This document shows, one piece after another, positions 1 through 64,000 of a stretch of 64,000 nt of DNA (positions are counted from its first letter, which is position 1; each line of letters starts with the position of its first letter). Under the pieces are notes generated by a model. That model saw nothing but the letters and a program-made list of their open reading frames with translations, was not told the origin of the DNA and ran no database searches. A program made the position numbers and the translations under genes. Origin of the DNA: Asanoa hainanensis. Lineage in GTDB: Bacteria > Actinomycetota > Actinomycetes > Mycobacteriales > Micromonosporaceae. The stretch covers positions 124,001 to 188,000 of the forward strand of contig NZ_FZPH01000016.1 of NCBI RefSeq assembly GCF_900188485.1, written 5' to 3'.

Positions 1-12
1 ACGTTGTGAGAT

Positions 13-1170
13 ATGGGAAGGGTGGTCAAGCGGGCGTTCCGCTACCGCTTCTATCCCAGCGACGCGCAAGCGGCCGAGCTGGCTCGGACGTTTGGGTGCG
101 TGCGCAAGGTTTACAACCTCGCTCTCGCTGCCCGAACCGAGGCGTGGACGGTCCGACAGGAACGCGTCAGCTACAACGCCACCTCGGCGTGGCTTACCGG
201 TTGGAAGAAGAACGACGAACTCGCGTACCTCAACGAGGTTTCGTCCGTCCCCCTCCAGCAGGCGTTGCGGCACTTGCAGGCGGCGTTCGTCAGCTTCTGG
301 TCCAAACGCGCCAGGTACCCGACGTTCAAGTCCAAACGCACGTCGCGTCGGTCCGCCGAATACACCCCCAGCGCGTTCCGCTACCGCAACGGCCAACTCA
401 CCCTCGCGAAGATGTTCGAACCACTCGCGATCGTGTGGTCGCGTCCGCTGCCGGTAGGCGCGTCGCCGTCGACCGTGACGGTGTCGCAGGATGCGGCAGG
501 CCGCTGGTTCGTCTCGCTGCGCTGCGAGGACGTGATCCCGGAGACCACCGTCACCGGGGCCGTCGGTATCGACGCCGGGCTCGACAGTCTGCTGGTCCTC
601 TCCACTGGGGAGAAGGTCACCAACCCGCGCCACGAGCGCCACGACCGCGAGGCCTTGGTGCGAGCGCAGCGAAACCTCTCGCGTAAAGCAAAGGGTTCCA
701 ACAATAGGGCGAAGGCACGGTTGAAGGTCGCCCGCGTCCACGTCCGGATCGCCGACCGACGCCGCGACCAACTGCACAAACTGACGACTCGACTCGTGCG
801 CGAAAACCAAACGCTCGTGATCGAGGACCTGACCGTCCGCAACCTGGTCAAGAACCGGCGCCTTGCCCGGGCCATCAGCGACGCCGCATGGCGGCAGTTT
901 CGGACCATGCTGGAATACAAATCCAACTGGCACGACCGAAACCTGATCATCGTTGATCGGTTCCCGTCGTCGAAGCTGTGCTCCGCTTGCGGCGCGCTCG
1001 TGGAAAAGATGCCTCCGCATGTGCGGGAATGGATCTGCCGGTGCGGCACGCACCACGACCGGGATTTGAACGCAGCACGCAGCATTTTGGCGGAGGGGCT
1101 CTCCGTGGCCGCCTGTGGAGCTGGCGTAAGACCTCACGGGCGCACGCCCGCACGAGGCAGCCGGTGTTGA
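13..1170 (+). CDS. tnpB: TnpB, RNA-guided endonuclease of IS200/IS605 family
   Basis: 385 aa, full length for TnpB. The RuvC-like active site is complete: Asp187 in GIDAGLDS, Glu271 in LVIEDLTV and Asp351 in HDRDLNAARSI. Between the second and third motifs is a zinc ribbon with CSAC (Cys323, Cys326) and a shortened CRC pair (Cys342, Cys344) in place of the common CxxC. The N-terminal helix-turn-helix/OrfB_IS605 domain (RAFRYRFYPS...) is intact. TnpB proteins are programmable nucleases guided by an omegaRNA made from the element's 3' end; family knowledge, not shown here. No tnpA is visible, although only 12 bp of upstream sequence are in the window, so this may be a TnpB-only element. The 3' end runs into a typical right-end structure. 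Confidence 0.93.
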   Translation: MGRVVKRAFRYRFYPSDAQAAELARTFGCVRKVYNLALAARTEAWTVRQERVSYNATSAWLTGWKKNDELAYLNEVSSVPLQQALRHLQAAFVSFWSKRARYPTFKSKRTSRRSAEYTPSAFRYRNGQLTLAKMFEPLAIVWSRPLPVGASPSTVTVSQDAAGRWFVSLRCEDVIPETTVTGAVGIDAGLDSLLVLSTGEKVTNPRHERHDREALVRAQRNLSRKAKGSNNRAKARLKVARVHVRIADRRRDQLHKLTTRLVRENQTLVIEDLTVRNLVKNRRLARAISDAAWRQFRTMLEYKSNWHDRNLIIVDRFPSSKLCSACGALVEKMPPHVREWICRCGTHHDRDLNAARSILAEGLSVAACGAGVRPHGRTPARGSRC

Positions 1171-1232
1171 AGCAGGAAAACCCAAGGGCGACCGAGGGAA
1201 TCCCTGCCCTTCGGGGTGGTGGAGGAAGTCAA
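1040..1232 (+). ncRNA. Probable omegaRNA scaffold and right end of the tnpB element
   Basis: After the tnpB stop comes the motif set usual for IS605-type right ends: GAAGCAGGAAAACCC, then GGGAATCCCTGCCC, a TTCG loop, a GGGTGGTGG return strand (with G-U wobbles) and the terminal GAGGAAGTCAA ending at 1232. omegaRNAs of TnpB cover the tnpB 3' coding end plus this structure; the 5' boundary given is a guess. The natural guide would be the flank starting at 1233 (GGGCGGACC...). Confidence 0.6.
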
Positions 1233-1401
1233 GGGCGGACCTTTCGAGGCACACAGCCTTGTACGTGGAGACGGACGGGGGTACGCGGATGTGCGGCGGG
1301 TGGTGGGTGGTCCCGCCGATGGGCCTCGAGGTGGCAAAAGCTTAGGAAACTTTACTATTGAAGTCAATGGATGTTCTGTTGCGTTGACTAGGCTGTCGTC
1401 C

Positions 1402-2388
1402 ATGCTGGCTGCCGTGTATCGCGACCATGGGCCCGCCGCCGAGGTGCTGCGGATCGAGGAGCTCGACACCCCGAGTCCCGGGCCGGGCGAGGTGCGGGTG
1501 CGCGTCGCCTACTCGGGCGTCAACCCGACCGACTGGAAGACCCGCTCGGGCACCGTGGCCCAGCCGCGCGCGTCGCACCTCCAGGTGCCCAACCAGGACG
1601 GCTCGGGGGTCGTCGACGAGGTCGGCCCGGGCGTCGACCCGGCGCGGATCGGCCAGCGGGTGTGGCTCTACATGGCCGCCTACAAGCGGGTTCACGGCAC
1701 CGCCGCGCAGTTCACCGTGATCCCGTCCGACCAGGCGATCCCGCTGCCCGACAACGCGTCGATGCGACTCGGTGCCAGCCTGGGCGTCCCGGCCGTGACC
1801 GCACACCGGTGCCTGTTCGCCGACGGCCCGCTCGACGGCCGCACCGTGCTGGTCGCCGGCGGTGCGGGCGCGGTCGGCCGGGCCGCGATCCAGTTGGCGC
1901 TGGCGGCCGGCGCGACCGTGATCAGCACGGTGTCCAGCGAGGCCAAGGCCGACCTGGCGCGCGAGGCGGGCGCCCGGCACGTGGTCGACTACCGGTCGCC
2001 GGACGCGGCCGAGCAGATCCGGGCGATCGCACCCGAGGGCGTCGACCGGATCATCGAGGTCGCCCCGGCCAGCAACCTGGCCCTCGACCTCGCCGTGGTC
2101 GCCCCGAACGCGATGATCGTCTGCTACGCGGCCGAGCCGCAGCCGCCGCAGATCGTGGTCCGCGAGCTGATGAACCGCAACCTGGTCCTGCGCTTCGTGC
2201 TGCTCTACACGATGCCGGACGAGGCGTTCCAGCAGGCGGCCGCGGACATCACCGCCGCGCTCACCGCCGGCCTGCTCACTCCCCCACCGATCACGGTCTT
2301 CCCGCTGTCGGAAACGGCGGCAGCCCACGACGCGGTCCAGGCCGGCGCGGTCGGAAAGGTCCTGATCGAGGTCGACCCATCGCTTTAA
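1402..2388 (+). CDS. Zinc-independent quinone oxidoreductase (MDR superfamily)
   Basis: 328 aa medium-chain dehydrogenase/reductase of the zeta-crystallin/quinone reductase group. It has a GroES-like N-terminal half (EVLRIEELDTPSPGPGEVRV, YSGVNPTDWKTR) and a Rossmann half with the nucleotide loop VAGGAGAVGRAAIQLA. No zinc-binding cysteine cluster is present, as expected for NADPH:quinone reductases. The frame is open back to 1216, but homology to the family begins at MLAAVYRDHG, so the ATG at 1402 is chosen. No Shine-Dalgarno is visible; a TAGGCT box ends 7 nt before the ATG, consistent with leaderless expression. The next gene starts 9 nt after the stop, its AAGGTGG ribosome site overlapping this TAA, so the two are probably co-transcribed. 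Confidence 0.88.
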   Translation: MLAAVYRDHGPAAEVLRIEELDTPSPGPGEVRVRVAYSGVNPTDWKTRSGTVAQPRASHLQVPNQDGSGVVDEVGPGVDPARIGQRVWLYMAAYKRVHGTAAQFTVIPSDQAIPLPDNASMRLGASLGVPAVTAHRCLFADGPLDGRTVLVAGGAGAVGRAAIQLALAAGATVISTVSSEAKADLAREAGARHVVDYRSPDAAEQIRAIAPEGVDRIIEVAPASNLALDLAVVAPNAMIVCYAAEPQPPQIVVRELMNRNLVLRFVLLYTMPDEAFQQAAADITAALTAGLLTPPPITVFPLSETAAAHDAVQAGAVGKVLIEVDPSL

Positions 2389-2397
2389 GGTGGTGCT

Positions 2398-3600
2398 GTG
2401 GCGTCTGAAAAGCTGGAGGTCGCCGGGCGCGAGGTGACGATCACCAACCCCGACCGGGTGGTGTTCCCCGCGGCCGGCCACACGAAGCTCGACCTGGTCC
2501 GCTACTACCTGACCGTGGCCGAGGGCGCGTTGCGTGGCGTCGGCGGGCGGCCGATGGTGCTCAAGCGCTTCGTCAAAGGCCTCGCCGAAGAGGCGATCTG
2601 GCAGAAGCGGGCGCCCACCAAGCGGCCGGACTGGATCGAGGTCGCCGAGCTCCACTACCGGTCCGGCACGTCGGCGGCCGAGACCGTGGTCCGCGACGCC
2701 GCCGCGCTGGCGTGGGTGGTCAACCTCGGCTGCATCGACCTCAACCCCCATCCGGTGCGCGCCGAGGACCTCGACCACCCCGACGAGCTGCGCGTCGACC
2801 TCGACCCGATGCCCGGCGTCGAGTGGGGGCAGATCGTCGACGTGGCCCTGGTCGCCCGCGAGGTGCTGGAGGAGCACGGCCTGACCGCCTGGCCGAAGAC
2901 GTCGGGCTCGCGGGGCTTCCACATCTACGCGCGGATCGACCCGCACTGGAGCTACCGCGACGTGCGCCTGGCCGCCGAGACGGTGGCCCGCGAGGTCGAG
3001 CTCCGGGTGCCCGACCTGGCCACCGCACGCTGGTGGAAGGAGGAGCGGGAAGGCGTCTTCGTCGACTTCAACCAGAACGCCAAGGACAGAACGGTGGCCT
3101 CGGCTTATTCGGTGCGCCCCCGCCCTGATGCACGCGTCTCGACGCCACTCGACTGGTCCGAGGTCCCGGACTGCCGGCCCGCCGACTTCACGCTGACGAC
3201 CGTGCTGGATCGGTGGGCGGAGCGCGGCGATCCGTGGACCGGCATCGAGGACGCCCGCGGGTCGCTGGAGCCGCTGCTCGACCTGGCGCGGCGGCTCGGG
3301 CCGGCCGAGAAGCCACCCAAGGGCGAGGGGCGTCGACTGCAGACCAGGCCGTTGATCGAGATCGCCCGCTCGAAGACCAAGGACGAGTCACTGGCCGCGC
3401 TGGACCGGTGGAAGGCCCGGCACGCGGCGATCGTCGGCTACCTCGAGCCGGCCGACGTGCTCGTCGACGGGATGCGGGGGCGCAGCTCGATCTGGTACCG
3501 CATCCGCGTCAACCTCCAACACATCCCCGAGGAGATGCGACCGGAGCAAGAGCCATTGGAAATCGACTACAACCCGTGGACCCCAGGATCAGGATCATAA
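2398..3600 (+). CDS. LigD-type polymerase/primase domain protein (NHEJ)
   Basis: 400 aa, a stand-alone archaeo-eukaryotic primase-like polymerase as found in LigD. The expected motifs are in order: RVDLDP with the metal-binding Asp134/Asp136, KTSGSRGFHIY (167-177), and FVDFNQNAKDRTVASAYS (from 221) with the third Asp223. The family fills and extends ends during bacterial non-homologous end joining with Ku and a ligase. About 110 residues follow the usual ~290-residue core; they are charged and of unclear role. No ligase, nuclease domain or Ku gene lies in the window. GTG start, ribosome site AAGGTGG overlapping the upstream stop codon, so translation is probably coupled to the oxidoreductase gene. 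Confidence 0.9.
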   Translation: MASEKLEVAGREVTITNPDRVVFPAAGHTKLDLVRYYLTVAEGALRGVGGRPMVLKRFVKGLAEEAIWQKRAPTKRPDWIEVAELHYRSGTSAAETVVRDAAALAWVVNLGCIDLNPHPVRAEDLDHPDELRVDLDPMPGVEWGQIVDVALVAREVLEEHGLTAWPKTSGSRGFHIYARIDPHWSYRDVRLAAETVAREVELRVPDLATARWWKEEREGVFVDFNQNAKDRTVASAYSVRPRPDARVSTPLDWSEVPDCRPADFTLTTVLDRWAERGDPWTGIEDARGSLEPLLDLARRLGPAEKPPKGEGRRLQTRPLIEIARSKTKDESLAALDRWKARHAAIVGYLEPADVLVDGMRGRSSIWYRIRVNLQHIPEEMRPEQEPLEIDYNPWTPGSGS

Positions 3601-3604
3601 ATTC

Positions 3605-3687
3605 TGACTCGGGTCCGCGGTGGGCGCGACCGTTGCCCCGCCAGAGACCGCTCCGCTTCGCTCCGCTGCCAGGTCCGCGGTTGGTCA
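3605..3687. repeat. Intergenic repeat, copy A
   Basis: An ~83-bp copy of an element also present at 22702-22791 and 27502-27593. Conserved core: ACTCGGGTCCGCGG at one end, GACCGTTG, CGCCAGAGA, CGCTCCGCTTCGCTCCGC (a direct octamer repeat) and TGCCAGGTCCGCGG at the other end. It fills the gap between two convergent genes and its last bases form the stop codon of the peptidase E gene. Confidence 0.85.
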
Positions 3688-4347
3688 GTCGAACTGCTTC
3701 CAGTGGCCCTCCGAGATGACCTCGACCTTGCCGTCGACCACCTTGAGGGCGCTCTGGTCATCGAGGGCGTAGGACGGGTGGCCGATGCTGGCCGCCCAGC
3801 GCTCCGCTTCGGACAGGGCGTTGGACGGCCACTCGTCCAGGTGCGGGAAGATCGAGAAGTCGACGACTCCCAGGGTGTTGTCGTTGCCCGTCGGGGACTT
3901 CCACTGGACGAAGTCCTCGCCGATGCGGGGCGTCAGGACCATGCTGCCGGCGCTCAGGCCTACCCAGACCTTGTCGTCGAGTGACGGGATGAGGTCCGCC
4001 AGGCCTGACTCGCGTAGCCAGTGGGACAGGTAGAGCGCGTCGCCGCCGTTGACCAGCAGGACGTCGGCGTTCTGGACCCAGGAGACCCAGCGCTCCTTGT
4101 CGAGGCTCGGCAGCGCCGTCAGCTCCAGGACGCCGACGGACTTCCAGCCGAGCTCCGTCATGGGGCATTGGGGTTCCTGTCCACTCACGAACGACCACGC
4201 CCGGACCGGGCCCGCCATCGGGTGGCCGTAGCTCGCGGTGGGAATGCAGAGCGCATCGGACTCGGCGATCGGCTTGTCGAGCAGGTCGACCAGGGCGGTG
4301 TGGATGCTCGGGTTCTTGACGCCGGCGGACGTGAGTAGCAGCTTCAT
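3685..4347 (-). CDS. Peptidase E-like protein (family S51)
   Basis: 220 aa, the normal length of dipeptidase E (class-I glutamine amidotransferase-like fold). The nucleophile elbow is GLSAGSM (Ser132), preceded by LLVNGGDALYL; FPHLDEW carries the likely catalytic histidine. The family cleaves Asp-X dipeptides in the cytoplasm, though many S51-like proteins have other or unknown substrates, so the substrate is not assigned. It is transcribed away from the HxlR regulator gene; the shared 72-bp gap has two ACTGGTTGCG repeats, suggesting control by that regulator. Its stop codon lies inside an intergenic repeat. Confidence 0.85.
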   Translation of the reverse strand: MKLLLTSAGVKNPSIHTALVDLLDKPIAESDALCIPTASYGHPMAGPVRAWSFVSGQEPQCPMTELGWKSVGVLELTALPSLDKERWVSWVQNADVLLVNGGDALYLSHWLRESGLADLIPSLDDKVWVGLSAGSMVLTPRIGEDFVQWKSPTGNDNTLGVVDFSIFPHLDEWPSNALSEAERWAASIGHPSYALDDQSALKVVDGKVEVISEGHWKQFD

Positions 4348-4360
4348 CGATGCCCCCGAA

Positions 4361-4401
4361 ACTGGTTGCGGATTGAAAGCAAGCTAACACGACTGGTTGC
4401 G
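4361..4401. promoter_or_regulatory. Direct-repeat operator in the peptidase E / HxlR divergent promoter
   Basis: ACTGGTTGCG occurs twice in the same orientation, at 4361-4370 and 4392-4401, 31 bp (about three helical turns) apart. The first copy also begins an interrupted inverted repeat TTGC-N9-GCAA. A TACCAT box (4405-4410) ends 9 nt before the regulator ATG, so a protein bound to the second copy would sit over that promoter. Confidence 0.6.
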
Positions 4402-4419
4402 AAGTACCATCGGACAACA

Positions 4420-4965
4420 ATGACTAACGACACCATGACTGAGGAACGTGGACCGGCGCACCGGTCGGGATGCCCGATCAACCTGTCGGTCGAGGTGCTC
4501 GGCGACCGGTGGTCGCTGGTCGTGCTGCGCGACGTGATGTTCGGCGACCGGCACTACTTCCGCGAGCTGCTGACCCAGTCGCAGGAGGGGATCGCGTCCA
4601 ACATCCTCGCCGACCGCTTGCGGCGCCTCGTCGCCAACGGGCTGCTGTGGCGGGCCGGCGACGACAGCCACCGGCAGAAGATCCGCTACAGCCTCACCGA
4701 GGCCGGCGTGCAGCTCGTGCCGGTGATGGCGGCGCTCGGCTCTTGGGGCCGCCGGCACCTGCCCGCCAGCCACGAGCTCTCGGTGCGCGCCGAGCTGCTC
4801 GAACGCGGCGGCCCCGAGCTGTGGGACCGGTTCATGGACGAGCTGCGCGAGCAACACCTCGGCATCGCCCGGCCGCCGGGCACGCCGTCGGTGTTCGCCG
4901 AGCTCCAGGCGGCGTACGAGGCCGCGGTCAACGCCGCTTCGCCAGCGACTCCAGATAGGCGCTGA
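4420..4965 (+). CDS. HxlR-family winged-helix regulator
   Basis: 181 aa. The HxlR signature is clear: CPINLSVEVLGDRWSLVVLR near residue 20, then FRELL, SNILADRLRRLVANGLL (recognition and wing region) and RYSLTEAG. HxlR proteins are dimeric repressors or activators that often respond to electrophiles or oxidants through the N-terminal cysteine (one is present in RSGCPINL). An in-frame ATG upstream (4366) would place the start within the putative operator, so 4420 is preferred; an ATG at 4435 is also possible. No Shine-Dalgarno; leaderless pattern. The last 38 bp overlap the convergent crotonase gene. Confidence 0.9.
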   Translation: MTNDTMTEERGPAHRSGCPINLSVEVLGDRWSLVVLRDVMFGDRHYFRELLTQSQEGIASNILADRLRRLVANGLLWRAGDDSHRQKIRYSLTEAGVQLVPVMAALGSWGRRHLPASHELSVRAELLERGGPELWDRFMDELREQHLGIARPPGTPSVFAELQAAYEAAVNAASPATPDRR

Positions 4966-5662
4966 TCGCGGCGCGGACCGCGGGGCTGTTCCACACCTCG
5001 ATCACCTCGTCGGTGGAGCCGCCGGCCATCAACCGGCTCGCGTCGGCGCGCAGCGCGGCCTTGGTCATCGCGAAGCTGACCGCCGGAATGGCCGCGAACG
5101 CCTCCGCCCGGGCCAGCGCCGCGTCGAGCAACCCCTCCGGCGCCACCACCTCGTCGACCAGGCCGATCGCGAGCGCCTCGTCGGGCCGCAGGGTCCGCCC
5201 GGTGTTGACGAGCGCCGCCGTGCGCGGACCGACCACGTAGCGGATCGCCTCCAGCGCGGTCGCCGGGAACGGCACCCCGACGAGCAGCTCGGTCACGCCG
5301 ATCGTGCCGGCGGACATGAACCGGTAGTCGCAGCCCGCGGCGATCACACACCCGCCGGCGATCGCGTGGCCGTTGACGGCGGCCACCACCGGGCGCGGGT
5401 GGTCGAACACCGCGCGGAAGGCACCGCCGAGGGCGAGCAGGAACTCCCGGGTGTACGTCTCGCCGCCCTCGTACAACCGCTTGAGGTCGACGCCGGCGGA
5501 GAACGCCCGCCCGGCGCCGGTGAGCACGACCGCGGGCGCGTCGACCAGGCCCGCGAGCGTCGACGTGAACTCCCGCAACGTGTCGAGGTCCAACACGTTG
5601 ACAGGACCGTTCTCGAACCGGACAACCGAAACCGCACCGCGTTGCTCGACGCCGATCATCAC
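4928..5662 (-). CDS. Enoyl-CoA hydratase/isomerase (crotonase) family protein
   Basis: 244 aa, slightly shorter than typical 255-265 aa crotonases. The acyl-CoA/oxyanion-hole segments are present: AFSAGVDLKRL and NGHAIAGGCVIAAGCDYR. The classical hydratase glutamate positions in the GITELLVGVPFP region are partly kept (one Glu in VTELL), so hydratase versus isomerase cannot be decided. Cytoplasmic fatty- or aromatic-acyl-CoA metabolism is the family role. The start may be GTG 5662 or ATG 5659. No acyl-CoA ligase or dehydrogenase is next to it. The 3' end overlaps the HxlR gene tail to tail by 38 bp. Confidence 0.88.
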   Translation of the reverse strand: MMIGVEQRGAVSVVRFENGPVNVLDLDTLREFTSTLAGLVDAPAVVLTGAGRAFSAGVDLKRLYEGGETYTREFLLALGGAFRAVFDHPRPVVAAVNGHAIAGGCVIAAGCDYRFMSAGTIGVTELLVGVPFPATALEAIRYVVGPRTAALVNTGRTLRPDEALAIGLVDEVVAPEGLLDAALARAEAFAAIPAVSFAMTKAALRADASRLMAGGSTDEVIEVWNSPAVRAAISAYLESLAKRR

Positions 5663-5710
5663 AGGATCATCCCACGCGACCGGGTCCGGCGTCCGGCCCG
5701 CGAAGGACGG

Positions 5711-6763
5711 TCAGCTGGTGCCGCGCGGCACCGACTGGCGTGCCGCGAGCGCGGCACCGCGCGCGCCCGCCATGTCGAGGTCCGGGACGAGGGCGAACGT
5801 CGCCACCTGGCGCTGCTCGTCGCGCAGGTTGGTGTTCTTCTCGACCTGCTGCAGGAACCACTGCCCGAACGCCGCCGAGGCCTGCACGACGCCACCGCCG
5901 ACGAAGTAGGCGTCCGGGTCGGTGAAGTTGGCGGCGATGGTGAACAGCCGGCCGATCGCCGCGGCCTGCTGCTCGAAGATCTTCACAGCCAGCGGGTCAC
6001 CCGCCTCGCCCAGCCCGCGCACCAGCTTGGCGGCGGTGGCCACCGAGGCCTCCCCCGCGAGCGGGTGCTCGGGGTGCATGGCCAGCCAGTACGGCAGCAG
6101 GTTGCGCTCGATCCCGGTCAGCGAGGCGACGCTCTCCGCGTCGCCGAAGAAGCCGCAGTTGCAGCCTGGGACCGGCTGGTCGCCGTCGAGCAGGCCCTGC
6201 ATCGGGATGTGCACGTGCCCGAGCTCGCCGGCCATGCCCGCCGCGCCGGAGACGATCCGCCCGGACTCGATGACGCCGCCGCCGAGCCCGGTGCCGACGA
6301 TCGCCGACACCGACGATCGCGTGCTGCCGAGGAGTCCGAAGTGGACGTGGTGGGCGTACAGCGCGGCCGCGTTGCCGTCGTTGTTGTAGACGACCGGCAG
6401 CCCGAGCTTGTCCTCCAGCGCGCCCCGGACGTCGTACCCCCGCCAGGCCGGGTCGACGAAGTTGGTCGAGCCCTTGGTCGAGATCACGCCGGTGGCGCTG
6501 GCCGGGCCGGGGGTGTCCAGGCCGACGGAGCGCACCGCGGCCCGGGGCACACCGGTCTGGGTCAGCACGTTGTCGAACGCCTCGGCCAACGCCTCGACGG
6601 CGACGACCGGACCTTCCTTGACCCGGCTCGGGCTCTCCAGCAGCCCTTCCACCAGGAACTCGCCGGCCGAGTCGAGCACCGTCGCGTTGTTGGCATTGCC
6701 GCCGTTGTCGAGGCCGACCACCACCCAGCGATCACCCTCGAGCGCCCGCACGCTGTCGTTCAT
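5711..6763 (-). CDS. ROK-family sugar kinase
   Basis: 350 aa. ROK features: N-terminal phosphate loop (VVGLDNGGNANNATV, a variant of DxGGT), catalytic Asp129 in NNDGNAAALYAH, IVGTGLGGGVI, and the zinc-site helix GELGHVHIP with His183. The hallmark CxCGxxGCxE appears as CNCGFFGDAE (Cys201, Cys203), with Asp208 where the third zinc cysteine is expected. ROK kinases phosphorylate glucose, N-acetylglucosamine, mannose or allose; the substrate is not clear here, and the altered phosphate loop and zinc site argue for caution. Minus-strand neighbours on both sides are separated by short gaps, so an operon with arfB and the crotonase gene is possible. Confidence 0.85.
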   Translation of the reverse strand: MNDSVRALEGDRWVVVGLDNGGNANNATVLDSAGEFLVEGLLESPSRVKEGPVVAVEALAEAFDNVLTQTGVPRAAVRSVGLDTPGPASATGVISTKGSTNFVDPAWRGYDVRGALEDKLGLPVVYNNDGNAAALYAHHVHFGLLGSTRSSVSAIVGTGLGGGVIESGRIVSGAAGMAGELGHVHIPMQGLLDGDQPVPGCNCGFFGDAESVASLTGIERNLLPYWLAMHPEHPLAGEASVATAAKLVRGLGEAGDPLAVKIFEQQAAAIGRLFTIAANFTDPDAYFVGGGVVQASAAFGQWFLQQVEKNTNLRDEQRQVATFALVPDLDMAGARGAALAARQSVPRGTS

Positions 6764-6788
6764 GAACCGATCCTGTCACGCTCTCGCG

Positions 6789-7214
6789 TTAGCCGCCGTC
6801 GTCCGGACGCCGGAGGCGCTTGGTCTCGCCGCGCCGCTTCTTCGCCGCGATCCGGCGTTCCTTGGCTCCCCGCGACGGCTTGGTCGCGCGCCGTGGTGGG
6901 GGCGGCGGCTCGATCGCGCGCGCGACCAGGACGGCCAGCCGTTCCAGGGCGGCCTCGCGGTTGCGGAGCTGGGCACGGTGCTCGGAGGCGGCGATGGTGA
7001 GCACGCCGTCGACCAGCCGGTTGCCCAGCCGTTCCAGGGCCCGCTCCTTGAGCACCGGGCCGAGAGCGGTGGTGGACGCGAGGTCCCAGGACAGCTCGAC
7101 CCGCGAGTCGGCGGTGTTGACCCCTTGCCCGCCGGGGCCGGAGGAGCGGGAGAAGCGCCAACGCAGCTCGGCATCGGGAATCTCCACGCCGGGTCTGATC
7201 GTCAGTGGCGCCAT
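6789..7214 (-). CDS. arfB: ArfB/YaeJ peptidyl-tRNA hydrolase, ribosome rescue
   Basis: 141 aa, the usual size. The release-factor-like catalytic GGQ (28-30) sits in SRSSGPGGQGVNTADSRVEL, and the C-terminal tail is basic (KPSRGAKERRIAAKKRRGETKRLRR), which in ArfB enters the empty mRNA channel of stalled ribosomes. Family knowledge: it hydrolyses the peptidyl-tRNA on non-stop ribosomes independently of tmRNA. It lies 25 bp upstream of the ROK gene on the same strand. The start lies 31 bp from a palindromic operator in the divergent gap to the marR gene, but whether that site affects arfB cannot be told. Confidence 0.93.
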   Translation of the reverse strand: MAPLTIRPGVEIPDAELRWRFSRSSGPGGQGVNTADSRVELSWDLASTTALGPVLKERALERLGNRLVDGVLTIAASEHRAQLRNREAALERLAVLVARAIEPPPPPRRATKPSRGAKERRIAAKKRRGETKRLRRPDDGG

Positions 7215-7244
7215 GCCGCCCAGGATAGGTCCCGAACAGGTTTG

Positions 7245-7266
7245 ACAGTACTTATATAAGTGCTGT
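7245..7266. promoter_or_regulatory. MarR operator overlapping a TTGACA box
   Basis: A 22-bp inverted repeat, ACAGTACTTAT followed by ATAAGTGCTGT, with only one mismatched pair (T/G at the fifth position from each end). A TTGACA hexamer (7242-7247) overlaps its left edge, and the marR GTG start lies 12 bp beyond its right edge, so binding would block that promoter. Length and symmetry fit MarR dimers. Confidence 0.8.
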
Positions 7267-7278
7267 TACATCTGGTCC

Positions 7279-7758
7279 GTGGACCTTCTCGACAGCAGTC
7301 ACTGGGGACCGGTCTGGGCGCTCCTGCACGGGATGGACCGGGAGATCGCGGCGCTCTACAGCGAGGCCGGCATCGGCGACGTGCGCACCCGGTTCGTCGG
7401 CCCGATCATCCAGCTCTCCCGGCACGAGCCGCTGACCATCCAGGAACTGGCCGGCCGGATCTCCGTCACCCACTCCGCGATGAGCCAGACCGTGGCCGCC
7501 ATGCGCCGGGCCGGGCTGGTCGACGACGCCTCCAACGTCGACGGGCGTACGCGGCGGATCCAGCTCTCCGACCGCGGCCGGGAGCTCGTGCCGTTCCTGG
7601 CGGCCGAGTGGCGGGCGACCGAGCGGACCGTCCGCGAGCTCGACGCCGAGGTCCCGTACGCGTTGACCGCCGTGGTCGAGGACCTCCGGCGGGCGCTGGA
7701 GCAGCGGTCGTTCCGGGACCGGCTGCGGGCCAACTTCTCGCTCGAGCAGCTCGAATGA
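7279..7758 (+). CDS. MarR-family transcriptional regulator
   Basis: 159 aa winged-helix protein: LTIQELAGRISVTHSAMSQTVAAMRRAGLV is helix-turn-helix, and DGRTRRIQLSDRGREL is the wing with its Asp-x-Arg. MarR proteins are ligand-released dimeric repressors, typically of a neighbouring exporter. The stop codon overlaps the ATG of the following MFS gene (ATGA), so the pair is one operon behind the 22-bp palindrome just upstream. GTG start, chosen because it is the first in the frame after the operator and there is no Shine-Dalgarno, suggesting a leaderless message. Confidence 0.92.
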   Translation: MDLLDSSHWGPVWALLHGMDREIAALYSEAGIGDVRTRFVGPIIQLSRHEPLTIQELAGRISVTHSAMSQTVAAMRRAGLVDDASNVDGRTRRIQLSDRGRELVPFLAAEWRATERTVRELDAEVPYALTAVVEDLRRALEQRSFRDRLRANFSLEQLE

Positions 7759-9008
7759 GAGGCACCCTCGTCGACCTGCGTCCGCTGCGGGACCACCCGA
7801 CCTTCCGCCGGCTCTGGCTGGGCCGCACGCTGTCCGGCTTCGGCGGCCAGTTCGGCGGCTTCGCCGTCGTCTTCTACGTCTGGGACCGCACCCACAACCC
7901 GGCCCTGGTCGGCCTGATCGGCCTGGTCACCGCGGTGCCCCTGGTCGTGGTCGCGCTGCTGGGCAGCGCCTTCGTCGACCACGTCGACCGGCGACGGCTG
8001 GCCGCCGGTGCGACCTGGGGACTGCTCGCGACCAGCCTGCTGATGGCGGTCACCACGGCCACGGCCAGCCCCGTCGGCGTACTGATGGCACTGGCCGCCG
8101 TCCACTCCGGACTGTCGGCGCTGGCGGCGCCGGCGCTGCGCGCGTTCACCCCGGTGCTGCTGCCGCAGTCGCGGCTCGCCGCCGGGCTGGCCCTCGACCA
8201 CCTCTCGTTCCAGCTCGCCATGCTGCTCGGACCGGCGGCGGCGGGTTTGATGACCGCGTACGCCGGCACCACGGTCTGCTTCGTCATCGACGCCGTCTCG
8301 TTCGGCGCCGCGCTGGTCGGGATCGCCGGCCTGCCCCGGGTCACCGGCACGCCGGGCGGTGGGGCCGGGCTGCGCGCCGTGGCCGACGGGATCCGGTTCG
8401 CGGTGCGCACCCGGCCCGTGGCGGGCGCGCTGCTCGCCGACCTGTGCGCCACCCTGCTGGCGATGCCGGTCGCCGTGTTCCCGATGGTCAACCAGGAGAA
8501 GTTCGGTGGGTCGCCGGCGCGACTGGGCCTGTTCCTGACCGCGATCGGCGTCGGGGGCGCGATCGCGTCCGTGCTGTCCGGGCTGTCGACGCGGCGTACC
8601 CGACCAGGCCTGGTGCTGTTGGTCTGTGGCGGGGTCTGGGGCCTCGGGCTGGCCCTGGCCGGATTCGCCGGCACGCTGCCCGCGGTGCTCGGCTGCCTGG
8701 CGATCGCCGGCGCGGCCGACACGTGGGCGGTGGTCGCCCGGGGCACGGTGGTGCAGACGTCCACACCGGACGGTTACCTCGGCCGGGTGGCCGCCCTCGA
8801 ACACGTCGTCGGCGTCGCGGGGCCCGAGGTGGGCAACCTGCGCGCGGGCCTGGTGGCGTCGGTGACCGGCGGCGGATTTGCGCTGGCGATCGGCGGGCTG
8901 AGCTGCGTGGTCGGCACCGTCTTGCTGGCCGCCCTCAGCCGGCCGCTGCGCACAGCAACTGTCCCAGGACCAGCGGCGGTTGTCCCGGTTGTCCCGTCAG
9001 CACCGTGA
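7755..9008 (+). CDS. MFS transporter (probable exporter)
   Basis: 417 aa with about 12 hydrophobic segments in two groups of six and a central cytoplasmic loop (RVTGTPGGGAGLRAVADGIRF). The pattern (LWLGRTLSGFGGQFGGFAVVFYVW, VDHVDRRRLAAGATW) matches MFS enterobactin-exporter/macrolide-efflux type proteins. The start ATG overlaps the marR stop; although the frame is open further upstream, this start is fixed by the ATGA coupling. Substrate unknown; likely drug or metabolite export controlled by the MarR protein. The last 74 bp overlap the convergent HypF-like gene. Confidence 0.88.
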   Translation: MRGTLVDLRPLRDHPTFRRLWLGRTLSGFGGQFGGFAVVFYVWDRTHNPALVGLIGLVTAVPLVVVALLGSAFVDHVDRRRLAAGATWGLLATSLLMAVTTATASPVGVLMALAAVHSGLSALAAPALRAFTPVLLPQSRLAAGLALDHLSFQLAMLLGPAAAGLMTAYAGTTVCFVIDAVSFGAALVGIAGLPRVTGTPGGGAGLRAVADGIRFAVRTRPVAGALLADLCATLLAMPVAVFPMVNQEKFGGSPARLGLFLTAIGVGGAIASVLSGLSTRRTRPGLVLLVCGGVWGLGLALAGFAGTLPAVLGCLAIAGAADTWAVVARGTVVQTSTPDGYLGRVAALEHVVGVAGPEVGNLRAGLVASVTGGGFALAIGGLSCVVGTVLLAALSRPLRTATVPGPAAVVPVVPSAP

Positions 9009-9888
9009 ACCCGCGCAGCGCGGTGCACACGGCGTCGGTCAGCGCGGGATCGTCGAACACCGCGCCGGCGAGCACCACGATGTCGAGCCCGAGGTCGTCG
9101 GCACACCGGCGGGCCTGCCGGGCGACCAGGGTGGCGACCGTCGCCCGGACGCGCGCGGCGATCGTCTCGGCCGACGTGCCCCGCCGCACGTCGCCGACCA
9201 CGGCCCGGACCAGGTCGCCAGGATCCAGACCGCGCATCGGGTACGGGTCGAAGGCCCCGTGCCCGGTCGTCGGCCCGTGCAACGCGGCGAGCGCGTCGAG
9301 GAGCAGGCCGAGACTGGACGTGGCGCCGCAGCCGTGGCCGGAGTCGAGTTGCCCGGCGAGCACTCGGCGCTCGCGGGTGGCGCAGGCGCGTACCGGCGGC
9401 AGGTCCAGGTCCCACGGCACGCCCGCGTGCCGGAGCTGGGCCAGCGCCGCATGGTGGGTGCGCCCGGCGGTGCGCACGTAGTCGAGGTGCGCCAGCCGGC
9501 GGAACTCCTTGTAGCCGGCGGCCAGCACCTCGCCGCCCCAGGTGGCTCCGTCCGGACCGTAGCCGCCGCGGTCGAAGGCGAACCCGATCACGTGCTCGTC
9601 GGGCCCGAGCCGGTGCGCGGCCATCACGGCGGCGACGAGGGCGTGATGCCGGACGACGGCCCGCACGGGCAGCCCGTTGCGCGCCGCCCACCGCCTGGCC
9701 GGATCGCCCGGGTATAGATCGACCGCGACGAGCTCGGGTTTGGCGCCGGACTCCGTCCGCAGGCCCGCGAGCGCATCGTCCAGGTCCTGGTCCTCGCTGG
9801 TCCACGCCTGCCGGCCCACGCCGAGCGCCGCCCGACCCGCACCCACGGCAAACGTCGGCGGCACTTCCCACGGCAGCGCGACCACCAC
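8935..9888 (-). CDS. Stand-alone HypF C-terminal / Kae1-like domain protein, degenerate metal site
   Basis: 317 aa matching only the C-terminal, Kae1-like half of the carbamoyltransferase HypF (VAVDLYPG, FDRGGYGPDGATWGGE at 105-120, CGATSSLGLLLDALAAL). HypF needs acylphosphatase, zinc-finger and YrdC domains for hydrogenase CN-ligand synthesis; none is present, and no hydrogenase gene is in the window. As I recall it, the HypF motif HHHAHIA carries metal ligands on its first and fifth residues; here the segment reads RHHALVA (Arg80, Leu84), so both ligands appear lost. The protein is probably repurposed or inactive. GTG start at 9888 or 9885. Its 3' end overlaps the MFS gene by 74 bp and a strong hairpin lies upstream. 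Confidence 0.75.
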   Translation of the reverse strand: MVVALPWEVPPTFAVGAGRAALGVGRQAWTSEDQDLDDALAGLRTESGAKPELVAVDLYPGDPARRWAARNGLPVRAVVRHHALVAAVMAAHRLGPDEHVIGFAFDRGGYGPDGATWGGEVLAAGYKEFRRLAHLDYVRTAGRTHHAALAQLRHAGVPWDLDLPPVRACATRERRVLAGQLDSGHGCGATSSLGLLLDALAALHGPTTGHGAFDPYPMRGLDPGDLVRAVVGDVRRGTSAETIAARVRATVATLVARQARRCADDLGLDIVVLAGAVFDDPALTDAVCTALRGFTVLTGQPGQPPLVLGQLLCAAAG

Positions 9889-9916
9889 ACGCGAAATTCT
9901 CGCGGGCCGGGGCGAA

Positions 9917-9962
9917 GGAAGGTGCCCTTATTAACGCTTTCCGTTGTATAAGGGCGCCTTCC
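9917..9962. terminator. Long perfect-type hairpin, Micromonosporaceae-like intergenic element
   Basis: Arms GGAAGGTGCCCTTAT (9917-9931) and ATAAGGGCGCCTTCC (9948-9962) pair over 15 bp with one G-T wobble; inside, AACG (9933-9936) and CGTT (9942-9945) extend the stem. The TTAACGC loop with GGAAGG/CCTTCC arms resembles a hairpin I have seen repeatedly in Micromonosporaceae gaps. It stands between two divergent starts, which is odd for a terminator; it may stop read-through from either side or be a repeat. Confidence 0.6.
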
Positions 9963-10005
9963 ATTCGCGCTTGACTGAAGATCATCGTTCTCGCAGGATG
10001 CGTCG

Positions 10006-11256
10006 GTGACCGATCGCTGCCCGACCTGCAACATCCCGTTGGCCGTCGCCGAGGACGAGCCGCCGTGGTGCTCCCACTGCGAGTGGAACCTGGACACGCT
10101 CGCCCCGATCGAGGGGGCGACCTGGTTCTGGCGGTCGATCCGCACCCGCGACCACCGCGCGGGGTTCCGCTCCGACCGCCTGCTGGCGTCGGGAGCGGCG
10201 CGGGGTCGGCCATGGGTGTACGCGCTGCTGGTCGCGCTCTCCGTCGCGCTGGTGGCGGTGCCCGTGACCGCGTTCCTCGCGGGCCTCTGGCTCCTGATCG
10301 CCGGCCCGGTCGCGCTCGGGCTGCTGCTTCTTCTCGTCGCGTACGCGGTGCGTCCCCGGCTGGGGCGGGTCAAGAAGGTGCTCAAGGGGCACTACCGGGT
10401 CGACGCCGACCGCGCACCCGCGCTCTACGGCCTGATCGACCGGGTGGCGACCGCGGTCGACGCGCCTCGGCCCGACATCGTCGCCATCCAGCCCGCCTGG
10501 TGGAACGCCGGCACGACCGTGGCCGGCCTTCGGCAGCGCCGGATCCTCATGTTGGGCATTCCGCTGCTGGCCAGCCTCGACCGCGGTGAGTTCGTCGCGC
10601 TGCTCGGCCACGAGCTGGGCCATTTCGCCAACCGGGACTCGCGACGCTTCCTGCTGACGCTGCCGGCGCGGGTGACCTTCGGACACATCGCCCGCGCGCT
10701 GCGGCCGAGCCGGGTCTCCGGGGCCGAGCGGGACCTGCTGGGGCTGCAACTGATCGTTTTCGAGCTCTGGCGGCTGATCAGCGGCCTGCTGTCGTGGCTG
10801 TCGTTCGCGGTGCACGCGGCGATCCAGGCCGCCGGGTCACGCGAAGACCGGCACGCCGAGCAGCGGGCGGACCTGTTGGCCGTGAAGGCGGCCGGGCGCG
10901 CTTCGACGCTGGGACTGTTCGACGCTATGGCCGCGTTCCCGCTGTTCCACGGCGCGATCAGCGGCGTAGCTCGCAAGGGCTACGCGATGGCGGAGTGGCG
11001 GGCGCGGATCGCGCAGAACCGCGCGCGCAACGACGAGGGCCGCACCGCCGTGCTACGCCAGCTCACCATCCGCACCGAGGCGTCACTGTTCGCCAGCCAC
11101 CCGTCAACGGGCCGGCGCCACCAGTACGTGTCGACGCTACCCAACTCCTACGCGACGGTGACGGTCACGGACACCGAGTGGACGACGATCGTACGCGAGG
11201 TAGCCCCGTACGCGGAGACGTTGCGAAACGACCTCGCGGAGCAGTACGAGATGTGA
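10006..11256 (+). CDS. Membrane-anchored M48 family metallopeptidase
   Basis: 416 aa. An N-terminal zinc ribbon (CPTC at 5-8, CSHC at 22-25) precedes two hydrophobic segments (about 70-115). The protease core has HELGH (202-206) with two zinc histidines and the glutamate base, and EDRHAEQRAD (about 285) supplies the third ligand region. Unlike HtpX, it carries a cytosolic-type zinc ribbon ahead of the membrane part. The family cleaves membrane or misfolded proteins; the target is unknown. GTG start with an AGGA ribosome site 8 nt upstream. It stands alone on the plus strand; a small minus-strand gene begins 6 bp past its stop. Confidence 0.88.
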   Translation: MTDRCPTCNIPLAVAEDEPPWCSHCEWNLDTLAPIEGATWFWRSIRTRDHRAGFRSDRLLASGAARGRPWVYALLVALSVALVAVPVTAFLAGLWLLIAGPVALGLLLLLVAYAVRPRLGRVKKVLKGHYRVDADRAPALYGLIDRVATAVDAPRPDIVAIQPAWWNAGTTVAGLRQRRILMLGIPLLASLDRGEFVALLGHELGHFANRDSRRFLLTLPARVTFGHIARALRPSRVSGAERDLLGLQLIVFELWRLISGLLSWLSFAVHAAIQAAGSREDRHAEQRADLLAVKAAGRASTLGLFDAMAAFPLFHGAISGVARKGYAMAEWRARIAQNRARNDEGRTAVLRQLTIRTEASLFASHPSTGRRHQYVSTLPNSYATVTVTDTEWTTIVREVAPYAETLRNDLAEQYEM

Positions 11257-11262
11257 GCCCTG

Positions 11263-11463
11263 TCAGTAGGGCTCGGCGACCACGTCGCCGGCCGCGGCCG
11301 TAAGGCGCGTGCCGTCGGTGAGGATGACGTCGACGAGCCCGGCCGCGTCCGCGGCACTGACCCCGAACACCGGCGCGCCGGCCAGATCCGACTCGGGCGA
11401 CCTGCGGTTGCGTGGCGGGCGATAGACCCAACGGATCTCACTCGCCACTCCGTTAGCGTTCAT
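11263..11463 (-). CDS. Small hypothetical protein
   Basis: 66 aa, not recognised. It begins MNANGVASEIRWVYRPPRNR and contains a beta-rich stretch (GLVDVILTDGTRLTAAAGDV). GC-rich third positions in this frame favour real coding over the two competing frames on the same strand. It is convergent with the M48 protease gene and has no partner on its strand; the methyltransferase stop lies 152 bp upstream. In that 152-bp gap I see nothing recognisable. Confidence 0.5.
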   Translation of the reverse strand: MNANGVASEIRWVYRPPRNRRSPESDLAGAPVFGVSAADAAGLVDVILTDGTRLTAAAGDVVAEPY

Positions 11464-11615
11464 CGGCCCGGCCCCCCGTTCCCCACCGCGACCCCGTCGG
11501 AGACCGCGCCACCATTTGACCGGATTTTGCCGCCACCCACGAACCGGCGCGCCGGGCCGAACGGGTTGCCCACGAGACCGCCGTTCCGCAGGTCAGATTG
11601 TCGCTGCGGCTCGGA

Positions 11616-12470
11616 TCAGCCCGGGACGGTGCCGCGGACGGTCCAGGCTCGGGCGGTGAGGCGGATCGAGCCGTCCGGAGCCGCCGGGAGGCGCGAGCGC
11701 AGCAGGTCGCGGAGGCGGTTGCGGTCGGTGGGCTCGAGTGAGGCGACGAAGCCCGGCGCCGGGCCCTGTCCACCGAGGAACGGGGTCCAGAAGTCGTCGA
11801 ACCCCGTGAACGTCGTCGGGGTCGACACCGCGTCGACGGTCACGCCCTCCAGGCCCGCGCCCGTCCACAGTGTGCGGAGCGGATCCGGGCGGCACACGGC
11901 GGCGAACCTGTCGAGCTCGTCCGGCGCCGCCGGGTCGATCTTCGCTGCGGCCGCCCAGAAGTGGCGGAGCATCTCCATGCCGTCGCCGTAGTCCCAGACG
12001 TACGCGGCCACCGTGCCGCCCGGGGTCGTGACCCGGGCCAGCTCGGCCACGGCCCGGCGGGGCTCGGGCACGAAGTTGAGCGCCAGCCCACTGACCGCCA
12101 GGTCGGCCTCGCCGTCCGGCAGGGGCAGCGCCATCGCGTCACCCACCCGGAACCGCGCGCGCGGATCACCGACCCGGTCAGCGGCGGCGGTCACGAAGGC
12201 GGCCGAGCTGTCGACGCCGACGAGGTCCGCGGGTGCCGCCGCCGCGAGGATCGCGCCGCTCAACGCACCCGTGCCGCACCCGACGTCGACCCACCGCCGC
12301 CCGGCCGGCGCGGTCAGCCAGCGCAGGAACAGCGGCGCCACGCGACGGCTCCACCGGCCCATGTAGGCCTCGTAGGCGTCCCGCTCCGACCAGCGCTCCG
12401 GTACCACGCGGGCAACAGTATCCGCTGATTGCCATCGATCGACCCCCGTTCGGGTGAACGACTTTCGCAT
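11616..12470 (-). CDS. Class I SAM-dependent methyltransferase
   Basis: 284 aa as drawn. Motif I is VDVGCGTGALSGAIL, followed by the acidic loop LVGVDSS, RFRVGDAMALPLPDGEADL (motif II region) and VAAYVWDYG, matching the UbiE/Methyltransf_11-type fold. The substrate is not predictable. The first ~25 residues (MRKSFTRTGVDRWQ...) look non-homologous; a GTG giving VVPERWSERDAYEAYMGRWS is an equally good start. It stands downstream of two small membrane-protein genes on the same strand with a 24-bp gap, so it could be the last gene of that unit. Confidence 0.85.
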   Translation of the reverse strand: MRKSFTRTGVDRWQSADTVARVVPERWSERDAYEAYMGRWSRRVAPLFLRWLTAPAGRRWVDVGCGTGALSGAILAAAAPADLVGVDSSAAFVTAAADRVGDPRARFRVGDAMALPLPDGEADLAVSGLALNFVPEPRRAVAELARVTTPGGTVAAYVWDYGDGMEMLRHFWAAAAKIDPAAPDELDRFAAVCRPDPLRTLWTGAGLEGVTVDAVSTPTTFTGFDDFWTPFLGGQGPAPGFVASLEPTDRNRLRDLLRSRLPAAPDGSIRLTARAWTVRGTVPG

Positions 12471-12494
12471 CCGTCACCCACCCGACTCATCCCG

Positions 12495-12737
12495 TCACAC
12501 GAGGGTGTCCCGGGCACGTGCGACGCGGCGGGCCGCGACCGCGAGCCGCAGGGCCCGGCCGACCCGCAACCGGCGCGAGCTGTCGGTCGCCGCGATGAGC
12601 TCGGTCAACGCCGCCCGCTCACCCGGCGGCACGTACGCGAGGATGATCACCAGCGGCAACACGGCGGCGGCGAGCTCGACCACCACGACCACGCCGACGA
12701 ACGCCCCGATCATCCCGACGAGCGCGATGTGCTCCAC
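12495..12737 (-). CDS. Small membrane protein
   Basis: 80 aa with one long hydrophobic N-terminal region (GMIGAFVGVVVVVELAAAVL) that could form one or two helices and a basic cytoplasmic tail (RRLRVGRALRLAVAARRVAR). Not recognised. GTG start preceded by a good GGAGG ribosome site; 10 bp downstream of another small membrane-protein gene, so they probably act or are expressed together. Confidence 0.65.
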   Translation of the reverse strand: MEHIALVGMIGAFVGVVVVVELAAAVLPLVIILAYVPPGERAALTELIAATDSSRRLRVGRALRLAVAARRVARARDTLV

Positions 12738-12747
12738 CCCGACCTCC

Positions 12748-12972
12748 TCAGGTTCCGCTCACGACGACCGCGAAGAGCACGACGACCGCCATCCCGACGG
12801 CGAAGGCGACACCCGCGATGGCAGCCAACGCGTGGACGATCGGCCCGATGGGCGCCAGTGCCCGCCGCACCGACCGCAGCGCCACGGCCGCGACGACCAC
12901 CGCGAGGGCCAGGTAGGCGTACCGATGGTCGCTGAGCGAGGTCCAAAGATCCGCAAGACTCACGATGATCAC
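12748..12972 (-). CDS. Small membrane protein
   Basis: 74 aa with two predicted membrane helices (YAYLALAVVVAAVALRSV and VHALAAIAGVAFAVGMAVVVLF) joined by a short basic turn. Not recognised. It is the first gene of a likely two- or three-gene minus-strand unit. The region upstream is unusually AT-rich for this chromosome and separates it from the XRE regulator locus. Confidence 0.65.
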   Translation of the reverse strand: MIIVSLADLWTSLSDHRYAYLALAVVVAAVALRSVRRALAPIGPIVHALAAIAGVAFAVGMAVVVLFAVVVSGT

Positions 12973-13298
12973 CCCACATCGTCGGGTCGTACGTCAATGG
13001 ATTCACTATTCATGATCAACATTCAAGGTCACATGCATAATTCAGCTGGCGCGAATTCAACCCACCGATCAAGGTCGAACCCCACGTCAAGTGCCATATA
13101 GCTGAGTGCGAGTGTCCAAAGTGCCCGCTAGCCAACGGGGAACTGCCGGCCAGCAGCATTGCAGAAACACCTCAAATGGATGACAATTCAGCGTGGGAAG
13201 TTGACGTCACAAAAGATCCTGAATCAAGATGCGGTTTCGTGAATACGCCCAGCGTCGACGCGGTTGGTGTCGCGTCAAACCAAGCTCCTCCGGCTGCC
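12973..13298. other. AT-rich region with no assigned gene
   Basis: About 325 bp of markedly lower GC than either flank. On the plus strand a frame is open from 13041 into the small GTCPTVY gene and would encode a cysteine-rich stretch (VKCHIAECECPKCPLANGE) but lacks a standard start before ATG 13176. Third-position GC is near 50 percent, unlike real genes here. It may be a regulatory region, a gene remnant or recently acquired DNA. Confidence 0.5.
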
Positions 13299-13493
13299 AT
13301 GAACCTTCGGACCATCGCCGCGCAGTGCGCTTCCGGCACATGTCCCACTGTCTATGACAGCGGGCGCGGCACGATCGTGGTCCAGGGCTATCTGGTGTCC
13401 GGCGACCATGCGGGCGTCACCCTCCCGGACGGCGAGCAACTCGTCGAGATCCCGGTCGAACTACTGGTGAATGCCGCGCGAAGCCTTTCGTGA
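13299..13493 (+). CDS. Small 'GTCPTVY' protein 1, partner of XRE/DUF5753 regulator
   Basis: 64 aa from the chosen ATG. The core CASGTCPTVYDSGRGT...VVQGYLV...LPDGEQLVEIPVELL matches the protein encoded at 14468-14698 nearly position for position. An in-frame ATG at 13176 would add 41 residues, but that stretch has poor third-position GC and no counterpart in the paralogue. No enzymatic motif; two cysteines spaced CX4C could bind metal or form a disulfide. Small acidic proteins next to XRE/DUF5753 regulators (usually DUF397) are typical of WhiJ/BldB-like actinobacterial loci; assigning that role here is inference. Confidence 0.7.
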   Translation: MNLRTIAAQCASGTCPTVYDSGRGTIVVQGYLVSGDHAGVTLPDGEQLVEIPVELLVNAARSLS

Positions 13494-13525
13494 TCACCTA
13501 CTAGCCGCACGGAGAGGGGGCGCCG

Positions 13526-14410
13526 ATGGTCACCAACCTAGGCGCTCCCGACGACAACGCCAGCGCGCTCGGCGCGCGCTTGGCGCGGTTGAGAAGAGCG
13601 CAGAACCTCACCGGTCGCCAGCTGGGCAGGATCGTCGGCCTCAGCCAACCGAAGATCTCCAGACTGGAGAACGGCGTCGGCCCGGCCGACACCGCTGACG
13701 TGGAGCGGATCGCACGGGCCCTCGGCGCGCCCGACGACATCGTCGCCGAGCTCGTCGAGCTGGCCGAGCTGTCCCATGAGCGGATGACCGACTGGCGACC
13801 GCTCGGCCCGTCACTCGCGCACCGGCAGCGCAGCGCCGGAGCGATCGAGGCCGACGTGCGCGTGCTGCGCGTCTTCCAGCCGCTGGTGATCCCCGGACTG
13901 CTGCAGTCCAGCGACTACGCGCGAGCCGTGCTCGCACCCTTTCAACACCTGATCTTCTCGACCGGCGAGGCCGCCGCCCGCGTCGCCGTGCCGGAGGCGG
14001 TGTCCGCCCGGATCGCACGCCAGGAGATCCTCGTCGACCCGGCCCGAACCTTTCACTTCCTCATGCTGGAACACGTCCTCACCGACAGCGTCTGCGGGCC
14101 GGAGTTCATGTCGGCACAGATCGAGCGGCTTCGGGAGATCGCGAAGCAGGAGAACGTCACGGTCGGCGTGATCCCGGACGGCACCCGCATTCTGCCGCCG
14201 CCGCTGAACGGCTTCGAACTGGCCGACGCGGATCTGGTGACCGTCGACCTGCTGAACACCGCGCTGACCTCCCGCGGCCGGACGGACGTGGCCGTCTACG
14301 GGCAGATCTTCGACGAGTACGCCGAGCTGGCCACCACCGACATCGACGCGATCCTGGACCACCACATGGACGTGCACTCGCGAGCCCTCCAGGCGCGACA
14401 ACGGCACTGA
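13526..14410 (+). CDS. XRE-family regulator with DUF5753 domain (WhiJ-like)
   Basis: 294 aa. An N-terminal helix-turn-helix (LRRAQNLTGRQLGRIVGLSQ, then KISRLENG) is followed by the DUF5753 domain (VFQPLVIPGLLQSSDYAR, FHFLMLEHVLTDSVCG, VTVGVIPDGTRI). This architecture is abundant in actinobacteria, where such regulators pair with small DUF397-type proteins and influence development or antibiotic production. Here both flanking small genes encode GTCPTVY proteins instead. Good ribosome site (GGAGAGGGGG) before the ATG; it lies 32 bp after the first small gene and 57 bp before the second. Confidence 0.92.
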   Translation: MVTNLGAPDDNASALGARLARLRRAQNLTGRQLGRIVGLSQPKISRLENGVGPADTADVERIARALGAPDDIVAELVELAELSHERMTDWRPLGPSLAHRQRSAGAIEADVRVLRVFQPLVIPGLLQSSDYARAVLAPFQHLIFSTGEAAARVAVPEAVSARIARQEILVDPARTFHFLMLEHVLTDSVCGPEFMSAQIERLREIAKQENVTVGVIPDGTRILPPPLNGFELADADLVTVDLLNTALTSRGRTDVAVYGQIFDEYAELATTDIDAILDHHMDVHSRALQARQRH

Positions 14411-14432
14411 GGCCCGGCTCGACACCTCGCCC

Positions 14433-14461
14433 TTGCCTGGCGACGGAAATCTTCCTACCGT
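14433..14461 (+). promoter_or_regulatory. Leaderless promoter of the second GTCPTVY gene
   Basis: TTGCCT (14433-14438) and TACCGT (14456-14461) are 17 bp apart, and the ATG lies 6 nt beyond the second box. There is no Shine-Dalgarno. This gives the downstream small gene its own promoter, separate from the XRE regulator gene. Confidence 0.6.
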
Positions 14462-14467
14462 CAGAAT

Positions 14468-14698
14468 ATGGCCGAACACTCTCAGTCACGTGCGCCGACC
14501 CCTACCGTGATCGCCACGTTGTGCACCACCGGGACCTGTCCGACCGTCTACCAGACGCCGGACGGCACCTACCTCGTGCAAGGACGACCCGTCGAGCCGG
14601 CGAGCGTCGGGATCGACGTGCCCGCCGACGAAGCCCTGGTCGAGATCCCCGAATCGCTTGTGGACCTGCTCCGCGCGGGCGGGCGCCGGATCGAGTGA
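14468..14698 (+). CDS. Small 'GTCPTVY' protein 2
   Basis: 76 aa. It aligns with the 13299 product: CTTGTCPTVYQTPDGTYLVQG, then VPADEALVEIPESLVDLL. Shared features are CX4C, TVY, VQG and VEIP, so this is a tandem paralogue on the other side of the regulator gene. A consensus-like promoter at 14433-14461 would express it independently as a leaderless message. No known fold or function; a ligand, antagonist or co-regulator for the XRE protein is plausible but unproven. Confidence 0.8.
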   Translation: MAEHSQSRAPTPTVIATLCTTGTCPTVYQTPDGTYLVQGRPVEPASVGIDVPADEALVEIPESLVDLLRAGGRRIE

Positions 14699-14719
14699 CC
14701 CGACGCCCGCCTTGAAGCC

Positions 14720-17700
14720 TTACGCCGGTTCGATCCAGATGTTGCGGTAGCGCACCGGGTTCGTGTGGTCCTGTAGGCGGATCGGGCCGAAGGTGTTGGC
14801 CTCCGCCGCTCCCCCGCCCGTCGGGCCGTTGACGGCCACGTTGTTGTGGACCGTCACCCCGTTCCAGACCACGGTCATCCGGGCGTCCTCGGTCTTCGTC
14901 GTGCCGTTGAAGCGGGCCGCTCGGAAGGTGACCTCGTACGTCTGCCAGGTCTCGGGCGCGGTCGCGGCGTTCACGTCCGCCGCCTTCTTCTGGTAGATCG
15001 AGGCCGCTTCGTCGTTGCCCAGGGACGTGTCTCCGTACGAGTCCAGGACCTGCAGCTCGTACCGGTCCTGTTGGTAGACACCGCTGTTCGCGCGGGCCTG
15101 GCCCGTCACCTCCGGTCCGTACAGCGGCAGCCAGAACTCGACGTGCAGCTTGTAGTCGCCGTAGCTCTGCCGCGTCCGGATGTCACCGCCGTTGACCTGC
15201 ATGCCGCCGCCCGTGATGGTCCACGTCGGGTTGCTGCCGTTGGTGTGCGCCCAGTTCGCGGTCATCGACGCCGCGGTGCCGTCGAACAGGACCGTCCGGG
15301 TGGGACCAGAGCCCCCTGAGCCGTACACCTCGAACTCGTAGATCCGCGCCGCCCCGTTTCCGTCGCTCGCCGGGGTCTGCACGTTGAGCCGCACATAGCG
15401 CGCCTGCACCGCGGTGAAGTTGTGTGTCGTCGTCGCCGCCGTGTTGGCCGTGACCGTGGCCACTGTGGACCAAGAGGTGCCGTTCGTCGACACCTGCAGG
15501 TTGAAGTCCCGCGTGTTCCACGACGCGTTCTCGCCGCCGGTCGCCGCGTGCTTGAGCACCACCCGACTCACCGTCGTCGCGGCACCCAGGTCGACCTGCA
15601 TCCACTTGGTCGAACCGAGCGAGCACCACTTGTCGGTGTTGCCTCCCGTCGTGCTGCCGTTGACCGCCTTGGCCGAACCCTCGTTGGCGTTGCAGGAACT
15701 GTCCGATGTGGCCGGCTTGTTGAGCGCCAGGTTGACGGCCGCCGGGCCACCGGTGACCGAGATGTTGTCCAGGTTGACGTTGCCGATGTCGCCGGCGTCG
15801 TACCGGTAGGAGATGGTGTTCGTGCCCGCGTTCAGCGTCACCGCCTCGGTCTTCGTCGCCCACGTGTCCCAGTTGTTGGTGAACGGCAACTGGGTCTGGC
15901 GCAGCTTGGTGCCGTTGACATACAGCGACACCGTCTTCGTACCCGTGCCGCCGTTGGGTCCGTTGGAGTACCGCAGGTTCACGTCATAGGAACCCGTGGA
16001 GGCCGCGGACACCGTGAACGTCGTGGTCGCGCCCTGGGTGCCGTAGCCGGCCACGAAGCCCGAACCGGTGTAGTTGAGGTGGTCGTTCATCACCACAGCG
16101 CCGCCGGACAGCGCCGCCGACTCCGCCTCCAGCACGCCCGGCTGTTGCGGGCCGCCGATCAGCGAGTTGAGCGTGTACCAGGCCTCCGTGCTCCACAGCT
16201 CCTGGCCGTTGGTGGCGGTGAACGAGCGCGGCGAGCGCAGGTGGACCACCCGACCGGCCTGCAGACCGTTGATCTTCAGGGTGACCTTGCGGCCGTCGGC
16301 GGACGCGGTCGCGGACGTGACCGACAGCGTCTGCTCGTCGACCTTCGGACCGCCGTAGTTCTGCGTCGGCACGTACCGCCACTGCTTCACCTGGTACTTG
16401 GTGGCCAGGCCCGCGATCGTGGCGGCCGACAGCGGCTGCGTGTACTCCACCTCGAAACCGCCGCTGATCGCGCGCACGGCGAGCATGTCGAACACGTTGC
16501 CACCGTTGGGCGTCAGCTTCTGCAGGCCGTACTTCAGCTTGCCCGCCTGACCCCAGTTGCCGTCGGCGCCGAGGCCACCGACGTAGATGGCGCCGTTCGG
16601 GCCGATCGACGTGCGCAGCACGCCCATCTCCAGGCCCTGGGTGTGCCGGAACAGCGCGCCCTGGTACTCGCCGTTGATCTTCTCCAGGTACGCCCGTTGC
16701 AGGCCGCCGTAGGTCACGTCACCGATCAACATCTGCCCCGCGTACGTGCCGGACGGGATCATGACAGGCGTGCTCGGCGAGTTGGCGATCTCGTTCTGCG
16801 GCATCCACAGCACCGGCTGCGTCACCGGCTGGCTCTGGAACGGCCCGGGCGGGTTCATGTAGAGGTTGAAGAACCGGTCCTGCTTGATGTGCACGAGCTT
16901 CGACGACGGCAGCCAGTCGCCCTGGTTGTCGGTGACGAAGATGCCACCTTCAGGACCCCAACCGATGCCATCGGGGGTACGCAGGCCGCCGGCGACGTAG
17001 TGCACCGCGCCCGTGTTCTTGTCGACCCGGATCGTGGAACCCCGGTTGGCGGCCGGCTGCGGGTTCGTGGTCGCGCCGCCGTAGTTGATCGAGATCGACA
17101 GGTTCAGGTAGAAGTACGGCGCCTGGTAGAGCAGCCCGAACGCGAACTCGTGGAAGTTGCCACCCCACGGCCACGTCGCCACCTGGCGGTAGTTGTCGGT
17201 CACCCAGTCGCCGTTGGTGTCGTTGAGCTCGACGAGCCGGTGCTTCTCCGACACGTACAGCTTGCCGTCGACGTATTTGATGCCCATCGGTTCGCGCAAC
17301 CCGGTGGCGATCCGTTGGTACGTCACCTGCGACGGCTGCGTCGCGGTCTGCACATTGGACAGCAGGTAGACCTCGCCGAGCACGTTGTCCGTGCCGCCCC
17401 AGGTCGTGATCGCCATCCGGCCGTCGGGCAGCCAGTCCATAGCGGACACCTGCGGCTCGAACCCGGTCGGGCGCAGGTTGGTCAGCGTGTAGTTGGGGTT
17501 CACCGAGGTCAGCGGCAGGCCGTCGCCGGGCGAGTCGGTCACGCCCTCGCACTCCTTGCGGCCCGGGGCGGTAACCCGGACCACGCCGGCGTCGGTGGAC
17601 AGCACGCTGTTGGGCACGAGCACGAAGGTCGAGGATCCCGGCGTACGCCAGTCCAGCGTGATCTGCTGGTCGACGCTGCGCTCGAAGTGGTCGATCCGCA

Positions 17701-18199
17701 GCGAGTGGTAGCCGGTGGTGAGGCTGATCGTGCCTTCCTTGGGCGGCTGGGCGCTGTGCAGGCCGTCGTGGTCGATGACCACGGTGTTGTCGATCAGCAG
17801 CCGCGAGCCGTCGTCGCTGGTGAGCCGGAAGGTGTAGCTGCCGGCCGTGGCGATGTTGATATTGCCGATCACCTGGGTGACGAAGTTGTCGCTGAACCCG
17901 CCGAAGTCGGCGGTCGTCGTCCAGTTGATCGTGGGCATGAGCTTGTCCACGTTGGGCGTCTGGCTGGGCTTGAGGTCACAGATCTCGTTGAGCGGCACCT
18001 GTACGTCGAAGACGCGCAGGGTGACGCCGGGCTCTTGCGGCGGCGGAGCCGCCTGCGCCGCGACCGGCGCGACCAGGACACTGCCGAACAGCAGGCCCGC
18101 GGCGGCGAGTATGGACAGGGGACGGCGTAAGCCAGGACGTCTGAGGTCCTCAGATGCCGTGCCGCTACCGCGGCACAGCGTCTTCCGGTTGTTGCTCAT
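14720..18199 (-). CDS. Secreted multidomain protein: PA14, propeller, CBM6, F5/8 type C, DUF1080
   Basis: 1159 aa from the ATG preceded by GGAGGAAC (the frame opens 19 codons earlier). Signal peptide: basic start then LSILAAAGLLFGSVLVAPVAAQA. Domains in order, approximate: PA14 (55-200, GSYTFRLTSDDGSRLLIDN), glucose/sorbosone-dehydrogenase-like beta-propeller (230-600, AMDWLPDGRMAITTW, GIGWGPEGGIFVTDNQGDW), a linker domain, CBM6 (695-825), F5/8 type C/CBM32 (830-965, LALNKPATSDSS, KWMQVDLG), and DUF1080 (970-1159, RTVLFDGT, FGPIRLQDHTNPVRYRNIWI). DUF1080 proteins act on 3-keto-glycosides. The set suggests an extracellular glycan-binding oxidoreductase or lyase. Divergent from a secreted protease gene. 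Confidence 0.9.
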   Translation of the reverse strand: MSNNRKTLCRGSGTASEDLRRPGLRRPLSILAAAGLLFGSVLVAPVAAQAAPPPQEPGVTLRVFDVQVPLNEICDLKPSQTPNVDKLMPTINWTTTADFGGFSDNFVTQVIGNINIATAGSYTFRLTSDDGSRLLIDNTVVIDHDGLHSAQPPKEGTISLTTGYHSLRIDHFERSVDQQITLDWRTPGSSTFVLVPNSVLSTDAGVVRVTAPGRKECEGVTDSPGDGLPLTSVNPNYTLTNLRPTGFEPQVSAMDWLPDGRMAITTWGGTDNVLGEVYLLSNVQTATQPSQVTYQRIATGLREPMGIKYVDGKLYVSEKHRLVELNDTNGDWVTDNYRQVATWPWGGNFHEFAFGLLYQAPYFYLNLSISINYGGATTNPQPAANRGSTIRVDKNTGAVHYVAGGLRTPDGIGWGPEGGIFVTDNQGDWLPSSKLVHIKQDRFFNLYMNPPGPFQSQPVTQPVLWMPQNEIANSPSTPVMIPSGTYAGQMLIGDVTYGGLQRAYLEKINGEYQGALFRHTQGLEMGVLRTSIGPNGAIYVGGLGADGNWGQAGKLKYGLQKLTPNGGNVFDMLAVRAISGGFEVEYTQPLSAATIAGLATKYQVKQWRYVPTQNYGGPKVDEQTLSVTSATASADGRKVTLKINGLQAGRVVHLRSPRSFTATNGQELWSTEAWYTLNSLIGGPQQPGVLEAESAALSGGAVVMNDHLNYTGSGFVAGYGTQGATTTFTVSAASTGSYDVNLRYSNGPNGGTGTKTVSLYVNGTKLRQTQLPFTNNWDTWATKTEAVTLNAGTNTISYRYDAGDIGNVNLDNISVTGGPAAVNLALNKPATSDSSCNANEGSAKAVNGSTTGGNTDKWCSLGSTKWMQVDLGAATTVSRVVLKHAATGGENASWNTRDFNLQVSTNGTSWSTVATVTANTAATTTHNFTAVQARYVRLNVQTPASDGNGAARIYEFEVYGSGGSGPTRTVLFDGTAASMTANWAHTNGSNPTWTITGGGMQVNGGDIRTRQSYGDYKLHVEFWLPLYGPEVTGQARANSGVYQQDRYELQVLDSYGDTSLGNDEAASIYQKKAADVNAATAPETWQTYEVTFRAARFNGTTKTEDARMTVVWNGVTVHNNVAVNGPTGGGAAEANTFGPIRLQDHTNPVRYRNIWIEPA

Positions 18200-18391
18200 T
18201 GTTCCTCCGGGACGGTAGAGGACGAGCGAATCGACGCGGGTCACCGCGTTGCGCACACGGTAGGGGTCTTCCAGGGCACGTGTCCATATCTAAACTTCGA
18301 TGGGACAGAACTTCCGTCTTAACGAGCAGAAGTAGCACCGATGCCATCGAAAGGGTTGCCGACGGTCACCCATTCAGGGATATTCATCGAT

Positions 18392-19204
18392 ATGCGCCCA
18401 GCCCGGATCCTCGCCGCCGTCGCGGCGCTCGCCCTGTTCCTGCCGGCCACCGCCGCCGCGGCTGCGCCCGGCCTCGCCGCCTACCGCAGCCTGCCCGGGA
18501 CCGCCTGGTGGAGCGACGGGCACGGCACGCACGTCGCGGTGGACGACACCGTCCCGGCGACGACCGTTTCCGGTCTCCGCGCGGCCCTCGGTGGCCGGGG
18601 ACAGGTCGTCCACGAGAAGGGTGTTCTGCGCAGACACATCGCCGGCGCGGACCCGTTCTTCCAGGCGGGCGGCTTCCGGTGCCTGGTCGGGTTCAACGCC
18701 CGCGCCGGCAGCACGTTCTACTTCCTGACCTCGCGGCACTGCGTCGGCGCGGTCGGCAGCACCGTGTACGCCGACGCGTCGGCCACCGTGCCGCTCGGCG
18801 TGGTCACCACCGTGACCCCGGGCTGGGACACCGCGCTGGTCCGCTACACCAACACCACGATCGCCAAGCCGAGCGCGGTCAACATCTATCCGGGCCTGGC
18901 CCCGATCACCAGCTTCGGCACGCGGGCCGTCGGCACGCGGGTCACCCGCAGTGGCCCGAGCGGCGTCCGGTCCGGCACGATCACCGCGCTGAACGTGACC
19001 GTCAACTACGCCGACGGGTCCGTGACCGGGCTGATCCGGACGACCATCTGCAGCCAGCCCGGCGACAGCGGCGGACCGCTGTTCGCCGGGACGACCGGCG
19101 TCGGCATCACCTCCGGCGGCAGCGGCTCGTGCACGACCGGGGGCGTCAGCTACTACTCCCCGACGGTGCGGGCCGGCTCCGCGTACGGGGTCGGCCCGTA
19201 CTAG
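18392..19204 (+). CDS. Secreted S1 family serine protease (streptogrisin-like)
   Basis: 270 aa. Signal peptide MRPARILAAVAALALFLPATAAAA. A short propeptide precedes a chymotrypsin-fold catalytic domain with His116 (TSRHCVG), Asp146 (GWDTALV) and Ser226 (GDSGGP), and likely disulfides Cys97-Cys117 and Cys220-Cys247 as in streptogrisins/alpha-lytic proteases. Secreted protein degradation is the expected role. The frame opens earlier at 18341, but the signal peptide fixes the ATG at 18392, with AGGGA 11 nt upstream. The 192-bp divergent gap holds TTCGATGG (18296) and CCATCGAA (18344) as an inverted pair. Its last 4 bp overlap the aldo/keto reductase gene. Confidence 0.92.
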   Translation: MRPARILAAVAALALFLPATAAAAAPGLAAYRSLPGTAWWSDGHGTHVAVDDTVPATTVSGLRAALGGRGQVVHEKGVLRRHIAGADPFFQAGGFRCLVGFNARAGSTFYFLTSRHCVGAVGSTVYADASATVPLGVVTTVTPGWDTALVRYTNTTIAKPSAVNIYPGLAPITSFGTRAVGTRVTRSGPSGVRSGTITALNVTVNYADGSVTGLIRTTICSQPGDSGGPLFAGTTGVGITSGGSGSCTTGGVSYYSPTVRAGSAYGVGPY

Positions 19205-20142
19205 GCGGCGTTGTCCAGAAGCTCGCGCTGTTCGGGCGTGAGCGTGATCGACATCGCCGCGATCGCCTCGTCGAGCTGATCCACCGTGCTCGGGCCGACG
19301 ATCGGCATCACCGGCGGGTGGTCACCGGTCATCCAGGCCAGCACCACGTGGTTGCGGGTGGTGCCGAGCTCGGACGCCACGGTGTCCAGGGCGGCCAGGC
19401 GGGCGACGGTGCCCGGGTGGTCGTACTCCGGCGCCAACGGCTTGTCCGCCCGGGTGTAGGCACCGCTCAGCAGCGGCGTGTAGGCCCAGACGGCGATGTC
19501 GTCGTGGCTCTCCACATAGGAGCGCAGCTCGTCCTCGTAGAAGCCGAACCGGTGCACCACCGTCGGCCTCGTGCCGGGTCGCGGCCGCAGGTAGGTGTGG
19601 TGCTGCTGCACCGCGGTGTAGCCGACCACGCCCGCGTCCGCCGCCGCCCGGCGTGACCGTTCCAGGCGCCAGGCCGCGAAGTTGGAGCAGCCGAGCCGCT
19701 TGACCAGGCCGGCGTTGACGAGCTCGCCGAAGGCGCCGACCGTCTCCTCGACCGGCGTACGGCGGAAGTCCTTGTGCGCCCAGTACAGCTCGACCCGGTC
19801 GGTGCCGAGCCGGCGCAGGCTCTGCTCGATGCCGGCCTTGATCGTCGGTGCGGCCAGCCCCTCGGCCGTCTCCGGGAAGCGACCGGCCTCGAGCGGCTCG
19901 CAGCCGACCTTGGTGCTGATCGCCACCCGGTCGCGCACCCCGGGCCGGCGGGCGAGCCAGCGGCCGAGCAGCGTCTCGCTCTGGCCGCCGAAGCCGCTGG
20001 GGTCGGCCCAGAAGGCATAGCAGTTGGCCGTGTCGATCCAGGTGCCGCCCGCGTCGACGAAACGGTCGAGGATCGCGAACGCGCGCCGCTCGTCGACGGT
20101 GGTGCCGAACATCATCGCTCCGAGTACCAGGTTCTCCATCAT
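19201..20142 (-). CDS. Aldo/keto reductase
   Basis: 313 aa TIM-barrel oxidoreductase. GTWIDTANCYAFW carries the active-site Asp and Tyr, STKVG the Lys, and ELYWAHKDF the His; the C-terminal MPIVGPSTVDQL is the NADPH-binding segment. Substrate unknown. The frame is open 86 codons upstream but homology starts at MMENLVLGAMMFGTTVDERRA, giving ATG 20142 (or 20139). It is divergent from a MocR-type regulator with a 46-bp gap, so it is a likely target of that regulator. Confidence 0.9.
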   Translation of the reverse strand: MMENLVLGAMMFGTTVDERRAFAILDRFVDAGGTWIDTANCYAFWADPSGFGGQSETLLGRWLARRPGVRDRVAISTKVGCEPLEAGRFPETAEGLAAPTIKAGIEQSLRRLGTDRVELYWAHKDFRRTPVEETVGAFGELVNAGLVKRLGCSNFAAWRLERSRRAAADAGVVGYTAVQQHHTYLRPRPGTRPTVVHRFGFYEDELRSYVESHDDIAVWAYTPLLSGAYTRADKPLAPEYDHPGTVARLAALDTVASELGTTRNHVVLAWMTGDHPPVMPIVGPSTVDQLDEAIAAMSITLTPEQRELLDNAA

Positions 20143-20188
20143 GCTGTCGACGGTAGTGAGGATCGGTCGGGGCGTACGCTCCAATCTC

Positions 20189-21568
20189 ATGGCAGATTCC
20201 CAGACCAATCTGGCATGGGCGACGCTGCTCGACCTGACCGGAACCGGCCCGGTCCACCAACGGCTGGCCCGGGCCCTGCGCGGGGCGATCCGGGACGGCC
20301 GGCTGCCGACCGGGTCGGCCGTGCCGCCGAGCCGGGCGCTCGCCGAGGAGCTCGGGTGCTCCCGTTGGGTGGTCACCGAGGCGTACGGCCAGCTCGTCAC
20401 CGAGGGCTACCTGGCGGCGCGGGTGGGATCGGCGACCCGGGTGGCCTGGACGCCCGACGTGGTTTCGACCCCGCGGCCGGCCCACTCCCGCGCCCGGACG
20501 ATCGCGATCCGCTACGACCTCGCGCCCGGCCTGCCGGACCTGCGGGCGTTCCCTCGCCGCCGCTGGGCCGACAGCGTCGCCGCCGTGACCCGCACGGTCT
20601 CCGTCACCGACCTGGGCCTGCCCGACCCGCGCGGCCATCTGGTCGCCCGCCGGACCATCGCCGACTACCTGCGGCGCTCCCGCGGCGCCGTCGCGGCCGC
20701 CGACACCGTCACCATCTGCTCGGGGATCACCGACGGCGTGACCCGGGTGGCGCGGGCGCTGCGCCGGCTCGGCGTCGACGCGGTCGCGGTGGAGGAGCCC
20801 GGCTGGCCCCGCCTCCGGGCCGCGATCACCGGCGCGGGCCTGTCGGTGCGCCCGGTCCCCGTCGACCGCGACGGACTGGAGATCAGTGCTCTCGACGGAG
20901 TGCGAGCGGTCGTCGTCGGAGCAGCGCACCAGTTCCCGAGTGGAGCAGTGCTCTCGCCCGAGCGCCGCGCCGCCCTGGTCCGATGGGCCCGCGCGGTGGA
21001 CGGCTTCGTCGTAGAGGACGACTACGACGCCGAGTTCCGCTACGACCGCCGCCCGATCGCCGCGATGCAGGGCCTCGACCCGGCCCGGGTGACGCTGCTC
21101 GGCTCGGTGAGCAAGACCCTCTCCCCCGCGCTCGGCCTGGGTTGGCTGGTCGCGCCGGGCACGCTCGACCTGGGCGCGGAGGCCGCGCCGCCGGTGCTGG
21201 ACCAGCTCGCGCTGGCGGCGTTCGTCGACCGGGGCTGGTACGACGCCCACCTGCGCGCCGCCCGCCGCCGCTTCCGGGCGCGCCGCGACCTGCTGCTGGC
21301 GGCCCTGGCCGAGGCAATCCCGGAGGGCACGGTCGACGGCACGGCCGCCGGCCTGCACGTGCTGCTGCATCTGCCCACCGGAACCGACGCGGGTGCGGTG
21401 GTCCGCACCGCCGCCCGCGCCGGCCTGAGCCTGATGGCGCTGGACGACTACCGGGCCGACCGCCCGGCCACCCCGACACCGGTGCTGGTGCTCGGCTACG
21501 GCAACCTCGCCGACGTCGAGATCGCCCCGGCGGTCGCCGCGCTGCGCAAGACCCTCGACCGGGTGTAG
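20189..21568 (+). CDS. MocR-type GntR regulator with aminotransferase domain
   Basis: 459 aa. A GntR winged helix (VHQRLARALRGAIRDGRL, PPSRALAEELGCSRWVVTEAY) is fused to a fold-type I aminotransferase-like domain with the PLP-lysine motif LLGSVSKTLSPALGLGW and VEDDYDAEFRYDR. MocR proteins such as PdxR or GabR sense PLP and amines. The chosen ATG starts MADSQTNLAWATLL; the longer frame reads through the divergent promoter. CCAATCT occurs at 20181-20187 and 20205-20211, 24 bp apart and overlapping the start, with CCAGACCAATCTGG being a palindrome, a possible autoregulatory site. Confidence 0.9.
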   Translation: MADSQTNLAWATLLDLTGTGPVHQRLARALRGAIRDGRLPTGSAVPPSRALAEELGCSRWVVTEAYGQLVTEGYLAARVGSATRVAWTPDVVSTPRPAHSRARTIAIRYDLAPGLPDLRAFPRRRWADSVAAVTRTVSVTDLGLPDPRGHLVARRTIADYLRRSRGAVAAADTVTICSGITDGVTRVARALRRLGVDAVAVEEPGWPRLRAAITGAGLSVRPVPVDRDGLEISALDGVRAVVVGAAHQFPSGAVLSPERRAALVRWARAVDGFVVEDDYDAEFRYDRRPIAAMQGLDPARVTLLGSVSKTLSPALGLGWLVAPGTLDLGAEAAPPVLDQLALAAFVDRGWYDAHLRAARRRFRARRDLLLAALAEAIPEGTVDGTAAGLHVLLHLPTGTDAGAVVRTAARAGLSLMALDDYRADRPATPTPVLVLGYGNLADVEIAPAVAALRKTLDRV

Positions 21569-21604
21569 CGATGGGCGGCGCGTGGGTGGTTTCTGGCATG
21601 CTGG

Positions 21605-21685
21605 GGGTGAGTGCGACTGGCGGCACGGGATGGCAGTGACCATCGGGGAGCCCGCCGTGGGTATCGACCGCCTGGGTGCCCACGG
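21605..21685 (+). promoter_or_regulatory. ZTP (pfl) riboswitch upstream of folD
   Basis: The conserved pfl elements appear in order: GTGCGACTGGCGG, a GATGG/CCATC hairpin, CGGGGAGC, and CCGCCTGGGT. The last lies in the loop of a 7-bp stem CCGTGGG (21655-21661) / CCCACGG (21679-21685), directly followed by the folD ribosome site GAGGGGGGA. ZTP riboswitches sense ZMP/ZTP and switch on one-carbon genes such as folD when 10-formyl-THF is short. The arrangement suggests translational control. Confidence 0.9.
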
Positions 21686-21701
21686 TCGAGGGGGGATAAC
21701 C

Positions 21702-22559
21702 ATGTCCGCACGTCTGCTGCCCGGCGGCCCGGTCGCCGAGAGCATCCTGTCGGAGGTTTCCGACCGGGTGCGCGTCCTGCGCGACAAGGGCGTCACGCCC
21801 GCGCTGGCCACCATCCTGGTCGGCGACGACGACGCGAGCGCCGGCTACATCCGGATCAAGCAGCGGCAGGCCGCCGACCTCGGCTTCGTCTCGCCGCACG
21901 CCCACCTGCCGGCCGACACGACCCAGGCGGAGCTCGAGCGGGTGATCGCCGAGTTCAGCGCCGACTCCGCCGTACACGGCCTGCTCGTGCAGCACCCCGT
22001 CCCCGGGCACCTGGACTACGACGTGGCCCTCGCCGCGATGGACCCCGACAAGGACGTCGACGGCATGCACCCGGTCAACATGGGCCGGCTCGCGCTCGGC
22101 CTGCCCGGCCCGCTGCCCTGCACCCCGGCGGGCATCGAAGCGCTGCTCGCCTTCCACGACATCCCGGTCGCCGGCCGCGAGGTGGTCATCCTCGGCCGCG
22201 GCGCGACGCTCGGCCGCCCGCTGGCGATGCTGCTCGCACAGAAGCGCCCGACCGCCAACGCCGCGGTCACGGTCGTCCACACGGGCGTCAAGGACTGGCC
22301 CCGCTACACCCAGCGCGCGGAGATCCTGATCGCGGCAGCCGGCGTGCCGGGCATCATCCAGCCCGAGCACGTCCGCCCCGGCTCGACGGTCATCGGCGGC
22401 GGCGTCCGCTACGAAGGGCGGCGCCTGCTGCCCGACGTCGACGAGTCGTGCGCGGAGGTGGCGGGCGCGATCACGCCGCGCGTCGGCGGCGTCGGGCCGA
22501 CCACCGTCGCGATGCTCTTCCGCAACGCGATCACCGCCGCCGAGCGAGCGAGCTCTTAG
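21702..22559 (+). CDS. folD: FolD, methylene-THF dehydrogenase/cyclohydrolase
   Basis: 285 aa, exact family size. Catalytic YIRIKQRQA (Tyr and Lys), VHGLLVQHPVPGHLD, DPDKDVDGMHPVN, PCTPAGIEAL, and NADP-binding ILGRGATLGRPLAMLL are all present, ending in VGGVGPTTVAMLF. It interconverts 5,10-methylene-THF and 10-formyl-THF. The start ATG has the strong site GAGGGGGGA; upstream in-frame ATGs fall within the riboswitch and are rejected. The last 18 codons belong to a 66-bp unit repeated two more times after the stop. Confidence 0.96.
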   Translation: MSARLLPGGPVAESILSEVSDRVRVLRDKGVTPALATILVGDDDASAGYIRIKQRQAADLGFVSPHAHLPADTTQAELERVIAEFSADSAVHGLLVQHPVPGHLDYDVALAAMDPDKDVDGMHPVNMGRLALGLPGPLPCTPAGIEALLAFHDIPVAGREVVILGRGATLGRPLAMLLAQKRPTANAAVTVVHTGVKDWPRYTQRAEILIAAAGVPGIIQPEHVRPGSTVIGGGVRYEGRRLLPDVDESCAEVAGAITPRVGGVGPTTVAMLFRNAITAAERASS

Positions 22560-22703
22560 CCAAAGGCGACAGTCGCGATGCGCTCCCGCAACGCCGTCAC
22601 CGCCACCGAAAGGGCCAGCTACTAGCCAAAGACGACGGTCGCGATGCTCTTCCACAACGCCGTCACCGCGGCCGAATTAGCCAGCTCCCGATCAAAGACG
22701 CGA
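22506..22703 (+). repeat. Triplicated folD 3' end, three 66-bp tandem units
   Basis: Units at 22506-22571, 22572-22637 and 22638-22703 each begin GTCGCGATGC and continue with CGCAACGC.GTCACCGCC...AGCCAAA. The period is exactly 66 bp (22 codons), so copies 2 and 3 keep folD's frame (VAMRSRNAVTATERASY, VAMLFHNAVTAAELASS) beyond stop codons at the ends of units 1 and 2. The last unit runs into intergenic repeat copy B. Confidence 0.9.
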
Positions 22704-22791
22704 TTCATTGCTCGGGTCCGTCCGGGGCACGACCGATGCTCCCGCCAGAGAGCGCTCCGCTTCGCTCCGCTGCCAGGTCCGCGGCTGGTCA
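22702..22791. repeat. Intergenic repeat, copy B
   Basis: Second copy of the ~85-90 bp family, closest to copy A from CGCCAGAGA through CGCTCCGCTTCGCTCCGC to CCAGGTCCGCGG.TGGTCA. It begins GATTCATTGCTCGGG, as does copy C (GATTCATTACTCGGG). It lies between the convergent folD and GT-C genes, followed at once by a strong hairpin. Confidence 0.85.
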
Positions 22792-22798
22792 AGGCAGA

Positions 22799-22845
22799 AG
22801 GGAGGGTCCCTCGTCAACTCTGCCCGTTGACAAGGGACCCTTCTT
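22799..22845. terminator. Strong bidirectional hairpin terminator
   Basis: Arms 22799-22818 and 22826-22845 pair over 20 bp with one mismatch and two G-T wobbles around a 7-nt loop (TCTGCCC); the inner stem is GTCAAC/GTTGAC and the middle GGGTCCCT/AGGGACCC. It lies between convergent genes, as expected for a shared terminator. Confidence 0.75.
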
Positions 22846-22903
22846 CGCTGGACCGACGGCGAGCCCGTCGCCGGCCGCGTTGACCGGCACCCATCGCAGG
22901 ACC

Positions 22904-23026
22904 GGCGCGGACCGCAACCCCAACGCGGAACGCAGGACCAGCGCGGACCGCAACCCCAACGCGGAACGCAACCCCAACGCGGGCCGCAAGACCGACGCGG
23001 GCCGCAAGACCGACGCGGGCCGCTAG
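22904..23026. repeat. 18-bp minisatellite, 6.8 copies
   Basis: Units of the form RRCGCGGRMCGCARSMCC repeat every 18 bp: GGCGCGGACCGCAACCCC, AACGCGGAACGCAGGACC, AGCGCGGACCGCAACCCC and so on, the last cut short at CGCTAG. The array touches the stop codon of the minus-strand membrane protein gene. On the plus strand it would read as a charged six-residue repeat (NAERNP, DAGRKT), but no start or ribosome site supports translation. Confidence 0.85.
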
Positions 23027-24672
23027 ACGGAGATTCGGTCGGACTCGACGGTCGGTGCGGTGGGTTGTGTCGGGGTGACCGGCTGCCGCTGCGACGGTGG
23101 GACGACCACGGGCACCGCGGGTCGGTGGATGGCCAGGCGCGTGGTGGCGACCAGAGTCGCTGCCAGTGCGGCCAGTCCGCCGACCACCACCACGGCCAGG
23201 ACGGCGGGGGGCAGCGCGTACCAGGTGGCCATCGCACGGAGGGCCGCCAGGCGGTCGCCGTTCGCCGGGGTCCAGAACAGGTCAAGCGTGTATCCGAAGT
23301 AGACGGTCTGCATCAGCGCCGCGAACAGGAGCACGAACAGGGGGGCGGTGCGCCGCCAACGGGCTGGCAGGCGGCCCGCCGCCGCGACGGCCACCACCGC
23401 CAGGCCGACCAGGCCGCCGTACAAGTAGCGGCCCTGCATTCCCGCGTACGTCTGGTTGGCCGCCCACTGTTCGTAGGAACCCTTCGCCACGATCGCCAGC
23501 AGCGCGGCGACCGGCAGCAGCAGGACCAGCGCCGTGGTGCGCGGCATCGCGCGCAGGGCCAGCGTCAGCGCCACTCCGATCGCGAACACCAGGGCCGCCA
23601 CCACCGCCAGCTTCCATGGCCAGTGGTGCAGGCGGTCGCCCGTCTGGTCGTGCACGAAGAACAGTGTGTTCATCCTCTCCAACAGCCGCAAAAGCCAGGT
23701 CAGGCCGCCGTCGCCGAACGAGTGGGTCGGCTCCAGCGGCGGCGTCTCGGTGAAGCGACCGTGTGGCTGCACCGACCCGTACGCGATCCGGTTGTGGATC
23801 CACCACGACAGGCCCGGTAGTAGCGCCAGCCACGCGAACGCGAGCGACCCGAGCGGCCGCGTGCTCCGGCGCCGCACCGCCGCCACGGCATAGGCGACGC
23901 CAACCCAGACCGGCACCAGCAACGCGAACCCCTTTGTCAGCAACGCCAGTGAGCCGACCAGGCCGATCGCCAGCGCGGTGCGCCGGGTGGTGTCGCCGGT
24001 GAGTACCCGCACCACCAGCAGGGTCAGCGTGGCGAAGAGCAGGACCAGCAGGTTGTCGTTGTTGACCGCGGACTCGGTGTGGGTGAGCTCGGGGATGGCC
24101 AGCGGCACCAGCGCCGCCGCCACCGGGACCGGATCGGGCAGTCGGAGCCGGCGCGCCACCGCCCAGAGCAGCAGCGGGAGAGCGGCCGCGAACAGCACGT
24201 TCCACCAGCGCAGCGCCAGGAAGACGAGGTCGAACGGGATTCCGTCCCAGCCGGGCACCAGAGAAAGCGTGGCACCGCCGAGAACGTAGTACATCGGCGG
24301 GTGCTGGACGAGCTGGTTCGCCGGCTGGTCCGCGTCGGGTGCGTCGCCGCCGCCGGCCAGGTAAGACAGACGGTCCGCCGGCGGAGGGTGCTCGGCCAGC
24401 CGAAGCCGCCCGTCGATCCGGTTGGACCGGGTGAAGCCGCCCGCACCGCTGCCCTCCGTCACCGCCAGCGTGCCCGGGTCCGGCCAGGGCCAGGCGTCCC
24501 CCCGCGCGACCGCGACGATCAGATCGGCGTGCTGGCGCTCGTCCGGTGAGCGGAAGTTCGGGAACAGCGCGGTCTGCCAGAGCACCACCGCGACGTGCGA
24601 CACCAGGATCAGCCATACCAACCCGGGCACAGTTCGCTTTAGGCGCAGGAACGGACGAATCACGACAGGCAC
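23023..24672 (-). CDS. Polytopic membrane protein, GT-C glycosyltransferase-like (DUF2142-type)
   Basis: 549 aa with about 11-12 membrane helices. After the first helix comes a large periplasmic loop with the acidic motif FRSPDERQHADL, typical of GT-C/DUF2142 proteins that use lipid-phosphate sugars; QHPPMYYVLGG and MQGRYLYGGLVGL are other family-like segments. Likely transfers a sugar to a cell-envelope acceptor; donor and acceptor unknown. The C-terminal 35 residues are proline-rich and cytosolic. GTG start. Its 3' end abuts the 18-bp minisatellite; it is divergent from the DUF5709 gene. Confidence 0.8.
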   Translation of the reverse strand: MPVVIRPFLRLKRTVPGLVWLILVSHVAVVLWQTALFPNFRSPDERQHADLIVAVARGDAWPWPDPGTLAVTEGSGAGGFTRSNRIDGRLRLAEHPPPADRLSYLAGGGDAPDADQPANQLVQHPPMYYVLGGATLSLVPGWDGIPFDLVFLALRWWNVLFAAALPLLLWAVARRLRLPDPVPVAAALVPLAIPELTHTESAVNNDNLLVLLFATLTLLVVRVLTGDTTRRTALAIGLVGSLALLTKGFALLVPVWVGVAYAVAAVRRRSTRPLGSLAFAWLALLPGLSWWIHNRIAYGSVQPHGRFTETPPLEPTHSFGDGGLTWLLRLLERMNTLFFVHDQTGDRLHHWPWKLAVVAALVFAIGVALTLALRAMPRTTALVLLLPVAALLAIVAKGSYEQWAANQTYAGMQGRYLYGGLVGLAVVAVAAAGRLPARWRRTAPLFVLLFAALMQTVYFGYTLDLFWTPANGDRLAALRAMATWYALPPAVLAVVVVGGLAALAATLVATTRLAIHRPAVPVVVPPSQRQPVTPTQPTAPTVESDRISV

Positions 24673-24763
24673 CGGCGCAGGCTAGCGGACCGCCCCGACC
24701 GGGACGACGCACCGCGCGCGAAGGCTCTTAGGCTGGCACCCGACCGAGGGAAGAGGGATAACC

Positions 24764-25207
24764 ATGAGCCAGGATCCAGAGTTCGAGGTGCTCGAGGACG
24801 ACGGGGTGCTCGACGCCTCCGACACGCTCGACGACGACCGCGTGGCCGACCCGCTGGACGTGGGCATAGCCGCGGCCGACCGGTGGAGCGGCGCCGACCG
24901 GTTCGGCACGACGGCGGCCGAGGAGCGCCAGGGCGAGTCACTCGAGCAACTCCTGGCCGAGGAGGAGCCCGATATCGACCCGTACGCGGAGGTCGAGGAC
25001 GACGAGGACGAGATCAGCCGGCGCGGCTACGAGCAGGACCCCCGGTCGGGCCGCCTGGTCGAGGAGGACCAGGGATTCGGCGAGGACACCGAGGCCGACT
25101 CGGTAGCGTGGGACGCCGGGATCGACGCGGGTGGGGCCAGCGCCGAGGAAGCCGCGATCCACGTGGTCGACGGCCCGGACGACCAGGGTGACGGACCTCT
25201 CCGTTAG
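24764..25207 (+). CDS. DUF5709 domain protein
   Basis: 147 aa, very acidic and hydrophilic, no membrane segment. It matches the actinobacterial DUF5709 pattern: GVLDASDTLDDDRVADPLDVG, RFGTTAAEERQGESLEQLLAEEEPD, GRLVEEDQG. Function unknown. The ribosome region GAGGGATAACCATG is nearly the same as that of folD (GGGGGATAACCATG). It ends 66 bp before the flavin monooxygenase gene, with a palindrome in the gap. Confidence 0.88.
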   Translation: MSQDPEFEVLEDDGVLDASDTLDDDRVADPLDVGIAAADRWSGADRFGTTAAEERQGESLEQLLAEEEPDIDPYAEVEDDEDEISRRGYEQDPRSGRLVEEDQGFGEDTEADSVAWDAGIDAGGASAEEAAIHVVDGPDDQGDGPLR

Positions 25208-25227
25208 GCTCAGCGGAATAGTTGCGG

Positions 25228-25244
25228 CGTCAAATAAGTTGACG
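25228..25244. promoter_or_regulatory. Palindrome before the flavin monooxygenase operon
   Basis: CGTCAA-ATAAG-TTGACG, a perfect 6-bp inverted repeat with a 5-bp AT-rich centre, 30 bp upstream of the ATG. Position and symmetry suggest an operator for the three-gene operon that follows; no regulator gene is adjacent. Confidence 0.5.
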
Positions 25245-25273
25245 GTGGCTGAGCGAAAGCGAGGTGCTTCGAG

Positions 25274-26356
25274 ATGCAGTTCGGGATCTTCACCGTCGGC
25301 GATGTGACGCCGGACCCGACCAACGGCACGACCCCCAGCGAGCACGACCGGATCAAGGCGATGGTGCGCATCGCGCAGAAGGTCGAAGAGGTGGGTCTGG
25401 ACGTCTTCGCGATGGGCGAGCACCACAACCCGCCCTTCGTGCCGTCCTCACCGACCACGATGCTGGGCTACATCGCGGCGCGCACGGAGAAGCTGCTGCT
25501 CTCCACCGCCACCACGTTGATCACCACCAACGACCCGGTGAAGATCGCCGAGGACTACGCGATGCTGCAGCACCTGGCCGACGGCCGGGTCGACCTGATG
25601 ATGGGCCGCGGCAACACCGGGCCGGTCTACCCCTGGTTCGGGCAGGACATCCGCAACGGCATCGCGCTGGCCATCGAGAACTACTCGCTGCTGCACAAGC
25701 TGTGGCGCGAGGACGTGGTCGACTGGAAGGGTCGCTTCCGCACCCCGCTGCAGTCGTTCACCGCGACGCCGCGCCCGCTCGACGGCGTGCCGCCGTTCGT
25801 CTGGCACGGCTCGATCCGCAGCCCGGAGATCGCCGAGCAGGCCGCCTTCTACGGTGACGGCTTCTTCGCGAACCACATCTTCTGGCCCAAGGAGCACACC
25901 CAGCGGATGATCGGGCTCTACCGCGAGCGTTACGCCCACTACGGGCACGGCACCGCGGAGCAGGCCATCGTCGGCCTCGGCGGCCAGGTCTTCATGCGCA
26001 AGAACAGCCAGGACGCGGTACGCGAGTTCCGGCCCTACTTCGACGAGGCGCCCGTGTACGGCCACGGCCCGTCGCTGGAGGACTTCACGCGTGAGACGCC
26101 GCTGACCGTCGGGAGCCCGCAGCAGGTGATCGACCGCACGCTCGGCTTCCGGGACTACGTCGGCGACTACCAGCGGCAGCTGTTCCTGATGGACCACGCC
26201 GGCCTGCCGCTCAAGACCGTGCTGGAGCAGCTCGACCTGCTCGGCGAGGAGGTCGTTCCGGTGCTGCGCAAGGAGTTCGAGGTCAACCGCCCGGCCGACG
26301 TGCCGGACGCGCCGACGCACGAGTCGCTGGTGGCGGCTTCCAAGGTCTCGGCATGA
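25274..26356 (+). CDS. LLM-class flavin-dependent oxidoreductase
   Basis: 360 aa luciferase-like TIM barrel: FAMGEHHNPPFVPSSP, LTTNDPVKIAEDYAMLQHLA and GRVDLMMGRGNTGPVYPWFG are the FMN/F420-binding and family motifs. The ATG of the next gene, an NADPH:FMN reductase, overlaps its stop (ATGA), making this a two-component flavin monooxygenase fed by reduced FMN; I recall the corynebacterial CE1758/CE1759 pair as the matching arrangement. The substrate is unknown. Ribosome site GAGGTG lies upstream. Confidence 0.92.
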   Translation: MQFGIFTVGDVTPDPTNGTTPSEHDRIKAMVRIAQKVEEVGLDVFAMGEHHNPPFVPSSPTTMLGYIAARTEKLLLSTATTLITTNDPVKIAEDYAMLQHLADGRVDLMMGRGNTGPVYPWFGQDIRNGIALAIENYSLLHKLWREDVVDWKGRFRTPLQSFTATPRPLDGVPPFVWHGSIRSPEIAEQAAFYGDGFFANHIFWPKEHTQRMIGLYRERYAHYGHGTAEQAIVGLGGQVFMRKNSQDAVREFRPYFDEAPVYGHGPSLEDFTRETPLTVGSPQQVIDRTLGFRDYVGDYQRQLFLMDHAGLPLKTVLEQLDLLGEEVVPVLRKEFEVNRPADVPDAPTHESLVAASKVSA

Positions 26357-26967
26357 GTGAGCGCACCCTCGCGGTGGTCACTGGCGGGCTCCGCCAACCC
26401 TCGTCGTCGCGGCTGCTGGCCGACAAGCTGGCGGCCGCGGCCGGCGACGAGCTGACCCGGCTCGGTGTCACCCCGAAGATCGAGGTGATTGAGCTGCGCG
26501 ACCACGCGCACGAGATCACCGACAACCTGCTGACCGGCTTCGCCGGCGCCGCGTTCGCCAAGGTGGTGGAGACGGTGGCCGGCGCGGACGGGCTGGTCGC
26601 CGTCTCACCGATCTTCACCGCGTCGTACAGCGGGCTGTTCAAGTCGTTCGTCGACGTGCTGCCGGACGGCTCGCTGGCCGGCAAGCCCGTGCTGATCGGC
26701 GCGACGGGCGGCACCGCCCGGCACTCGCTGGCGCTGGACCACGCGCTGCGCCCGCTGTTCGCGTACACCCGCTCGATCGTCATCCCGACCGGCGTGTTCG
26801 CGGCGCCCGAGGACTGGGGCGGCGACGAGGAGGGCGGACGGCTCGACAAGCGGGTCAGCCGCGCGGCCGCCGAGCTCGCGGCCGAGGTCGCCCGCCGCGA
26901 CCCGGCGACGGTCGAGGACCCGTTCGCGCTCAAGACCTCGTTCGAGGACCTGCTAGCCGGCGAGTGA
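26353..26967 (+). CDS. NADPH-dependent FMN reductase
   Basis: 204 aa flavodoxin-like protein. The N-terminal phosphate loop is VVTGGLRQPSSSRLLADKL, followed by VAVSPIFTASYSGLFKSFVD and LIGATGGTARHSLALDHALRPLF, as in the CE1759-type reductases. It supplies reduced FMN to the upstream luciferase-like monooxygenase, with which it is translationally coupled. The stop is followed within 18 bp by the LURP-one gene. Confidence 0.92.
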   Translation: MSERTLAVVTGGLRQPSSSRLLADKLAAAAGDELTRLGVTPKIEVIELRDHAHEITDNLLTGFAGAAFAKVVETVAGADGLVAVSPIFTASYSGLFKSFVDVLPDGSLAGKPVLIGATGGTARHSLALDHALRPLFAYTRSIVIPTGVFAAPEDWGGDEEGGRLDKRVSRAAAELAAEVARRDPATVEDPFALKTSFEDLLAGE

Positions 26968-26984
26968 TGCGCGAGGATGGGGTC

Positions 26985-27497
26985 ATGTACCTCATCCGGG
27001 AGAAGTTCCTCGACATCGGCGACGACTTCGACATCACCGACGACGCGGGCAACAAGGTGTTCCACGTCGACGGCAAGGTGCTCAGCCTGCGCGACAAGCT
27101 GGTCATCGAGGACGCGTCGGGCCGCGAGGTGGCCGCGGTGCACCGCAAGCTGATCGCGCTGCGGCCGACGTACGCGATCAGCATCGGTGGCGAAGAGGCG
27201 GCCGAGATGCGCAAGAAGCTGTTCACGCCGTTCCGCGACAAGTACACGATCGACGTGCCGGGCCCTGACGACCTGGAGATGAAGGGCGACCTGCTCGACC
27301 ACGAGTACGAGGTGGAGCTGGGTGGCCGCCGGGTCGCGAACGTGTCGAAGAAATGGTTCACCATTCGCGACACGTACGCCGTGGACATCGCCGAAGGGCA
27401 GAACGATTTGCTGATTTTGGCGGGTGTGCTGGCTTTGGATCTCGCTGAGTCGCGGGCCGAACGGAAACGAGCCGAGGAAGCCGGCAAGGACGAATAA
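26985..27497 (+). CDS. LURP-one-related family protein
   Basis: 170 aa. The family pattern MYLIREKFLDIGDDFDITDD, HVDGKVLSLRDKLVIED and KKWFTIRDTYAVDI indicates a tubby-like beta-barrel. Function in bacteria unknown; the fold may bind lipids. A GTG at 26964 overlapping the upstream stop is an alternative, but the third start, ATG 26985, has a GAGGA site at suitable distance and matches the usual family N-terminus. Likely the last gene of the flavin monooxygenase operon. Confidence 0.88.
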   Translation: MYLIREKFLDIGDDFDITDDAGNKVFHVDGKVLSLRDKLVIEDASGREVAAVHRKLIALRPTYAISIGGEEAAEMRKKLFTPFRDKYTIDVPGPDDLEMKGDLLDHEYEVELGGRRVANVSKKWFTIRDTYAVDIAEGQNDLLILAGVLALDLAESRAERKRAEEAGKDE

Positions 27498-27501
27498 GGG
27501 C

Positions 27502-27593
27502 GATTCATTACTCGGGTTCGCGGTGGTCCGGACCGTTCCTCCCGCGAGGGATCGCTCCGCTGCGCTCCGCTTGCCAGGTCCGTCGTCGGACAG
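27502..27593. repeat. Intergenic repeat, copy C
   Basis: Third copy, more diverged: GATTCATTACTCGGGTTCGC, GGACCGTTCCTCCCGC, ATCGCTCCGCTGCGCTCCGC, TTGCCAGGTCCG. It starts 5 bp after the LURP-one stop codon and again lies between convergent genes. Confidence 0.8.
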
Positions 27594-27724
27594 GACCACG
27601 TAGGGCTGGTGTAGGCCCGTCGGTGACCTGGTCACGGGTGGATCGGGGTCTGCCGGCTGGCTGCGGTTCGGCCGGATGGCCGGGTGCGGGCCTGTGGGCG
27701 GGTCTGGCCATGGTCGGCTTCCAA

Positions 27725-27869
27725 GATCGGGTGTGCCTGGTCTGGTAAATCCGGCACGAGGTGGAGGATCGGGTGCGCCTGGTCTGGTCGCCACGCCGTG
27801 CCCTAACCAGACCAGGTGCATCCGATCACGGGGCCGCGCTGTCGTTGCCTCGACGAGCCACACCCGATC
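27725..27869. repeat. Cluster of 22-bp direct and inverted repeats
   Basis: Between the LURP-one gene and a convergent secreted-protein gene, 397 bp without coding. Copies: 27725-27746 and 27767-27788 (direct, one base different, GATCGGGTG.GCCTGGTCTG), 27806-27827 (inverted, two mismatches to copy 2), and CACACCCGATC (27859-27869), an inverted match to the start of copy 1. Copies 2 and 3 can form a 22-bp hairpin with a 17-nt loop. Between 27594 and 27724 I see nothing recognisable. Confidence 0.85.
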
Positions 27870-27894
27870 ATGACCGGCTTCGGACTTTGTTCGG

Positions 27895-28551
27895 CTAGCA
27901 GGGGCGGGGGCCGTCCCAGTGCACCTTGGCGAGGCCGAACGGGGTTACGCCTTTTTTGATCGTGCGCGGGATGGTGACGTTTCCCTTGACCACGTACCAG
28001 GAGTCGTCGCACACGTCCGGCGTCACCACGGTGAAGGTCCACTTCGGGTGCTCGCGGTCGATGTAGTGCGAGCCTGACCGGTAGAGGACCGACCCGCCGC
28101 CCGACGCCGGGCCGTAGCTCACCCAGGTCACCTTGATCCGCTCGCCCGGGCAGATCTTGTTTCCGGCTCCCATGCGGGCGGACACGGTGATCACGCCGCT
28201 GTTGTAGGGGTTGGGCACGTCGACCACGCCCGCGTGCATGCACGCCGGCTTGTTCGGGGTCGGCGGGCGCTTGGGCGGCGCGGAGGTCGTCCGGGCGGGC
28301 GCGGTGCGGCGGACCGGCGGCGCGGTCGTCGTGGGAGCGGCGGAGGCCCTCGCCGTGGCGGTGGCCGTCGGAGCCGGAGTCGGGGTCGGCTCCGGTGCCG
28401 GAAGTGTGGTCGCCGGCGTGGCGACGTCCAGGGCGGCGGGCTGTGGCTCGTCGTTGGTCACGGCGAAGGCGGCCGCGCCGGCCAGCAGGAGTGCGAGGGC
28501 CGAGCCGGAGGCGATCAGCAACCAGCGGCGCCGCGGAACGTTGGACAGCAT
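27895..28551 (-). CDS. Secreted or membrane-anchored protein, unknown C-terminal domain
   Basis: 218 aa. A short cytoplasmic start (MLSNVPRRR) and one membrane helix (WLLIASGSALALLLAGAAAF) lead to a Pro/Thr/Ala-rich linker (about 40-95) and an outer domain of ~115 residues with four cysteines (ACMHAG, KICPGERIKV, DVCDDSWYV, and the terminal PRPC), which could form two disulfides. The beta-rich pattern (GERIKVTWVSYGP, WTFTVVTP) is not recognised. Divergent from the dicarboxylate symporter gene across an 18-bp palindrome. Confidence 0.72.
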   Translation of the reverse strand: MLSNVPRRRWLLIASGSALALLLAGAAAFAVTNDEPQPAALDVATPATTLPAPEPTPTPAPTATATARASAAPTTTAPPVRRTAPARTTSAPPKRPPTPNKPACMHAGVVDVPNPYNSGVITVSARMGAGNKICPGERIKVTWVSYGPASGGGSVLYRSGSHYIDREHPKWTFTVVTPDVCDDSWYVVKGNVTIPRTIKKGVTPFGLAKVHWDGPRPC

Positions 28552-28582
28552 GTGGTCTCCGGGTCGAGGGGAAGCTGATCTT

Positions 28583-28600
28583 ACGATCGCGGGCGATCGT
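28583..28600. promoter_or_regulatory. Perfect palindrome in a divergent promoter
   Basis: ACGATCGC-GG-GCGATCGT, 8-bp perfect arms, in the 90-bp gap between the secreted-protein and symporter genes. The size fits a TetR- or GntR-type dimer; no such regulator is adjacent. Confidence 0.55.
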
Positions 28601-28641
28601 TCGGTGCCCGCCGAAGGATGCTGGTGTGAGCGCGGTCACAG

Positions 28642-30045
28642 GTGGGCATGAAGGGCCATTTGTCGATCGCCGAGAGCTCCCGGCCCGCCGACGCACCGCG
28701 CCGCCGCGACCGGACCGCGTACCTGTATCTGGCCGTTGTCGTCGCCGTGCTGGCCGGCATCTTCGTCGGGCTCGTCGCGCCCGGTGTGGGTGAGTCGCTC
28801 AAACCGCTGGGCACCGGGTTCGTCAACCTGATCAAGATGATGATCAGCCCGATCATCTTCTGCACGATCGTGCTCGGCATCGGTTCCGTGCGCCAGGCCG
28901 CCAAGGTCGGCACGGTGGGCGGGCTGGCGCTGGGGTACTTCCTGCTGATGTCCACGGTGGCGCTGGCGATCGGCCTGCTGGTCGGCAACATCCTGCACCC
29001 CGGCAGCGGCCTGGACCTCAGCGCCGGCAAGGCGCCGGACACCAGCGAGTCCGAGGGTACGGTCGACTTCCTGCTCGGCATCATCCCGACCACGCTGTTC
29101 TCGGCGCTGACCGACTCGCAGGTGCTGCAGACCCTGCTCGTCGCACTGCTGGTCGGCTTCGCGATCCAGGCGATGGGCCCGACGGGCGAGCCGATCCTGC
29201 GCGCGGTCGGGTATCTCCAGAAGCTGGTCTTCCGGGTGCTCGCGATGATCATGTGGGTGGCGCCGATCGGCGCGTTCGGTGCGATCGCCGCCGTGGTCGG
29301 TGAGACCGGCTGGAAGGCGCTTGCCGGACTGCTCCAGATCATGCTCGGCTTCTACCTGACGTGCCTGATCTTCGTCTTCCTCGTGCTCGGCACGCTGCTC
29401 AAGCTGGTCACCGGGCTCAACATCTTCGCCGTGTTCCGCTACCTCGGTCGCGAGTTCCTGCTCATCCTGTCGACCTCGTCGTCGGAGTCGGCGCTGCCCC
29501 GGCTCATCACGAAGATGGAGCACGTCGGCGTCTCCCGCACGGTCGTCGGCATCACGGTGCCGACCGGGTACTCGTTCAACCTGGACGGCACGGCCATCTA
29601 CCTGACGATGGCGTCCATCTTCGTCGCGGACGCGCTCAACAAGCCCCTCGCGGTGGGCGAACAGATCGGCCTGCTGCTCTTCATGATCATTGCTTCGAAG
29701 GGCGCGGCCGGGGTGACCGGGGCGGGCCTGGCCACGCTGGCCGGCGGGCTCCAGTCGCACCGGCCGGACCTGGTCGAGGGCGTCGGGCTGATCGTCGGCA
29801 TCGACCGCTTCATGTCGGAGGCCCGAGCACTGACCAACTTCGCCGGCAACGCGGTGGCCACCTTCCTGGTCGGCCACTGGGCGGGCGAGCTCGACAAGGA
29901 CCGCGCGCAGGCGGTCCTGGCCGGCGCGGACCCGTTCGACGAGGCCACGATGCTGGACGAGGAGCCGGAACGGGAACGCGAGCCGGTGGTCGCCGCCCAA
30001 CGCACGAGCAACGACCGACCGACCCGCGATTCTGAACCGATCTAG
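28642..30045 (+). CDS. Dicarboxylate/amino acid:cation symporter (DAACS family)
   Basis: 467 aa with the glutamate-transporter-homologue topology. Hallmark signatures: STSSSESALPRLITKME (hairpin HP1 serine-rich motif), GYSFNLDGTAIYLTMASIF (TM7), SKGAAGVTGAG (HP2 region) and GIDRFMSEARALTNFAGNA (TM8). This family takes up C4-dicarboxylates, glutamate or aspartate with Na+ or H+. N- and C-termini are hydrophilic. Start may be GTG 28642 or ATG 28648. It ends 4 bp before a convergent small gene. Confidence 0.93.
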   Translation: MGMKGHLSIAESSRPADAPRRRDRTAYLYLAVVVAVLAGIFVGLVAPGVGESLKPLGTGFVNLIKMMISPIIFCTIVLGIGSVRQAAKVGTVGGLALGYFLLMSTVALAIGLLVGNILHPGSGLDLSAGKAPDTSESEGTVDFLLGIIPTTLFSALTDSQVLQTLLVALLVGFAIQAMGPTGEPILRAVGYLQKLVFRVLAMIMWVAPIGAFGAIAAVVGETGWKALAGLLQIMLGFYLTCLIFVFLVLGTLLKLVTGLNIFAVFRYLGREFLLILSTSSSESALPRLITKMEHVGVSRTVVGITVPTGYSFNLDGTAIYLTMASIFVADALNKPLAVGEQIGLLLFMIIASKGAAGVTGAGLATLAGGLQSHRPDLVEGVGLIVGIDRFMSEARALTNFAGNAVATFLVGHWAGELDKDRAQAVLAGADPFDEATMLDEEPEREREPVVAAQRTSNDRPTRDSEPI

Positions 30046-30048
30046 TAC

Positions 30049-30252
30049 CTAGATCGCGGCTGTGGAGCAGGCCCGGCGGGGTTCGACCCGGTCGGCCACC
30101 CGCCGCAGGGCGACTGCGGCAAGGCGACGCAGCGGGTCGCCGCGACCGGTGCGGCGTACGCGGTCGGGCACGACCGGCGCGTCCGGGCGAGCCGAGTAGA
30201 CGTGGTCACGGGTGGCGTTGAGGGCCTGCACGAAGGCAGTGGGATCGAGCAT
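30049..30252 (-). CDS. Small basic protein downstream of LacI
   Basis: 67 aa, starting MLDPTAFVQALNATRDHVYS and ending in a basic helix (RRLAAVALRRVADRVEPRR). A good AGGAGAG ribosome site precedes the ATG, 14 bp after the LacI stop, so the two form an operon. Not recognised; no hydrophobic segment. Confidence 0.65.
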   Translation of the reverse strand: MLDPTAFVQALNATRDHVYSARPDAPVVPDRVRRTGRGDPLRRLAAVALRRVADRVEPRRACSTAAI

Positions 30253-30266
30253 GACGGACTCTCCTG

Positions 30267-31331
30267 TCAGGACGGGGCCGGGCCGGTTGTCGCTCGCACG
30301 ACGAGCCGCGTGGGCAGCACGACGGTGCGGTCGGCCGGGTCGGCCGGTCGGTCGAGCAACAGTTCGCCGGAGCGCCGGCCGCGGTCGGCTGCCGGCTGGT
30401 GGACGGTGGTCAGGTTCTCGGCCGCGGCTTCCGGGATGTCGTCGAAACCGACGACCGACACGTCCCGGCCGGGCTGCAGCCCCCGCGCCCGCAGGGCGTC
30501 GAGCACCCCGAGCGCGACGATGTCGCTGAGCGCCGCGATCGCGGTCGGGCGCGGCGCCCGGTCGAGCAGGTGCGCCGCCGCGGTCGCGCCGTCGTCGCGG
30601 CAGTTGCCGGGCACGTTGACCGTGGTGACCGTGGACCAGTCGACGCCGGCGGCGGCGAACGCCGACTGGTAGCCGCGCAGTCGCTCGCGGCTCGTGTAGT
30701 AGGCCACGTCGGCCGGCGACGTCAGCAGGGCCGGGCCGATCGTCGGCGCGACGCTGAGGTAGTCGCCGATGACCGCGACCCGCCGGTGCCCAAGTGCCAT
30801 CAGGTGGTCGCCCGCGGCCCGCGTGGCCGCCGCCTCGTCGATGCCGACGAACGCCGACTGTGGACCGTCGCTGGCCCGCCGCTGCCCGCTGACCACCGGC
30901 AGCCCGCGCGCCGCGAGGGCGTCGAGCGCCGGGTGCCAGTCGGGCATGCAGTAGACGCAGAAGCCGTCGACCACGGCCTCGTTGACCGCCGCGACCGCGG
31001 CCGCGTCGTCCTCGACGGACAGCGGCAGCAGCAGCAGGCCGGTGCGGGCCTGTTCGGCCGCCTCGGCCAGGCCGCGCAGGTAGCCGACCGCGTACGGGTC
31101 GGTGAACGCGAACGACAGGCTGGCGGTGAACAGCATGCCGATCGCACCGGTCCGCCGCTTGCGCAGCGATCGCGCCGTCGGGTCCGGACCGGCGTAGCCC
31201 AGCGCCGCCGCCGCGGCCAGCACCCGGTCGCGCAGCTCGGTGGAGAGCTGGTCGGGCCGGCTGTAGGCGTTGGAGACGGTGCTGCGCGACACCCCGACGG
31301 CGTCGGCCACGGTCTGCAACGTGGGTCGCAC
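30267..31331 (-). CDS. LacI-family regulator 1
   Basis: 354 aa. Helix-turn-helix and hinge: TLQTVADAVGVSRSTVSNAY, then RKRRTGAIGML, followed by a periplasmic-binding-protein-like effector domain (IDEAAATRAAGDHLMALGHRR, ALSDIVALGVLDALRARGL, VVGFDDIPEAA). Ligand unknown, most likely a sugar. A 37-bp perfect inverted repeat begins 18 bp upstream of its start, so it probably regulates itself and the small downstream gene. The neighbouring GH78 gene has a different operator sequence. Confidence 0.93.
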   Translation of the reverse strand: MRPTLQTVADAVGVSRSTVSNAYSRPDQLSTELRDRVLAAAAALGYAGPDPTARSLRKRRTGAIGMLFTASLSFAFTDPYAVGYLRGLAEAAEQARTGLLLLPLSVEDDAAAVAAVNEAVVDGFCVYCMPDWHPALDALAARGLPVVSGQRRASDGPQSAFVGIDEAAATRAAGDHLMALGHRRVAVIGDYLSVAPTIGPALLTSPADVAYYTSRERLRGYQSAFAAAGVDWSTVTTVNVPGNCRDDGATAAAHLLDRAPRPTAIAALSDIVALGVLDALRARGLQPGRDVSVVGFDDIPEAAAENLTTVHQPAADRGRRSGELLLDRPADPADRTVVLPTRLVVRATTGPAPS

Positions 31332-31348
31332 GAGCCCACCTCCTCGGC

Positions 31349-31385
31349 ACTGTATCGATCCAGAACCCTTCTGGATCGATACAGT
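31349..31385. promoter_or_regulatory. Double LacI operator, 17-bp perfect inverted repeat
   Basis: ACTGTATCGATCCAGAA (31349-31365) and its exact complement at 31369-31385 flank CCC. Each arm contains a LacI-type site with the usual central CG (TGTATCGATCCA and TGGATCGATACA), so two regulator dimers could bind head to head. It lies between the lacI start and the GH78 stop codon. Confidence 0.8.
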
Positions 31386-31420
31386 ACGCCGTTGGCAGGA
31401 AAACGCAAGTGGTAAATGTG

Positions 31421-34400
31421 TCAGACGGTGAAGGTGTAGGAACCGGCCGCGAGCTGGAAGACCGCCGCGCCCGACACGTAGCCCATCGCGACCGCCTGCG
31501 CCGGGGCGCTGACCGCGGCCGCGGACGGTGCCGGCACGCGTACGGTCGCCGTCGTGTTCGCGGGGATCTCGACCCGCAGGGTCAGCGTGCCGCCGGCGAT
31601 GGACCAGTCCGACAGCGCCCGCCCGTACGGCGTCGCCAGATCGGCCCGTCCGGAGGTGAGCCCGCCGCCGGGGCGGGGCGCGATGACCAGGCGGTGGTAG
31701 CCCGGGTCACGCGGGTCCGGCCCGACGCCACCGACCGACCGGTAGAGGAAGTCACCGACCGAGCCGAGTCCATAGTGGTTGAACGAGTTCATCCCCGGGT
31801 CCTGGAACGACCCGTCGGTGCGGATCCCGTCCCAGCGCTCCCAGATGGTCGTGCCGCCGCGCGCGCTCATGTAGCCCCAGCCGGGGTAGTCCGGCTGGAG
31901 CAGCACCTGGTACGCGGTCGCCAGATGCCCGTTCTCGGCCAGCACCGGAAGCAGGTTCTCCACGCCCAGGAAGCCGACGCTGAGGTGCCCGCTGCGGGAG
32001 GCCACCTTGGCGGCGAGCTTGTCGGCCACCGACTGCACCCGGCCGGACGGCACGAGCCCGAACGAGAGCGCCAGCACGTACCCCGTCTGGGTGTTGCCCG
32101 AGACCGTGCCGTCGGCCGCGACGAACCGCCCGGTGAACGCCGCCGCCACCTGGTCGGCGAGCGTCCCGTAGGACGACGCCTCGGCCGTGCGCCCGGTCGC
32201 CGCCGCCATCCGGGAGACGAGCCGTGCGCTGTAGGCGAAGTAGGCCGTCGAGATGAGGTCGTTGGCCGTGTTGTCGCCCACGTTGAGCCAATCCCCGTAC
32301 GTCGACTGGTTGCGGATCAGGTCGGCACCCGAGGTGGCCCGGGAGTAGTCGACCCAGCGGCGCATCGCCGTGAAGTTCTCGTCGACGATCCGCAGGTCGC
32401 CGTAGCGCTGCCAGACCGTGTACGGCACGATCACGCCCGCGTCGCCCCAGCCCGCCGTGCCCGCGCCGCAGCAGACGGCCGGCGCCACGTCGGTGAACGC
32501 GCCGTCGGTGCGCTGCGCGTCTGTCAGGTCGTCGGTGAACTTGTCGAGCAGCCCGTGCACGTCCATGTTGAACGTCGAGGTGCCCACGAACGCCGCGATG
32601 TCGCCGGTCCAGCCGAGCCGCTCGTCGCGCTGCGGGCAGTCGGTCGGGATCGTCAGCATGTTGGACCGCTGGCCCCACAGGATGCTCCGCTGCACCTGGT
32701 TGACCAAAGAGTTCGAGGTGCTGAACGAGCCCGTCGCGGCACCGTTGGTCCAGGCCGCGAGCCCGGTCACCGACGAAAGCGTTGGTGTGCCTGGGAAGCC
32801 CGTCAGCTCCACGTAGCGGTAGCCGTGCACCGTGAAGCGCGGCTCGTAGACCTCGTCGGCGCCGGTGCCGGCCAGGGTGAACCGATCGGTCGCCCGGGCC
32901 GCGCGCAGGTTGGCCAGGTAGACCGTGCCGTCCGGGTTGAGCACCTCGGCGTGCCGCATCGTCACCGTCGTGCCGGCCGGGCCGCGTACCCGAAGCCGGT
33001 TCCAGCCCGCGAAGTTCTGCCCGAGGTCGACCACCCAGACGCCCGGCGTGGGCTGGGTGACCGCGACCGCCGGCAGGGTCGCCTGCACCGCGACGCCCGG
33101 GTCCACCGAGGACACCAGGTTGGGCTTCGTGCCGGTGCGGACGACCGCGGCCGCCCACGACGCGTCGTTGAACCCCGGCTGGTCCCAGCCGGCCTGCGTG
33201 GAACGGGCGTCGTACTCCTCGCCGTGGAAGATGTCGTCGAACCGGATCGGGCTCGACGCGGTGCGCCAGGAGCCGTCGGTGCGCACGGTCGTGGTGGTGC
33301 CGTCGGTGTGCCGCACCACGAGGTCGGCCGAGTACCACGGCTGGGTGCCGTAGCGCTGGTTGCCGCCCATGCCGAGCGATCCCGAGTACCACCCGTTGCC
33401 GAGGTAGGCGCCGATCGCGTTGTCGCCCTGGCGCACTTGGGAGGTGACGTCGAGGATCCGGTACTGCACGCGGCGGTTGTAGTCCGTCCATCCTGGAGCG
33501 AGCGCCTCGCCGCCGACCTTCGCGCCGTTGATCCGGGTCTCGTGCAGGCCGAGCGCGGTCACCATCAGGCGGGCGCTGGCCACGGGCTTCGCCAGGGAGA
33601 AACCCTTCCGCAGGTACGGTGCCCCGCGCGCGACGGATACCTGGGCGCCCCAGGGGCCGGCGCCGTAGCCGGCGATCGCCCGCGCGGCGGGCCACGCCGC
33701 GTCGTTGAAGCCGGGGTTCTGCCAGCCGGCGGGCGCGGTCTGGCTGGCCTTCCAGGCGCCGTCGGTGACGATCCGGGTGGTGGCCGCGCCGGTCACCTCG
33801 AGCGCGGCGATCGCGCCCGCCGGTGAGACGGTGGTGTTCTCGGTCGCGACGGCGATGGTGTTGGTGCCGCCCGCCACGAGCCGGGCGGTGACGTCGAGGA
33901 CGGCCGCGCTCTTCCACGACTCGTACACCCGCGGGGAACTGCTCACCTGGGTGCCGTTGACCCAGACGTCGGCGGTGTCGTCGCCGGTGACGGTCAGCGT
34001 GCCGCGGGTGATGGCACCGGCCGGGAGGGTGAACGTGCGGCGCAGGTAGCGGGTGCCGACCGGCGCGCTCGCGCCCGGATCGCCCTCCGGGTACCAGATC
34101 CAGGTGGCGCCGGACAGCGCCGGCGCGGTCGCGCTGGACCCGATGAACGCGGCCTGCCAGCCAGTGGCCGGGTCGTACTGCCCGGTCTCGAACCAGCTCA
34201 CCGGGCCCCACGATCCTTGCCGGCCCTGGGTGTCCCAGACCCGCGCGCGCCACCAGTAGCGGGTGCGCGACGCGAGCGCGGCACCGCCGTAGGCGGCGTC
34301 GACCGAGCGGCCGGAGACGACGCGGCCGCTGTCCCAGACGTCGCCGGTGCCGCCCTGGGCCGCGGCCTCGGACGCCGAGACGATCACCTGGTACGCGCCC

Positions 34401-35131
34401 TGGAGGAGCTCGGTGCCGGCCGGAGCGATGGCCTTCCAGCCGAAGCGTGGTTTGGCGGCGTCGACGCCGAGCGGTGTCACCCGGCGCTCGGTGGTCGGTG
34501 CGGTGACCGTCAACGGCGAGCCGGCGTTGACGTCCGGGCCGGTCACCCCGCTCCCCCACGGTCCCGCGCCGTAGCCGGCCGTGACCAGCGCGGCGGGCCA
34601 GCCCGCGTCGCTGGTGGCCGGCTCCGTCCAGTCCGGGCCGACGCTGTTCGCGGCCTTCCATGCCGCGTCGGTGACGAGCTCGACGGTGCCGCCGGCGGCG
34701 ACCACCCGGAGGCGGCCGAGCACGCCGGCCGGCCCGGCGGCGGTGTTGCGGGCCGCGACGGCGAGCGTGTTGGCGCCGGGTCGCAGCGCGCCGGCCAGGT
34801 CGACGTAGAGCGCCTGGCGCCAGGAGTCGACCGCCTGGGCCGAGCTGGCCAGGGGCACGCCGTTGAGCCACACGTCGACGCTGTCGTCGCCGGTCACGAC
34901 GAACTGCGCCTCGCTGACCGCGCCCGACGGCGCGGTGAACGTGCGGCGCAGGTAGCGGGTGGCGGCGGGCGCGGTGGTGGCGGGGTTGCCTTCCGGATAC
35001 CAGATCCAGTTGGCGCCGGCCAGGTTGACCGGCGCGGCCTGCGCGGGGGCGGCACCCGAGACCAGCAGGGCGGCGACGCAGGCGAGGGTGGTGGCCGCGC
35101 CGGCGATGCGGCGTGGTGTCGTGGGTGGCAT
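31421..35131 (-). CDS. Secreted GH78 alpha-L-rhamnosidase
   Basis: 1236 aa. Signal peptide (RRIAGAATTLACVAALLVSGAAPAQAA) then two copies of a ~130-residue beta-sandwich module: WIWYPEGNPATTAPAATRYL near residue 42 and WIWYPEGDPGASAPVGTRYL near residue 345. The rhamnosidase core follows: VGGEALAPGWTDYNRRVQYR, the catalytic-domain motif TDCPQRDERLGWTGD, AGWGDAGVIVPYTVW, and a C-terminal beta domain. It removes terminal L-rhamnose from plant or bacterial glycans outside the cell. TGAAACGTTTCA, a LacI-type operator, lies 52 bp upstream. Confidence 0.93.
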   Translation of the reverse strand: MPPTTPRRIAGAATTLACVAALLVSGAAPAQAAPVNLAGANWIWYPEGNPATTAPAATRYLRRTFTAPSGAVSEAQFVVTGDDSVDVWLNGVPLASSAQAVDSWRQALYVDLAGALRPGANTLAVAARNTAAGPAGVLGRLRVVAAGGTVELVTDAAWKAANSVGPDWTEPATSDAGWPAALVTAGYGAGPWGSGVTGPDVNAGSPLTVTAPTTERRVTPLGVDAAKPRFGWKAIAPAGTELLQGAYQVIVSASEAAAQGGTGDVWDSGRVVSGRSVDAAYGGAALASRTRYWWRARVWDTQGRQGSWGPVSWFETGQYDPATGWQAAFIGSSATAPALSGATWIWYPEGDPGASAPVGTRYLRRTFTLPAGAITRGTLTVTGDDTADVWVNGTQVSSSPRVYESWKSAAVLDVTARLVAGGTNTIAVATENTTVSPAGAIAALEVTGAATTRIVTDGAWKASQTAPAGWQNPGFNDAAWPAARAIAGYGAGPWGAQVSVARGAPYLRKGFSLAKPVASARLMVTALGLHETRINGAKVGGEALAPGWTDYNRRVQYRILDVTSQVRQGDNAIGAYLGNGWYSGSLGMGGNQRYGTQPWYSADLVVRHTDGTTTTVRTDGSWRTASSPIRFDDIFHGEEYDARSTQAGWDQPGFNDASWAAAVVRTGTKPNLVSSVDPGVAVQATLPAVAVTQPTPGVWVVDLGQNFAGWNRLRVRGPAGTTVTMRHAEVLNPDGTVYLANLRAARATDRFTLAGTGADEVYEPRFTVHGYRYVELTGFPGTPTLSSVTGLAAWTNGAATGSFSTSNSLVNQVQRSILWGQRSNMLTIPTDCPQRDERLGWTGDIAAFVGTSTFNMDVHGLLDKFTDDLTDAQRTDGAFTDVAPAVCCGAGTAGWGDAGVIVPYTVWQRYGDLRIVDENFTAMRRWVDYSRATSGADLIRNQSTYGDWLNVGDNTANDLISTAYFAYSARLVSRMAAATGRTAEASSYGTLADQVAAAFTGRFVAADGTVSGNTQTGYVLALSFGLVPSGRVQSVADKLAAKVASRSGHLSVGFLGVENLLPVLAENGHLATAYQVLLQPDYPGWGYMSARGGTTIWERWDGIRTDGSFQDPGMNSFNHYGLGSVGDFLYRSVGGVGPDPRDPGYHRLVIAPRPGGGLTSGRADLATPYGRALSDWSIAGGTLTLRVEIPANTTATVRVPAPSAAAVSAPAQAVAMGYVSGAAVFQLAAGSYTFTV

Positions 35132-35182
35132 GGGATCCCTCCAGACGATCCGGGGACGGGCGGATCGGTGCCGGCCGCGCGG

Positions 35183-35194
35183 TGAAACGTTTCA
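35183..35194. promoter_or_regulatory. LacI-type operator upstream of the rhamnosidase gene
   Basis: TGAAACGTTTCA, a perfect 12-bp palindrome with central CG, 52 bp before the GH78 start. It differs from the site at the in-window lacI gene (TGTATCGATCCA), so another LacI-family protein probably acts here. Confidence 0.7.
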
Positions 35195-35257
35195 TCGACG
35201 GCCGCAATCGCCATGCTACGGATTGCCACGACACCTGGCAATGACGGATATGGATGT

Positions 35258-36721
35258 CTAGTCGCGGGCGGCCGCGCCCATGCGCTCGGTGTTGACCTCC
35301 GCCGCGCGCATGGCCCGCGGCGAGGTCGAGACCAACCCGATGACCAGGTTGGCCAGGCCGATCGCGCCGATCACCGCCCAGCTGATGTGGTACGCCCGCA
35401 TGAACGCCGGCGTCTGCGCGACCTCGACGACCTGACCCGCGATGATCGACCCGATGATCGCCACGCCCAGGGTCTGGCCGAGCTGCCGCATGGTCGAGGC
35501 GATGCCCGCGGCGACGCCGGCCTGGCGGTTGGGCATGCCCGCGACCGCCGTGTTCGTGATCGCCGCGTTGGTCCAGCCGAGCCCGAAGCCGATCAGGCAG
35601 TACATGAAGAACAGCCGGAAGTAGTGCGGGTCCTCGTGCGGGATCACGGTGATCACCCCGGCGACCAGGACCGACAGGCCGCCGATCAGGAGCGACGGCC
35701 GCGGGCCGTAGCGGGCCACCACCCGCCCGGATATCGGGCTGAACACCGCCAGCAGGGTCGCCATCGGCAGGATCGCGAGGCCCGCCGCGACCGGCGAGAA
35801 CGCCAGCACGTCCTGGAGGTAGAACGTGTTGAGCAGCAGGAAGCCGCCCTGCGCCGTGTACGCCAGCAGGGCGATCGCGGTGGCGCCGGAGAACGGCGGC
35901 GACCGGAAGAAGCGCAGGTCGATCAGCGGCTCGCGCCGGCGCAGTTCCCACCACACCAGCACCACGAAGACCACGGCGGCGCCCAGGAAGAAGCCGAGGA
36001 TCGCCGGCGACATGCCCCTCATCGGCAGCTCGATGATCCCGTAGGTGAGCGACCCGACCAGCACGACGAGCAGCACCTGCGCGAACAGGTCGAGCCTGCG
36101 GCGCTTCGCCGCCATCGACTCGCGGATGTAGCGGCCGGCCAGGACGTACGCCGCGATCGCGATCGGCACGTTGATCAGGAAGATCGCCCGCCAGGAGAAC
36201 GCCTGCACCAGCGTGCCGCCCAGGATCGGACCGGCGGCGATGCTCACGCCCACCGTCGCACCCCAGAAGCCGATTGCCTTGGCCCGGGCGCGCGGCTCCG
36301 TGAACGTGTTGGTGATGATCGAGAGCGCGACCGGGTTCAGCATGCTGCCGCCCAGGCCCTGCAGGATCCGGAACGCGATCAGCCAGCCGAGGTTGGGCGC
36401 CAGCGCGCAGAGCAGTGAACCCAGCGCGAACACGGCCAGGCCGACCTGGAAGACGCGCCGCCGGCCTATCCGGTCACCGATGGAGGCCGAGACGATCAGG
36501 AACGACGCGAGCACCAGCATGTACGAAGCGAGCGTCCACTGCGCGCCTTGGATCGACGCGTTGAAGTCCTGCTGGATCGACGGCAGCGCGACGTTGAGCG
36601 CGCTCGTGTCCAGCCCGACGATGAAGATGCTGGAACAGCAGATGGCCAGCACCAGGAGTCCCCGGGCGCGCGGCGGCTGCCCGGCCTGCCGGATGACGTG
36701 CTGCCTCGGGGGTCCCGCCAT
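35258..36721 (-). CDS. MFS exporter, DHA2 (EmrB/QacA) type
   Basis: 487 aa with 14 predicted helices. DHA2 motifs: LDTSALNVALPSIQQDF in TM1, DRIGRRRVFQVGL (motif A), RILQGLGGSML, and GATVGVSIAAGPILGGTL (antiporter motif C). Likely proton-driven drug or metabolite export. It follows the aldehyde dehydrogenase gene by 111 bp on the same strand. GAACGTTC (36727-36734), a short palindrome, lies just upstream of the start; no regulator is adjacent. Confidence 0.9.
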   Translation of the reverse strand: MAGPPRQHVIRQAGQPPRARGLLVLAICCSSIFIVGLDTSALNVALPSIQQDFNASIQGAQWTLASYMLVLASFLIVSASIGDRIGRRRVFQVGLAVFALGSLLCALAPNLGWLIAFRILQGLGGSMLNPVALSIITNTFTEPRARAKAIGFWGATVGVSIAAGPILGGTLVQAFSWRAIFLINVPIAIAAYVLAGRYIRESMAAKRRRLDLFAQVLLVVLVGSLTYGIIELPMRGMSPAILGFFLGAAVVFVVLVWWELRRREPLIDLRFFRSPPFSGATAIALLAYTAQGGFLLLNTFYLQDVLAFSPVAAGLAILPMATLLAVFSPISGRVVARYGPRPSLLIGGLSVLVAGVITVIPHEDPHYFRLFFMYCLIGFGLGWTNAAITNTAVAGMPNRQAGVAAGIASTMRQLGQTLGVAIIGSIIAGQVVEVAQTPAFMRAYHISWAVIGAIGLANLVIGLVSTSPRAMRAAEVNTERMGAAARD

Positions 36722-36832
36722 GAGTTGAACGTTCGCCCTCGCTGAAGGTCAGATCCGCCTCTCAGCCTATTCCCGGAGGTCGTCGGGGTTCCGACTGTCG
36801 CCGAAACCGCTGGCACCACCGGCCACATCCGC

Positions 36833-38155
36833 CTAACGCGTCAGCCGCTCCGGGACGTTCTGCAGCGCGACCGTGCGCAGGAAGCGCTCGACCGCGGCCG
36901 TGCCGACCGACGTGAACGCGCCGGACGCCGCCGGCCACGGGCCGCCGTGCTGCATCGCGTCGACCACCGCGACCCCCGTCGGCACGCCGTTGTAGATGAC
37001 CCGACCAGCCCGGTCGACCAGCGCGGGCAGCAGCGCCCGGACCGCGTCGTCGTCATCCTCGCCGGCCAGCACGGTCGCGGTCAGACTGCCCTCCAGCCTT
37101 TCGGCGAGCGGGCCGTAACCGTCCACGGCGGACTGTGCGATGACGACAGTCGGGCCGAAGTGCTCCGCCAGCAGCTCGCCGTCGAGCGCGTCGCCTCCCA
37201 CTCGGACGGCGAACGGCGCCGCGCCACCGGCCGGCGCGGTCGCCGCGCCCTCGGCCGCCGGTGCCCGGTCGCGCCAGGCGGCGTGCGCGGTGGCCATGGC
37301 GGGCGTCAGCATGCGCTCGAACACCGGTGTCCCGGCGACCTCGGCGGCCAGCCGGTCGGCGAACGCGGCGCCGGCCGCGCCGTCGGGCACGACCACCAGG
37401 CCCGGCTTGGTGCAGAGTTGCCCGGCCGAGCCGGTCACCGCGGCCGCCAGCGTCGCGGGCCAGCGCTCGTCGGCGAGGGCCGCCGGGAAGACGAACACCG
37501 GGTTGAGCGCGCCCATCTCGGCGTACACGGGGATCGGGTCGGGCCGAGCGGCGGCGGCGTCCATCAGCGCCCGGCCACCGGCCGCGGAGCCGGTGAAGCC
37601 GACCGCGCGGATCTCCGGCGCCCGCACGAGCGCGAGCGAGACGTCGGCGCCGCCCTCGACGACCCGGAACGCCTCGCCGAGCGCCGGCTGGACCGCCGCC
37701 GCGATCAGCCGGGCGGTCTCGGGCTGGGCCGGGTGCGCCTTGGCCACCACCGGGCAGCCGGCGGCCAGCGCGGACGCGGTGTCGCCGCCCAGCACGCCGA
37801 ACGCCAGCGGGAAGTTGGACGCGGCGAACACCGCGACCGGCCCGATCGGCACCCGCACGGCGACGATGTCGCCACCACCGGGAGCGGCGCCGGCCGAGCG
37901 GACCACCGGGCGGTCCCGGCCGTCGGCCACGAAGTCACCGAGCAGCCGGAGTTGGCCGGTCGTGCGAGCCAGCTCACCTTCGAGCCGCGGCCGGGGCAGG
38001 CCGGTCTCGGCCATCGCCGCCTCGATGACCGGCGCCGCGGCGGCCGTCAGCGCGTCGGCGGCGGCGTGCAGGGCGTCGCGGCGCTGGGCGCCGGACCAGG
38101 TGGCCAGCTCACGCGCGGCGATGGCGGCCTCGGCGGTGCTGCTCTCGACAGACAC
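36833..38155 (-). CDS. Aldehyde dehydrogenase (ketoglutarate-semialdehyde type)
   Basis: 440 aa, somewhat short. Catalytic Cys248 in TGSAGQLCTKPG and Glu213 in YAEMGALNP, with NAD(P) loop VGFTGSAAGG and PIGPVAVFAASNFPLAFG. The ALNPVFV and GQLCTKPG forms resemble alpha-ketoglutaric semialdehyde dehydrogenases of pentose and uronate oxidation. The KDPG aldolase and KDG kinase genes lie 2.5 kb away, which fits sugar-acid metabolism, but no direct link is shown. It is divergent from the deaminase-like gene with only 23 bp between. Confidence 0.88.
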   Translation of the reverse strand: MSVESSTAEAAIAARELATWSGAQRRDALHAAADALTAAAAPVIEAAMAETGLPRPRLEGELARTTGQLRLLGDFVADGRDRPVVRSAGAAPGGGDIVAVRVPIGPVAVFAASNFPLAFGVLGGDTASALAAGCPVVAKAHPAQPETARLIAAAVQPALGEAFRVVEGGADVSLALVRAPEIRAVGFTGSAAGGRALMDAAAARPDPIPVYAEMGALNPVFVFPAALADERWPATLAAAVTGSAGQLCTKPGLVVVPDGAAGAAFADRLAAEVAGTPVFERMLTPAMATAHAAWRDRAPAAEGAATAPAGGAAPFAVRVGGDALDGELLAEHFGPTVVIAQSAVDGYGPLAERLEGSLTATVLAGEDDDDAVRALLPALVDRAGRVIYNGVPTGVAVVDAMQHGGPWPAASGAFTSVGTAAVERFLRTVALQNVPERLTR

Positions 38156-38178
38156 AGTGCCTCCGTAATGTTCCGGGG

Positions 38179-39111
38179 GTGACAGCGGCGACGCTACCCA
38201 AGACCAACCTGCATCTGCATCTCACGGGCGCCATGCGCCCGAGCACCCTCGCCGAGCTCGCGGCCCGCGACGGCCTTCCGTTGCCGCCGCCGTTCGCGCC
38301 CGGCACGGTGCACGAGTGGGCCGCCTTCCAGGAGCGGTACGACCTGGCCCGCGCCACGATCCGCGGCCCGGCGGACATCGAGCGGCTGGTGGTCGAGGCG
38401 GCCGAGGACGACGCGACGTGCGGCGCGCGCTGGCTCGAGCTCCAGGTCGACCCGACGTCGTACGCGGTGGTCGCGGGCAGCCTGCACGGCGCGGTCGAGG
38501 CGGCCCTGACCGGCGCGGCCCGCGCACCGATCCCGGTCGGCATCGTGGTCGCGGCGAGCTGGGCGGCGGGACCCGAACACGCGCTGCGCCTGGCCAAGCT
38601 GGCGGCGGCGTACGCGGACCGGGGTGTCGTGGGGTTCGGACTGTCCAACGACGAGCGCCTGGGCCGCGTCGAGGACATGGCGCCGGCGTGCCGGCTGGCC
38701 GCCGAGGCCGGGCTGCTGGTGGTGCCGCACGGCGGCTTCTACACCCCGCCGGCGCACGTCGCCGACTGCGTCACGGTGCTCGGTGCCCACCGCATCGGCC
38801 ACGGGCTGGCCGCGATGCACGACCCCGCCACCCGCGACCTGCTCGCCGAAGGCGGGGTCGCGCTGGAGGTCTGCCCGACGTCCTATCCCCCGCTGGGCGT
38901 CGCGGCCATCACGGAGCTTCCGATCCGCGACCTGCGAGCGGCCGGCGTCCTGGTCGCCCTGGGCACCGACGACCCACTGCTGTTCGGCTCCGACCTGACC
39001 ACGCAGTACGCGCTGGTCACCAGCGACCCGGCGGAGCAGGCCGACCTGGCCCGCTGTTCGGTCATGGCGAGCGCCGCACCCGCCGCGCTCAAGGCCGCAC
39101 TGCTGGGCTGA
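38179..39111 (+). CDS. Adenosine-deaminase-like protein with altered active site
   Basis: 310 aa TIM-barrel amidohydrolase of the ADA group. Zinc ligands are present: His12 and His14 (NLHLHLTGAM), His184 (VVPHGGF), His208 (RIGHGL region) and Asp264 (LGTDDPLLF). In true adenosine deaminases the third ligand sits in HAGE, whose Glu protonates the purine; here the motif reads HGGF, with Phe187 in place of Glu. CPTSN is CPTSY. Substrate therefore is probably not adenosine, or the reaction differs. GTG start; its 3' end overlaps the amidase gene by 23 bp. Confidence 0.8.
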   Translation: MTAATLPKTNLHLHLTGAMRPSTLAELAARDGLPLPPPFAPGTVHEWAAFQERYDLARATIRGPADIERLVVEAAEDDATCGARWLELQVDPTSYAVVAGSLHGAVEAALTGAARAPIPVGIVVAASWAAGPEHALRLAKLAAAYADRGVVGFGLSNDERLGRVEDMAPACRLAAEAGLLVVPHGGFYTPPAHVADCVTVLGAHRIGHGLAAMHDPATRDLLAEGGVALEVCPTSYPPLGVAAITELPIRDLRAAGVLVALGTDDPLLFGSDLTTQYALVTSDPAEQADLARCSVMASAAPAALKAALLG

Positions 39112-40285
39112 TCGTCGCGGCCCAGGCGAGCAGGCGCTCGTCGTCGCCCCGGGCACCGACGAGCTGGATGCCCCAGGGCAGCCCGTGTTCGTCGCGGCCC
39201 GCGGGGACGCTCAACGCGGGCGCGCCGAGCACGCTGAACGGCACCGACATGGCCGCGCTCCCGGTGCTGTCGAGGCCGCGCGGTGCGGTGCCCGGCGCCG
39301 CCGGCGTGACCCAGACGTGCACGTCGGTGTCGTCGAAGGCCGCCACGAACTCGCGGCGCCAGCGGGTCGCCTCGGCGTAGTCGGCGGCCGTGACCGCCAT
39401 CCCTTCGCGAACCGCGGCGGCGGTCTGCGGGCGGTAGCGGTCGGCGTGCTCCGGGAACCAGGTCGCGTGGGTGCGGGCCAGCTCGAACCGGTTGAGCACC
39501 ACGCACCGCTTGGCGTTTTTCTCCACATCGGACAGGAAATCGGTGGTACGCACGACGAAGCCCGCCGCCCGCAACGCCGTCACCTGTTCCTCGAAGGCGG
39601 CCCGCGCCTCCACACCGGCCCGCGCGAGATAGGCCGGGGACGGGATGCCCAGCACCGGCTCGTTCGTCGGCGCTTCGGGCGTCCATGATGGACAGGCGAC
39701 GGCAGCCACCTGGGCAGCGCTGGCCACGTCGGCGGTGAACCAGCCCACCGTGTCGAGCGACGGCGAGTGCGGCACCATGCCGTCCGTCGGGACCCGGCCG
39801 TGCGTGGGGCGGAAGCCGACCACTCCGCAGAACGCCGCCGGCCGGATCACCGAGCCCAGGGTCTGCGAGCCGAGCGCGACCGGCACCATCCCGGCCGCGA
39901 CGGCGGCCGCCGAGCCGCTGCTGGATCCGCCCGGGGTGTGCGCCGGGTCGTGCGGGTTGCGGGTCGGGCCCGGCGCGGCGCTGGCGAACTCGGCCGTCAC
40001 GGTCTTGCCGGCGATGACGTAGCCGGCCGCTCGCAGGCGGGTGACCAGCGACGCCTCAGGGCCGTCGAACAGCTCGGGCGGCAGCACCGAGCCGGCCCGG
40101 GTCGCGAACCCGTCGACCCGGAAGATGTCCTTGACGCCGAGCGGCACTCCTTCTGTGAGGCGCGCCCGGCGGCCCGGCTCGGGCAGGAACGCGTGGAGCA
40201 CCGGGTCGACCGTGTCGATCCGGTCCAGCCACGCGGCGAGGGGCTGGGGATCGGCCAGCGAACGGGGCCGGACCAGAGGTGCCAT
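39089..40285 (-). CDS. Amidase signature family protein
   Basis: 398 aa. Catalytic triad: Lys52 (GVKDIF), Ser121 in TPGGSSSGSAAAVAAG, and nucleophile Ser145 in LGSQTLGSVIRPAAFCG. The usual GTDTGGSIR appears as GSQTLGSVIR. The C-terminal GLPWGIQLVG is typical. The family hydrolyses carboxamides or related C-N bonds; the substrate is open. It ends tail to tail with the deaminase-like gene and is 59 bp from the small membrane-protein gene on the other strand. Confidence 0.92.
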   Translation of the reverse strand: MAPLVRPRSLADPQPLAAWLDRIDTVDPVLHAFLPEPGRRARLTEGVPLGVKDIFRVDGFATRAGSVLPPELFDGPEASLVTRLRAAGYVIAGKTVTAEFASAAPGPTRNPHDPAHTPGGSSSGSAAAVAAGMVPVALGSQTLGSVIRPAAFCGVVGFRPTHGRVPTDGMVPHSPSLDTVGWFTADVASAAQVAAVACPSWTPEAPTNEPVLGIPSPAYLARAGVEARAAFEEQVTALRAAGFVVRTTDFLSDVEKNAKRCVVLNRFELARTHATWFPEHADRYRPQTAAAVREGMAVTAADYAEATRWRREFVAAFDDTDVHVWVTPAAPGTAPRGLDSTGSAAMSVPFSVLGAPALSVPAGRDEHGLPWGIQLVGARGDDERLLAWAATISPAVRP

Positions 40286-40344
40286 CAGGGACCAAACTAC
40301 GCGAGCGGCCCGACTCCGGGGCGGTCCGGGGGTACGTTCGGGAC

Positions 40345-40623
40345 ATGGCCGACGACAGCATCCCGCGCCCCAGCCAGGCCGCCGGACTGCGCGAGTTCTG
40401 GGCTGGCCTCGGCACCTTCCGCCGGGCCGGCGTGGTCAGCCTGGCCGCGTTCGAGGTCGTCTGCACGACCGCGGCCGCGCTCGACCTGATGCGCCGCCCG
40501 CAGCACCTGGTGCGCGGGCCCAAGGCGCTCTGGTGGCCGGCGATCTTCGTGCAGCCGGTCGGCTCGGTCGCCTACCTGACCTGGGGCCGCCGCCTGCGCA
40601 CCGGCCCCGACGTGACGCCCTAA
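40345..40623 (+). CDS. Small membrane protein, PLDc_N-like
   Basis: 92 aa with two hydrophobic segments (VVSLAAFEVVCTTAAALDLM and WWPAIFVQPVGSVAYLTWG). The second, with W..P...PVGS.AYL..GR, resembles the N-terminal membrane domain of cardiolipin-synthase-like proteins (PLDc_N), often found alone. Start ATG at MADDSIPRP rather than 66 bp earlier. Its stop codon overlaps the convergent KDPG aldolase stop by 4 bp. Confidence 0.7.
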   Translation: MADDSIPRPSQAAGLREFWAGLGTFRRAGVVSLAAFEVVCTTAAALDLMRRPQHLVRGPKALWWPAIFVQPVGSVAYLTWGRRLRTGPDVTP

Positions 40624-41213
40624 CGCAGCACGGCGAGCAGGTCGGCGAGGCCGCCCTCGCGGGTCACGGCTCCGCCCACGCCGAGCGCGTCGGCGCCCGC
40701 CGCGAGGAAGTCGCGGGCGTTGTGCGGGCCGATGCCGCCGGTCGCGACGAACCGCACGTCCGGGAACGGTCCGCGCACCTCGCGCAGCCAGCCGGCGCCC
40801 AGCGAGCCGGCCGGGAACGCCTTCAGCCAGTCGCAGCCGGCCTTGCGGGCGTGGTGCACCTCCGACGGGGTGGCCACGCCGGGCAGGTGCGGCAGGCCGG
40901 CGGCGGCGCTCGCGGCGACCACGTCGAGGTCGAGCCCGGGCGCGACGGTGAACACCGCACCGGCGTCCGCCGCCACCTTCACCTGCTCGACCGTCACCAC
41001 CGTGCCGGCACCGACCAGGGCTCCGCGCGCGGCCGCGGCCGACGCCACCGCCCGCAGGCACGCCACGGCCTCGGGGGTCTGGATCGGGACCTCGACGGCA
41101 CCGAGGCCGCTGTCCCACACCGCCTCGGCGAGCGCCACCGCCCGCTCGATCGGCACGTTGCGGAGGATCGCCATGAGGGGTTTGCCGCGGAGCAGCGTCG
41201 CGAAGTCGGTCAT
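40620..41213 (-). CDS. eda: KDPG/KHG aldolase
   Basis: 197 aa. LMAILRN, GLGAVEVPIQTPEAV, LVGAGTVVTVEQV and CDWLKAFPAG (Schiff-base Lys131) identify 2-keto-3-deoxy-6-phosphogluconate / 4-hydroxy-2-oxoglutarate aldolase, which yields pyruvate plus glyceraldehyde-3-phosphate. The start is the ATG of MTDFATLLRG; the frame is open far upstream but overlaps the divergent kinase gene. No Shine-Dalgarno; TACCTT lies 9 nt upstream. Only 21 bp separate it from the KDG kinase start, so both are driven from one divergent promoter and form a KDG-KDPG-pyruvate route. Confidence 0.92.
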   Translation of the reverse strand: MTDFATLLRGKPLMAILRNVPIERAVALAEAVWDSGLGAVEVPIQTPEAVACLRAVASAAAARGALVGAGTVVTVEQVKVAADAGAVFTVAPGLDLDVVAASAAAGLPHLPGVATPSEVHHARKAGCDWLKAFPAGSLGAGWLREVRGPFPDVRFVATGGIGPHNARDFLAAGADALGVGGAVTREGGLADLLAVLR

Positions 41214-41234
41214 CGGAATGGCAAGGTAGCCGGC

Positions 41235-42191
41235 ATGCCCCAACCGGTCAACCGCGCACCCGCCCCACCGGACATCGTCGGCCTGGGTGAGGCGATGGTG
41301 CTCTTCCAGGCGGCCGGCGGGGCGCCGCTGGACACCTGCGCGACCACCTCGGTGCACGTCGCCGGGGCCGAGCTCAACCTGCTGGCGGCCGCGGCGCGGA
41401 CCGGCGCGCGGGCGGCGTTCTGCAGCAGGGTCGGCGCCGACCCGTTCGGCCGGCGGGTGCTCGCGGCCGCCGCGGCGCTCGGCGTCGACACCGACCTCGT
41501 GGCCACCGACGACGGCTTCCCGACCGGGGTGTTCTTCAAGGAGGTACGCCCCGACGGCGCGCGCCGGGTGCACTACTACCGGGCCGGCTCGGCGGCGTCC
41601 ACGATGGACGAAGACGACGCCGACCGGGCCCTGGCCACTTCGCCGCGGCTCGTCGCCGTCTCCGGGTTGACCGCGGCGCTGGGCGAGGGGCCGGAGCGCG
41701 CGGTGGTGCGGCTGGCCCGGCAGGCTCACGCCCGGGGCGTCGCGGTCGCGCTCGACCCCAACCTGCGGCCCGGGCTGCGGCCGGTCGGCGAGACGCTGGT
41801 CGGGCTGCTGCCGTACACGGCCTATCTGGTGCTGGGTCGCGACGAGGCGCCCACGCTGTTCGGCACCGACGAGCCCGCGGAGGTGTTCGCAAGGGCCCGG
41901 GCGGCCGGTGTCGGCGAGGTGGTGCTCAAGGCCGGCGCGGACGGCTGCTGGTACGCGACGGACGACGGGCCGGTGCACCTGCCCACGGCGGCGGTGCGGG
42001 TGGTCGACCCGGTCGGTGCGGGCGACGCGTTCGCCGGTGCCTACCTGGCGGCCCGGCTGGCCGGCATCGACCCGCGCGGGGCCGCCTGGCTGGGCAGCCA
42101 GTTCGCCGCTGGCGTGGTGGCCGCACCCGGCGACACGGAAGGGCTGCCGGACCCGGACCGGGCGCGCGAGCTGGTCAGCTCGGTCCGCTAG
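41235..42191 (+). CDS. kdgK: PfkB-family kinase, probable 2-dehydro-3-deoxygluconokinase
   Basis: 318 aa ribokinase fold. VGLGEAMVLFQ at the N-terminus, AGAELNLLAAAARTGARAAF, DPNLRPGL and the catalytic anion hole VDPVGAGDAFAGAYLA. The KDG kinase assignment rests on the adjacent divergent KDPG aldolase gene and on the GEAM.LF start typical of KdgK. Ribosome site AAGG upstream of the ATG. The last 17 bp overlap the convergent regulator gene. Confidence 0.88.
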   Translation: MPQPVNRAPAPPDIVGLGEAMVLFQAAGGAPLDTCATTSVHVAGAELNLLAAAARTGARAAFCSRVGADPFGRRVLAAAAALGVDTDLVATDDGFPTGVFFKEVRPDGARRVHYYRAGSAASTMDEDDADRALATSPRLVAVSGLTAALGEGPERAVVRLARQAHARGVAVALDPNLRPGLRPVGETLVGLLPYTAYLVLGRDEAPTLFGTDEPAEVFARARAAGVGEVVLKAGADGCWYATDDGPVHLPTAAVRVVDPVGAGDAFAGAYLAARLAGIDPRGAAWLGSQFAAGVVAAPGDTEGLPDPDRARELVSSVR

Positions 42192-43167
42192 TCGCGAGCA
42201 GGTCGCCCAGCGGCGTGCGGTGGTAGAGCACGGACCGCCCCGAGCGGGCGGCGTCCAGCAGGCCGGCCCGGCGCAGCGCGCGCAGGTGGTCGCCCGCGGA
42301 GCCGACCGGGACGGCCAGCGTCCGGGCCAGTTGCGTGGTGCTGGCCGGCTCGCGCAGCGCGACCAGGATCCGGGCCCGGGTGCGGCCTATGAGCTCCTCC
42401 AGCGCGGCCGAGGGCGGCTCCGGCCGGGCACCCCACCAGTCGGCGACGCCGCGCGCCGGATAGATGATCGCGCGGTCCCAGGGGTCGTCGGAGTGCGCGG
42501 CGATGCTGGGCCAGATGAACACCGACGGGATGAACGTCATGCCCCGACCGCCGACCACGACGTCGCGGCCGGCGATCCGGCTCACCTCGATGCTGCCGTC
42601 GCGCCAGCGGACCCGCTGGTGCAGGCCGTCGAGCGCGGCCGCCCAGCCGTGCCGGGCCAGCAGGCCCGAGCGGTAGACGATGTCGCGCTCGCAGATCGCC
42701 CGCAGCTGGAGCCAGTCGGTGGCCAGCAGGGCGTCCCAGGCGCGGCGCAGGCCGTCGGCGAGCAGCTCCGTGACGTCCGGCGAGGCCAGGATCTCGCGGG
42801 CGTCCGGGTCCTTGGCGGGCCGGGCGGCCAGGCACACCGCGATCTCGGCGCGGGCCACGGGCAGGGGCACCGCGCGTACCACCTCAAGGTCGTCGTCGAT
42901 CGTCTGCAGCGCCGACCGGGTCGGCGGTGGCGCGACGAAGTCGGCGCCGCCGTGCGGGTGGTGCAGCGCGAGCAGGGCCCGCATGGCCGGGTCGGTGCGG
43001 CGGAGGTGCTCGAACGCGGGGCGCAGCCGGGCGGCGGGGCCGGGCGTACGCGGGCCGTGCCGGTCCGTGCCGTCGAAGAAGCGCAGCAGGTTCTCCAGCT
43101 CGAAGCTCGGCGACAGCGCGAACCGGCTGTGCAGCAGGTCGGTCTGGTCGACGAGGTAGCGGAGCAC
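42175..43167 (-). CDS. ArsR-type winged-helix regulator with DUF5937-like N-terminus
   Basis: 330 aa. The DNA-binding winged helix is C-terminal (ARILVALREPASTTQLARTL, GDHLRALRRAGLL, RSGRSVLYHRTPLG), while the first ~230 residues form the domain typical of long actinobacterial ArsR-like proteins (FELENLLRFFDG). No metal-binding ELCVCDL box, so it is not a classic metal sensor. It is divergent from an MFS gene, and a perfect palindrome GTTACGG-N6-CCGTAAC lies 9 bp upstream of its start, so repression of itself and the exporter operon is likely. Confidence 0.85.
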   Translation of the reverse strand: MLRYLVDQTDLLHSRFALSPSFELENLLRFFDGTDRHGPRTPGPAARLRPAFEHLRRTDPAMRALLALHHPHGGADFVAPPPTRSALQTIDDDLEVVRAVPLPVARAEIAVCLAARPAKDPDAREILASPDVTELLADGLRRAWDALLATDWLQLRAICERDIVYRSGLLARHGWAAALDGLHQRVRWRDGSIEVSRIAGRDVVVGGRGMTFIPSVFIWPSIAAHSDDPWDRAIIYPARGVADWWGARPEPPSAALEELIGRTRARILVALREPASTTQLARTLAVPVGSAGDHLRALRRAGLLDAARSGRSVLYHRTPLGDLLATSGPS

Positions 43168-43175
43168 CCCTCGAC

Positions 43176-43195
43176 GTTACGGCCAGGACCGTAAC
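43176..43195. promoter_or_regulatory. Operator between the ArsR-type regulator and MFS genes
   Basis: GTTACGG (43176-43182) and CCGTAAC (43189-43195) form a perfect 7-bp inverted repeat with a 6-bp centre, in the 66-bp gap between the two divergent starts. Confidence 0.7.
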
Positions 43196-43233
43196 TTTGG
43201 CCACCGGGGCGCCGCCTGCCGCAGGCTGCGGCG

Positions 43234-44580
43234 GTGAGCACACAGTCCGCCACGTACCGCGAGGTCTTCGCGGTGCCGGCCTTCCGGGTCCTGTTCGTCA
43301 GCCGCTCGATCGCCATCGCCGCCGACGCGCTGCGGATCGTCGCGCTGTCGGTGCTGGTGTTCGCGGCGACCGGCTCGCCCCTGCTGTCCGCGATCACCTT
43401 CGCCATCGGCTTCCTGCCGCAGGTGCTCGGCGGCGCGCTGTTCGGCTCCCTGGCCGACCGGCTCCGGCCCCGGCCGCTGATCGTGGCGGGCTACGGCGCG
43501 GAGTGCGTGGCCGCCCTGACCCTCGCCACGGTGCCGCTGCCGACCTGGGCCCGGCTGGTGCTCGTCGCGGTGGTCGCGGTCGGCACGCCGGTGTTCAACG
43601 GCGCCTCCGGCCGGCTGGTCGCCGACGTGCTGACCGGCGACGCGTACGTGCTGGGACGCTCGGTGAGCAGCATGGCGTCGGGCGGCGCGCAGCTGCTCGG
43701 CCTGGCCGCCGGCGGCGTCGCGATCGCCGCGCTCGGCGCGCAGCGGGCCCTGCTGCTCACGGCCGCCTGCCACCTGGTCGCCGCGCTGATCGTCCGGTTC
43801 GGTCTGGCCGACCTGCCCGCGGTGCCGGCCGCCGATGGCGGCGGTGCGGTGCGGCAGAGCTGGTCGAGCAACGCCGCGCTGCTGGCCGACCCGTGGGTCC
43901 GGCAGTTGCTGCTGCTGCAGTGGCTGCCCTCGGCGTTCGTGGTCGGCGCCGAGGCGCTGATGGTCGCGTACGCGTCGACGCGGGGCTTCCCGGCCGGCGC
44001 GGTCGGGCTGCTGATGGCGGCCTCCCCCCTGGGCATGCTGGTCGGCCATCTCGTGGTCGGTCGGCTGGTGCCGCCGGACACCCGGATCCGGCTGGTCGCG
44101 CCGCTGGTGCTGCTGCTCGGTCTGCCGCCCGTGGCCTTCGCGTTCGACCCGCCGTTGCTCGTCTGCGCCGTGCTGATGACCGCCAGCGGCGTCGGGTTCG
44201 CGTACTCCCTCGGCCTGCAGCGGGCGTTCGTCGACGCGGTGCCGGAGCGCGGCCGGGGCCAGGCGTTCGGCCTGCTCTCCACCGGCCTGATGACCCTGCA
44301 GGGCGTGGGACCGGCCGTGTTCGGTGGGCTGGCCTCGCTGACGGCCCCGCGCTGGGCGGTCGCCCTGGCCGGTGTGACAACGGTCACGACCGCGCTGTTG
44401 GTGCCCAGGCGCCGATTCCTTCTCGACTCCGGTGCGGTCAACACCGGCGGACGGAAGGAGAGCCACGATGGCCAGCACACAGTCGAGCGCCGTGGAGCGC
44501 ATGTACCGGACCTGGACCCGGGACCGCTTGAACCCGCCGCCGGAGCCGGAGCCGCGGGAGACCGACGACCACTGGGGTGA
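43234..44580 (+). CDS. MFS transporter
   Basis: 448 aa with 12 predicted helices ending near residue 400 (VTTVTTALLVPRRRFLL). Segments SRSIAIAADALRIVALSVLVF and FGSLADRLRPRPLIV (motif A-like) resemble macrolide-efflux-type MFS proteins. The last ~45 residues are hydrophilic and arise because the frame continues 113 bp into the esterase gene before meeting a stop; a lost stop codon is possible. GTG start 67 bp from the divergent regulator gene, with the operator between them. Confidence 0.85.
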   Translation: MSTQSATYREVFAVPAFRVLFVSRSIAIAADALRIVALSVLVFAATGSPLLSAITFAIGFLPQVLGGALFGSLADRLRPRPLIVAGYGAECVAALTLATVPLPTWARLVLVAVVAVGTPVFNGASGRLVADVLTGDAYVLGRSVSSMASGGAQLLGLAAGGVAIAALGAQRALLLTAACHLVAALIVRFGLADLPAVPAADGGGAVRQSWSSNAALLADPWVRQLLLLQWLPSAFVVGAEALMVAYASTRGFPAGAVGLLMAASPLGMLVGHLVVGRLVPPDTRIRLVAPLVLLLGLPPVAFAFDPPLLVCAVLMTASGVGFAYSLGLQRAFVDAVPERGRGQAFGLLSTGLMTLQGVGPAVFGGLASLTAPRWAVALAGVTTVTTALLVPRRRFLLDSGAVNTGGRKESHDGQHTVERRGAHVPDLDPGPLEPAAGAGAAGDRRPLG

Positions 44581-45352
44581 CCTGACGGCGGAGCCGCGCG
44601 GGGTGGACTACCTGGAGGTGGAACACGGGCTGCGGCTGGTGCCGCACGGCGTCCGCGACTCCGGGGCGGCGCTGCTGTGCCTGCACGGCGGCGGCTTCGT
44701 CAGCGGGTCGGTGTTCACCCACCGCAAGCTGTACGGGCACCTCGCCAAGGCGATCGGCGTGCCGGCGCTGATCGCGCACCAGCGGCACACCCCGGAACAG
44801 CCGTTCCCGGCGCAGCAGGAGGACGCGCTCGCGGCGTACACCTGGCTGGTCGGACAGGGTTTCGATCGGCTGGTCCTGGCCGGCGACTCGGCCGGCGGCG
44901 GGCTCGCGGTGACGGCGACCCTGGCCGCCCGCGCCCGCGACCTGCCGGCCCCGGCGGCGCTGCTGCTCATCTCGCCGTGGGTGGACATGGCGGTCAGCGG
45001 CGACAGCTTCGACACCAACGCCGAACGCGACGGGTTCTTCTACCGCGACGTGGTGCTGGAGTTGGCCGCGATGTACCTCGCGGGCCGCGACCCCCGCGAT
45101 CCCGCGGTCAACCCGCTCCACGCGGACCTGACCGGGCTGCCGCCCACGTTCATCCAGGTGGGTGCTGACGAGACGCTGCTCGACGAGAGCCGGATGCTGG
45201 AGAAGCGGGCCCGGGAGTTCGGTGTGGAGGTGCGCCGCGACGTCTTCGAGGAGCAGCAGCACACCTTCCAGATGGCCGCCGGGCGCGCACCGGAGGCGGA
45301 TGACGCGATCCGCCGGTTCGCTGACTGGGTACGACCGAGACTGGAGCTGTGA
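44468..45352 (+). CDS. Alpha/beta hydrolase, hormone-sensitive-lipase type esterase
   Basis: 294 aa. HGGG oxyanion motif in LLCLHGGGFVSGS, nucleophile in LAGDSAGGGLA, acid in QVGADETLLDES and histidine in EQQHTFQ. The HSL family (group IV esterases) hydrolyses short-chain esters. ATG preceded by AAGGAGAG, well placed inside the end of the MFS frame. The stop overlaps the GTG of the sigma factor gene (GTGA), so MFS, esterase and sigma factor are one operon. Confidence 0.92.
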   Translation: MASTQSSAVERMYRTWTRDRLNPPPEPEPRETDDHWGDLTAEPRGVDYLEVEHGLRLVPHGVRDSGAALLCLHGGGFVSGSVFTHRKLYGHLAKAIGVPALIAHQRHTPEQPFPAQQEDALAAYTWLVGQGFDRLVLAGDSAGGGLAVTATLAARARDLPAPAALLLISPWVDMAVSGDSFDTNAERDGFFYRDVVLELAAMYLAGRDPRDPAVNPLHADLTGLPPTFIQVGADETLLDESRMLEKRAREFGVEVRRDVFEEQQHTFQMAAGRAPEADDAIRRFADWVRPRLEL

Positions 45353-46269
45353 CGATGGATCCGGGAGAGCTCGAGCCACATCGCCGCGAGCTGACCGCGC
45401 ACTGCTACCGGATGCTCGGCTCGGCCGAGGAGGCGCAGGACGTGGTGCAGGAGACGTTCCTGCGGGCCTGGCGGGCCCGGGAGCTGTTCGAGGGACGGGC
45501 GTCGGTGCGGGTCTGGCTCTACCGGATCGCCACCAACGCCTGCCTGACGGCGCTGGAGCAGCGGGCCCGGCGCCCGCTGCCCTCCGGCCTCGGCGCGCCC
45601 GCCGACGACCCGACCGCACCCGGCACGATCGACCTCGACGTGCCGTGGCTCCAGCCCTTCGCCGACGACCCGGCCGACACGGTGGTGCGGCGCGAGAGCC
45701 TGCGCCTGGCCCTGGTCGCGAGCCTGCAGCTGTTGCCCCCGCGGCAGCGGGCGGTGCTGTTGATGCGCGAGGTGCTGGAGTTCCCCGCGACGGACGTGGC
45801 GTCCATGTTGGACATGTCGGTGCCGGCGGTGAAGAGCAGCCTGCAACGGGCGCGGGCGCGCCTGGACGCGGCGCGTGGCGAGCCGCTGTCCGACCCGGAC
45901 TCGCCGGAGGCGTTGGCGCAACTCGACGCGTACCTGGCAGCGTTCGTCAACAGCGACCTCACCGCGCTGGAAGAGGCGCTGCGCAAGGATGCCACGCTGG
46001 AGGTCGTCCCGTCCCGCACCTGGTTCGCCGGCAAGGCCGTCTGCGTTCCCTACCTGCGTTCGGTCCTCGGCGAGCCCGGCGAGTGGGCGATGTTCCCGGT
46101 GACCGCCAACGACCAGCCGGCGGTGGTGGTCTACCGTGCCGGAGCCGCGTTCGGCGTGGTGCTGCTGTCGCCGACCCCGACCGGGCTGGCCGGCATCGTC
46201 CTGTTCACCGGTGCCGACCACGTCGAACGCTTCGGCTATCCCGCGGTGCTGGGCCCTGGGCTTGCCTAG
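45349..46269 (+). CDS. ECF sigma factor with C-terminal SnoaL-like domain
   Basis: 306 aa. Region 2: HCYRMLGSAEEAQDVVQETF, RASVRVWLYRIATNACLTAL; region 4: LPPRQRAVLLMREVLEFPAT, MLDMSVPAVKSSLQRARARL. The last ~110 residues (LDAYLAAFVNSDLTALEEAL) form a SnoaL/NTF2-like domain, seen in SigG/SigJ-type ECF groups that lack a classical anti-sigma factor and are thought to be controlled by this extension. No anti-sigma gene is adjacent. GTG 45349 overlaps the esterase stop; ATG 45355 is the alternative. The 3' end overlaps the convergent decarboxylase gene by 4 bp. Confidence 0.9.
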   Translation: MTMDPGELEPHRRELTAHCYRMLGSAEEAQDVVQETFLRAWRARELFEGRASVRVWLYRIATNACLTALEQRARRPLPSGLGAPADDPTAPGTIDLDVPWLQPFADDPADTVVRRESLRLALVASLQLLPPRQRAVLLMREVLEFPATDVASMLDMSVPAVKSSLQRARARLDAARGEPLSDPDSPEALAQLDAYLAAFVNSDLTALEEALRKDATLEVVPSRTWFAGKAVCVPYLRSVLGEPGEWAMFPVTANDQPAVVVYRAGAAFGVVLLSPTPTGLAGIVLFTGADHVERFGYPAVLGPGLA

Positions 46270-47036
46270 CCGCCCTCGGTCTGGCGGAGCTGGCCGGCGA
46301 TGTCGTCCGGCGAGAGGTTGGCGTTGGCGAACGCGGCCGTGCGGGGCAGGCTCAGGTGCAGCTCGGTCTCGGTGGCCACCCGCACCTCGCCCTCGACCAG
46401 GGCGAAGTCGAGGGCGTGGCCGCCGTGGTCGCGGTCGGCGGTGAGGAAGTGCAGGTGGTAGCCCGGCACCGCGATTCCCAGCTCGTACGACGGTGACCGG
46501 AAGCCGGCCAGGTCGCCGTCGACGTCGCGGAACGTGGTGACGGCCTGCCCTTCGGTGGCCTTGGTCAGCGGCGGGTACGGCGGCTTCTGCTCCATCACCG
46601 TGCGGGTCTCGACGCTCGCGAACCGGCCGGTGACGCGGACGGCGGCCGTCAGGTTGGTGGTGGGCAACGCGTGGTCGATCCGGTCGAGCAGGTTCTTTCG
46701 GTCGACCGGCGCGGTGATCCGCAGGGTGATCTCGGGCCGGAACCAGGTGACGGTGGCGAACGGGGTCAGGTCGGTGGGCTCCGCGACCCGCGCGCCGCCG
46801 TCGGCCCGCAGGTGGTGGCAGGTCCCGTCGAGCACGACCATCTCGCCGTCGAGGTGGTTGAAGGTGCCGAGCCCGAAGTTGCCGTGCCGCAGCAGCTCGG
46901 CGATCGTCACGTCGCCGTCGTAGAGCCCGTCCAGCAGGGCGGCGATGGTCGAGGTCTGGTAGATCTCGTCGGCGTGCCCGTCGTGGATCATCGCGCGGCC
47001 CCACGCCCGGAACCGGTCGTATGCTTCGCTCTCCAT
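46266..47036 (-). CDS. budA: Acetolactate decarboxylase
   Basis: 256 aa, normal size. YQTSTIAALLDGLYDGDVTI, LGTFNHLDGEMVVLDGTCHH and the zinc-binding PGYHLHFLTADRDHGGHALD are diagnostic. It converts alpha-acetolactate to acetoin, diverting pyruvate-derived acetolactate from branched-chain amino acid synthesis or giving neutral fermentation products. No acetolactate synthase is next to it. ATG start. It sits convergent with the sigma factor gene, so probably is not part of that operon. Confidence 0.93.
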   Translation of the reverse strand: MESEAYDRFRAWGRAMIHDGHADEIYQTSTIAALLDGLYDGDVTIAELLRHGNFGLGTFNHLDGEMVVLDGTCHHLRADGGARVAEPTDLTPFATVTWFRPEITLRITAPVDRKNLLDRIDHALPTTNLTAAVRVTGRFASVETRTVMEQKPPYPPLTKATEGQAVTTFRDVDGDLAGFRSPSYELGIAVPGYHLHFLTADRDHGGHALDFALVEGEVRVATETELHLSLPRTAAFANANLSPDDIAGQLRQTEGG

Positions 47037-47091
47037 GGCGCTTCCTCGCTCGGCGTCACCTTTGTCCCTCGTCGGGGCACCCGCTTGACAC

Positions 47092-47664
47092 CTACCCGGT
47101 GACGCCCGGCCGACACCACCCGGCGCGGTAGAGGTCGCGCAGCACGCCGATCTCGCCGCCGTGGTGCATGGTCTCGCGGTTGACGTGCACGATCAGGGCG
47201 GCCATCGGCTCCGCGGCGAAGTAGGCCCCGCGCGGGCCGAGCGGGCGGGCCAGCTCGTCGGCGTCGAGTGCGGCGATCGCCGTGTGCCAACGGCCGTACA
47301 CGTCGTCGAGGAAGGCCAGCGCCCCGGTGGCGTCCGCCGGGAGGTCGGGGACGTGCCGCGGGTCGGACATGTCGGCACCGTCCTCATTGGAGGCGAAGAA
47401 CGTGCTCACCCGGGTGTGGAAGTTGACGGCTACGTGCGCGATCCGCCAGGCGATGGTGGTGAACGGCGGCGGTGTGCCCGGTTCCGGCCAGGGGCCGTCG
47501 GCGCGGTGGCGGCCGTCGTCTCCCCGGCGGACCGTCCAGGCGTCGGGGACCGGCTCCCAGGCGTACTCGTCGTCGGTCAGCCCGTCGAGTCGGGGTCGCA
47601 GGTGGTTGTCCCAGTAGAACGTGAGCTGGTCTTTGAACAACTCGATCAGAGCGCCGCTGCCCAT
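47092..47664 (-). CDS. DinB-family protein
   Basis: 190 aa four-helix-bundle DinB/YfiT type. Metal-ligand histidines are recognisable in WRIAHVAVNFH and RETMHHGGEIGVLRDL. Bacterial DinB-like proteins are often thiol S-transferases; the thiol in actinobacteria would be mycothiol (family knowledge). The ATG at MGSGALIELF lies within the end of the NUDIX gene (19-bp overlap), so translation is coupled. The longer open frame upstream runs through that gene and is rejected. Confidence 0.85.
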   Translation of the reverse strand: MGSGALIELFKDQLTFYWDNHLRPRLDGLTDDEYAWEPVPDAWTVRRGDDGRHRADGPWPEPGTPPPFTTIAWRIAHVAVNFHTRVSTFFASNEDGADMSDPRHVPDLPADATGALAFLDDVYGRWHTAIAALDADELARPLGPRGAYFAAEPMAALIVHVNRETMHHGGEIGVLRDLYRAGWCRPGVTG

Positions 47665-48188
47665 GCCCGCACCTTCTGCCGGAAGTCCTGCTCCACCTCG
47701 TCCGGTGGCAGCCAGGCGATGCCGTGCACCTCGTCTGCCCGCAACCGGGTGGCAGGTGCGGTGACCGTGGTGAAGAGATAGCGGACGTCGAAATGGTGGT
47801 GCGCGGCTTCGTCTCTGGCCGGGTTGGCGGCGATCGGGTGGACGCCGATGTCGCACGGCGTGTCGTCGGCCAGGGTCAGCAGCGCGATGCCAGTCTCCTC
47901 TTCGACCTCTCTTTGGGCCGCGCCGACTAGCGTCGTGTCGCCGGGTTCGAGGTGTCCGCCGGGCTGGAGCCATCTCTTGAACACGCTGTGGCGGATGTGG
48001 AGCATCCGGCCGGCAGGGTCGAGCACCACCGCGGAGGCGGTCACGTGGCCGGGTACGAACGTCTTTCGGGAGACGACGTCGGCTTCTTCCGTGAGGGCGG
48101 TGGTCAACGGTGCCAGCCGCTCGGCCTCGGCCGGGTGCCGCGCGAGGTAGCCGGCGATCACCTCGGCGACGTGCGCACGGGACATCAC
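47646..48188 (-). CDS. NUDIX hydrolase
   Basis: 180 aa. A complete Nudix box runs from residue 78: GGHLEPGDTT then AAQREVEEETGI. HVTASAVVLDPAGRMLHIRH is the preceding strand pattern. The substrate is a nucleoside diphosphate derivative, not specified further. GTG 48188 or ATG 48185. It is upstream of, and overlaps, the DinB gene, and lies 21 bp downstream of the second LacI gene. Confidence 0.92.
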   Translation of the reverse strand: MMSRAHVAEVIAGYLARHPAEAERLAPLTTALTEEADVVSRKTFVPGHVTASAVVLDPAGRMLHIRHSVFKRWLQPGGHLEPGDTTLVGAAQREVEEETGIALLTLADDTPCDIGVHPIAANPARDEAAHHHFDVRYLFTTVTAPATRLRADEVHGIAWLPPDEVEQDFRQKVRAWAAAL

Positions 48189-48209
48189 CCCGAGATGGTA
48201 CGCGTCGCC

Positions 48210-49250
48210 TTACGGATGCTGGTGTGCCGTGGACGCGCGGGGCACGAGGCTCGGCTCGAAGCGGAGGTGCCGGGCCGTGACCGGGCTGCCGTTCTCGCGT
48301 TCGACGATCCCTTCCAGCAGCAGGCGCGCCGCGTGGCGGCCGAGGTCGGCGCGGGGCGCCCGCACGGAGGTCAGCGGGACGGCCGCCGCGGCCGCGAACT
48401 CCATGTCGTCGTAGCCCACGATGGCGACGTCCTCCGGCACCCGGACCCCGTGCGCAAGCAGCCCTTGCAGCAGGCCGATCGCCACCAGGTCGTTGGCGGC
48501 GAAGACGCCTGTGGGCCGGCTCGCGGGGTGCATCGCCAGGAGGTGGTCGGCGGCGCCGCGGCCGGAGCGCAGGGTCAGGTCGGCGGTCGGGATCGACAGG
48601 AACGAGGTGGCGCCGTCGGAGACCTGGCGGATCGCCTCGTACGCGCCGTCCCTGCGGTCCTCGATCTGGGCCAGCGTGGCCGGGCCGCCGACGACCGCGA
48701 TCCGCCGGTGGCCGCGGGCGAGCAGGTGCTCGGCCGCGATCCGGCCGCCGGCCACGTCGTCGACGGCGACGTTCGAGTGGGTGCGCTCCAGGTGCCGGTC
48801 CAGGAAGACGATCGGGATGCCGAGGCGGTCGAACGCGTCGGTGCTCGGCGGGGACAGGTTGGTCGGGTTCCAGAGCAGTCCGCGTACCCGCTGCTGCTGG
48901 AACATCTCCAGGTAGCGCTGCTCGCGGCCCAGCAGGCCGCCGCTGCCCGCCAGCATGACTACGAGCCCGGCGGTGGCCACTTCGTCCTCGACACCGCGTA
49001 CGACGTCGGTCAGATAGGGGTTGGCCACGTCGAGCACCAGCATGGCGACGGTTCGGCTGGACCCGGCGCGGAGCTGGCGGGCCGACTCGCTGCGCACGAA
49101 GCCGAGCTTGGAGATGACGGCGCTGACCCGGCGCCGGGTGGGCAGTGCGACCAGATGTGGCCGGTTGAGCACATTGGACACAGTGCCGACCGAGACGCCG
49201 GCGGCCGCCGCCACGTCCTTGATCCGCACACCGCCCGGTAGCTCAGCCAT
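48210..49250 (-). CDS. LacI-family regulator 2
   Basis: 346 aa. Helix-turn-helix RIKDVAAAAGVSVGTVSNVL, hinge RRRVSAVISKLGFVRSESAR, and a sugar-binding-type domain (LVLDVANPYLTDVVRGVEDE, GVFAANDLVAIGLLQGLL, VGYDDMEFAAAA). Start chosen at MAELPGGVRIKD; the 25 residues upstream in frame look non-homologous. The 144-bp divergent gap to the acyltransferase gene has two CACGTG hexamers (49323, 49371) and GATCGATC (49358-49365). Ligand and targets unknown. Confidence 0.92.
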   Translation of the reverse strand: MAELPGGVRIKDVAAAAGVSVGTVSNVLNRPHLVALPTRRRVSAVISKLGFVRSESARQLRAGSSRTVAMLVLDVANPYLTDVVRGVEDEVATAGLVVMLAGSGGLLGREQRYLEMFQQQRVRGLLWNPTNLSPPSTDAFDRLGIPIVFLDRHLERTHSNVAVDDVAGGRIAAEHLLARGHRRIAVVGGPATLAQIEDRRDGAYEAIRQVSDGATSFLSIPTADLTLRSGRGAADHLLAMHPASRPTGVFAANDLVAIGLLQGLLAHGVRVPEDVAIVGYDDMEFAAAAAVPLTSVRAPRADLGRHAARLLLEGIVERENGSPVTARHLRFEPSLVPRASTAHQHP

Positions 49251-49394
49251 AGGTGTGACCAGGGTGCCACAGCCAGCGATCGATGCGGCATCCGCCGCCC
49301 GGCGGGCGGCTGTGGCCGTCGTCACGTGGTGCCATTACGTGCCCGTGACATCGCGCGGATCGATCGCGGACACGTGGCTGCCACCGTCTGACCT

Positions 49395-50516
49395 GTGCCT
49401 TTGCTATCTCCCCGCCTCGCCGATCGCCGTGGTGCCAGCACCCTCTGGGTCTCGTCGTGGGCCACGTCCGCCGAGTCATCCCGGGTGGCTTGGGCGGACA
49501 CGGCCAAGGGCGCCTGCATCCTGCTGGTCGTCGCCTGGCACGTGATCGTCAAGGACTACCTGCTGGTCTCGTGGCACATCGGGCTGCCGCTGCCGGGGGT
49601 GTGGGGCACGTTCGGAGAGCAGCTGTTGCCACTGCGAATGCCGCTCTTCTTCACCATCTCCGGCATTTTCGCGAGCAGTGCTCTCGCCCGGCCATGGCGG
49701 GTGGTGGCCCGCGGCCGGATCGCCACGTTCCTCTACCTGTACGCGGTGTGGCTGCTGGTGCACACGGCGGTGCTCGCGCTCGTGCCGGACTTCCCGACCG
49801 CGCGGGCCCACTCGCCGCTGGAGCTGGTGGAGCAGCTCACGATCACCCCGTCGAACCTTTGGTACCTGTACGCCCTGGCGATCTACTTCGCGTTCGCCAA
49901 GGCGGTGCGGCGGCTGCCTCCGTTGGTGGTGCTCGTGCCGGCGGCGGTGCTGTCCGCGGTCGCGGCGGCCGGCCTGGTGCCGACGCCCGGCGACCGCGGC
50001 GGCTTCTACCAGAACCTGGTGTTCTTCCTCGCCGGCCTGTACTTCCGGCCGCGTCTCGAATCGCTCGCGGCCACCGCGACCCCTCGTCGGTTGTGGCTCA
50101 CCGGCCTGGCGTACGTGGGTGCGCTGGCCGTGATGGCCGCGCTCGGCGCCTCGGAGTGGTTCGGGGTGTGGCTGGTGGTGTCCGCGGTGGCGGTGGTGTT
50201 CGGGGTGACCGCGGCCGCCTGCGTCGCCCGGTCCGCGCTGGGCACGCGGCTCGCGCGGCTGGGCCGGATCACCCTGCCGATCTACGTGATCCACATGCCG
50301 GTGCTGGCCCTGCTGCACCTGCTGCTGGTCGGGCTGGTCTCCTCCCTCGGCGGCGGCGCCCAGTTGGTGGTCGCCCTGTTCTACCCGGCGGTGCTGACCG
50401 CGGTCGTGGTCGTCCTCAGCCTGGCCATCCATCGTGGACTGACCGCTGTGCGTGCGCGCTGGCTGTTCGCCCTTCCCTCCCTCCCCCTCCGCCTCCGCTT
50501 AGGAGCTGCCCCATGA
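49395..50516 (+). CDS. Acyltransferase 3 family membrane protein
   Basis: 373 aa with about 10 helices. The family motif is visible near the start (ADTAKGACILLVVAWHVIV, with the conserved His) and in LPLRMPLFFTISGIFASSAL (the R-x-FF-x-ISG motif). Such proteins O-acetylate cell-wall glycans, lipids or secondary metabolites. GTG start assumed. Its stop overlaps the next ATG (ATGA), coupling it to a VanX-like dipeptidase, which hints at a cell-wall role. Confidence 0.88.
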   Translation: MPLLSPRLADRRGASTLWVSSWATSAESSRVAWADTAKGACILLVVAWHVIVKDYLLVSWHIGLPLPGVWGTFGEQLLPLRMPLFFTISGIFASSALARPWRVVARGRIATFLYLYAVWLLVHTAVLALVPDFPTARAHSPLELVEQLTITPSNLWYLYALAIYFAFAKAVRRLPPLVVLVPAAVLSAVAAAGLVPTPGDRGGFYQNLVFFLAGLYFRPRLESLAATATPRRLWLTGLAYVGALAVMAALGASEWFGVWLVVSAVAVVFGVTAAACVARSALGTRLARLGRITLPIYVIHMPVLALLHLLLVGLVSSLGGGAQLVVALFYPAVLTAVVVVLSLAIHRGLTAVRARWLFALPSLPLRLRLGAAP

Positions 50517-51157
50517 TCCTGATCTCCGACCCCCGCGTCGCCGCGGTGCCGGTGTTCGACAACGGTGAGGCCATGGTCGACCTGCGCACCGTGGACGAGC
50601 TCCGGGTCGACGACCGGCTGGCCGATCCGGAAGGTGCTTTCGCGCGGCTGCGGGAGGGCGCGGTGGCGCGGCTCCTCGCGGCGCAGCGCGCGCTCCCGGC
50701 CGGGCTGCGGTTGCTGGTCGTAGAGGCCTACCGACCGTTGCGGCTGCAGCGGGAGTACTTCGGTGGCTACCAGGACGAGCTGCGTTCCCGGTTTCCGTCG
50801 TGGTCGGAGGAACGGGTGTACGTGGAGGCGAGCAAGTACGTGTCACCGCCGTCGGTGGCGCCGCACAGCACCGGCGGCACCGTCGACCTGACGTTGGCGG
50901 GGCCGGACGGGCGCGAGCTCGACATGGGCACGGCCGTCAACGACAGCCCGGTGGCCAGCGCCAACGCGTGCTTCACGGCCGCGACGCACATCCCGGCATC
51001 GGCGCGCCGCAACCGCTACGTGCTGGGCTCGGCCCTGCGATCGGCCGGCTTCGCGAACTACCCGACGGAGTGGTGGCACTGGTCCTACGGCGACCGCTAC
51101 TGGGCCCTGGGCACGGGCGCCTCACAAACCCACTACGGCCCGGTCGACCTGGGCTGA
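50513..51157 (+). CDS. VanX-type D-alanyl-D-alanine dipeptidase
   Basis: 214 aa, family M15D. Zinc ligands His118 and Asp125 in APHSTGGTVDLTL, catalytic Glu186 and third ligand His189 in PTEWWHW, and the transition-state Arg74 in EAYRPLRLQ. VanX enzymes cleave D-Ala-D-Ala; chromosomal homologues without vanH/vanA also serve peptidoglycan-peptide turnover. No van ligase genes are near, so resistance should not be inferred. Strong AGGAG ribosome site. It is the second gene of an operon with the acyltransferase. Confidence 0.9.
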   Translation: MILISDPRVAAVPVFDNGEAMVDLRTVDELRVDDRLADPEGAFARLREGAVARLLAAQRALPAGLRLLVVEAYRPLRLQREYFGGYQDELRSRFPSWSEERVYVEASKYVSPPSVAPHSTGGTVDLTLAGPDGRELDMGTAVNDSPVASANACFTAATHIPASARRNRYVLGSALRSAGFANYPTEWWHWSYGDRYWALGTGASQTHYGPVDLG

Positions 51158-51164
51158 CCCTGGG

Positions 51165-53066
51165 TCAGCGGTTGTCGGCCGCGACCAGTAGGCGGATCTG
51201 GGCGTCGGTCCAGGCGTTCGGTAGTCGGTCCGGGGAGCCGCAGGCGCCGGCCACGGTCGTCAGCGCCTGGCCGCAGCGGGCCAGGCCCAGGTTGGTGAGT
51301 GTGGTCGCGGCGGTGCGCAGGCGGTCCGGGTAGGTGGGCGGTAGGTGGTGCCCGCCGCGGTGGGCCAGCTCCGCGAGCAGGCCGAGGGCGTCGTCGAGCG
51401 CCCGGCCGAGCTCGTCGCCTTCGGCCGCGTCGCCGTGGGTGGCCAGCTCGCCGCCGGCGGTCGCTAGGTCCGGCACCACCACCGTGTCGGCCACGACGAC
51501 GGCGAGTGGGCTGATGACCAGGCCGCCCCGGCCCCGGCGGACCAGGCCCGACAGGAAGCGGGCCTTGGGCAGAGCCTCCGCCAGGGCGTCCAGCGCGCCC
51601 GGGCTCGCGGAGCGGTGGACCGCGGAGACCGTCGCCGTGGCGCCGGTCGCGTCGGCGACGACCGCGTCGAGTCGCTGGTCGCCTGGGGCGTAGTGGACGG
51701 ACCTGACCTCGGCCACGGGTATCACCCGGACCGCTTCGGCGTCGACCCGCGGGCGGATCAAGCGTGGAGGTAGTCGGTCCAGCTCGGCGGTCAGCGCGGC
51801 CAGGTCGGGGGTGAGGATGCCGGGCGGCAGGTCGCCCCACTCCCCCGCCGAGCCAAGCACGCTGTTGCGGGACAGGCGTCCGGCGGGCAGCCGGACCCGG
51901 CGGCTGGCGGTGCGCACCGCCGACTCGCTGAGCAGGTTGCCGCCGGCCAGGGCCGCGATCGTGGTGCCCACGACGCGGCGGGATCCGGCGGGCTGCCCGT
52001 CCGCGCCGCCGCGCGTCCAACGGTGGCGCAGGGTCAGCACCGTGGCGGTCATCGGGTCCGCCAGGAAGATGTCGGCGGTTTGCTCCGGGCCGGCCGACGT
52101 GACCCGGCAGCCGAGGCCGGTCAGCCGGACCCGGCGCAGCTGCGTCTCGGCGGCCTCCTCGGTGCCGAGCACCGACGCGCCCCGCGCGGCGGCTCGTCGC
52201 CGGCAGTGCAGCTCCGCGAGCAGTTCCGCGAGCTGCTCCGGGCGATAGCGGGCGCTGCGCTCGGCGTACGCGGTGAGCTGGTCCGCGATGTCCTCGAGCG
52301 CGAGGAGCGGCCAGCGCAACCGGGCGCCGTCGAGCCCCTTGGCCACCGCCGCGACGGCCGGCAGGAGCGGGGTCGCGTGTGCGGCGCCGTCGAGCAGGAG
52401 GTCGTTGGCGAGGGCGACCGCGTCGTCCAGCGCGCCCAGCGGGCCGGTGCTGCCGCTGCCGACGTCGACGCGTTGCCGGCCAGCCTCCGGGTCCTGCTCG
52501 TCGGCGACCCGGAACGCCCACACGGCCAGCGCGACGGTGTGGTCTGTCCCGCCGTGCGCGGCGTCGCTGTGCACGTAGCCGAGGTCGTGCGGCACCAGGA
52601 ACCGGACCGTACACGCCGGCAGGTCGACGCGGGGTGCCGGATCGTCGGGCGTCGGGCGGTGGACCTGGGCCTGGTAGCCGGAGCGCGCGATCCGCCGGGC
52701 CGCGGCGAACGCGCGCTTCCCGATCGCCGCTTCGAGGTCGGTGTCGGTGAACGCGCCCGGCGACCACGCGGCCACGGGTGCCGGGCTCTCCACCGTGGGT
52801 GGGTCGGCCTGGTAGGTGAGGATCGTCGCGAGCGCGTGGCGGCAGGTGGTGGTCGCGCCGCAGGTGCAGTGGGCGGCGTCGAGGCCGCCGGGTGACAGCG
52901 TCGTGCGTACCCCGTCGGAGAAGTCCGCCCGCACGGAGCCGTCGGGATCGGTCCGGATCGTCGGCCGGTCGCCGGACTCGACGGCGCGGCCGGCCCGCTT
53001 GACCAGGCCTCGGTTCGTCAGCGCGGCCAACGCGTCGGTGGTCAGCGCGAGCAGGTCGGCCCTCAT
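51165..53066 (-). CDS. SWIM zinc-finger protein (YehQ-like), last gene of the MoxR-VWA cluster
   Basis: 633 aa. The SWIM motif CxCx5CxH is at Cys67, Cys69, Cys75 and His77 (CTCGATTTCRH). The remaining ~550 residues are alpha/beta with no known domain apart from a DUF-like C-terminal half (YPDRLRTAATTLTNLGLARC). SWIM fingers bind nucleic acid or protein. Its ATG overlaps the stop of the VWA gene, so it is the fifth gene of a translationally coupled set. In E. coli, YehQ is the equivalent as I recall it; function unknown. Confidence 0.85.
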   Translation of the reverse strand: MRADLLALTTDALAALTNRGLVKRAGRAVESGDRPTIRTDPDGSVRADFSDGVRTTLSPGGLDAAHCTCGATTTCRHALATILTYQADPPTVESPAPVAAWSPGAFTDTDLEAAIGKRAFAAARRIARSGYQAQVHRPTPDDPAPRVDLPACTVRFLVPHDLGYVHSDAAHGGTDHTVALAVWAFRVADEQDPEAGRQRVDVGSGSTGPLGALDDAVALANDLLLDGAAHATPLLPAVAAVAKGLDGARLRWPLLALEDIADQLTAYAERSARYRPEQLAELLAELHCRRRAAARGASVLGTEEAAETQLRRVRLTGLGCRVTSAGPEQTADIFLADPMTATVLTLRHRWTRGGADGQPAGSRRVVGTTIAALAGGNLLSESAVRTASRRVRLPAGRLSRNSVLGSAGEWGDLPPGILTPDLAALTAELDRLPPRLIRPRVDAEAVRVIPVAEVRSVHYAPGDQRLDAVVADATGATATVSAVHRSASPGALDALAEALPKARFLSGLVRRGRGGLVISPLAVVVADTVVVPDLATAGGELATHGDAAEGDELGRALDDALGLLAELAHRGGHHLPPTYPDRLRTAATTLTNLGLARCGQALTTVAGACGSPDRLPNAWTDAQIRLLVAADNR

Positions 53067-54181
53067 CGGCCCACCTTCTCGGCGACGAACTCGGCCAGGT
53101 GCGCGGGGGTCATCGCGCCGACGTGGGCGCCCGCGTCGGCGAGCAGTTGCGCGGTCTGCCGGTCGTACGACGGATTGGCCTCCTCGTCGAGGGCGGCCAG
53201 CCCGAGCACGTGGGTGCCCTGTTCGACCAGCCCACGGACCGCCCGCACGAGCCCGCCCGGCGGACCGCCCTCGTAGAAGTCGGTGACCACGGCGACGATC
53301 GCCCGGCGCGGGTTGTCGACCAGCCCGGCGCCGTAGCGGACCGCCCGGGCGATGTCGGTGCCGCCCCCGAGCTGGACCTTCATCAGCAGCTCGACCGGAT
53401 CGTCGACGTCGGCGGTCAGATCGACCACCTCGGTGTCGAACGCGACCAGGTGCGTGCGGATGCCCGGCAACCCCCAGAGGCAGGCGGCGGTGACGGCGGA
53501 GTGGATGACGGAGCTGACCATCGACCCGGACTGGTCGACCAGCAGGATGAACTGCCAGGGTTCGAGCTGCCGCCGCGTACGCCCGAAGAAGTGCACGTCC
53601 TCGACCAGCAGCCGGCGCTGGTCCGGCTGGTAGTTGCCCAGGTTCGCCCGGATCGTCCGGCGCATGTCGAGGTTGCGGGCCTGTTTGAACCGGCTCGGGC
53701 GGCGCGACCGGGCACCGGTGAACGACTGCCGCACGCTGACCGCGAGCCGGTCCACGAGATCCTGCACGACCGCCCGGACGATCCGCCGGGCCAGCGCGAG
53801 CACCTCGGGGTTCATCAGGTGTTTCGTGCGCAGCACGGCCTTGAGCAGCGTGGCGTTGGGCTCGATCCGGCCGAGCACCTCGGGGTCGGTGAGCACGTCC
53901 GGGATCTGGTAGCGCTCGACCGCGTCGCGTTCGAGCCGTTCCACCGTCTCCTTCGGGAAGAGCCGGTTGACCTGGTCGAGCCAGTCCATCGTGGTCAGTT
54001 GGGAGGCGCCGTCACCGCCGGCGCGGCGCCGGACGTCGCGCTGGTCCAGGTCGTCGTCCCGGCCGTAGAGCCAGTCGAGTGCGGCGTCCCGCCCGGCCGC
54101 GGTGGCGCTCATCGGCTGGCCGCACAGGCAGGCGTCGGCGGCCTCGCCGAGGATCAGCCGCCAGCGTTCGAGGTCGCTCAT
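53063..54181 (-). CDS. VWA-domain protein, CoxE/YehP-like
   Basis: 372 aa. After ~210 mostly helical residues, the VWA domain starts with the MIDAS motif FILLVDQSGSM (Asp216, Ser218, Ser220); the MIDAS threonine is in LGGGTDIARAV and the Asp in VVTDFYEGG, so metal binding looks intact. VWA proteins of this type work with MoxR AAA+ ATPases, which deliver or remodel them on a target; the ATPase is encoded two genes upstream. Start and stop codons overlap both neighbours by 4 bp. Confidence 0.9.
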   Translation of the reverse strand: MSDLERWRLILGEAADACLCGQPMSATAAGRDAALDWLYGRDDDLDQRDVRRRAGGDGASQLTTMDWLDQVNRLFPKETVERLERDAVERYQIPDVLTDPEVLGRIEPNATLLKAVLRTKHLMNPEVLALARRIVRAVVQDLVDRLAVSVRQSFTGARSRRPSRFKQARNLDMRRTIRANLGNYQPDQRRLLVEDVHFFGRTRRQLEPWQFILLVDQSGSMVSSVIHSAVTAACLWGLPGIRTHLVAFDTEVVDLTADVDDPVELLMKVQLGGGTDIARAVRYGAGLVDNPRRAIVAVVTDFYEGGPPGGLVRAVRGLVEQGTHVLGLAALDEEANPSYDRQTAQLLADAGAHVGAMTPAHLAEFVAEKVGR

Positions 54182-56880
54182 GGTGCCACGAGTCCTTCCC
54201 TGTGCAGCAGCTCGTCTACATAGGAGTCCAGCTCGCTCGCCCTTGCGTGCCGCACCGGGTCATGCCTCAGGCGCAGCAGGGCGCGGCTGTCCGCGACGAT
54301 CCCCCGCCGGGCCAGCAGCGCCTCGGCGAGGCGGTGCCGCTCGCGCGGCGGGAAATAGGCGAACGCCTGGCGCAGCGCGGGCAGGGCGATCAGGAAGTCG
54401 CCGTCGGTCATCGAGCTGACCAGGCCGTCGAGCACGTCGAGCAGCCCGCCGTCGGCTGTCGCCTCGTCGCGGGCGACGCTGAACAGCCCCGCCAACCAGT
54501 CGCCGAGCACGCCCGGCGCCGCCGCGCCGCGCAGCGCCCTGGTCGGGTCGCCGCTTTCGCCCAGGGACCAGCCGAACCCGAACGCGGCGCCGCGTAGGTC
54601 GGGTGGTGCCGCCGCGTCGGCCGCGACCCGCGCCATGACGGCGAGCCCGGCCGCGCGGTCGAGACCGAACGCGTCCGCGGCATGCCGCAGCCCGTCCCGG
54701 ATCGCCGCGACCGCCCGCAGCCGCGCCAGGTCGGCCGGCGCGGGTCCACCATGGACACCCTCGGCCAGCCACAACCCGCGCGTCACACCGCCTCTGACGA
54801 CCTCGCCGAGCACCGGACTGCGCGCGGCGCCGAACAACCGGTCGTGCCGCCACAGCCCGAGCGCGACGGCGAGCACCCCGCCGAGCTCGGCCAGGTCGGT
54901 GACGCCGCCGACGGCCCGACGCAGCACGCTGACGATCTCACCGGTGACCGCCGCGACGCCGCACAAGGCGGCGTCGAACAACACGGCGGCGACGGCGTCG
55001 GCCCGCCCACCCGCGTCGGCGGCCCGTTCGAGCAGCGCCGCGGCCGCCGCGTCGCCGAGTGTGGCGCCGTGCCCGCCGGCCTCGATCAGCGCGACCAGCC
55101 GGTCCGGGTCGTCGGTCAGCCGCCACTGTTCGGTCAGCACGGGGTCGACTCCGGGCTTCGGCCCGCTAGCTCTCTCGTATCCCGGCACCCGCAACACCCG
55201 CAGCCGGTGCAGTGTGCGGCTGCGGTCCCGGTCGTCGCCGTCCGTCAGGTCCAGCTTCCGGGTGCCTGCGGCGTCGAGGCCGAGCCGCGTCAGCTCGGCG
55301 GCCGCCGCGCCGACCAGCGGGGGTTGCGGAGTGTCCGGGTGCAGGGCGCCGACCCGCTCACCGGCGAGGGCGGCGACCATCTCGACGACCACGGGGTGCG
55401 TGCCGACCGCGAGCCGGCCGCGGTGCGCCCACGGCAGCGGTGCCTCCATGGCCTCGCCGACCAGGGCCGAGACCAGACCGTCAAGGACGTCGGCCCGAGC
55501 CGGGTACGCGTGGCCGCGCACCCGGGCCAGCCCCTCGGCCATGGTGCGGGCCGCGATCAGGTCGGCGGTTGAGGCGGGTTGCCCGCGCGGGCGCAGCCGG
55601 GTGACCACGGTCTCGGCGAGCCCACGCCCGGCCGCCTCGGGCCCGTCGTCCCAGACCCGCTGATAGAACTCGGGCGACGGCATCCCGGACTGGTAGCCGT
55701 GAAAGGCATCCAACCGCTTGAACGCGTACGGAACGAGGTAACTGGACCCCACCGCCCCGGCTGGAGGCGCCGGCACCTCAGGCCACAACCCAACGTCCCC
55801 GCCGTCCATAGCCGGTACCTCTGACCGCGAGCCAACCGCCCGGCCTGCCACCAACTCCGACCGCGAGCCAACCGCCCGGCCTGCCACCAACTCCGACCGC
55901 GAGCCAACCGCCCGGCCCGCCGCCAACTCCGACCACGACCGAACATCGGCGCCCGCCACCACCACCGGCTCGGACCGCAACCCAAGGTCCGCGCCCGCCG
56001 CCACCACCGGCTCGGACCGGGACTCGGCCCCGGTGCCCGCTGGCACCGGCAAGCCGGACCGCGACTCGACAGGCCCGCCCGACGCCACCTCCGACCGCGA
56101 CTCGGCCGCGTTGCCCGCTGGCACCGGCCCGCCGGACCGCGTCCCTACAGGCCCGCCCGACGTCGGGGCCCCGGATCGCAACCCAACATCCCCGCCCAGT
56201 TCCGCCGGCACATCCGGCCACGACCGGTCTGTGCCGGCGGCGGCGATCAGGCGTTCCAGGGCCGGGCGGTGGAAGCCACCGCAGACCACGAGGACCGGGC
56301 CTTCGTCGCGGGCCACCGCGGCCCGGATCCACGTTGCCATGTAGGCCTCGCGTTCCAGGTCCGCGGCGCTGGCTGCCGTGTCGCCGCGGAGGGTCTCGAA
56401 GTAGACCGACAGGCGGTCCGCGAGGCCCTCGAAGGGTGCGGCCTCGACGAGGTGGTCCCAGAGCGTGTCGGTGTTGTCCATCGCGAACGCCGCGCACAGC
56501 CGCTCGGTCGCCCGCAGGTAGCGCTCCTCCGCGTCGGCGTAGCGGTTCTCCCTCGTCGCGAACGCCGGGTGCCAGGCCGGCAGGTCGATGAAGCGGACCT
56601 CGGCGCCGTTGGCCCGCCCACGCGTCAGGGCCACCCATTCCGGCGAGTAGTCGCAGAACGGACTCCAGGACGCGTGTGTCCGCTCGCCGTCGCGGTAGGA
56701 GGTGAAGATCGCGACCGGCAGCGTGTGCCCGAGCAGCAGCTCGTCCAACCGCTCGTTGACGTCGGCCGGGCCTTCCACCAACACGTGCGGCGGGCGTAGT
56801 TGCTCGATCGTGGCGGCGACCAGGCCGGCGCAGGCGGGGCTGTGGTGGCGCACGCCTACGACGGTGACGGGCGCGGCCAT
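54178..56880 (-). CDS. DUF5682 family protein (YehM-like) with repeat insert
   Basis: 900 aa from ATG 56880, which overlaps the AAA+ stop by one base (TGATG). The N-terminal part (VTVVGVRHHSPACAGL, LVEGPADVNE, VVCGGFHRPALERL) is the DUF5682 core. A ~150-residue Arg-Ser-rich insert follows (about 235-385), including three exact-length 12-residue units (GSRSELVAGRAV). After it come SSYLVPYAFKRLDAFHGYQS and a long helical C-terminal half. Function unknown; always found, to my knowledge, with MoxR and VWA partners. Confidence 0.85.
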   Translation of the reverse strand: MAAPVTVVGVRHHSPACAGLVAATIEQLRPPHVLVEGPADVNERLDELLLGHTLPVAIFTSYRDGERTHASWSPFCDYSPEWVALTRGRANGAEVRFIDLPAWHPAFATRENRYADAEERYLRATERLCAAFAMDNTDTLWDHLVEAAPFEGLADRLSVYFETLRGDTAASAADLEREAYMATWIRAAVARDEGPVLVVCGGFHRPALERLIAAAGTDRSWPDVPAELGGDVGLRSGAPTSGGPVGTRSGGPVPAGNAAESRSEVASGGPVESRSGLPVPAGTGAESRSEPVVAAGADLGLRSEPVVVAGADVRSWSELAAGRAVGSRSELVAGRAVGSRSELVAGRAVGSRSEVPAMDGGDVGLWPEVPAPPAGAVGSSYLVPYAFKRLDAFHGYQSGMPSPEFYQRVWDDGPEAAGRGLAETVVTRLRPRGQPASTADLIAARTMAEGLARVRGHAYPARADVLDGLVSALVGEAMEAPLPWAHRGRLAVGTHPVVVEMVAALAGERVGALHPDTPQPPLVGAAAAELTRLGLDAAGTRKLDLTDGDDRDRSRTLHRLRVLRVPGYERASGPKPGVDPVLTEQWRLTDDPDRLVALIEAGGHGATLGDAAAAALLERAADAGGRADAVAAVLFDAALCGVAAVTGEIVSVLRRAVGGVTDLAELGGVLAVALGLWRHDRLFGAARSPVLGEVVRGGVTRGLWLAEGVHGGPAPADLARLRAVAAIRDGLRHAADAFGLDRAAGLAVMARVAADAAAPPDLRGAAFGFGWSLGESGDPTRALRGAAAPGVLGDWLAGLFSVARDEATADGGLLDVLDGLVSSMTDGDFLIALPALRQAFAYFPPRERHRLAEALLARRGIVADSRALLRLRHDPVRHARASELDSYVDELLHREGLVAP
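55823..55930 (-). repeat. Three 36-bp tandem units inside the DUF5682 gene
   Basis: Units 55823-55858, 55859-55894 and 55895-55930 differ at only a few bases. Looser copies of the core GGACCGCRA continue to about 56190 at roughly 36-48 bp spacing. All lengths are multiples of three, so the frame stays open. Confidence 0.85.
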
Positions 56881-58388
56881 CAGCCTGGAAGCAGGTGGCG
56901 CGCCGCGTGCAGCGCCTGCCACTGCTCGCCCGCGTGCGCCCGTGCCTGCTGCTCCAGGTAACGGCGCAACCTCGCCAGATCGTCGGCGTTGTCTTTTGCC
57001 GCGGTGCCGGCCAGGCAGGCCACGACGTCGGCCGCCTGGCCCGCCTCACCCCGCAGGAACCAGCCGCGTAGCCCGACCGCGTGCGCCACCGAGACCGCTT
57101 CGGCGGTGCTCATCACCGACGACAGCCGTTCCATGGTGTCGCCGCGTTCGGTGACGCCGCCGCGCAGCTCGCGGAACGCGGTGACGAGCACCTCCAGCAC
57201 GTCGCGGCGCGGCGGCACCCGCACGCCCGACCGAGCCAACAGCTCGGATGCCTGCGCCTCGACCAGGTCGAGCTCGGTGGCCAGGTCCGGGATCGGGAAC
57301 ACGGTCTCGAAGTTGAACCGCCGCTTGAGCGCCGCGCTCATCTCGTTGACCCCGCGGTCACGGGTGTTGGCGGTGGCGATGACGGTGAAACCGTCGCGGG
57401 CGAAGACCAGCCCGTCGTCACCGCTGAGCTCCGGGACGGCCAGCATCCGGTCGGACAGCGGCGACAGGAGCGAGTCCTGCACCTCCAGCGGGCAGCGGGT
57501 GATCTCCTCGAACCGCACCACGCGGCCCTCGGCCATGCCGCGCAACAGCGGCGCGGCCACGAGCGACCGGGTCGACGGCCCTTCGGCGACCAGCAGCGCG
57601 TAGTTCCACGAGTAGCGGATCTGGTCCTCGGTCGTGGCGGCACCACCCTGGATGACCAAGGTGGAGTCGCCGCTGACCGCCGCCGCCAGCAGCTCGGAGA
57701 GCAGCGACTTGGCGGTGCCTGGCTCGCCGACGAGCAACAGCCCGCGACTGGTGGCCAGGGTGACCAGGGCCCGGTCGATCAGCGACGGGTCGCCGACGAA
57801 CTTGCGGCTGATGCCGGCCGCGGGGTCGCCGACGATGAACGTGCGGGCCGCCCGCAGGCTCAACGCCCAACCGGGCGGCCGTTCGCCGTCGTCGGTCTCC
57901 CGCAGCCGCGCCAGCTCGGCGGCATACCGAACCTCAGCCGGCGGCCGTTGCACCGCGCCCGCCCCAGGCTCATCCGCCATCCGGTCCGCAGGCACGCTCC
58001 GCACCACGCGCACCGCAGGCTCAGGCGCCACCCGCTCCGCAGACACGCTTCGCACCGCGCCCGCCGACGGCTCGTCGGCAATCTGGTTTGCAGGCACGCT
58101 CCGCGTCGGGCCCACCGCAGGCTCAGGCGCCACCCGCTCCGCAGACACGCTTCGCACCGCGCCCGCCGACGGCTCGTCGGCAATCTGGTTTGCAGGCACG
58201 CTCCGCGTCGGGCCCACCGCAGGCTCAGGCGCCACCCGCTCCGCAGACACGCTTCGCACCGCGCCCGCCGACGGCTCGTCGGCAATCTGGTTCGCAGACA
58301 CGCTCCGCGTCGCGCGCGCCCGTGGCTCATCGGCGGTCTGGTTCGCCGGCGGGCTCTGCACCGCGCTGTGGGTGGTTCTGGGGGTCAT
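56880..58388 (-). CDS. MoxR-type AAA+ ATPase (YehL-like) with repeat-rich N-terminus
   Basis: 502 aa. The ATPase domain begins near residue 190: KFVGDPSLIDRAL, Walker A GEPGTAKS (221-228), Walker B VVRFEEITR (Glu294/Glu295), sensor-1 ATANTRDRG, and the arginine-finger region ALKRRFNFETVFPI. MoxR proteins remodel partners, typically VWA proteins. Residues 11-146 are eight 17-residue Pro/Ala/Glu repeats (RSVPANQIADEPSAGAV and variants), absent from typical MoxR proteins. ATG overlaps the DUF4132 stop by 4 bp (ATGA). The longer frame upstream is antisense of nothing but reads through the DUF4132 gene in the wrong frame. Confidence 0.92.
   Translation of the reverse strand: MTPRTTHSAVQSPPANQTADEPRARATRSVSANQIADEPSAGAVRSVSAERVAPEPAVGPTRSVPANQIADEPSAGAVRSVSAERVAPEPAVGPTRSVPANQIADEPSAGAVRSVSAERVAPEPAVRVVRSVPADRMADEPGAGAVQRPPAEVRYAAELARLRETDDGERPPGWALSLRAARTFIVGDPAAGISRKFVGDPSLIDRALVTLATSRGLLLVGEPGTAKSLLSELLAAAVSGDSTLVIQGGAATTEDQIRYSWNYALLVAEGPSTRSLVAAPLLRGMAEGRVVRFEEITRCPLEVQDSLLSPLSDRMLAVPELSGDDGLVFARDGFTVIATANTRDRGVNEMSAALKRRFNFETVFPIPDLATELDLVEAQASELLARSGVRVPPRRDVLEVLVTAFRELRGGVTERGDTMERLSSVMSTAEAVSVAHAVGLRGWFLRGEAGQAADVVACLAGTAAKDNADDLARLRRYLEQQARAHAGEQWQALHAARHLLPG
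57951..58358 (-). repeat. 51-bp tandem repeat encoding the MoxR N-terminal linker
   Basis: Eight in-frame 51-bp (17-codon) units, arranged mostly as 102-bp dimers of an 'ANQIADEPSAGAV' type and an 'AERVAPEPAVGPT' type. The middle dimers are almost identical in DNA, which indicates recent expansion. Confidence 0.9.
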
Positions 58389-61300
58389 CGGGCCAGTACC
58401 TCGTTCAGGTCGCGGAGCATCTCCGACACGGTCACCGCGTCGAGGGTGTCGAAGGTTTCGGTCAGCCCGGGTCGCAGCCAGTCGCCGTCCGGGCGGGTGT
58501 TGATCCAGACGGCCGTGACCGTCTGCTCTTCGAGGATGTCGGGTGCGCCGACCGCGATGCCCGGGTCGAGGTCGATCACGATGGCGCGACGGTCGGGGGT
58601 GGCGCGCCAGAACCAACTCTGGACACCGGCGTCCTGCGGCTCGCCCCGCCGCCAGCCGCGGCGTTCGAGGCCGAGCAGGGTGGTGCTGGGCACCTTCTCG
58701 TCGGCGTAGCGGGTCAGCGTCGTCGCCGCGCGCTCCGCGTCGGTGAGCGCCAGGACCGGCCGACCGAGCTGTGGGAACGGCTGGAGGATGGCGTAGTCGG
58801 CGAAGATCTCCGACCACGCCGCCGCCTCTTCGGCGCCGAGGTGCAGCGGGTGGGCTACCCGGACGGTGGCGTCGGCCGGGAGCTCCCAGGTCTCGTCGTC
58901 GACGTCGGCGTAGCTGCGGTCCTCGGCCACCCGGAACGCGACAGGGTCGCCGTCGCCGACCCGCGCCACCCAGACGAGGCGGCGGACGATGTGCCAGAGC
59001 AGCGGGTGCCGCACGAACAGGTCGCGGAACTCGTCGGCCGACCAGGCCCGCTGGCCGACCATCGCCGCCTCGAGCCGACGGATCTGGTCGGCGGCGAGGG
59101 TACGGACGTCTTTCTTGAGGCCGGCAAAGCGCTGGTGCGCCGCGGGAGCGAGCGCGGGCTCGTCGCGGATGCCCGGCTTGGGCAGGTCTTTGCGGCGGGC
59201 GCCCGACTCGTCGACCACGTAGGGCTCGAGCTGCTCGTCGAACCCGACCACGAACCGGCGGGGGCCGTAGTCGAGGGTCAGCGAGCCGTTGGCGTCGAGA
59301 CCGAGGTCGGGCACGAGTCGGTCGGCGAGCTGGTCGGCGGTGAGCCCGAGCCCGTCGGCCACCTCGGCGATCTTCTCGCCCGCACGGTCCTTGAGGCCCT
59401 TGAACTTGGCCTTCTGCGCGATGCCGTGCAGGTGCGTCAGCGCGAGGTCGGAACCGATCTCGGCGAGCACGTCGAGCCCGATCAGCGCCTTGGAGTGGCC
59501 ACCGTCGCCCGGCCACGCCCGGATCACCGGCGATAGGCGGCGAACCGTCTCGTCGTCACCGATCCAGCGCAGCGCGTGCAGCGGCCAGGCCTCCTTTGGC
59601 GGCGCACCGACCGCCTGCCACTGCGTGAACAGCGCCCAGGCGAAGTCGGCCAGCGAGCGCGGATCGCAGGCGGCACGGACCAGCGGAACGCCGGCGTAGA
59701 CGTCGCCGGGCTTGGAGATGGCGAGCATGGTGCAGAGGTGTCGGACCGCCTCGGTGCTCAGCGCGGCCGAGCGGTCGGCGAGCAGGATCCGCGGCAGCAG
59801 GCCGGGCTCGGCCCAGGCCGGGAGCTTCGGGAGGCGCGTCGGCACCAGGTCGAGCGCGTCGGTGCCGAGCAGCTCCTCGACGCCGGCCCGGGCGGCCGGA
59901 CCGTAGTCGTCGGCGGCCGCGAGCACGGCCGCGTGGTGCCGGGCCGCGATCTGCCGCAGTGCTCCCTCGGCGGCCCGGCGGTCGGTGCCGGGCTTGCCCA
60001 GTGCGGCCGGGGTCAGGGCGCGGGCGGCGTACGCGGGGTGCCGGTCGAACCAGGCGATCGCGTACGAGCGCAGCGACTTGAGCCGGGCCAGCGCCTCGGC
60101 CATGCGGGTGGCGATCTCGGCGCTGGCGAACGGGAGCAGCAGCTCGGTGCAGCTCGCCGGCAGCGCCTTGGCCACGTGCATGGTCGTGGGCAGTGCGACG
60201 AGCCCGTGGGCGGCGACGATCGCCGGCAACCACTCGTGGGCGTCCCAGACCCGCCCCGGCCGCCAGTCGGGTAGCAGCGTCGCCACCACGTCATGCGGTC
60301 CGGTGCACATCAGCGTCACGTGGTGGTGGGACGGCAGCTTTCCGGCGCGGAACTGCTCGACGGCGGATTCGATCGGGACCTCCAGCTTCCACCAGGCGGC
60401 GCGTCGGGCGCTGGTGGCGGCCCACTCCTCCTGCTCGCCGGGCGCCCAGGCGAGCACGGGCCCGCCCGTGAAGGCGAGACCGGTCAGGACGGTCGGTTTG
60501 GCCGGCTTCCGCTTGACCGTCCAGGGTGGAGTGACGAGGGCCGGGGGCAGCACCTCGGGGGACGCGTCCGGCACGGCCGAGCGCTCGGCGAGGATCGCCT
60601 CGACGCGAGCCTGGGCGGCCGGCGGCAGGGTGGGCAATTCGCCCGCGACCAGCTCCTGGTTGGCGAGAACGTGGACCCGGAGTTGCTCGGCCACACCGTC
60701 GGCGGCGGCGAGGACGCGGAGGGCACGGCGCGGGAACCGGCTGGCCGCGCCGTGGATGGCGGCGCGGACGTATTTGTCGTCGAGGCGGGCGACCAGTGCG
60801 GCGAACGCCTCGTCCGTAGGGAACTGCGCGATGATGCCGGCGAGTCGCTGCCGTGCCTCGGCGTCGACCTGACCGGAGTCGAACCAGGTGAGTAGCTGCG
60901 GCAGAACGGCCGGCCCGACCCCGTCGACCCCGGTGGCCAACAGGTCGGTGTTGGTGACGACGCCCCAGCCATACATCGCCGGCGCGACCAGCGCGATCTG
61001 TTCGCTGGTCGTCGCCGAGCACCACAGCAGGTGGGCGGCCGAGCCGTAGCCGCTGACACTGGTCTCCACGCAGTCGGCGTCGACCCAGGACTGGCGCGTC
61101 GGCAGCAGGAACGAGCTGGCCGCCCGCAGCTCGATCGAATCGTCGCGTAGCCCGCCCAGCAGGTCGACCGCCGCGGCGTAGTCGTCGTCGCCCGCCACCG
61201 CCAGGTGCGCCCGCACCCGGCCGGCGATCACCAACCAGGGGTGGTAGTGGCCCCACGAACCGGTCACCCGGCGCACGAGGCGCGGCGGGATCTGGCCGCC

Positions 61301-61726
61301 GTTGTTCCAGTAGCCGCCCAGCTCTACGCCGGCCATGCGGAGCGTCGCCTCGGCCGCGAAGACCACGCCGCGCCGCGCCGCCCAGTCGTCGGCGAGGTGG
61401 CGGAGCTGGTCCTGCTCGCGCCAGCCGAGATGGTGTCCGACCAGCGCGGCCACCACGGCCGCCCCCTCGGCCGAGCCGGACTCGTGATCGGCCAGGTAGC
61501 CCTCGGCCTCCGCGACCAGCTCGGGGTCGCTGTTGGTGTTGGCGAGCCGGGAGTCCAATGTGGCCTTGGCCGAACGGACCAGCTCGGCGGCCTTGTGCGG
61601 GTCGAGGGTCAGCGCTGGCCCTGGCGTGCCACCACGGCGTGGATAGAAGTGCCGGCGCCACGCGACCGGCAGCGTGAACGGCCCGTCTTCGCCCACTGCC
61701 CCGTGCTCCTGCCCGACCGACAACAC
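58385..61726 (-). CDS. DUF4132 protein (YehI/MolR-like), first gene of the cluster
   Basis: About 1113 aa. The C-terminal third is DUF4132 (LDYGPRRFVVGFDEQLEPYV, DEFRDLFVRHPLLWHIVRRL, FADYAILQPFPQLGRPVLAL); the N-terminal two thirds look like alpha-solenoid repeats. The E. coli YehI equivalent, from memory, also has a WGR domain, which I do not see here. Start uncertain: GTG 61726 or TTG 61723 just after GGGGAGG; the frame runs on to 61864 but with atypical sequence. It heads five overlapping genes, so the promoter should be in the gap to the GH43 gene. Confidence 0.85.
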   Translation of the reverse strand: MLSVGQEHGAVGEDGPFTLPVAWRRHFYPRRGGTPGPALTLDPHKAAELVRSAKATLDSRLANTNSDPELVAEAEGYLADHESGSAEGAAVVAALVGHHLGWREQDQLRHLADDWAARRGVVFAAEATLRMAGVELGGYWNNGGQIPPRLVRRVTGSWGHYHPWLVIAGRVRAHLAVAGDDDYAAAVDLLGGLRDDSIELRAASSFLLPTRQSWVDADCVETSVSGYGSAAHLLWCSATTSEQIALVAPAMYGWGVVTNTDLLATGVDGVGPAVLPQLLTWFDSGQVDAEARQRLAGIIAQFPTDEAFAALVARLDDKYVRAAIHGAASRFPRRALRVLAAADGVAEQLRVHVLANQELVAGELPTLPPAAQARVEAILAERSAVPDASPEVLPPALVTPPWTVKRKPAKPTVLTGLAFTGGPVLAWAPGEQEEWAATSARRAAWWKLEVPIESAVEQFRAGKLPSHHHVTLMCTGPHDVVATLLPDWRPGRVWDAHEWLPAIVAAHGLVALPTTMHVAKALPASCTELLLPFASAEIATRMAEALARLKSLRSYAIAWFDRHPAYAARALTPAALGKPGTDRRAAEGALRQIAARHHAAVLAAADDYGPAARAGVEELLGTDALDLVPTRLPKLPAWAEPGLLPRILLADRSAALSTEAVRHLCTMLAISKPGDVYAGVPLVRAACDPRSLADFAWALFTQWQAVGAPPKEAWPLHALRWIGDDETVRRLSPVIRAWPGDGGHSKALIGLDVLAEIGSDLALTHLHGIAQKAKFKGLKDRAGEKIAEVADGLGLTADQLADRLVPDLGLDANGSLTLDYGPRRFVVGFDEQLEPYVVDESGARRKDLPKPGIRDEPALAPAAHQRFAGLKKDVRTLAADQIRRLEAAMVGQRAWSADEFRDLFVRHPLLWHIVRRLVWVARVGDGDPVAFRVAEDRSYADVDDETWELPADATVRVAHPLHLGAEEAAAWSEIFADYAILQPFPQLGRPVLALTDAERAATTLTRYADEKVPSTTLLGLERRGWRRGEPQDAGVQSWFWRATPDRRAIVIDLDPGIAVGAPDILEEQTVTAVWINTRPDGDWLRPGLTETFDTLDAVTVSEMLRDLNEVLAR

Positions 61727-61829
61727 AGCCTCCCCTGATCCGTTGTGAACGGTGGAACCGTAGCGGCGGGGTACGACAAAACCTGCCCTTGAAGTGCGCC
61801 GGCCAATCTGGCAATCTGCGACTATCGAT

Positions 61830-61841
61830 GTGAGCGCTAAC
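61830..61841. promoter_or_regulatory. LacI-type operator 1 of the GH43 gene
   Basis: GTGAGCGCTAAC with central GC and the pattern of LacI-family sites. It is 113 bp before the first candidate ATG of the GH43 protein with a signal peptide and also within reach of the divergent DUF4132 promoter. Confidence 0.6.
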
Positions 61842-61908
61842 CGGGTGGCGCGGGGACTCCACATCGGATCAATGGTGCTGCGCTGTGCACTGGTGCGCGC
61901 GCGGCGAT

Positions 61909-61920
61909 GTTAACGCTCAC
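61909..61920. promoter_or_regulatory. LacI-type operator 2 of the GH43 gene
   Basis: GTTAACGCTCAC, the inverted counterpart of operator 1 with one base changed; centres are 79 bp apart. It ends directly before an in-frame ATG (61921), arguing that translation starts further down. Confidence 0.65.
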
Positions 61921-61953
61921 ATGCCCCGTACCGCCGGAAGATTGGTGATTCTG

Positions 61954-63318
61954 ATGTCCCTGACCCGACGTGCGTTCACCGCCGGCACGCTGGCCGCCGC
62001 GGCCGGAATGTTCGCGCTCCCCCGCGCCGCGCTCGCGGCCAACGCCGCGTACCTGATGGCGTATTTCACCGAGTCGCCGCAGATGCAGGGCGCCAACTAC
62101 GGGCTGCACCTGGCGGTCAGCCAGGACGGCTGGAACTGGACGCCGCTCAACCAGAACAACCCGGTGGTCACGCCAACGGCCGGGACGCTCGGCCTGCGCG
62201 ACCCGTTCGTGCTGCGCAAACAGGACGGCACATTTGTCGTGTTAGCCACGGACCTGAATGGCACGAACTTTGGGCTGAACAATCAGTACCTACATGTATG
62301 GGACTCGACCAACCTGACCTCGTTCACCGGCTACCGGCGCATCCAGATGCACACGCTGGCGACGCACACCTGGGCGCCGACGGCGTTCTGGGACGCGTCG
62401 CGCGGCCAGTACGGCATCGTCTACTCTGCGGTCAACGGCGGCCGCGACCTGTTCCAGGTCAACTACACCTCGGACTTCCGCACCGTCAGCGCGCCCCAGA
62501 TCTTCTTCAACCCGGGCTTCGGTGTGCTCGACGGCGACATCGTCGTCGACGGCGCGACGACCTACCTGTATTACAAGAACCTCAACGACGGCTACCTGTA
62601 CGGCGCGCGCTCCTCCACGGGCCAGCCGAACAGCTTCACCACGTACACGGGTGGGTTGCGGCAAGGCACCGCGATCGAGGCGCCGCTGCTGCTGAAGGCC
62701 AACGACGGCGGCTGGCGGCTGTGGGGTGACTCGTTCGGGCCGGTCAACAACGACTACTACGCCTGGTCCACGGGCAGCATCGGGGGTGGGTCCTGGTCGG
62801 TGATGAACCAGCGCGACTACACGCCTCCGCTCAACGCCAAGCACGGATCGATCATCGGGATCAGCGCCACGGAGTACGCGGGTGCGGTCTCGCGTTGGGG
62901 CCTGCCTGCGTGGGTGCGGCTCAAGTCGTCGAACTTCCCCGACCGGTACGTGCGGCACGCGAACCGGATCGGCCGGCTCGACGCGTACCCGTTCGACCCG
63001 TACCAGGACCAGATGTGGCGTCTCGTGGCCGGCCTGGCCGACGGCGCGGGTGTCTCGTTCGAGTCGGTCAACTACCCGGGGTCTTACCTGCGCCACTACA
63101 ACTACGAGATCCGCCTCGACGTGCTCGACAACACGGCGACCTTCCGGGCCGACGCCACCTTCTACCGCACCGCCGGCCTGGCTGATTCGGCTTGGTCGTC
63201 GTTCCGGTCCTACAACGCGCCGACCCGGTACCTCCGCCACTACAACTATCTGTTGCGGGTCGACCCGATCAGCACAGCGACGGAGCGGCAGGACGCGACG
63301 TTCCGGGTCACTTCCTGA
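61954..63318 (+). CDS. Secreted GH43-like glycosidase with AbfB (CBM42) domain
   Basis: 454 aa from MSLTRRAFTAGTLAAAAG, a Tat-type signal (RRAF) ending ALAA. A five-bladed propeller follows: GLHLAVSQDGWNWTPL, LRDPFVLRKQDGTFVVLATD (general base Asp region), HTWAPTAFWD, and IEAPLLLKANDGGWRL (acid Glu region). The C-terminal ~135 residues are an AbfB arabinose-binding domain with repeats ending YVRHANR, YLRHYNYEIR and YLRHYNYLLR. It probably releases arabinofuranose from plant polysaccharides. ATG 61921 is an alternative but overlaps the operator. Confidence 0.9.
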   Translation: MSLTRRAFTAGTLAAAAGMFALPRAALAANAAYLMAYFTESPQMQGANYGLHLAVSQDGWNWTPLNQNNPVVTPTAGTLGLRDPFVLRKQDGTFVVLATDLNGTNFGLNNQYLHVWDSTNLTSFTGYRRIQMHTLATHTWAPTAFWDASRGQYGIVYSAVNGGRDLFQVNYTSDFRTVSAPQIFFNPGFGVLDGDIVVDGATTYLYYKNLNDGYLYGARSSTGQPNSFTTYTGGLRQGTAIEAPLLLKANDGGWRLWGDSFGPVNNDYYAWSTGSIGGGSWSVMNQRDYTPPLNAKHGSIIGISATEYAGAVSRWGLPAWVRLKSSNFPDRYVRHANRIGRLDAYPFDPYQDQMWRLVAGLADGAGVSFESVNYPGSYLRHYNYEIRLDVLDNTATFRADATFYRTAGLADSAWSSFRSYNAPTRYLRHYNYLLRVDPISTATERQDATFRVTS

Positions 63319-63850
63319 CGGTGAAGGGTTCCGACTCGGCGACATCGCGAAGTCCGTCGTCGGGCAGCAGGCGCACCACGTACCGGCCGGGCGGCAGCGG
63401 CCAGTCCCCGATGCCGCCCGGGCCGATGCTCAGTCGCCCTTCGATCTGACCACCGGTGTACGCGTACGTGAGGTACGCGTCGTTCCCGTCGCCTGCGCGG
63501 AACACGGAGATCCAGTCGAGTCCCATGCCGGGCGCGTTGCTGAGCTCGACCGCGATCTTCTCGCCGGCGCGGTAGCTGGCCTTCGTGGTCGCAACAGGCG
63601 CGGGCCTGTCCTGGGTAGAGCCAGACCGGCGCGCCGTTGACCGGGTAGCGGCCGCGCTCGAGGCCACGGGTCTCGAACCGCACCGTGCCGTCCTGGCGCG
63701 GCGTCGACGGCGGGCCTTAACGTGGCCGGCGCCGTCGCGGAGCGTCACCGCGTCGGTGTTGTGATGGTCGACCACGATCGGGTCGCCGAGGTCGACGTTT
63801 CGCTCGCGTGGGGCGGCGAGCCCGAGCCGCCTCACCGACCCCCGGCGGTC
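63308..63850 (-). pseudogene. Frame-broken gene for a secreted Ig-like domain protein
   Basis: On the minus strand a good C-terminal domain (TTKASYRAGEKIAVELSNAP, GLDWISVFRAGDG, WPLPPGRYVVRLLPDDG) is in one frame. Just upstream, coding similarity continues in another frame (RQDGTVRFETRGLERGRYPV, NGAPVWLYPGQ, about 63612-63700), then returns to the first (DLGDPIVVDHHNTDAVTLRD). Two compensating frameshifts, near 63605 and 63705, are needed, so this is a decaying gene or a sequence error. Its stop overlaps the GH43 stop by 11 bp. The 5' end is not resolved. Confidence 0.6.
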
Positions 63851-64000
63851 AAAACGACCGGCGCCTGCCGGCCTCGCCCGACACCGCTGGGGCCGGCATC
63901 CCCGCAACCAGCCACCGACTCAAACCCAAGCCCACTCACCAACCCCAGCGGTCAAAGCGACCGGCGCCATGCCGACCCCGACCGACACCGCCGGCAGCGG
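63831..64000. repeat. 104-bp repeat running off the right edge
   Basis: CTCACC.ACCCC.GCGGTCAAA.CGACCGGCGCC occurs at 63831 and again at 63935, followed in both by TGCCG.CC and CGACACCGC. The second copy is cut by the window end. I find no gene in this stretch. Confidence 0.65.

Follow-up and report, generated by a model that had tools for sequence, protein, structure and literature searches.

A five-gene cassette of Asanoa hainanensis behaves as an all-or-none unit within its genus, and we proposed that it encodes a YehL-type MoxR-VWA remodelling machine with DUF4132 adaptors around its core, a reading to which we give about an even chance. The window, that is, the whole stretch of DNA that was analysed, comprised 64,000 nt (assembly GCF_900188485.1, NZ_FZPH01000016.1, positions 124,001-188,000 of the forward strand).

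Organization of the Cassette

The cassette occupied positions 51165-61726 on the minus strand and consisted of the DUF4132, MoxR, DUF5682, VWA, and SWIM genes (table 1). As the initial annotation had noted, these genes overlap; direct reading gave 4 (ATGA), 1 (TGATG), 4 (ATGA), and 4 (ATGA) bases at successive junctions in gene order. Its further claim of strong selection for equal expression was not supported, because simple gene calling yielded a short overlap at another gene pair of the window (50513/50516). The GTG at 61726 was favoured as the start of the DUF4132 gene over an alternative in-frame ATG at 61864, because the flanking DNA was conserved up to 61791 in a blastn comparison with the same-genus genome G005. 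The family assignments also held, as DUF4132, AAA_5, DUF5682, and VWA_CoxE all scored above their Pfam cut-offs and the SWIM gene was recognized by its motif.

Table 1. Features of the five-gene cassette and its surroundings (positions in the window)
Feature	Position	Strand	Evidence
DUF4132 protein, YehI orthologue, 1113 aa	58385..61726	-	PF13569 205.1 bits (cut-off 27)
DUF4132 domain, best conserved part, proposed docking end	58652..59203	-	Pfam match and column identity
MoxR AAA+ ATPase, YehL orthologue, 502 aa	56880..58388	-	AAA_5 117.9 bits (cut-off 22)
AAA_5 domain of MoxR	57315..57743	-	Pfam coordinates converted
DUF5682 protein, YehM orthologue, 900 aa	54178..56880	-	PF18934 332.7 bits (cut-off 26)
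DUF5682 N-domain (end approximate), H/E/R/H set	56242..56880	-	Motifs and TraB fold match
CoxE-type VWA protein, YehP orthologue, 372 aa	53063..54181	-	PF05762 (VWA_CoxE) 197.6 bits (cut-off 26.4)
SWIM zinc-finger protein, YehQ orthologue, 633 aa	51165..53066	-	Motif CTCGATTTCRH and family HMM
SWIM motif CxCx5CxH	52836..52868	-	Read off translation
Stretch swapped for 39 bases in same-genus genome G005 (empty site)	51158..61790	.	blastn, window vs L188
Coding minisatellite, 51/102-bp period, MoxR N-terminal extension	57950..58366	-	
Coding minisatellites, 36-, 42-, and 78-bp periods, DUF5682 linker	55819..56162	-	

Conservation of the Cassette across Genomes

Among 80 named loci, which were collected by DUF5682 alone, MoxR-DUF5682-VWA-SWIM was found in identical order and strand in 79, the remaining locus being interrupted by a contig end, and DUF4132 lay upstream in 77 of those 79; thus, the genes do stay together, as had been expected. 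The gene order in Escherichia coli K-12, yehI-yehK-yehL-yehM-yehP-yehQ, matched the family order of the window, and the equivalence to yehI-yehL-yehM-yehP-yehQ drawn in the initial annotation was therefore confirmed in both content and order. An extra operon member was also sought, and no flanking-gene position was common to most of the 80 loci.

Within the genus, occurrence was patchy (2/6 genomes). A clean empty site was observed by blastn in G005, and in G003, where the cassette was likewise missing from this site, the left edge lay at almost the same place. On plasmids, the order was permuted in Sinorhizobium (MoxR-DUF5682-DUF4132-VWA-SWIM), and two DUF4132 genes preceded MoxR-DUF5682-VWA-SWIM in Iodobacter. 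Relatives of DUF5682 occurred in 36 plasmid records, and on one E. coli plasmid the relative was accompanied by its chromosomal neighbours btsR/btsS/mlrA, with an IS26 transposase in the same stretch. We rejected the cassette as a mobile element: no relatives were detected on viral contigs by the patterns used, phage records yielded one weak place, and the window held no tRNA.

Three sister architectures retained MoxR-DUF5682-VWA, with the other partners swapped or fused. DUF5682 and VWA were fused in a single ORF in the sister system of L046 (628 and 211 bits, respectively), and SWIM and DUF5691 in a single ORF in L041. DUF5691 occupied the DUF4132 position in type 2 loci, also in Rhizobium and Deinococcus, and the DUF5691 protein of L042 gave two HEAT matches, both under their cut-offs. 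These fused and solenoid-swapped systems, like the empty site, had been missed in the initial annotation.

DUF4132 Proteins and Their Copy Number

The DUF4132 protein is predicted to consist of a HEAT-like solenoid (approximately residues 20-800) followed by the C-terminal DUF4132 domain. Its AlphaFold model (pLDDT 91.1) matched karyopherins and HEAT-type and other solenoids in Foldseek (E approximately 1e-3 to 3e-2, TM-score to query at most 0.18), with no fold match at E 0.001 or better among those listed; the solenoid that had been guessed is thus borne out by the model, at low TM-scores. The fold searches with the DUF4132 and DUF5682 models were both dominated by the helical parts and said little beyond "HEAT-like."

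DUF4132 was the least conserved subunit (43%, vs. 80% for MoxR). Its variation was greatest in the N-terminal solenoid, with a mean column identity of 0.27 at residues 1-150 compared with 0.65 at residues 801-900. Orthologues, too, conserved the C-terminal domain more strongly than the solenoid, and because of this shared gradient the conservation pattern alone is no proof of adaptor choice. The fast divergence could also reflect relaxed constraint; broken or split copies were represented by yehH in K-12 and by split frames in L085 and L088, the latter possibly assembly errors.

DUF4132 genes were found in 49/49 genomes with a median of three and a maximum of 20 copies, and at least two in 38/49, in genome-wide counts that may include other classes (short type 3 copies and pairs with a small gene). 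By hand count, each of these 49 genomes had one Yeh-type DUF5682. Only a single DUF4132 gene was present in 11/49 genomes and in the window's own genome. In the Actinoplanes locus L082, no DUF4132 gene lay within 8.9 kb upstream of the core, and six matches were found genome-wide. This picture of DUF4132 as a fast-evolving solenoid with a conserved C-terminal domain, with 1-20 gene copies in a genome that has one core, is new; the initial annotation had missed the expansion in copy number.

A Putative Hydrolase-Like N-Terminal Domain in DUF5682

The DUF5682 protein is predicted to combine a TraB/EreA/ChaN-like N-domain, a repeat-built linker, and a helical C-terminal part (model of the orthologue L055, pLDDT 87.4). 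In the window, the N-domain carried the motifs GVRHHSP, VEGP, REAYM, and GGFH, and H7/H8, E31, R172, and H200 were invariant in 45/45 DUF5682 sequences. The H/E/R/H set was retrieved by script in 94/98 loci (84/87 of type 1, 5/5 of type 2, and 5/6 of type 3) and by eye in all three type 4 proteins examined. Judged by sequence, the N-domain thus appears to hold the active-site-type His, Glu, Arg, and His of the TraB/EreA/ChaN (TIKI) superfamily.

The top viral fold match was a TraB family protein (probability 1.00, E 0.019), with a modest TM-score of 0.42 to the target and rmsd of 11.9. The PDB search returned no match at E 0.001 among those listed; HopBA1 ranked 42 among the best 50 listed (probability 0.75), and 7w5z_E (0.84) and 4yje_A (0.75) were other chains of equal or higher probability. 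HopBA1 is described as an EreC fold protein (PMC7979712). In hhalign, the N-domain aligned in register with TraB (1.4% probability) and Ere (0.9%), below significance; the related control pair Ere-TraB reached 1.8%, and the unrelated MoxR, DUF4132, and VWA and SWIM controls 0.6%, 0.2%, and 0.1%, respectively. Taken together, the N-domain probably has a TraB/EreA/ChaN-type fold; a TraB match so modest in TM-score and rmsd warrants no firmer statement. Its hydrolase-like look, suggested by motifs and model, is new and had been missed in the initial annotation.

MoxR, VWA, and SWIM Subunits

The MoxR protein carried a repeat-built N-terminal extension of approximately 130 aa, a Walker A motif (GEPGTAKS), and RRF, and a MoxR family HMM that we built with the window and E. 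coli sequences among its seeds scored 712 bits, compared with 325 for the type 2 MoxR of the same genome. As had been proposed, the VWA protein was CoxE-like with an intact MIDAS (DQSGS), followed by GGTD and TDF, and no effector domain was found at its C-terminus, the VWA domain ending at residue 365 of 372. The SWIM protein gave no Pfam match at 0.01; it carried CTC-GATTT-CRH and scored 849 bits with a family HMM built here. CxC..CxH occurred within the first 200 residues in 78/82 family members, window and E. coli included, and E. coli YehQ exceeded the Pfam SWIM cut-off (31.5 vs. 19.6 bits).

Proposed Machine and Alternative Explanations

In the machine that we propose, which shares the MoxR-VWA remodelling reading of the initial annotation, a MoxR hexamer (YehL) would use its pore to pull on the VWA protein (YehP), in the manner reported for NorQ-NorD. 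YehP would be tied to DUF5682 (YehM), with which it forms a single polypeptide in a sister system, and the N-domain of YehM may be of the TraB/EreA/ChaN type and act in hydrolysis or in ligand binding. The solenoid adaptor, HEAT-like, would be DUF4132 (YehI), its variable N-terminal solenoid recognizing the target and its conserved C-terminal domain docking on the core; several such adaptors, from tandem copies or orphan genes, may serve one core, in which the SWIM protein (YehQ) would be a structural zinc module. A bolder version is tentative and, on balance, somewhat doubtful: one MoxR-VWA motor with its coupled TraB/EreA/ChaN-type hydrolase would be steered to varied targets by exchangeable DUF4132 HEAT-like solenoids (up to approximately 20 per genome, partly in tandem arrays), much as substrate receptors steer cullin ligases, with DUF5691 and a 1584-residue protein as alternative adaptors in sister machines.

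Alternatively, the cassette might be a maturation chaperone dedicated to one particular enzyme, which it would activate by inserting a cofactor or a metal, in the manner of CoxD-CoxE, NorQ-NorD, or RavA-ViaA; DUF4132 would then be a mere scaffold. Such a role is reported for characterized MoxR-VWA pairs (PMC13036017, PMC9976466, PMC3893208), and it would suit both the CoxE-type VWA with MIDAS beside an AAA_5 MoxR and the near-universal presence of yehL-yehQ in E. coli. However, no enzyme gene was linked, the first downstream gene being without a homologue in the flanks of the other 80-locus members in a fraction of 0.51 of 73, and DUF4132 outnumbered the core in 38/49 genomes; we regard this explanation as rather unlikely.

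A conflict or defence system, with the DUF4132 repertoire sensing invaders, MoxR-VWA as a switch, and DUF5682 as an effector, appeared still less probable. Fast-evolving tandem and orphan DUF4132 genes, patchiness in the genus (2/6), a type I restriction system adjoining the Iodobacter plasmid cassette, and an analogy with MoxR-vWA ternary systems (PMC7159879), which are also reported beside CRISPR loci (PMC10910872), would all fit it. Nevertheless, none of the five proteins matched any PADLOC model at 0.01, bpMoxR scored 20.4 bits (under its cut-off of 27), no effector was fused to the VWA protein, viral contigs lacked relatives by the patterns used, and the flanks had no evident excess of defence genes. 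For the latter, 145 flanking genes (the first one or two downstream at most of the 80 loci) were scanned with PADLOC at 1e-10 alongside 141 controls, which were neighbours of orphan DUF4132 genes rather than random genes (141/146 drawn, five small-partner genes left out). The flanks matched 35 families; among the 25 listed, mad2 was found in three members and the other 24 in one each, and 21 of the 25 were PD-T4-6 models. The controls matched six, namely mad3 (three members), mad8 (two), and mad2, AriA, and two Csa3 models (one each). Among the matches listed, the flanks showed no evident excess over these controls, and a defence island was judged unlikely. Because of the missing PADLOC matches, the low bpMoxR score, and the lack of an evident excess in the flanks, and because 5162/5426 E. 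coli genomes carry yehL-yehQ, membership in the NTP-dependent conflict systems, as put forward in the initial annotation, found no support.

An SOS-type box of the actinobacterial consensus occurred within one mismatch in 0/60 upstream regions (best in the window, five mismatches); 13/60 regions had 2-3 mismatches, compared with approximately six in shuffles, none better, and SOS regulation was rejected as weak. A DNA-damage response module, with DUF4132/WGR proteins induced through DdrO in Deinococcus, is very improbable. In its favour, drA0165-drA0166 (DUF4132) and dr2173 (WGR) are reported to rise when DdrO is depleted, and the same paper mentions an earlier description of MolR as part of the LexA regulon (PMC8533742); in E. 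coli, moreover, the WGR gene yehF is situated upstream of yehH-yehI. Against it, besides the box scan, CTGT-N8-ACAG was unmatched in the E. coli stretch over its initial 16 kb, and the 17 kb covered around the D. radiodurans DUF4132 gene contained no annotated MoxR, DUF5682, VWA, or SWIM gene.

Significance and Comparison with Known Systems

At a cover of at least 80%, yehL-yehQ was present in 5162 of the 5426 complete E. coli genomes. In the open literature, which covers few subscription papers, we found no functional study of the yehI-L-M-P-Q operon and no paper at all on DUF5682 or DUF5691; bacterial papers naming at least two of these yeh genes have them in deletion lists, and DUF4132 appears with its induction on DdrO depletion (PMC8533742) and with a transposon insertion. 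The candidate DUF5682 fold and active site, the proposed DUF4132 role, and the sister fusions open direct and cheap tests of a whole MoxR subfamily.

The MoxR-vWA ternary conflict systems (eLife 2020;9:e52696) have MoxR, a CoxE-kind vWA, and a large third component in common with the cassette. However, their VMAP, iSTAND, and beta-propeller families were not among its Pfam matches, and it differed in the lack of an effector fusion, of a bpMoxR score above the cut-off, and of an evident defence context. With the TIKI superfamily (TraB/GumN and EreA/ChaN), the DUF5682 N-domain shares a motif order, in which an early His downstream of Gly is followed by E, RxxxM, and GxxH, whereas the protein's extra helical part of approximately 500 residues and its MoxR-VWA operon setting are distinct. 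NorQ-NorD, CbbQ-CbbO, RavA-ViaA, and CoxD-CoxE likewise pair a MoxR ATPase with a VWA partner that has a MIDAS; the cassette adds three constant subunits and a hydrolase-like domain, and no linked client enzyme was found. The closest likeness was to E. coli yehI-L-M-P-Q, where all five families recur in matching order, with identities of 63% for MoxR, 58% for VWA, 38% for DUF5682, and 28% each for SWIM and DUF4132. Compared with E. coli, the window cassette had no adjoining yehK or yehF, one SWIM motif instead of the two in YehQ, repeat-built inserts in MoxR and DUF5682, and a single DUF4132 gene. It contained the components looked for in a YehL-type operon, namely MoxR, a CoxE-type VWA with MIDAS, and DUF4132, DUF5682, and SWIM in order.

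A Conserved Five-Gene Unit

The five genes lie on the minus strand at the positions given by the initial annotation, and the sequence shows successive overlaps of 4, 1, 4, and 4 bases. DUF4132, AAA_5, DUF5682, and VWA_CoxE passed the Pfam cut-offs with wide margins; the SWIM protein of the window gave no Pfam match at 0.01, but it carries the SWIM motif, which was present in 78 of the 82 family members examined. The proposed correspondence with the yeh genes of Escherichia coli proved right, because the K-12 MG1655 order, yehI-yehK-yehL-yehM-yehP-yehQ, is the same. The original classification of MoxR subfamilies is reportedly that of Snider and Houry (2006). YehL is described as one of seven MoxR subfamilies (PMC3893208).

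Genome contigs were scanned with a DUF5682 alignment, and the best 80 of at least 519 relatives were taken as named loci, actinobacterial throughout by their titles and including three MAGs. Using family HMMs built here, we found MoxR, DUF5682, VWA, and SWIM in this order on the same strand in 79 of the 80 loci, which are not independent trials because picking by DUF5682 score favors close kin; in the exception (L116), the contig end cuts the locus. DUF4132 was located upstream of this core in 77 of the 79 complete loci, the two others (L082 and L090) both belonging to Actinoplanes. The neighboring genes are not shared between loci: of 73 genes lying first downstream, about half (0.51) lacked a homologue in the flanks of any other locus. 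Thus, the cassette is a real unit. On plasmids of Pseudomonadota, the order was permuted in Sinorhizobium (MoxR-DUF5682-DUF4132-VWA-SWIM), and DUF4132 was doubled in Iodobacter (DUF4132-DUF4132-MoxR-DUF5682-VWA-SWIM).

Several further observations were made in the window and in related stretches (table below). The conjugative E. coli IncF plasmid NZ_CP103756.1 (L163) carries btsR, btsS, and mlrA along with the yeh operon, and the upstream end of this stretch holds an IS26 transposase. The G001 orthologue (L032) has a DUF5682 linker insert too, with a different sequence. Despite strong matches of four cassette proteins to PHROGs, a scan of viral contigs found no relative; the operon may be present in some phage or prophage record, or such a record may be contaminated.

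Features located in the window and in related stretches
Stretch	Position	Feature
Window	22499-22688 and 22895-23028	Tandem arrays outside the cassette (66-bp unit; 18/36/54-bp units)
Window	46266-47036	Acetolactate decarboxylase (NCBIfam TIGR01252, 254.6 bits)
Window	47477-51157 and 61791-63822	Flanks aligned with G005 (L188)
Window	51165-61726	Five-gene cassette (minus strand); DUF4132, DUF5682, VWA, and SWIM proteins match PHROGs of unknown function
Window	55819-56162	In-frame coding minisatellites building the DUF5682 linker insert
Window	57950-58366	In-frame coding minisatellite building an N-terminal MoxR extension of roughly 130 aa
L001 (E. coli K-12)	2411-8912	yehH pseudogene beside yehI, with DUF4132 matches in two frames
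L162 (mobilizable Iodobacter plasmid)	14083-17740	Type I restriction-modification set behind the yeh-type operon

Presence or Absence within the Genus

The Yeh-type set was present in two of the six same-genus genomes (G000 and G001), and a second pair of DUF5682 and VWA genes, of type 2, in all six. In G005 the two flanks are adjacent, with 39 bases between them; thus, the 10.6 kb absent there spans no more than the five genes and a little sequence upstream. The left edge in G003 lies at almost the same point (51159), the AbfB gene is absent too, and the alignment resumes at 63315 of the window after 5 bases. The left neighbor was not found in G002 or G004, and the site comparison rests on G005 and G003. 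Within the genus, the cassette is present or absent as one unit.

Copy Number and Divergence of DUF4132

At least two DUF4132 copies above 700 bits occurred within the examined stretch in 31 of the 80 loci. We counted DUF4132 genome-wide in 49 genomes, out of 50 loci selected from the 80; every genome had it, with 1 to 20 matches (median 3), eleven having one and eight having ten or more, and the Yeh-type DUF5682 was counted by hand at one per genome. The genome of the window has one DUF4132, and that of L082, where the 8.9 kb preceding the core contain no DUF4132, has six matches (one place listed). Catenuloplanes japonicus has 20. Among 12 of its orphan copies examined, 11 exceeded 350 bits when scored against the Yeh-type HMM and had neither a MoxR core alongside nor a neighboring gene recurring beyond a few loci; the twelfth belongs to a separate class. 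In this class (L168, L176, L177, L180, L181, and L185), a common small gene of about 102-139 aa stands ahead of a DUF4132 gene encoding about 720-883 aa, with no adjoining MoxR core.

The closest sequence was the same-locus sibling in only 9 of the 53 DUF4132 copies having one, many of them from Lentzea and Actinomadura, which indicates that most paralogues are not fresh duplicates. The yehH pseudogene of K-12 is consistent with DUF4132 copies turning over.

Mean identity over 72 loci, including the window and E. coli, was lowest for DUF4132 (43%), followed by SWIM (51%), DUF5682 (61%), VWA (71%), and MoxR (80%); in seven Lentzea loci the values were 75, 86, 89, 92, and 96%, respectively. Along DUF4132, identity climbs from 0.27 in the N-terminal solenoid to 0.65 at residues 801-900, and in all 28 tandem pairs compared, as in orthologues, similarity was higher in the C-domain. 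AlphaFold models the window protein with confidence (pLDDT 91.1) as an extended helical solenoid joined to an alpha/beta region at the C terminus. Its fold matches were the IP3 receptor, SF3B-type proteins, Kap121, and other solenoids, with E from 1e-3 and TM-scores of at most 0.20, none counted by the tool at E 0.001 or better.

Sister Architectures

Besides the Yeh type (type 1), three architectures were observed. In type 2, one protein with SWIM and DUF5691 precedes MoxR-DUF5682-VWA; in L041 it scored 447 bits for DUF5691 and 22.6 bits for SWIM (Pfam), and in L042 it scored 496 bits for DUF5691, with HEAT matches under the cut-offs and no SWIM reported. By annotation, SWIM and DUF5691 are separate genes in Rhizobium and Deinococcus. 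Type 3 (L046) comprises a short DUF4132, a 1584-residue protein with no Pfam match, MoxR, a DUF5682-VWA fusion, and a SWIM-like protein (14.5 bits, below the cut-off); by coordinates, all seven type 3 genomes have a short DUF4132 close to the core, L046 being the one scanned with Pfam. Type 4 consists of VWA-MoxR-DUF5682-like and two further genes. MoxR, DUF5682, and VWA are thus constant, the large partner varies, and two different pairs occur fused; this pattern is the best evidence suggesting a physical partnership.

Predicted Fold of the DUF5682 N-Domain

The motifs GxRHH, E, and GGxH of DUF5682 follow what we take to be the order of the TraB/EreA/ChaN (TIKI) superfamily, which was noticed ahead of the fold matches. 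The His pair, Glu, Arg, and late His were invariant in 45 sequences; by script, the set was found in 84 of 87 type 1, 5 of 5 type 2, and 5 of 6 type 3 proteins (missed in L053, L089, L103, and L045), and by eye in all three type 4 proteins inspected. In EreC, which shares a common fold with ChaN and HopBA1, the catalytic residues are described as E47, H50, E78, R261, and H289 (PMC7979712). The span from Arg to the late His is 28 residues in EreC, 28 in the orthologue L055, and 27 in the window; among the type 2 and type 3 sequences examined, it ranges from 24 to 32.

The AlphaFold model of L055, from the 45-sequence alignment (pLDDT 87.4), has an alpha/beta N-domain, the rest being helical. 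Against viral models, the top Foldseek match was to a TraB family protein (probability 1.00; the next best among the 50 matches listed, 0.33) over 250 columns, but with E 0.019, a TM-score of 0.42 to the target, and an rmsd of 11.9. Against the PDB, no match reached E 0.001 and helical proteins led the list; HopBA1 ranked 42 (probability 0.75), with 7w5z_E (0.84) and 4yje_A (0.75) scoring equal or higher. Profile comparison of the N-domain with TraB and Ere was in register, without significance. We consider a TraB/EreA/ChaN-type fold likely for this domain, which may or may not act as an enzyme.

Comparison with Known Systems

The initial annotation had likened the cassette to NTP-dependent MoxR-VWA conflict or stress systems. 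Tests of membership in the MoxR-vWA ternary conflict systems and in known anti-phage systems lent this no support. A conflict role is considered unlikely: adaptor diversity and patchiness within the genus would fit it, but near-universal presence in E. coli fits it badly.

In NorQ-NorD, a finger of the VWA domain inserts into the pore of MoxR, and a model has been put forward in which NorQ twists and stretches the linker of NorD (PMC13036017; PMC9976466). By analogy, MoxR and VWA of the cassette would form a motor of this kind that acts on DUF5682 or works through it; DUF4132 would be a solenoid that may bind the target, and the SWIM protein a putative zinc-stabilized part of the core. In the open literature, with subscription journals mostly outside this scope, we found no functional study of the operon or its MoxR subfamily, nor, under the names used here, the four-architecture family, the DUF5682 fold, or the DUF4132 repertoire; the yeh operon itself and its MoxR subfamily are already known by name.
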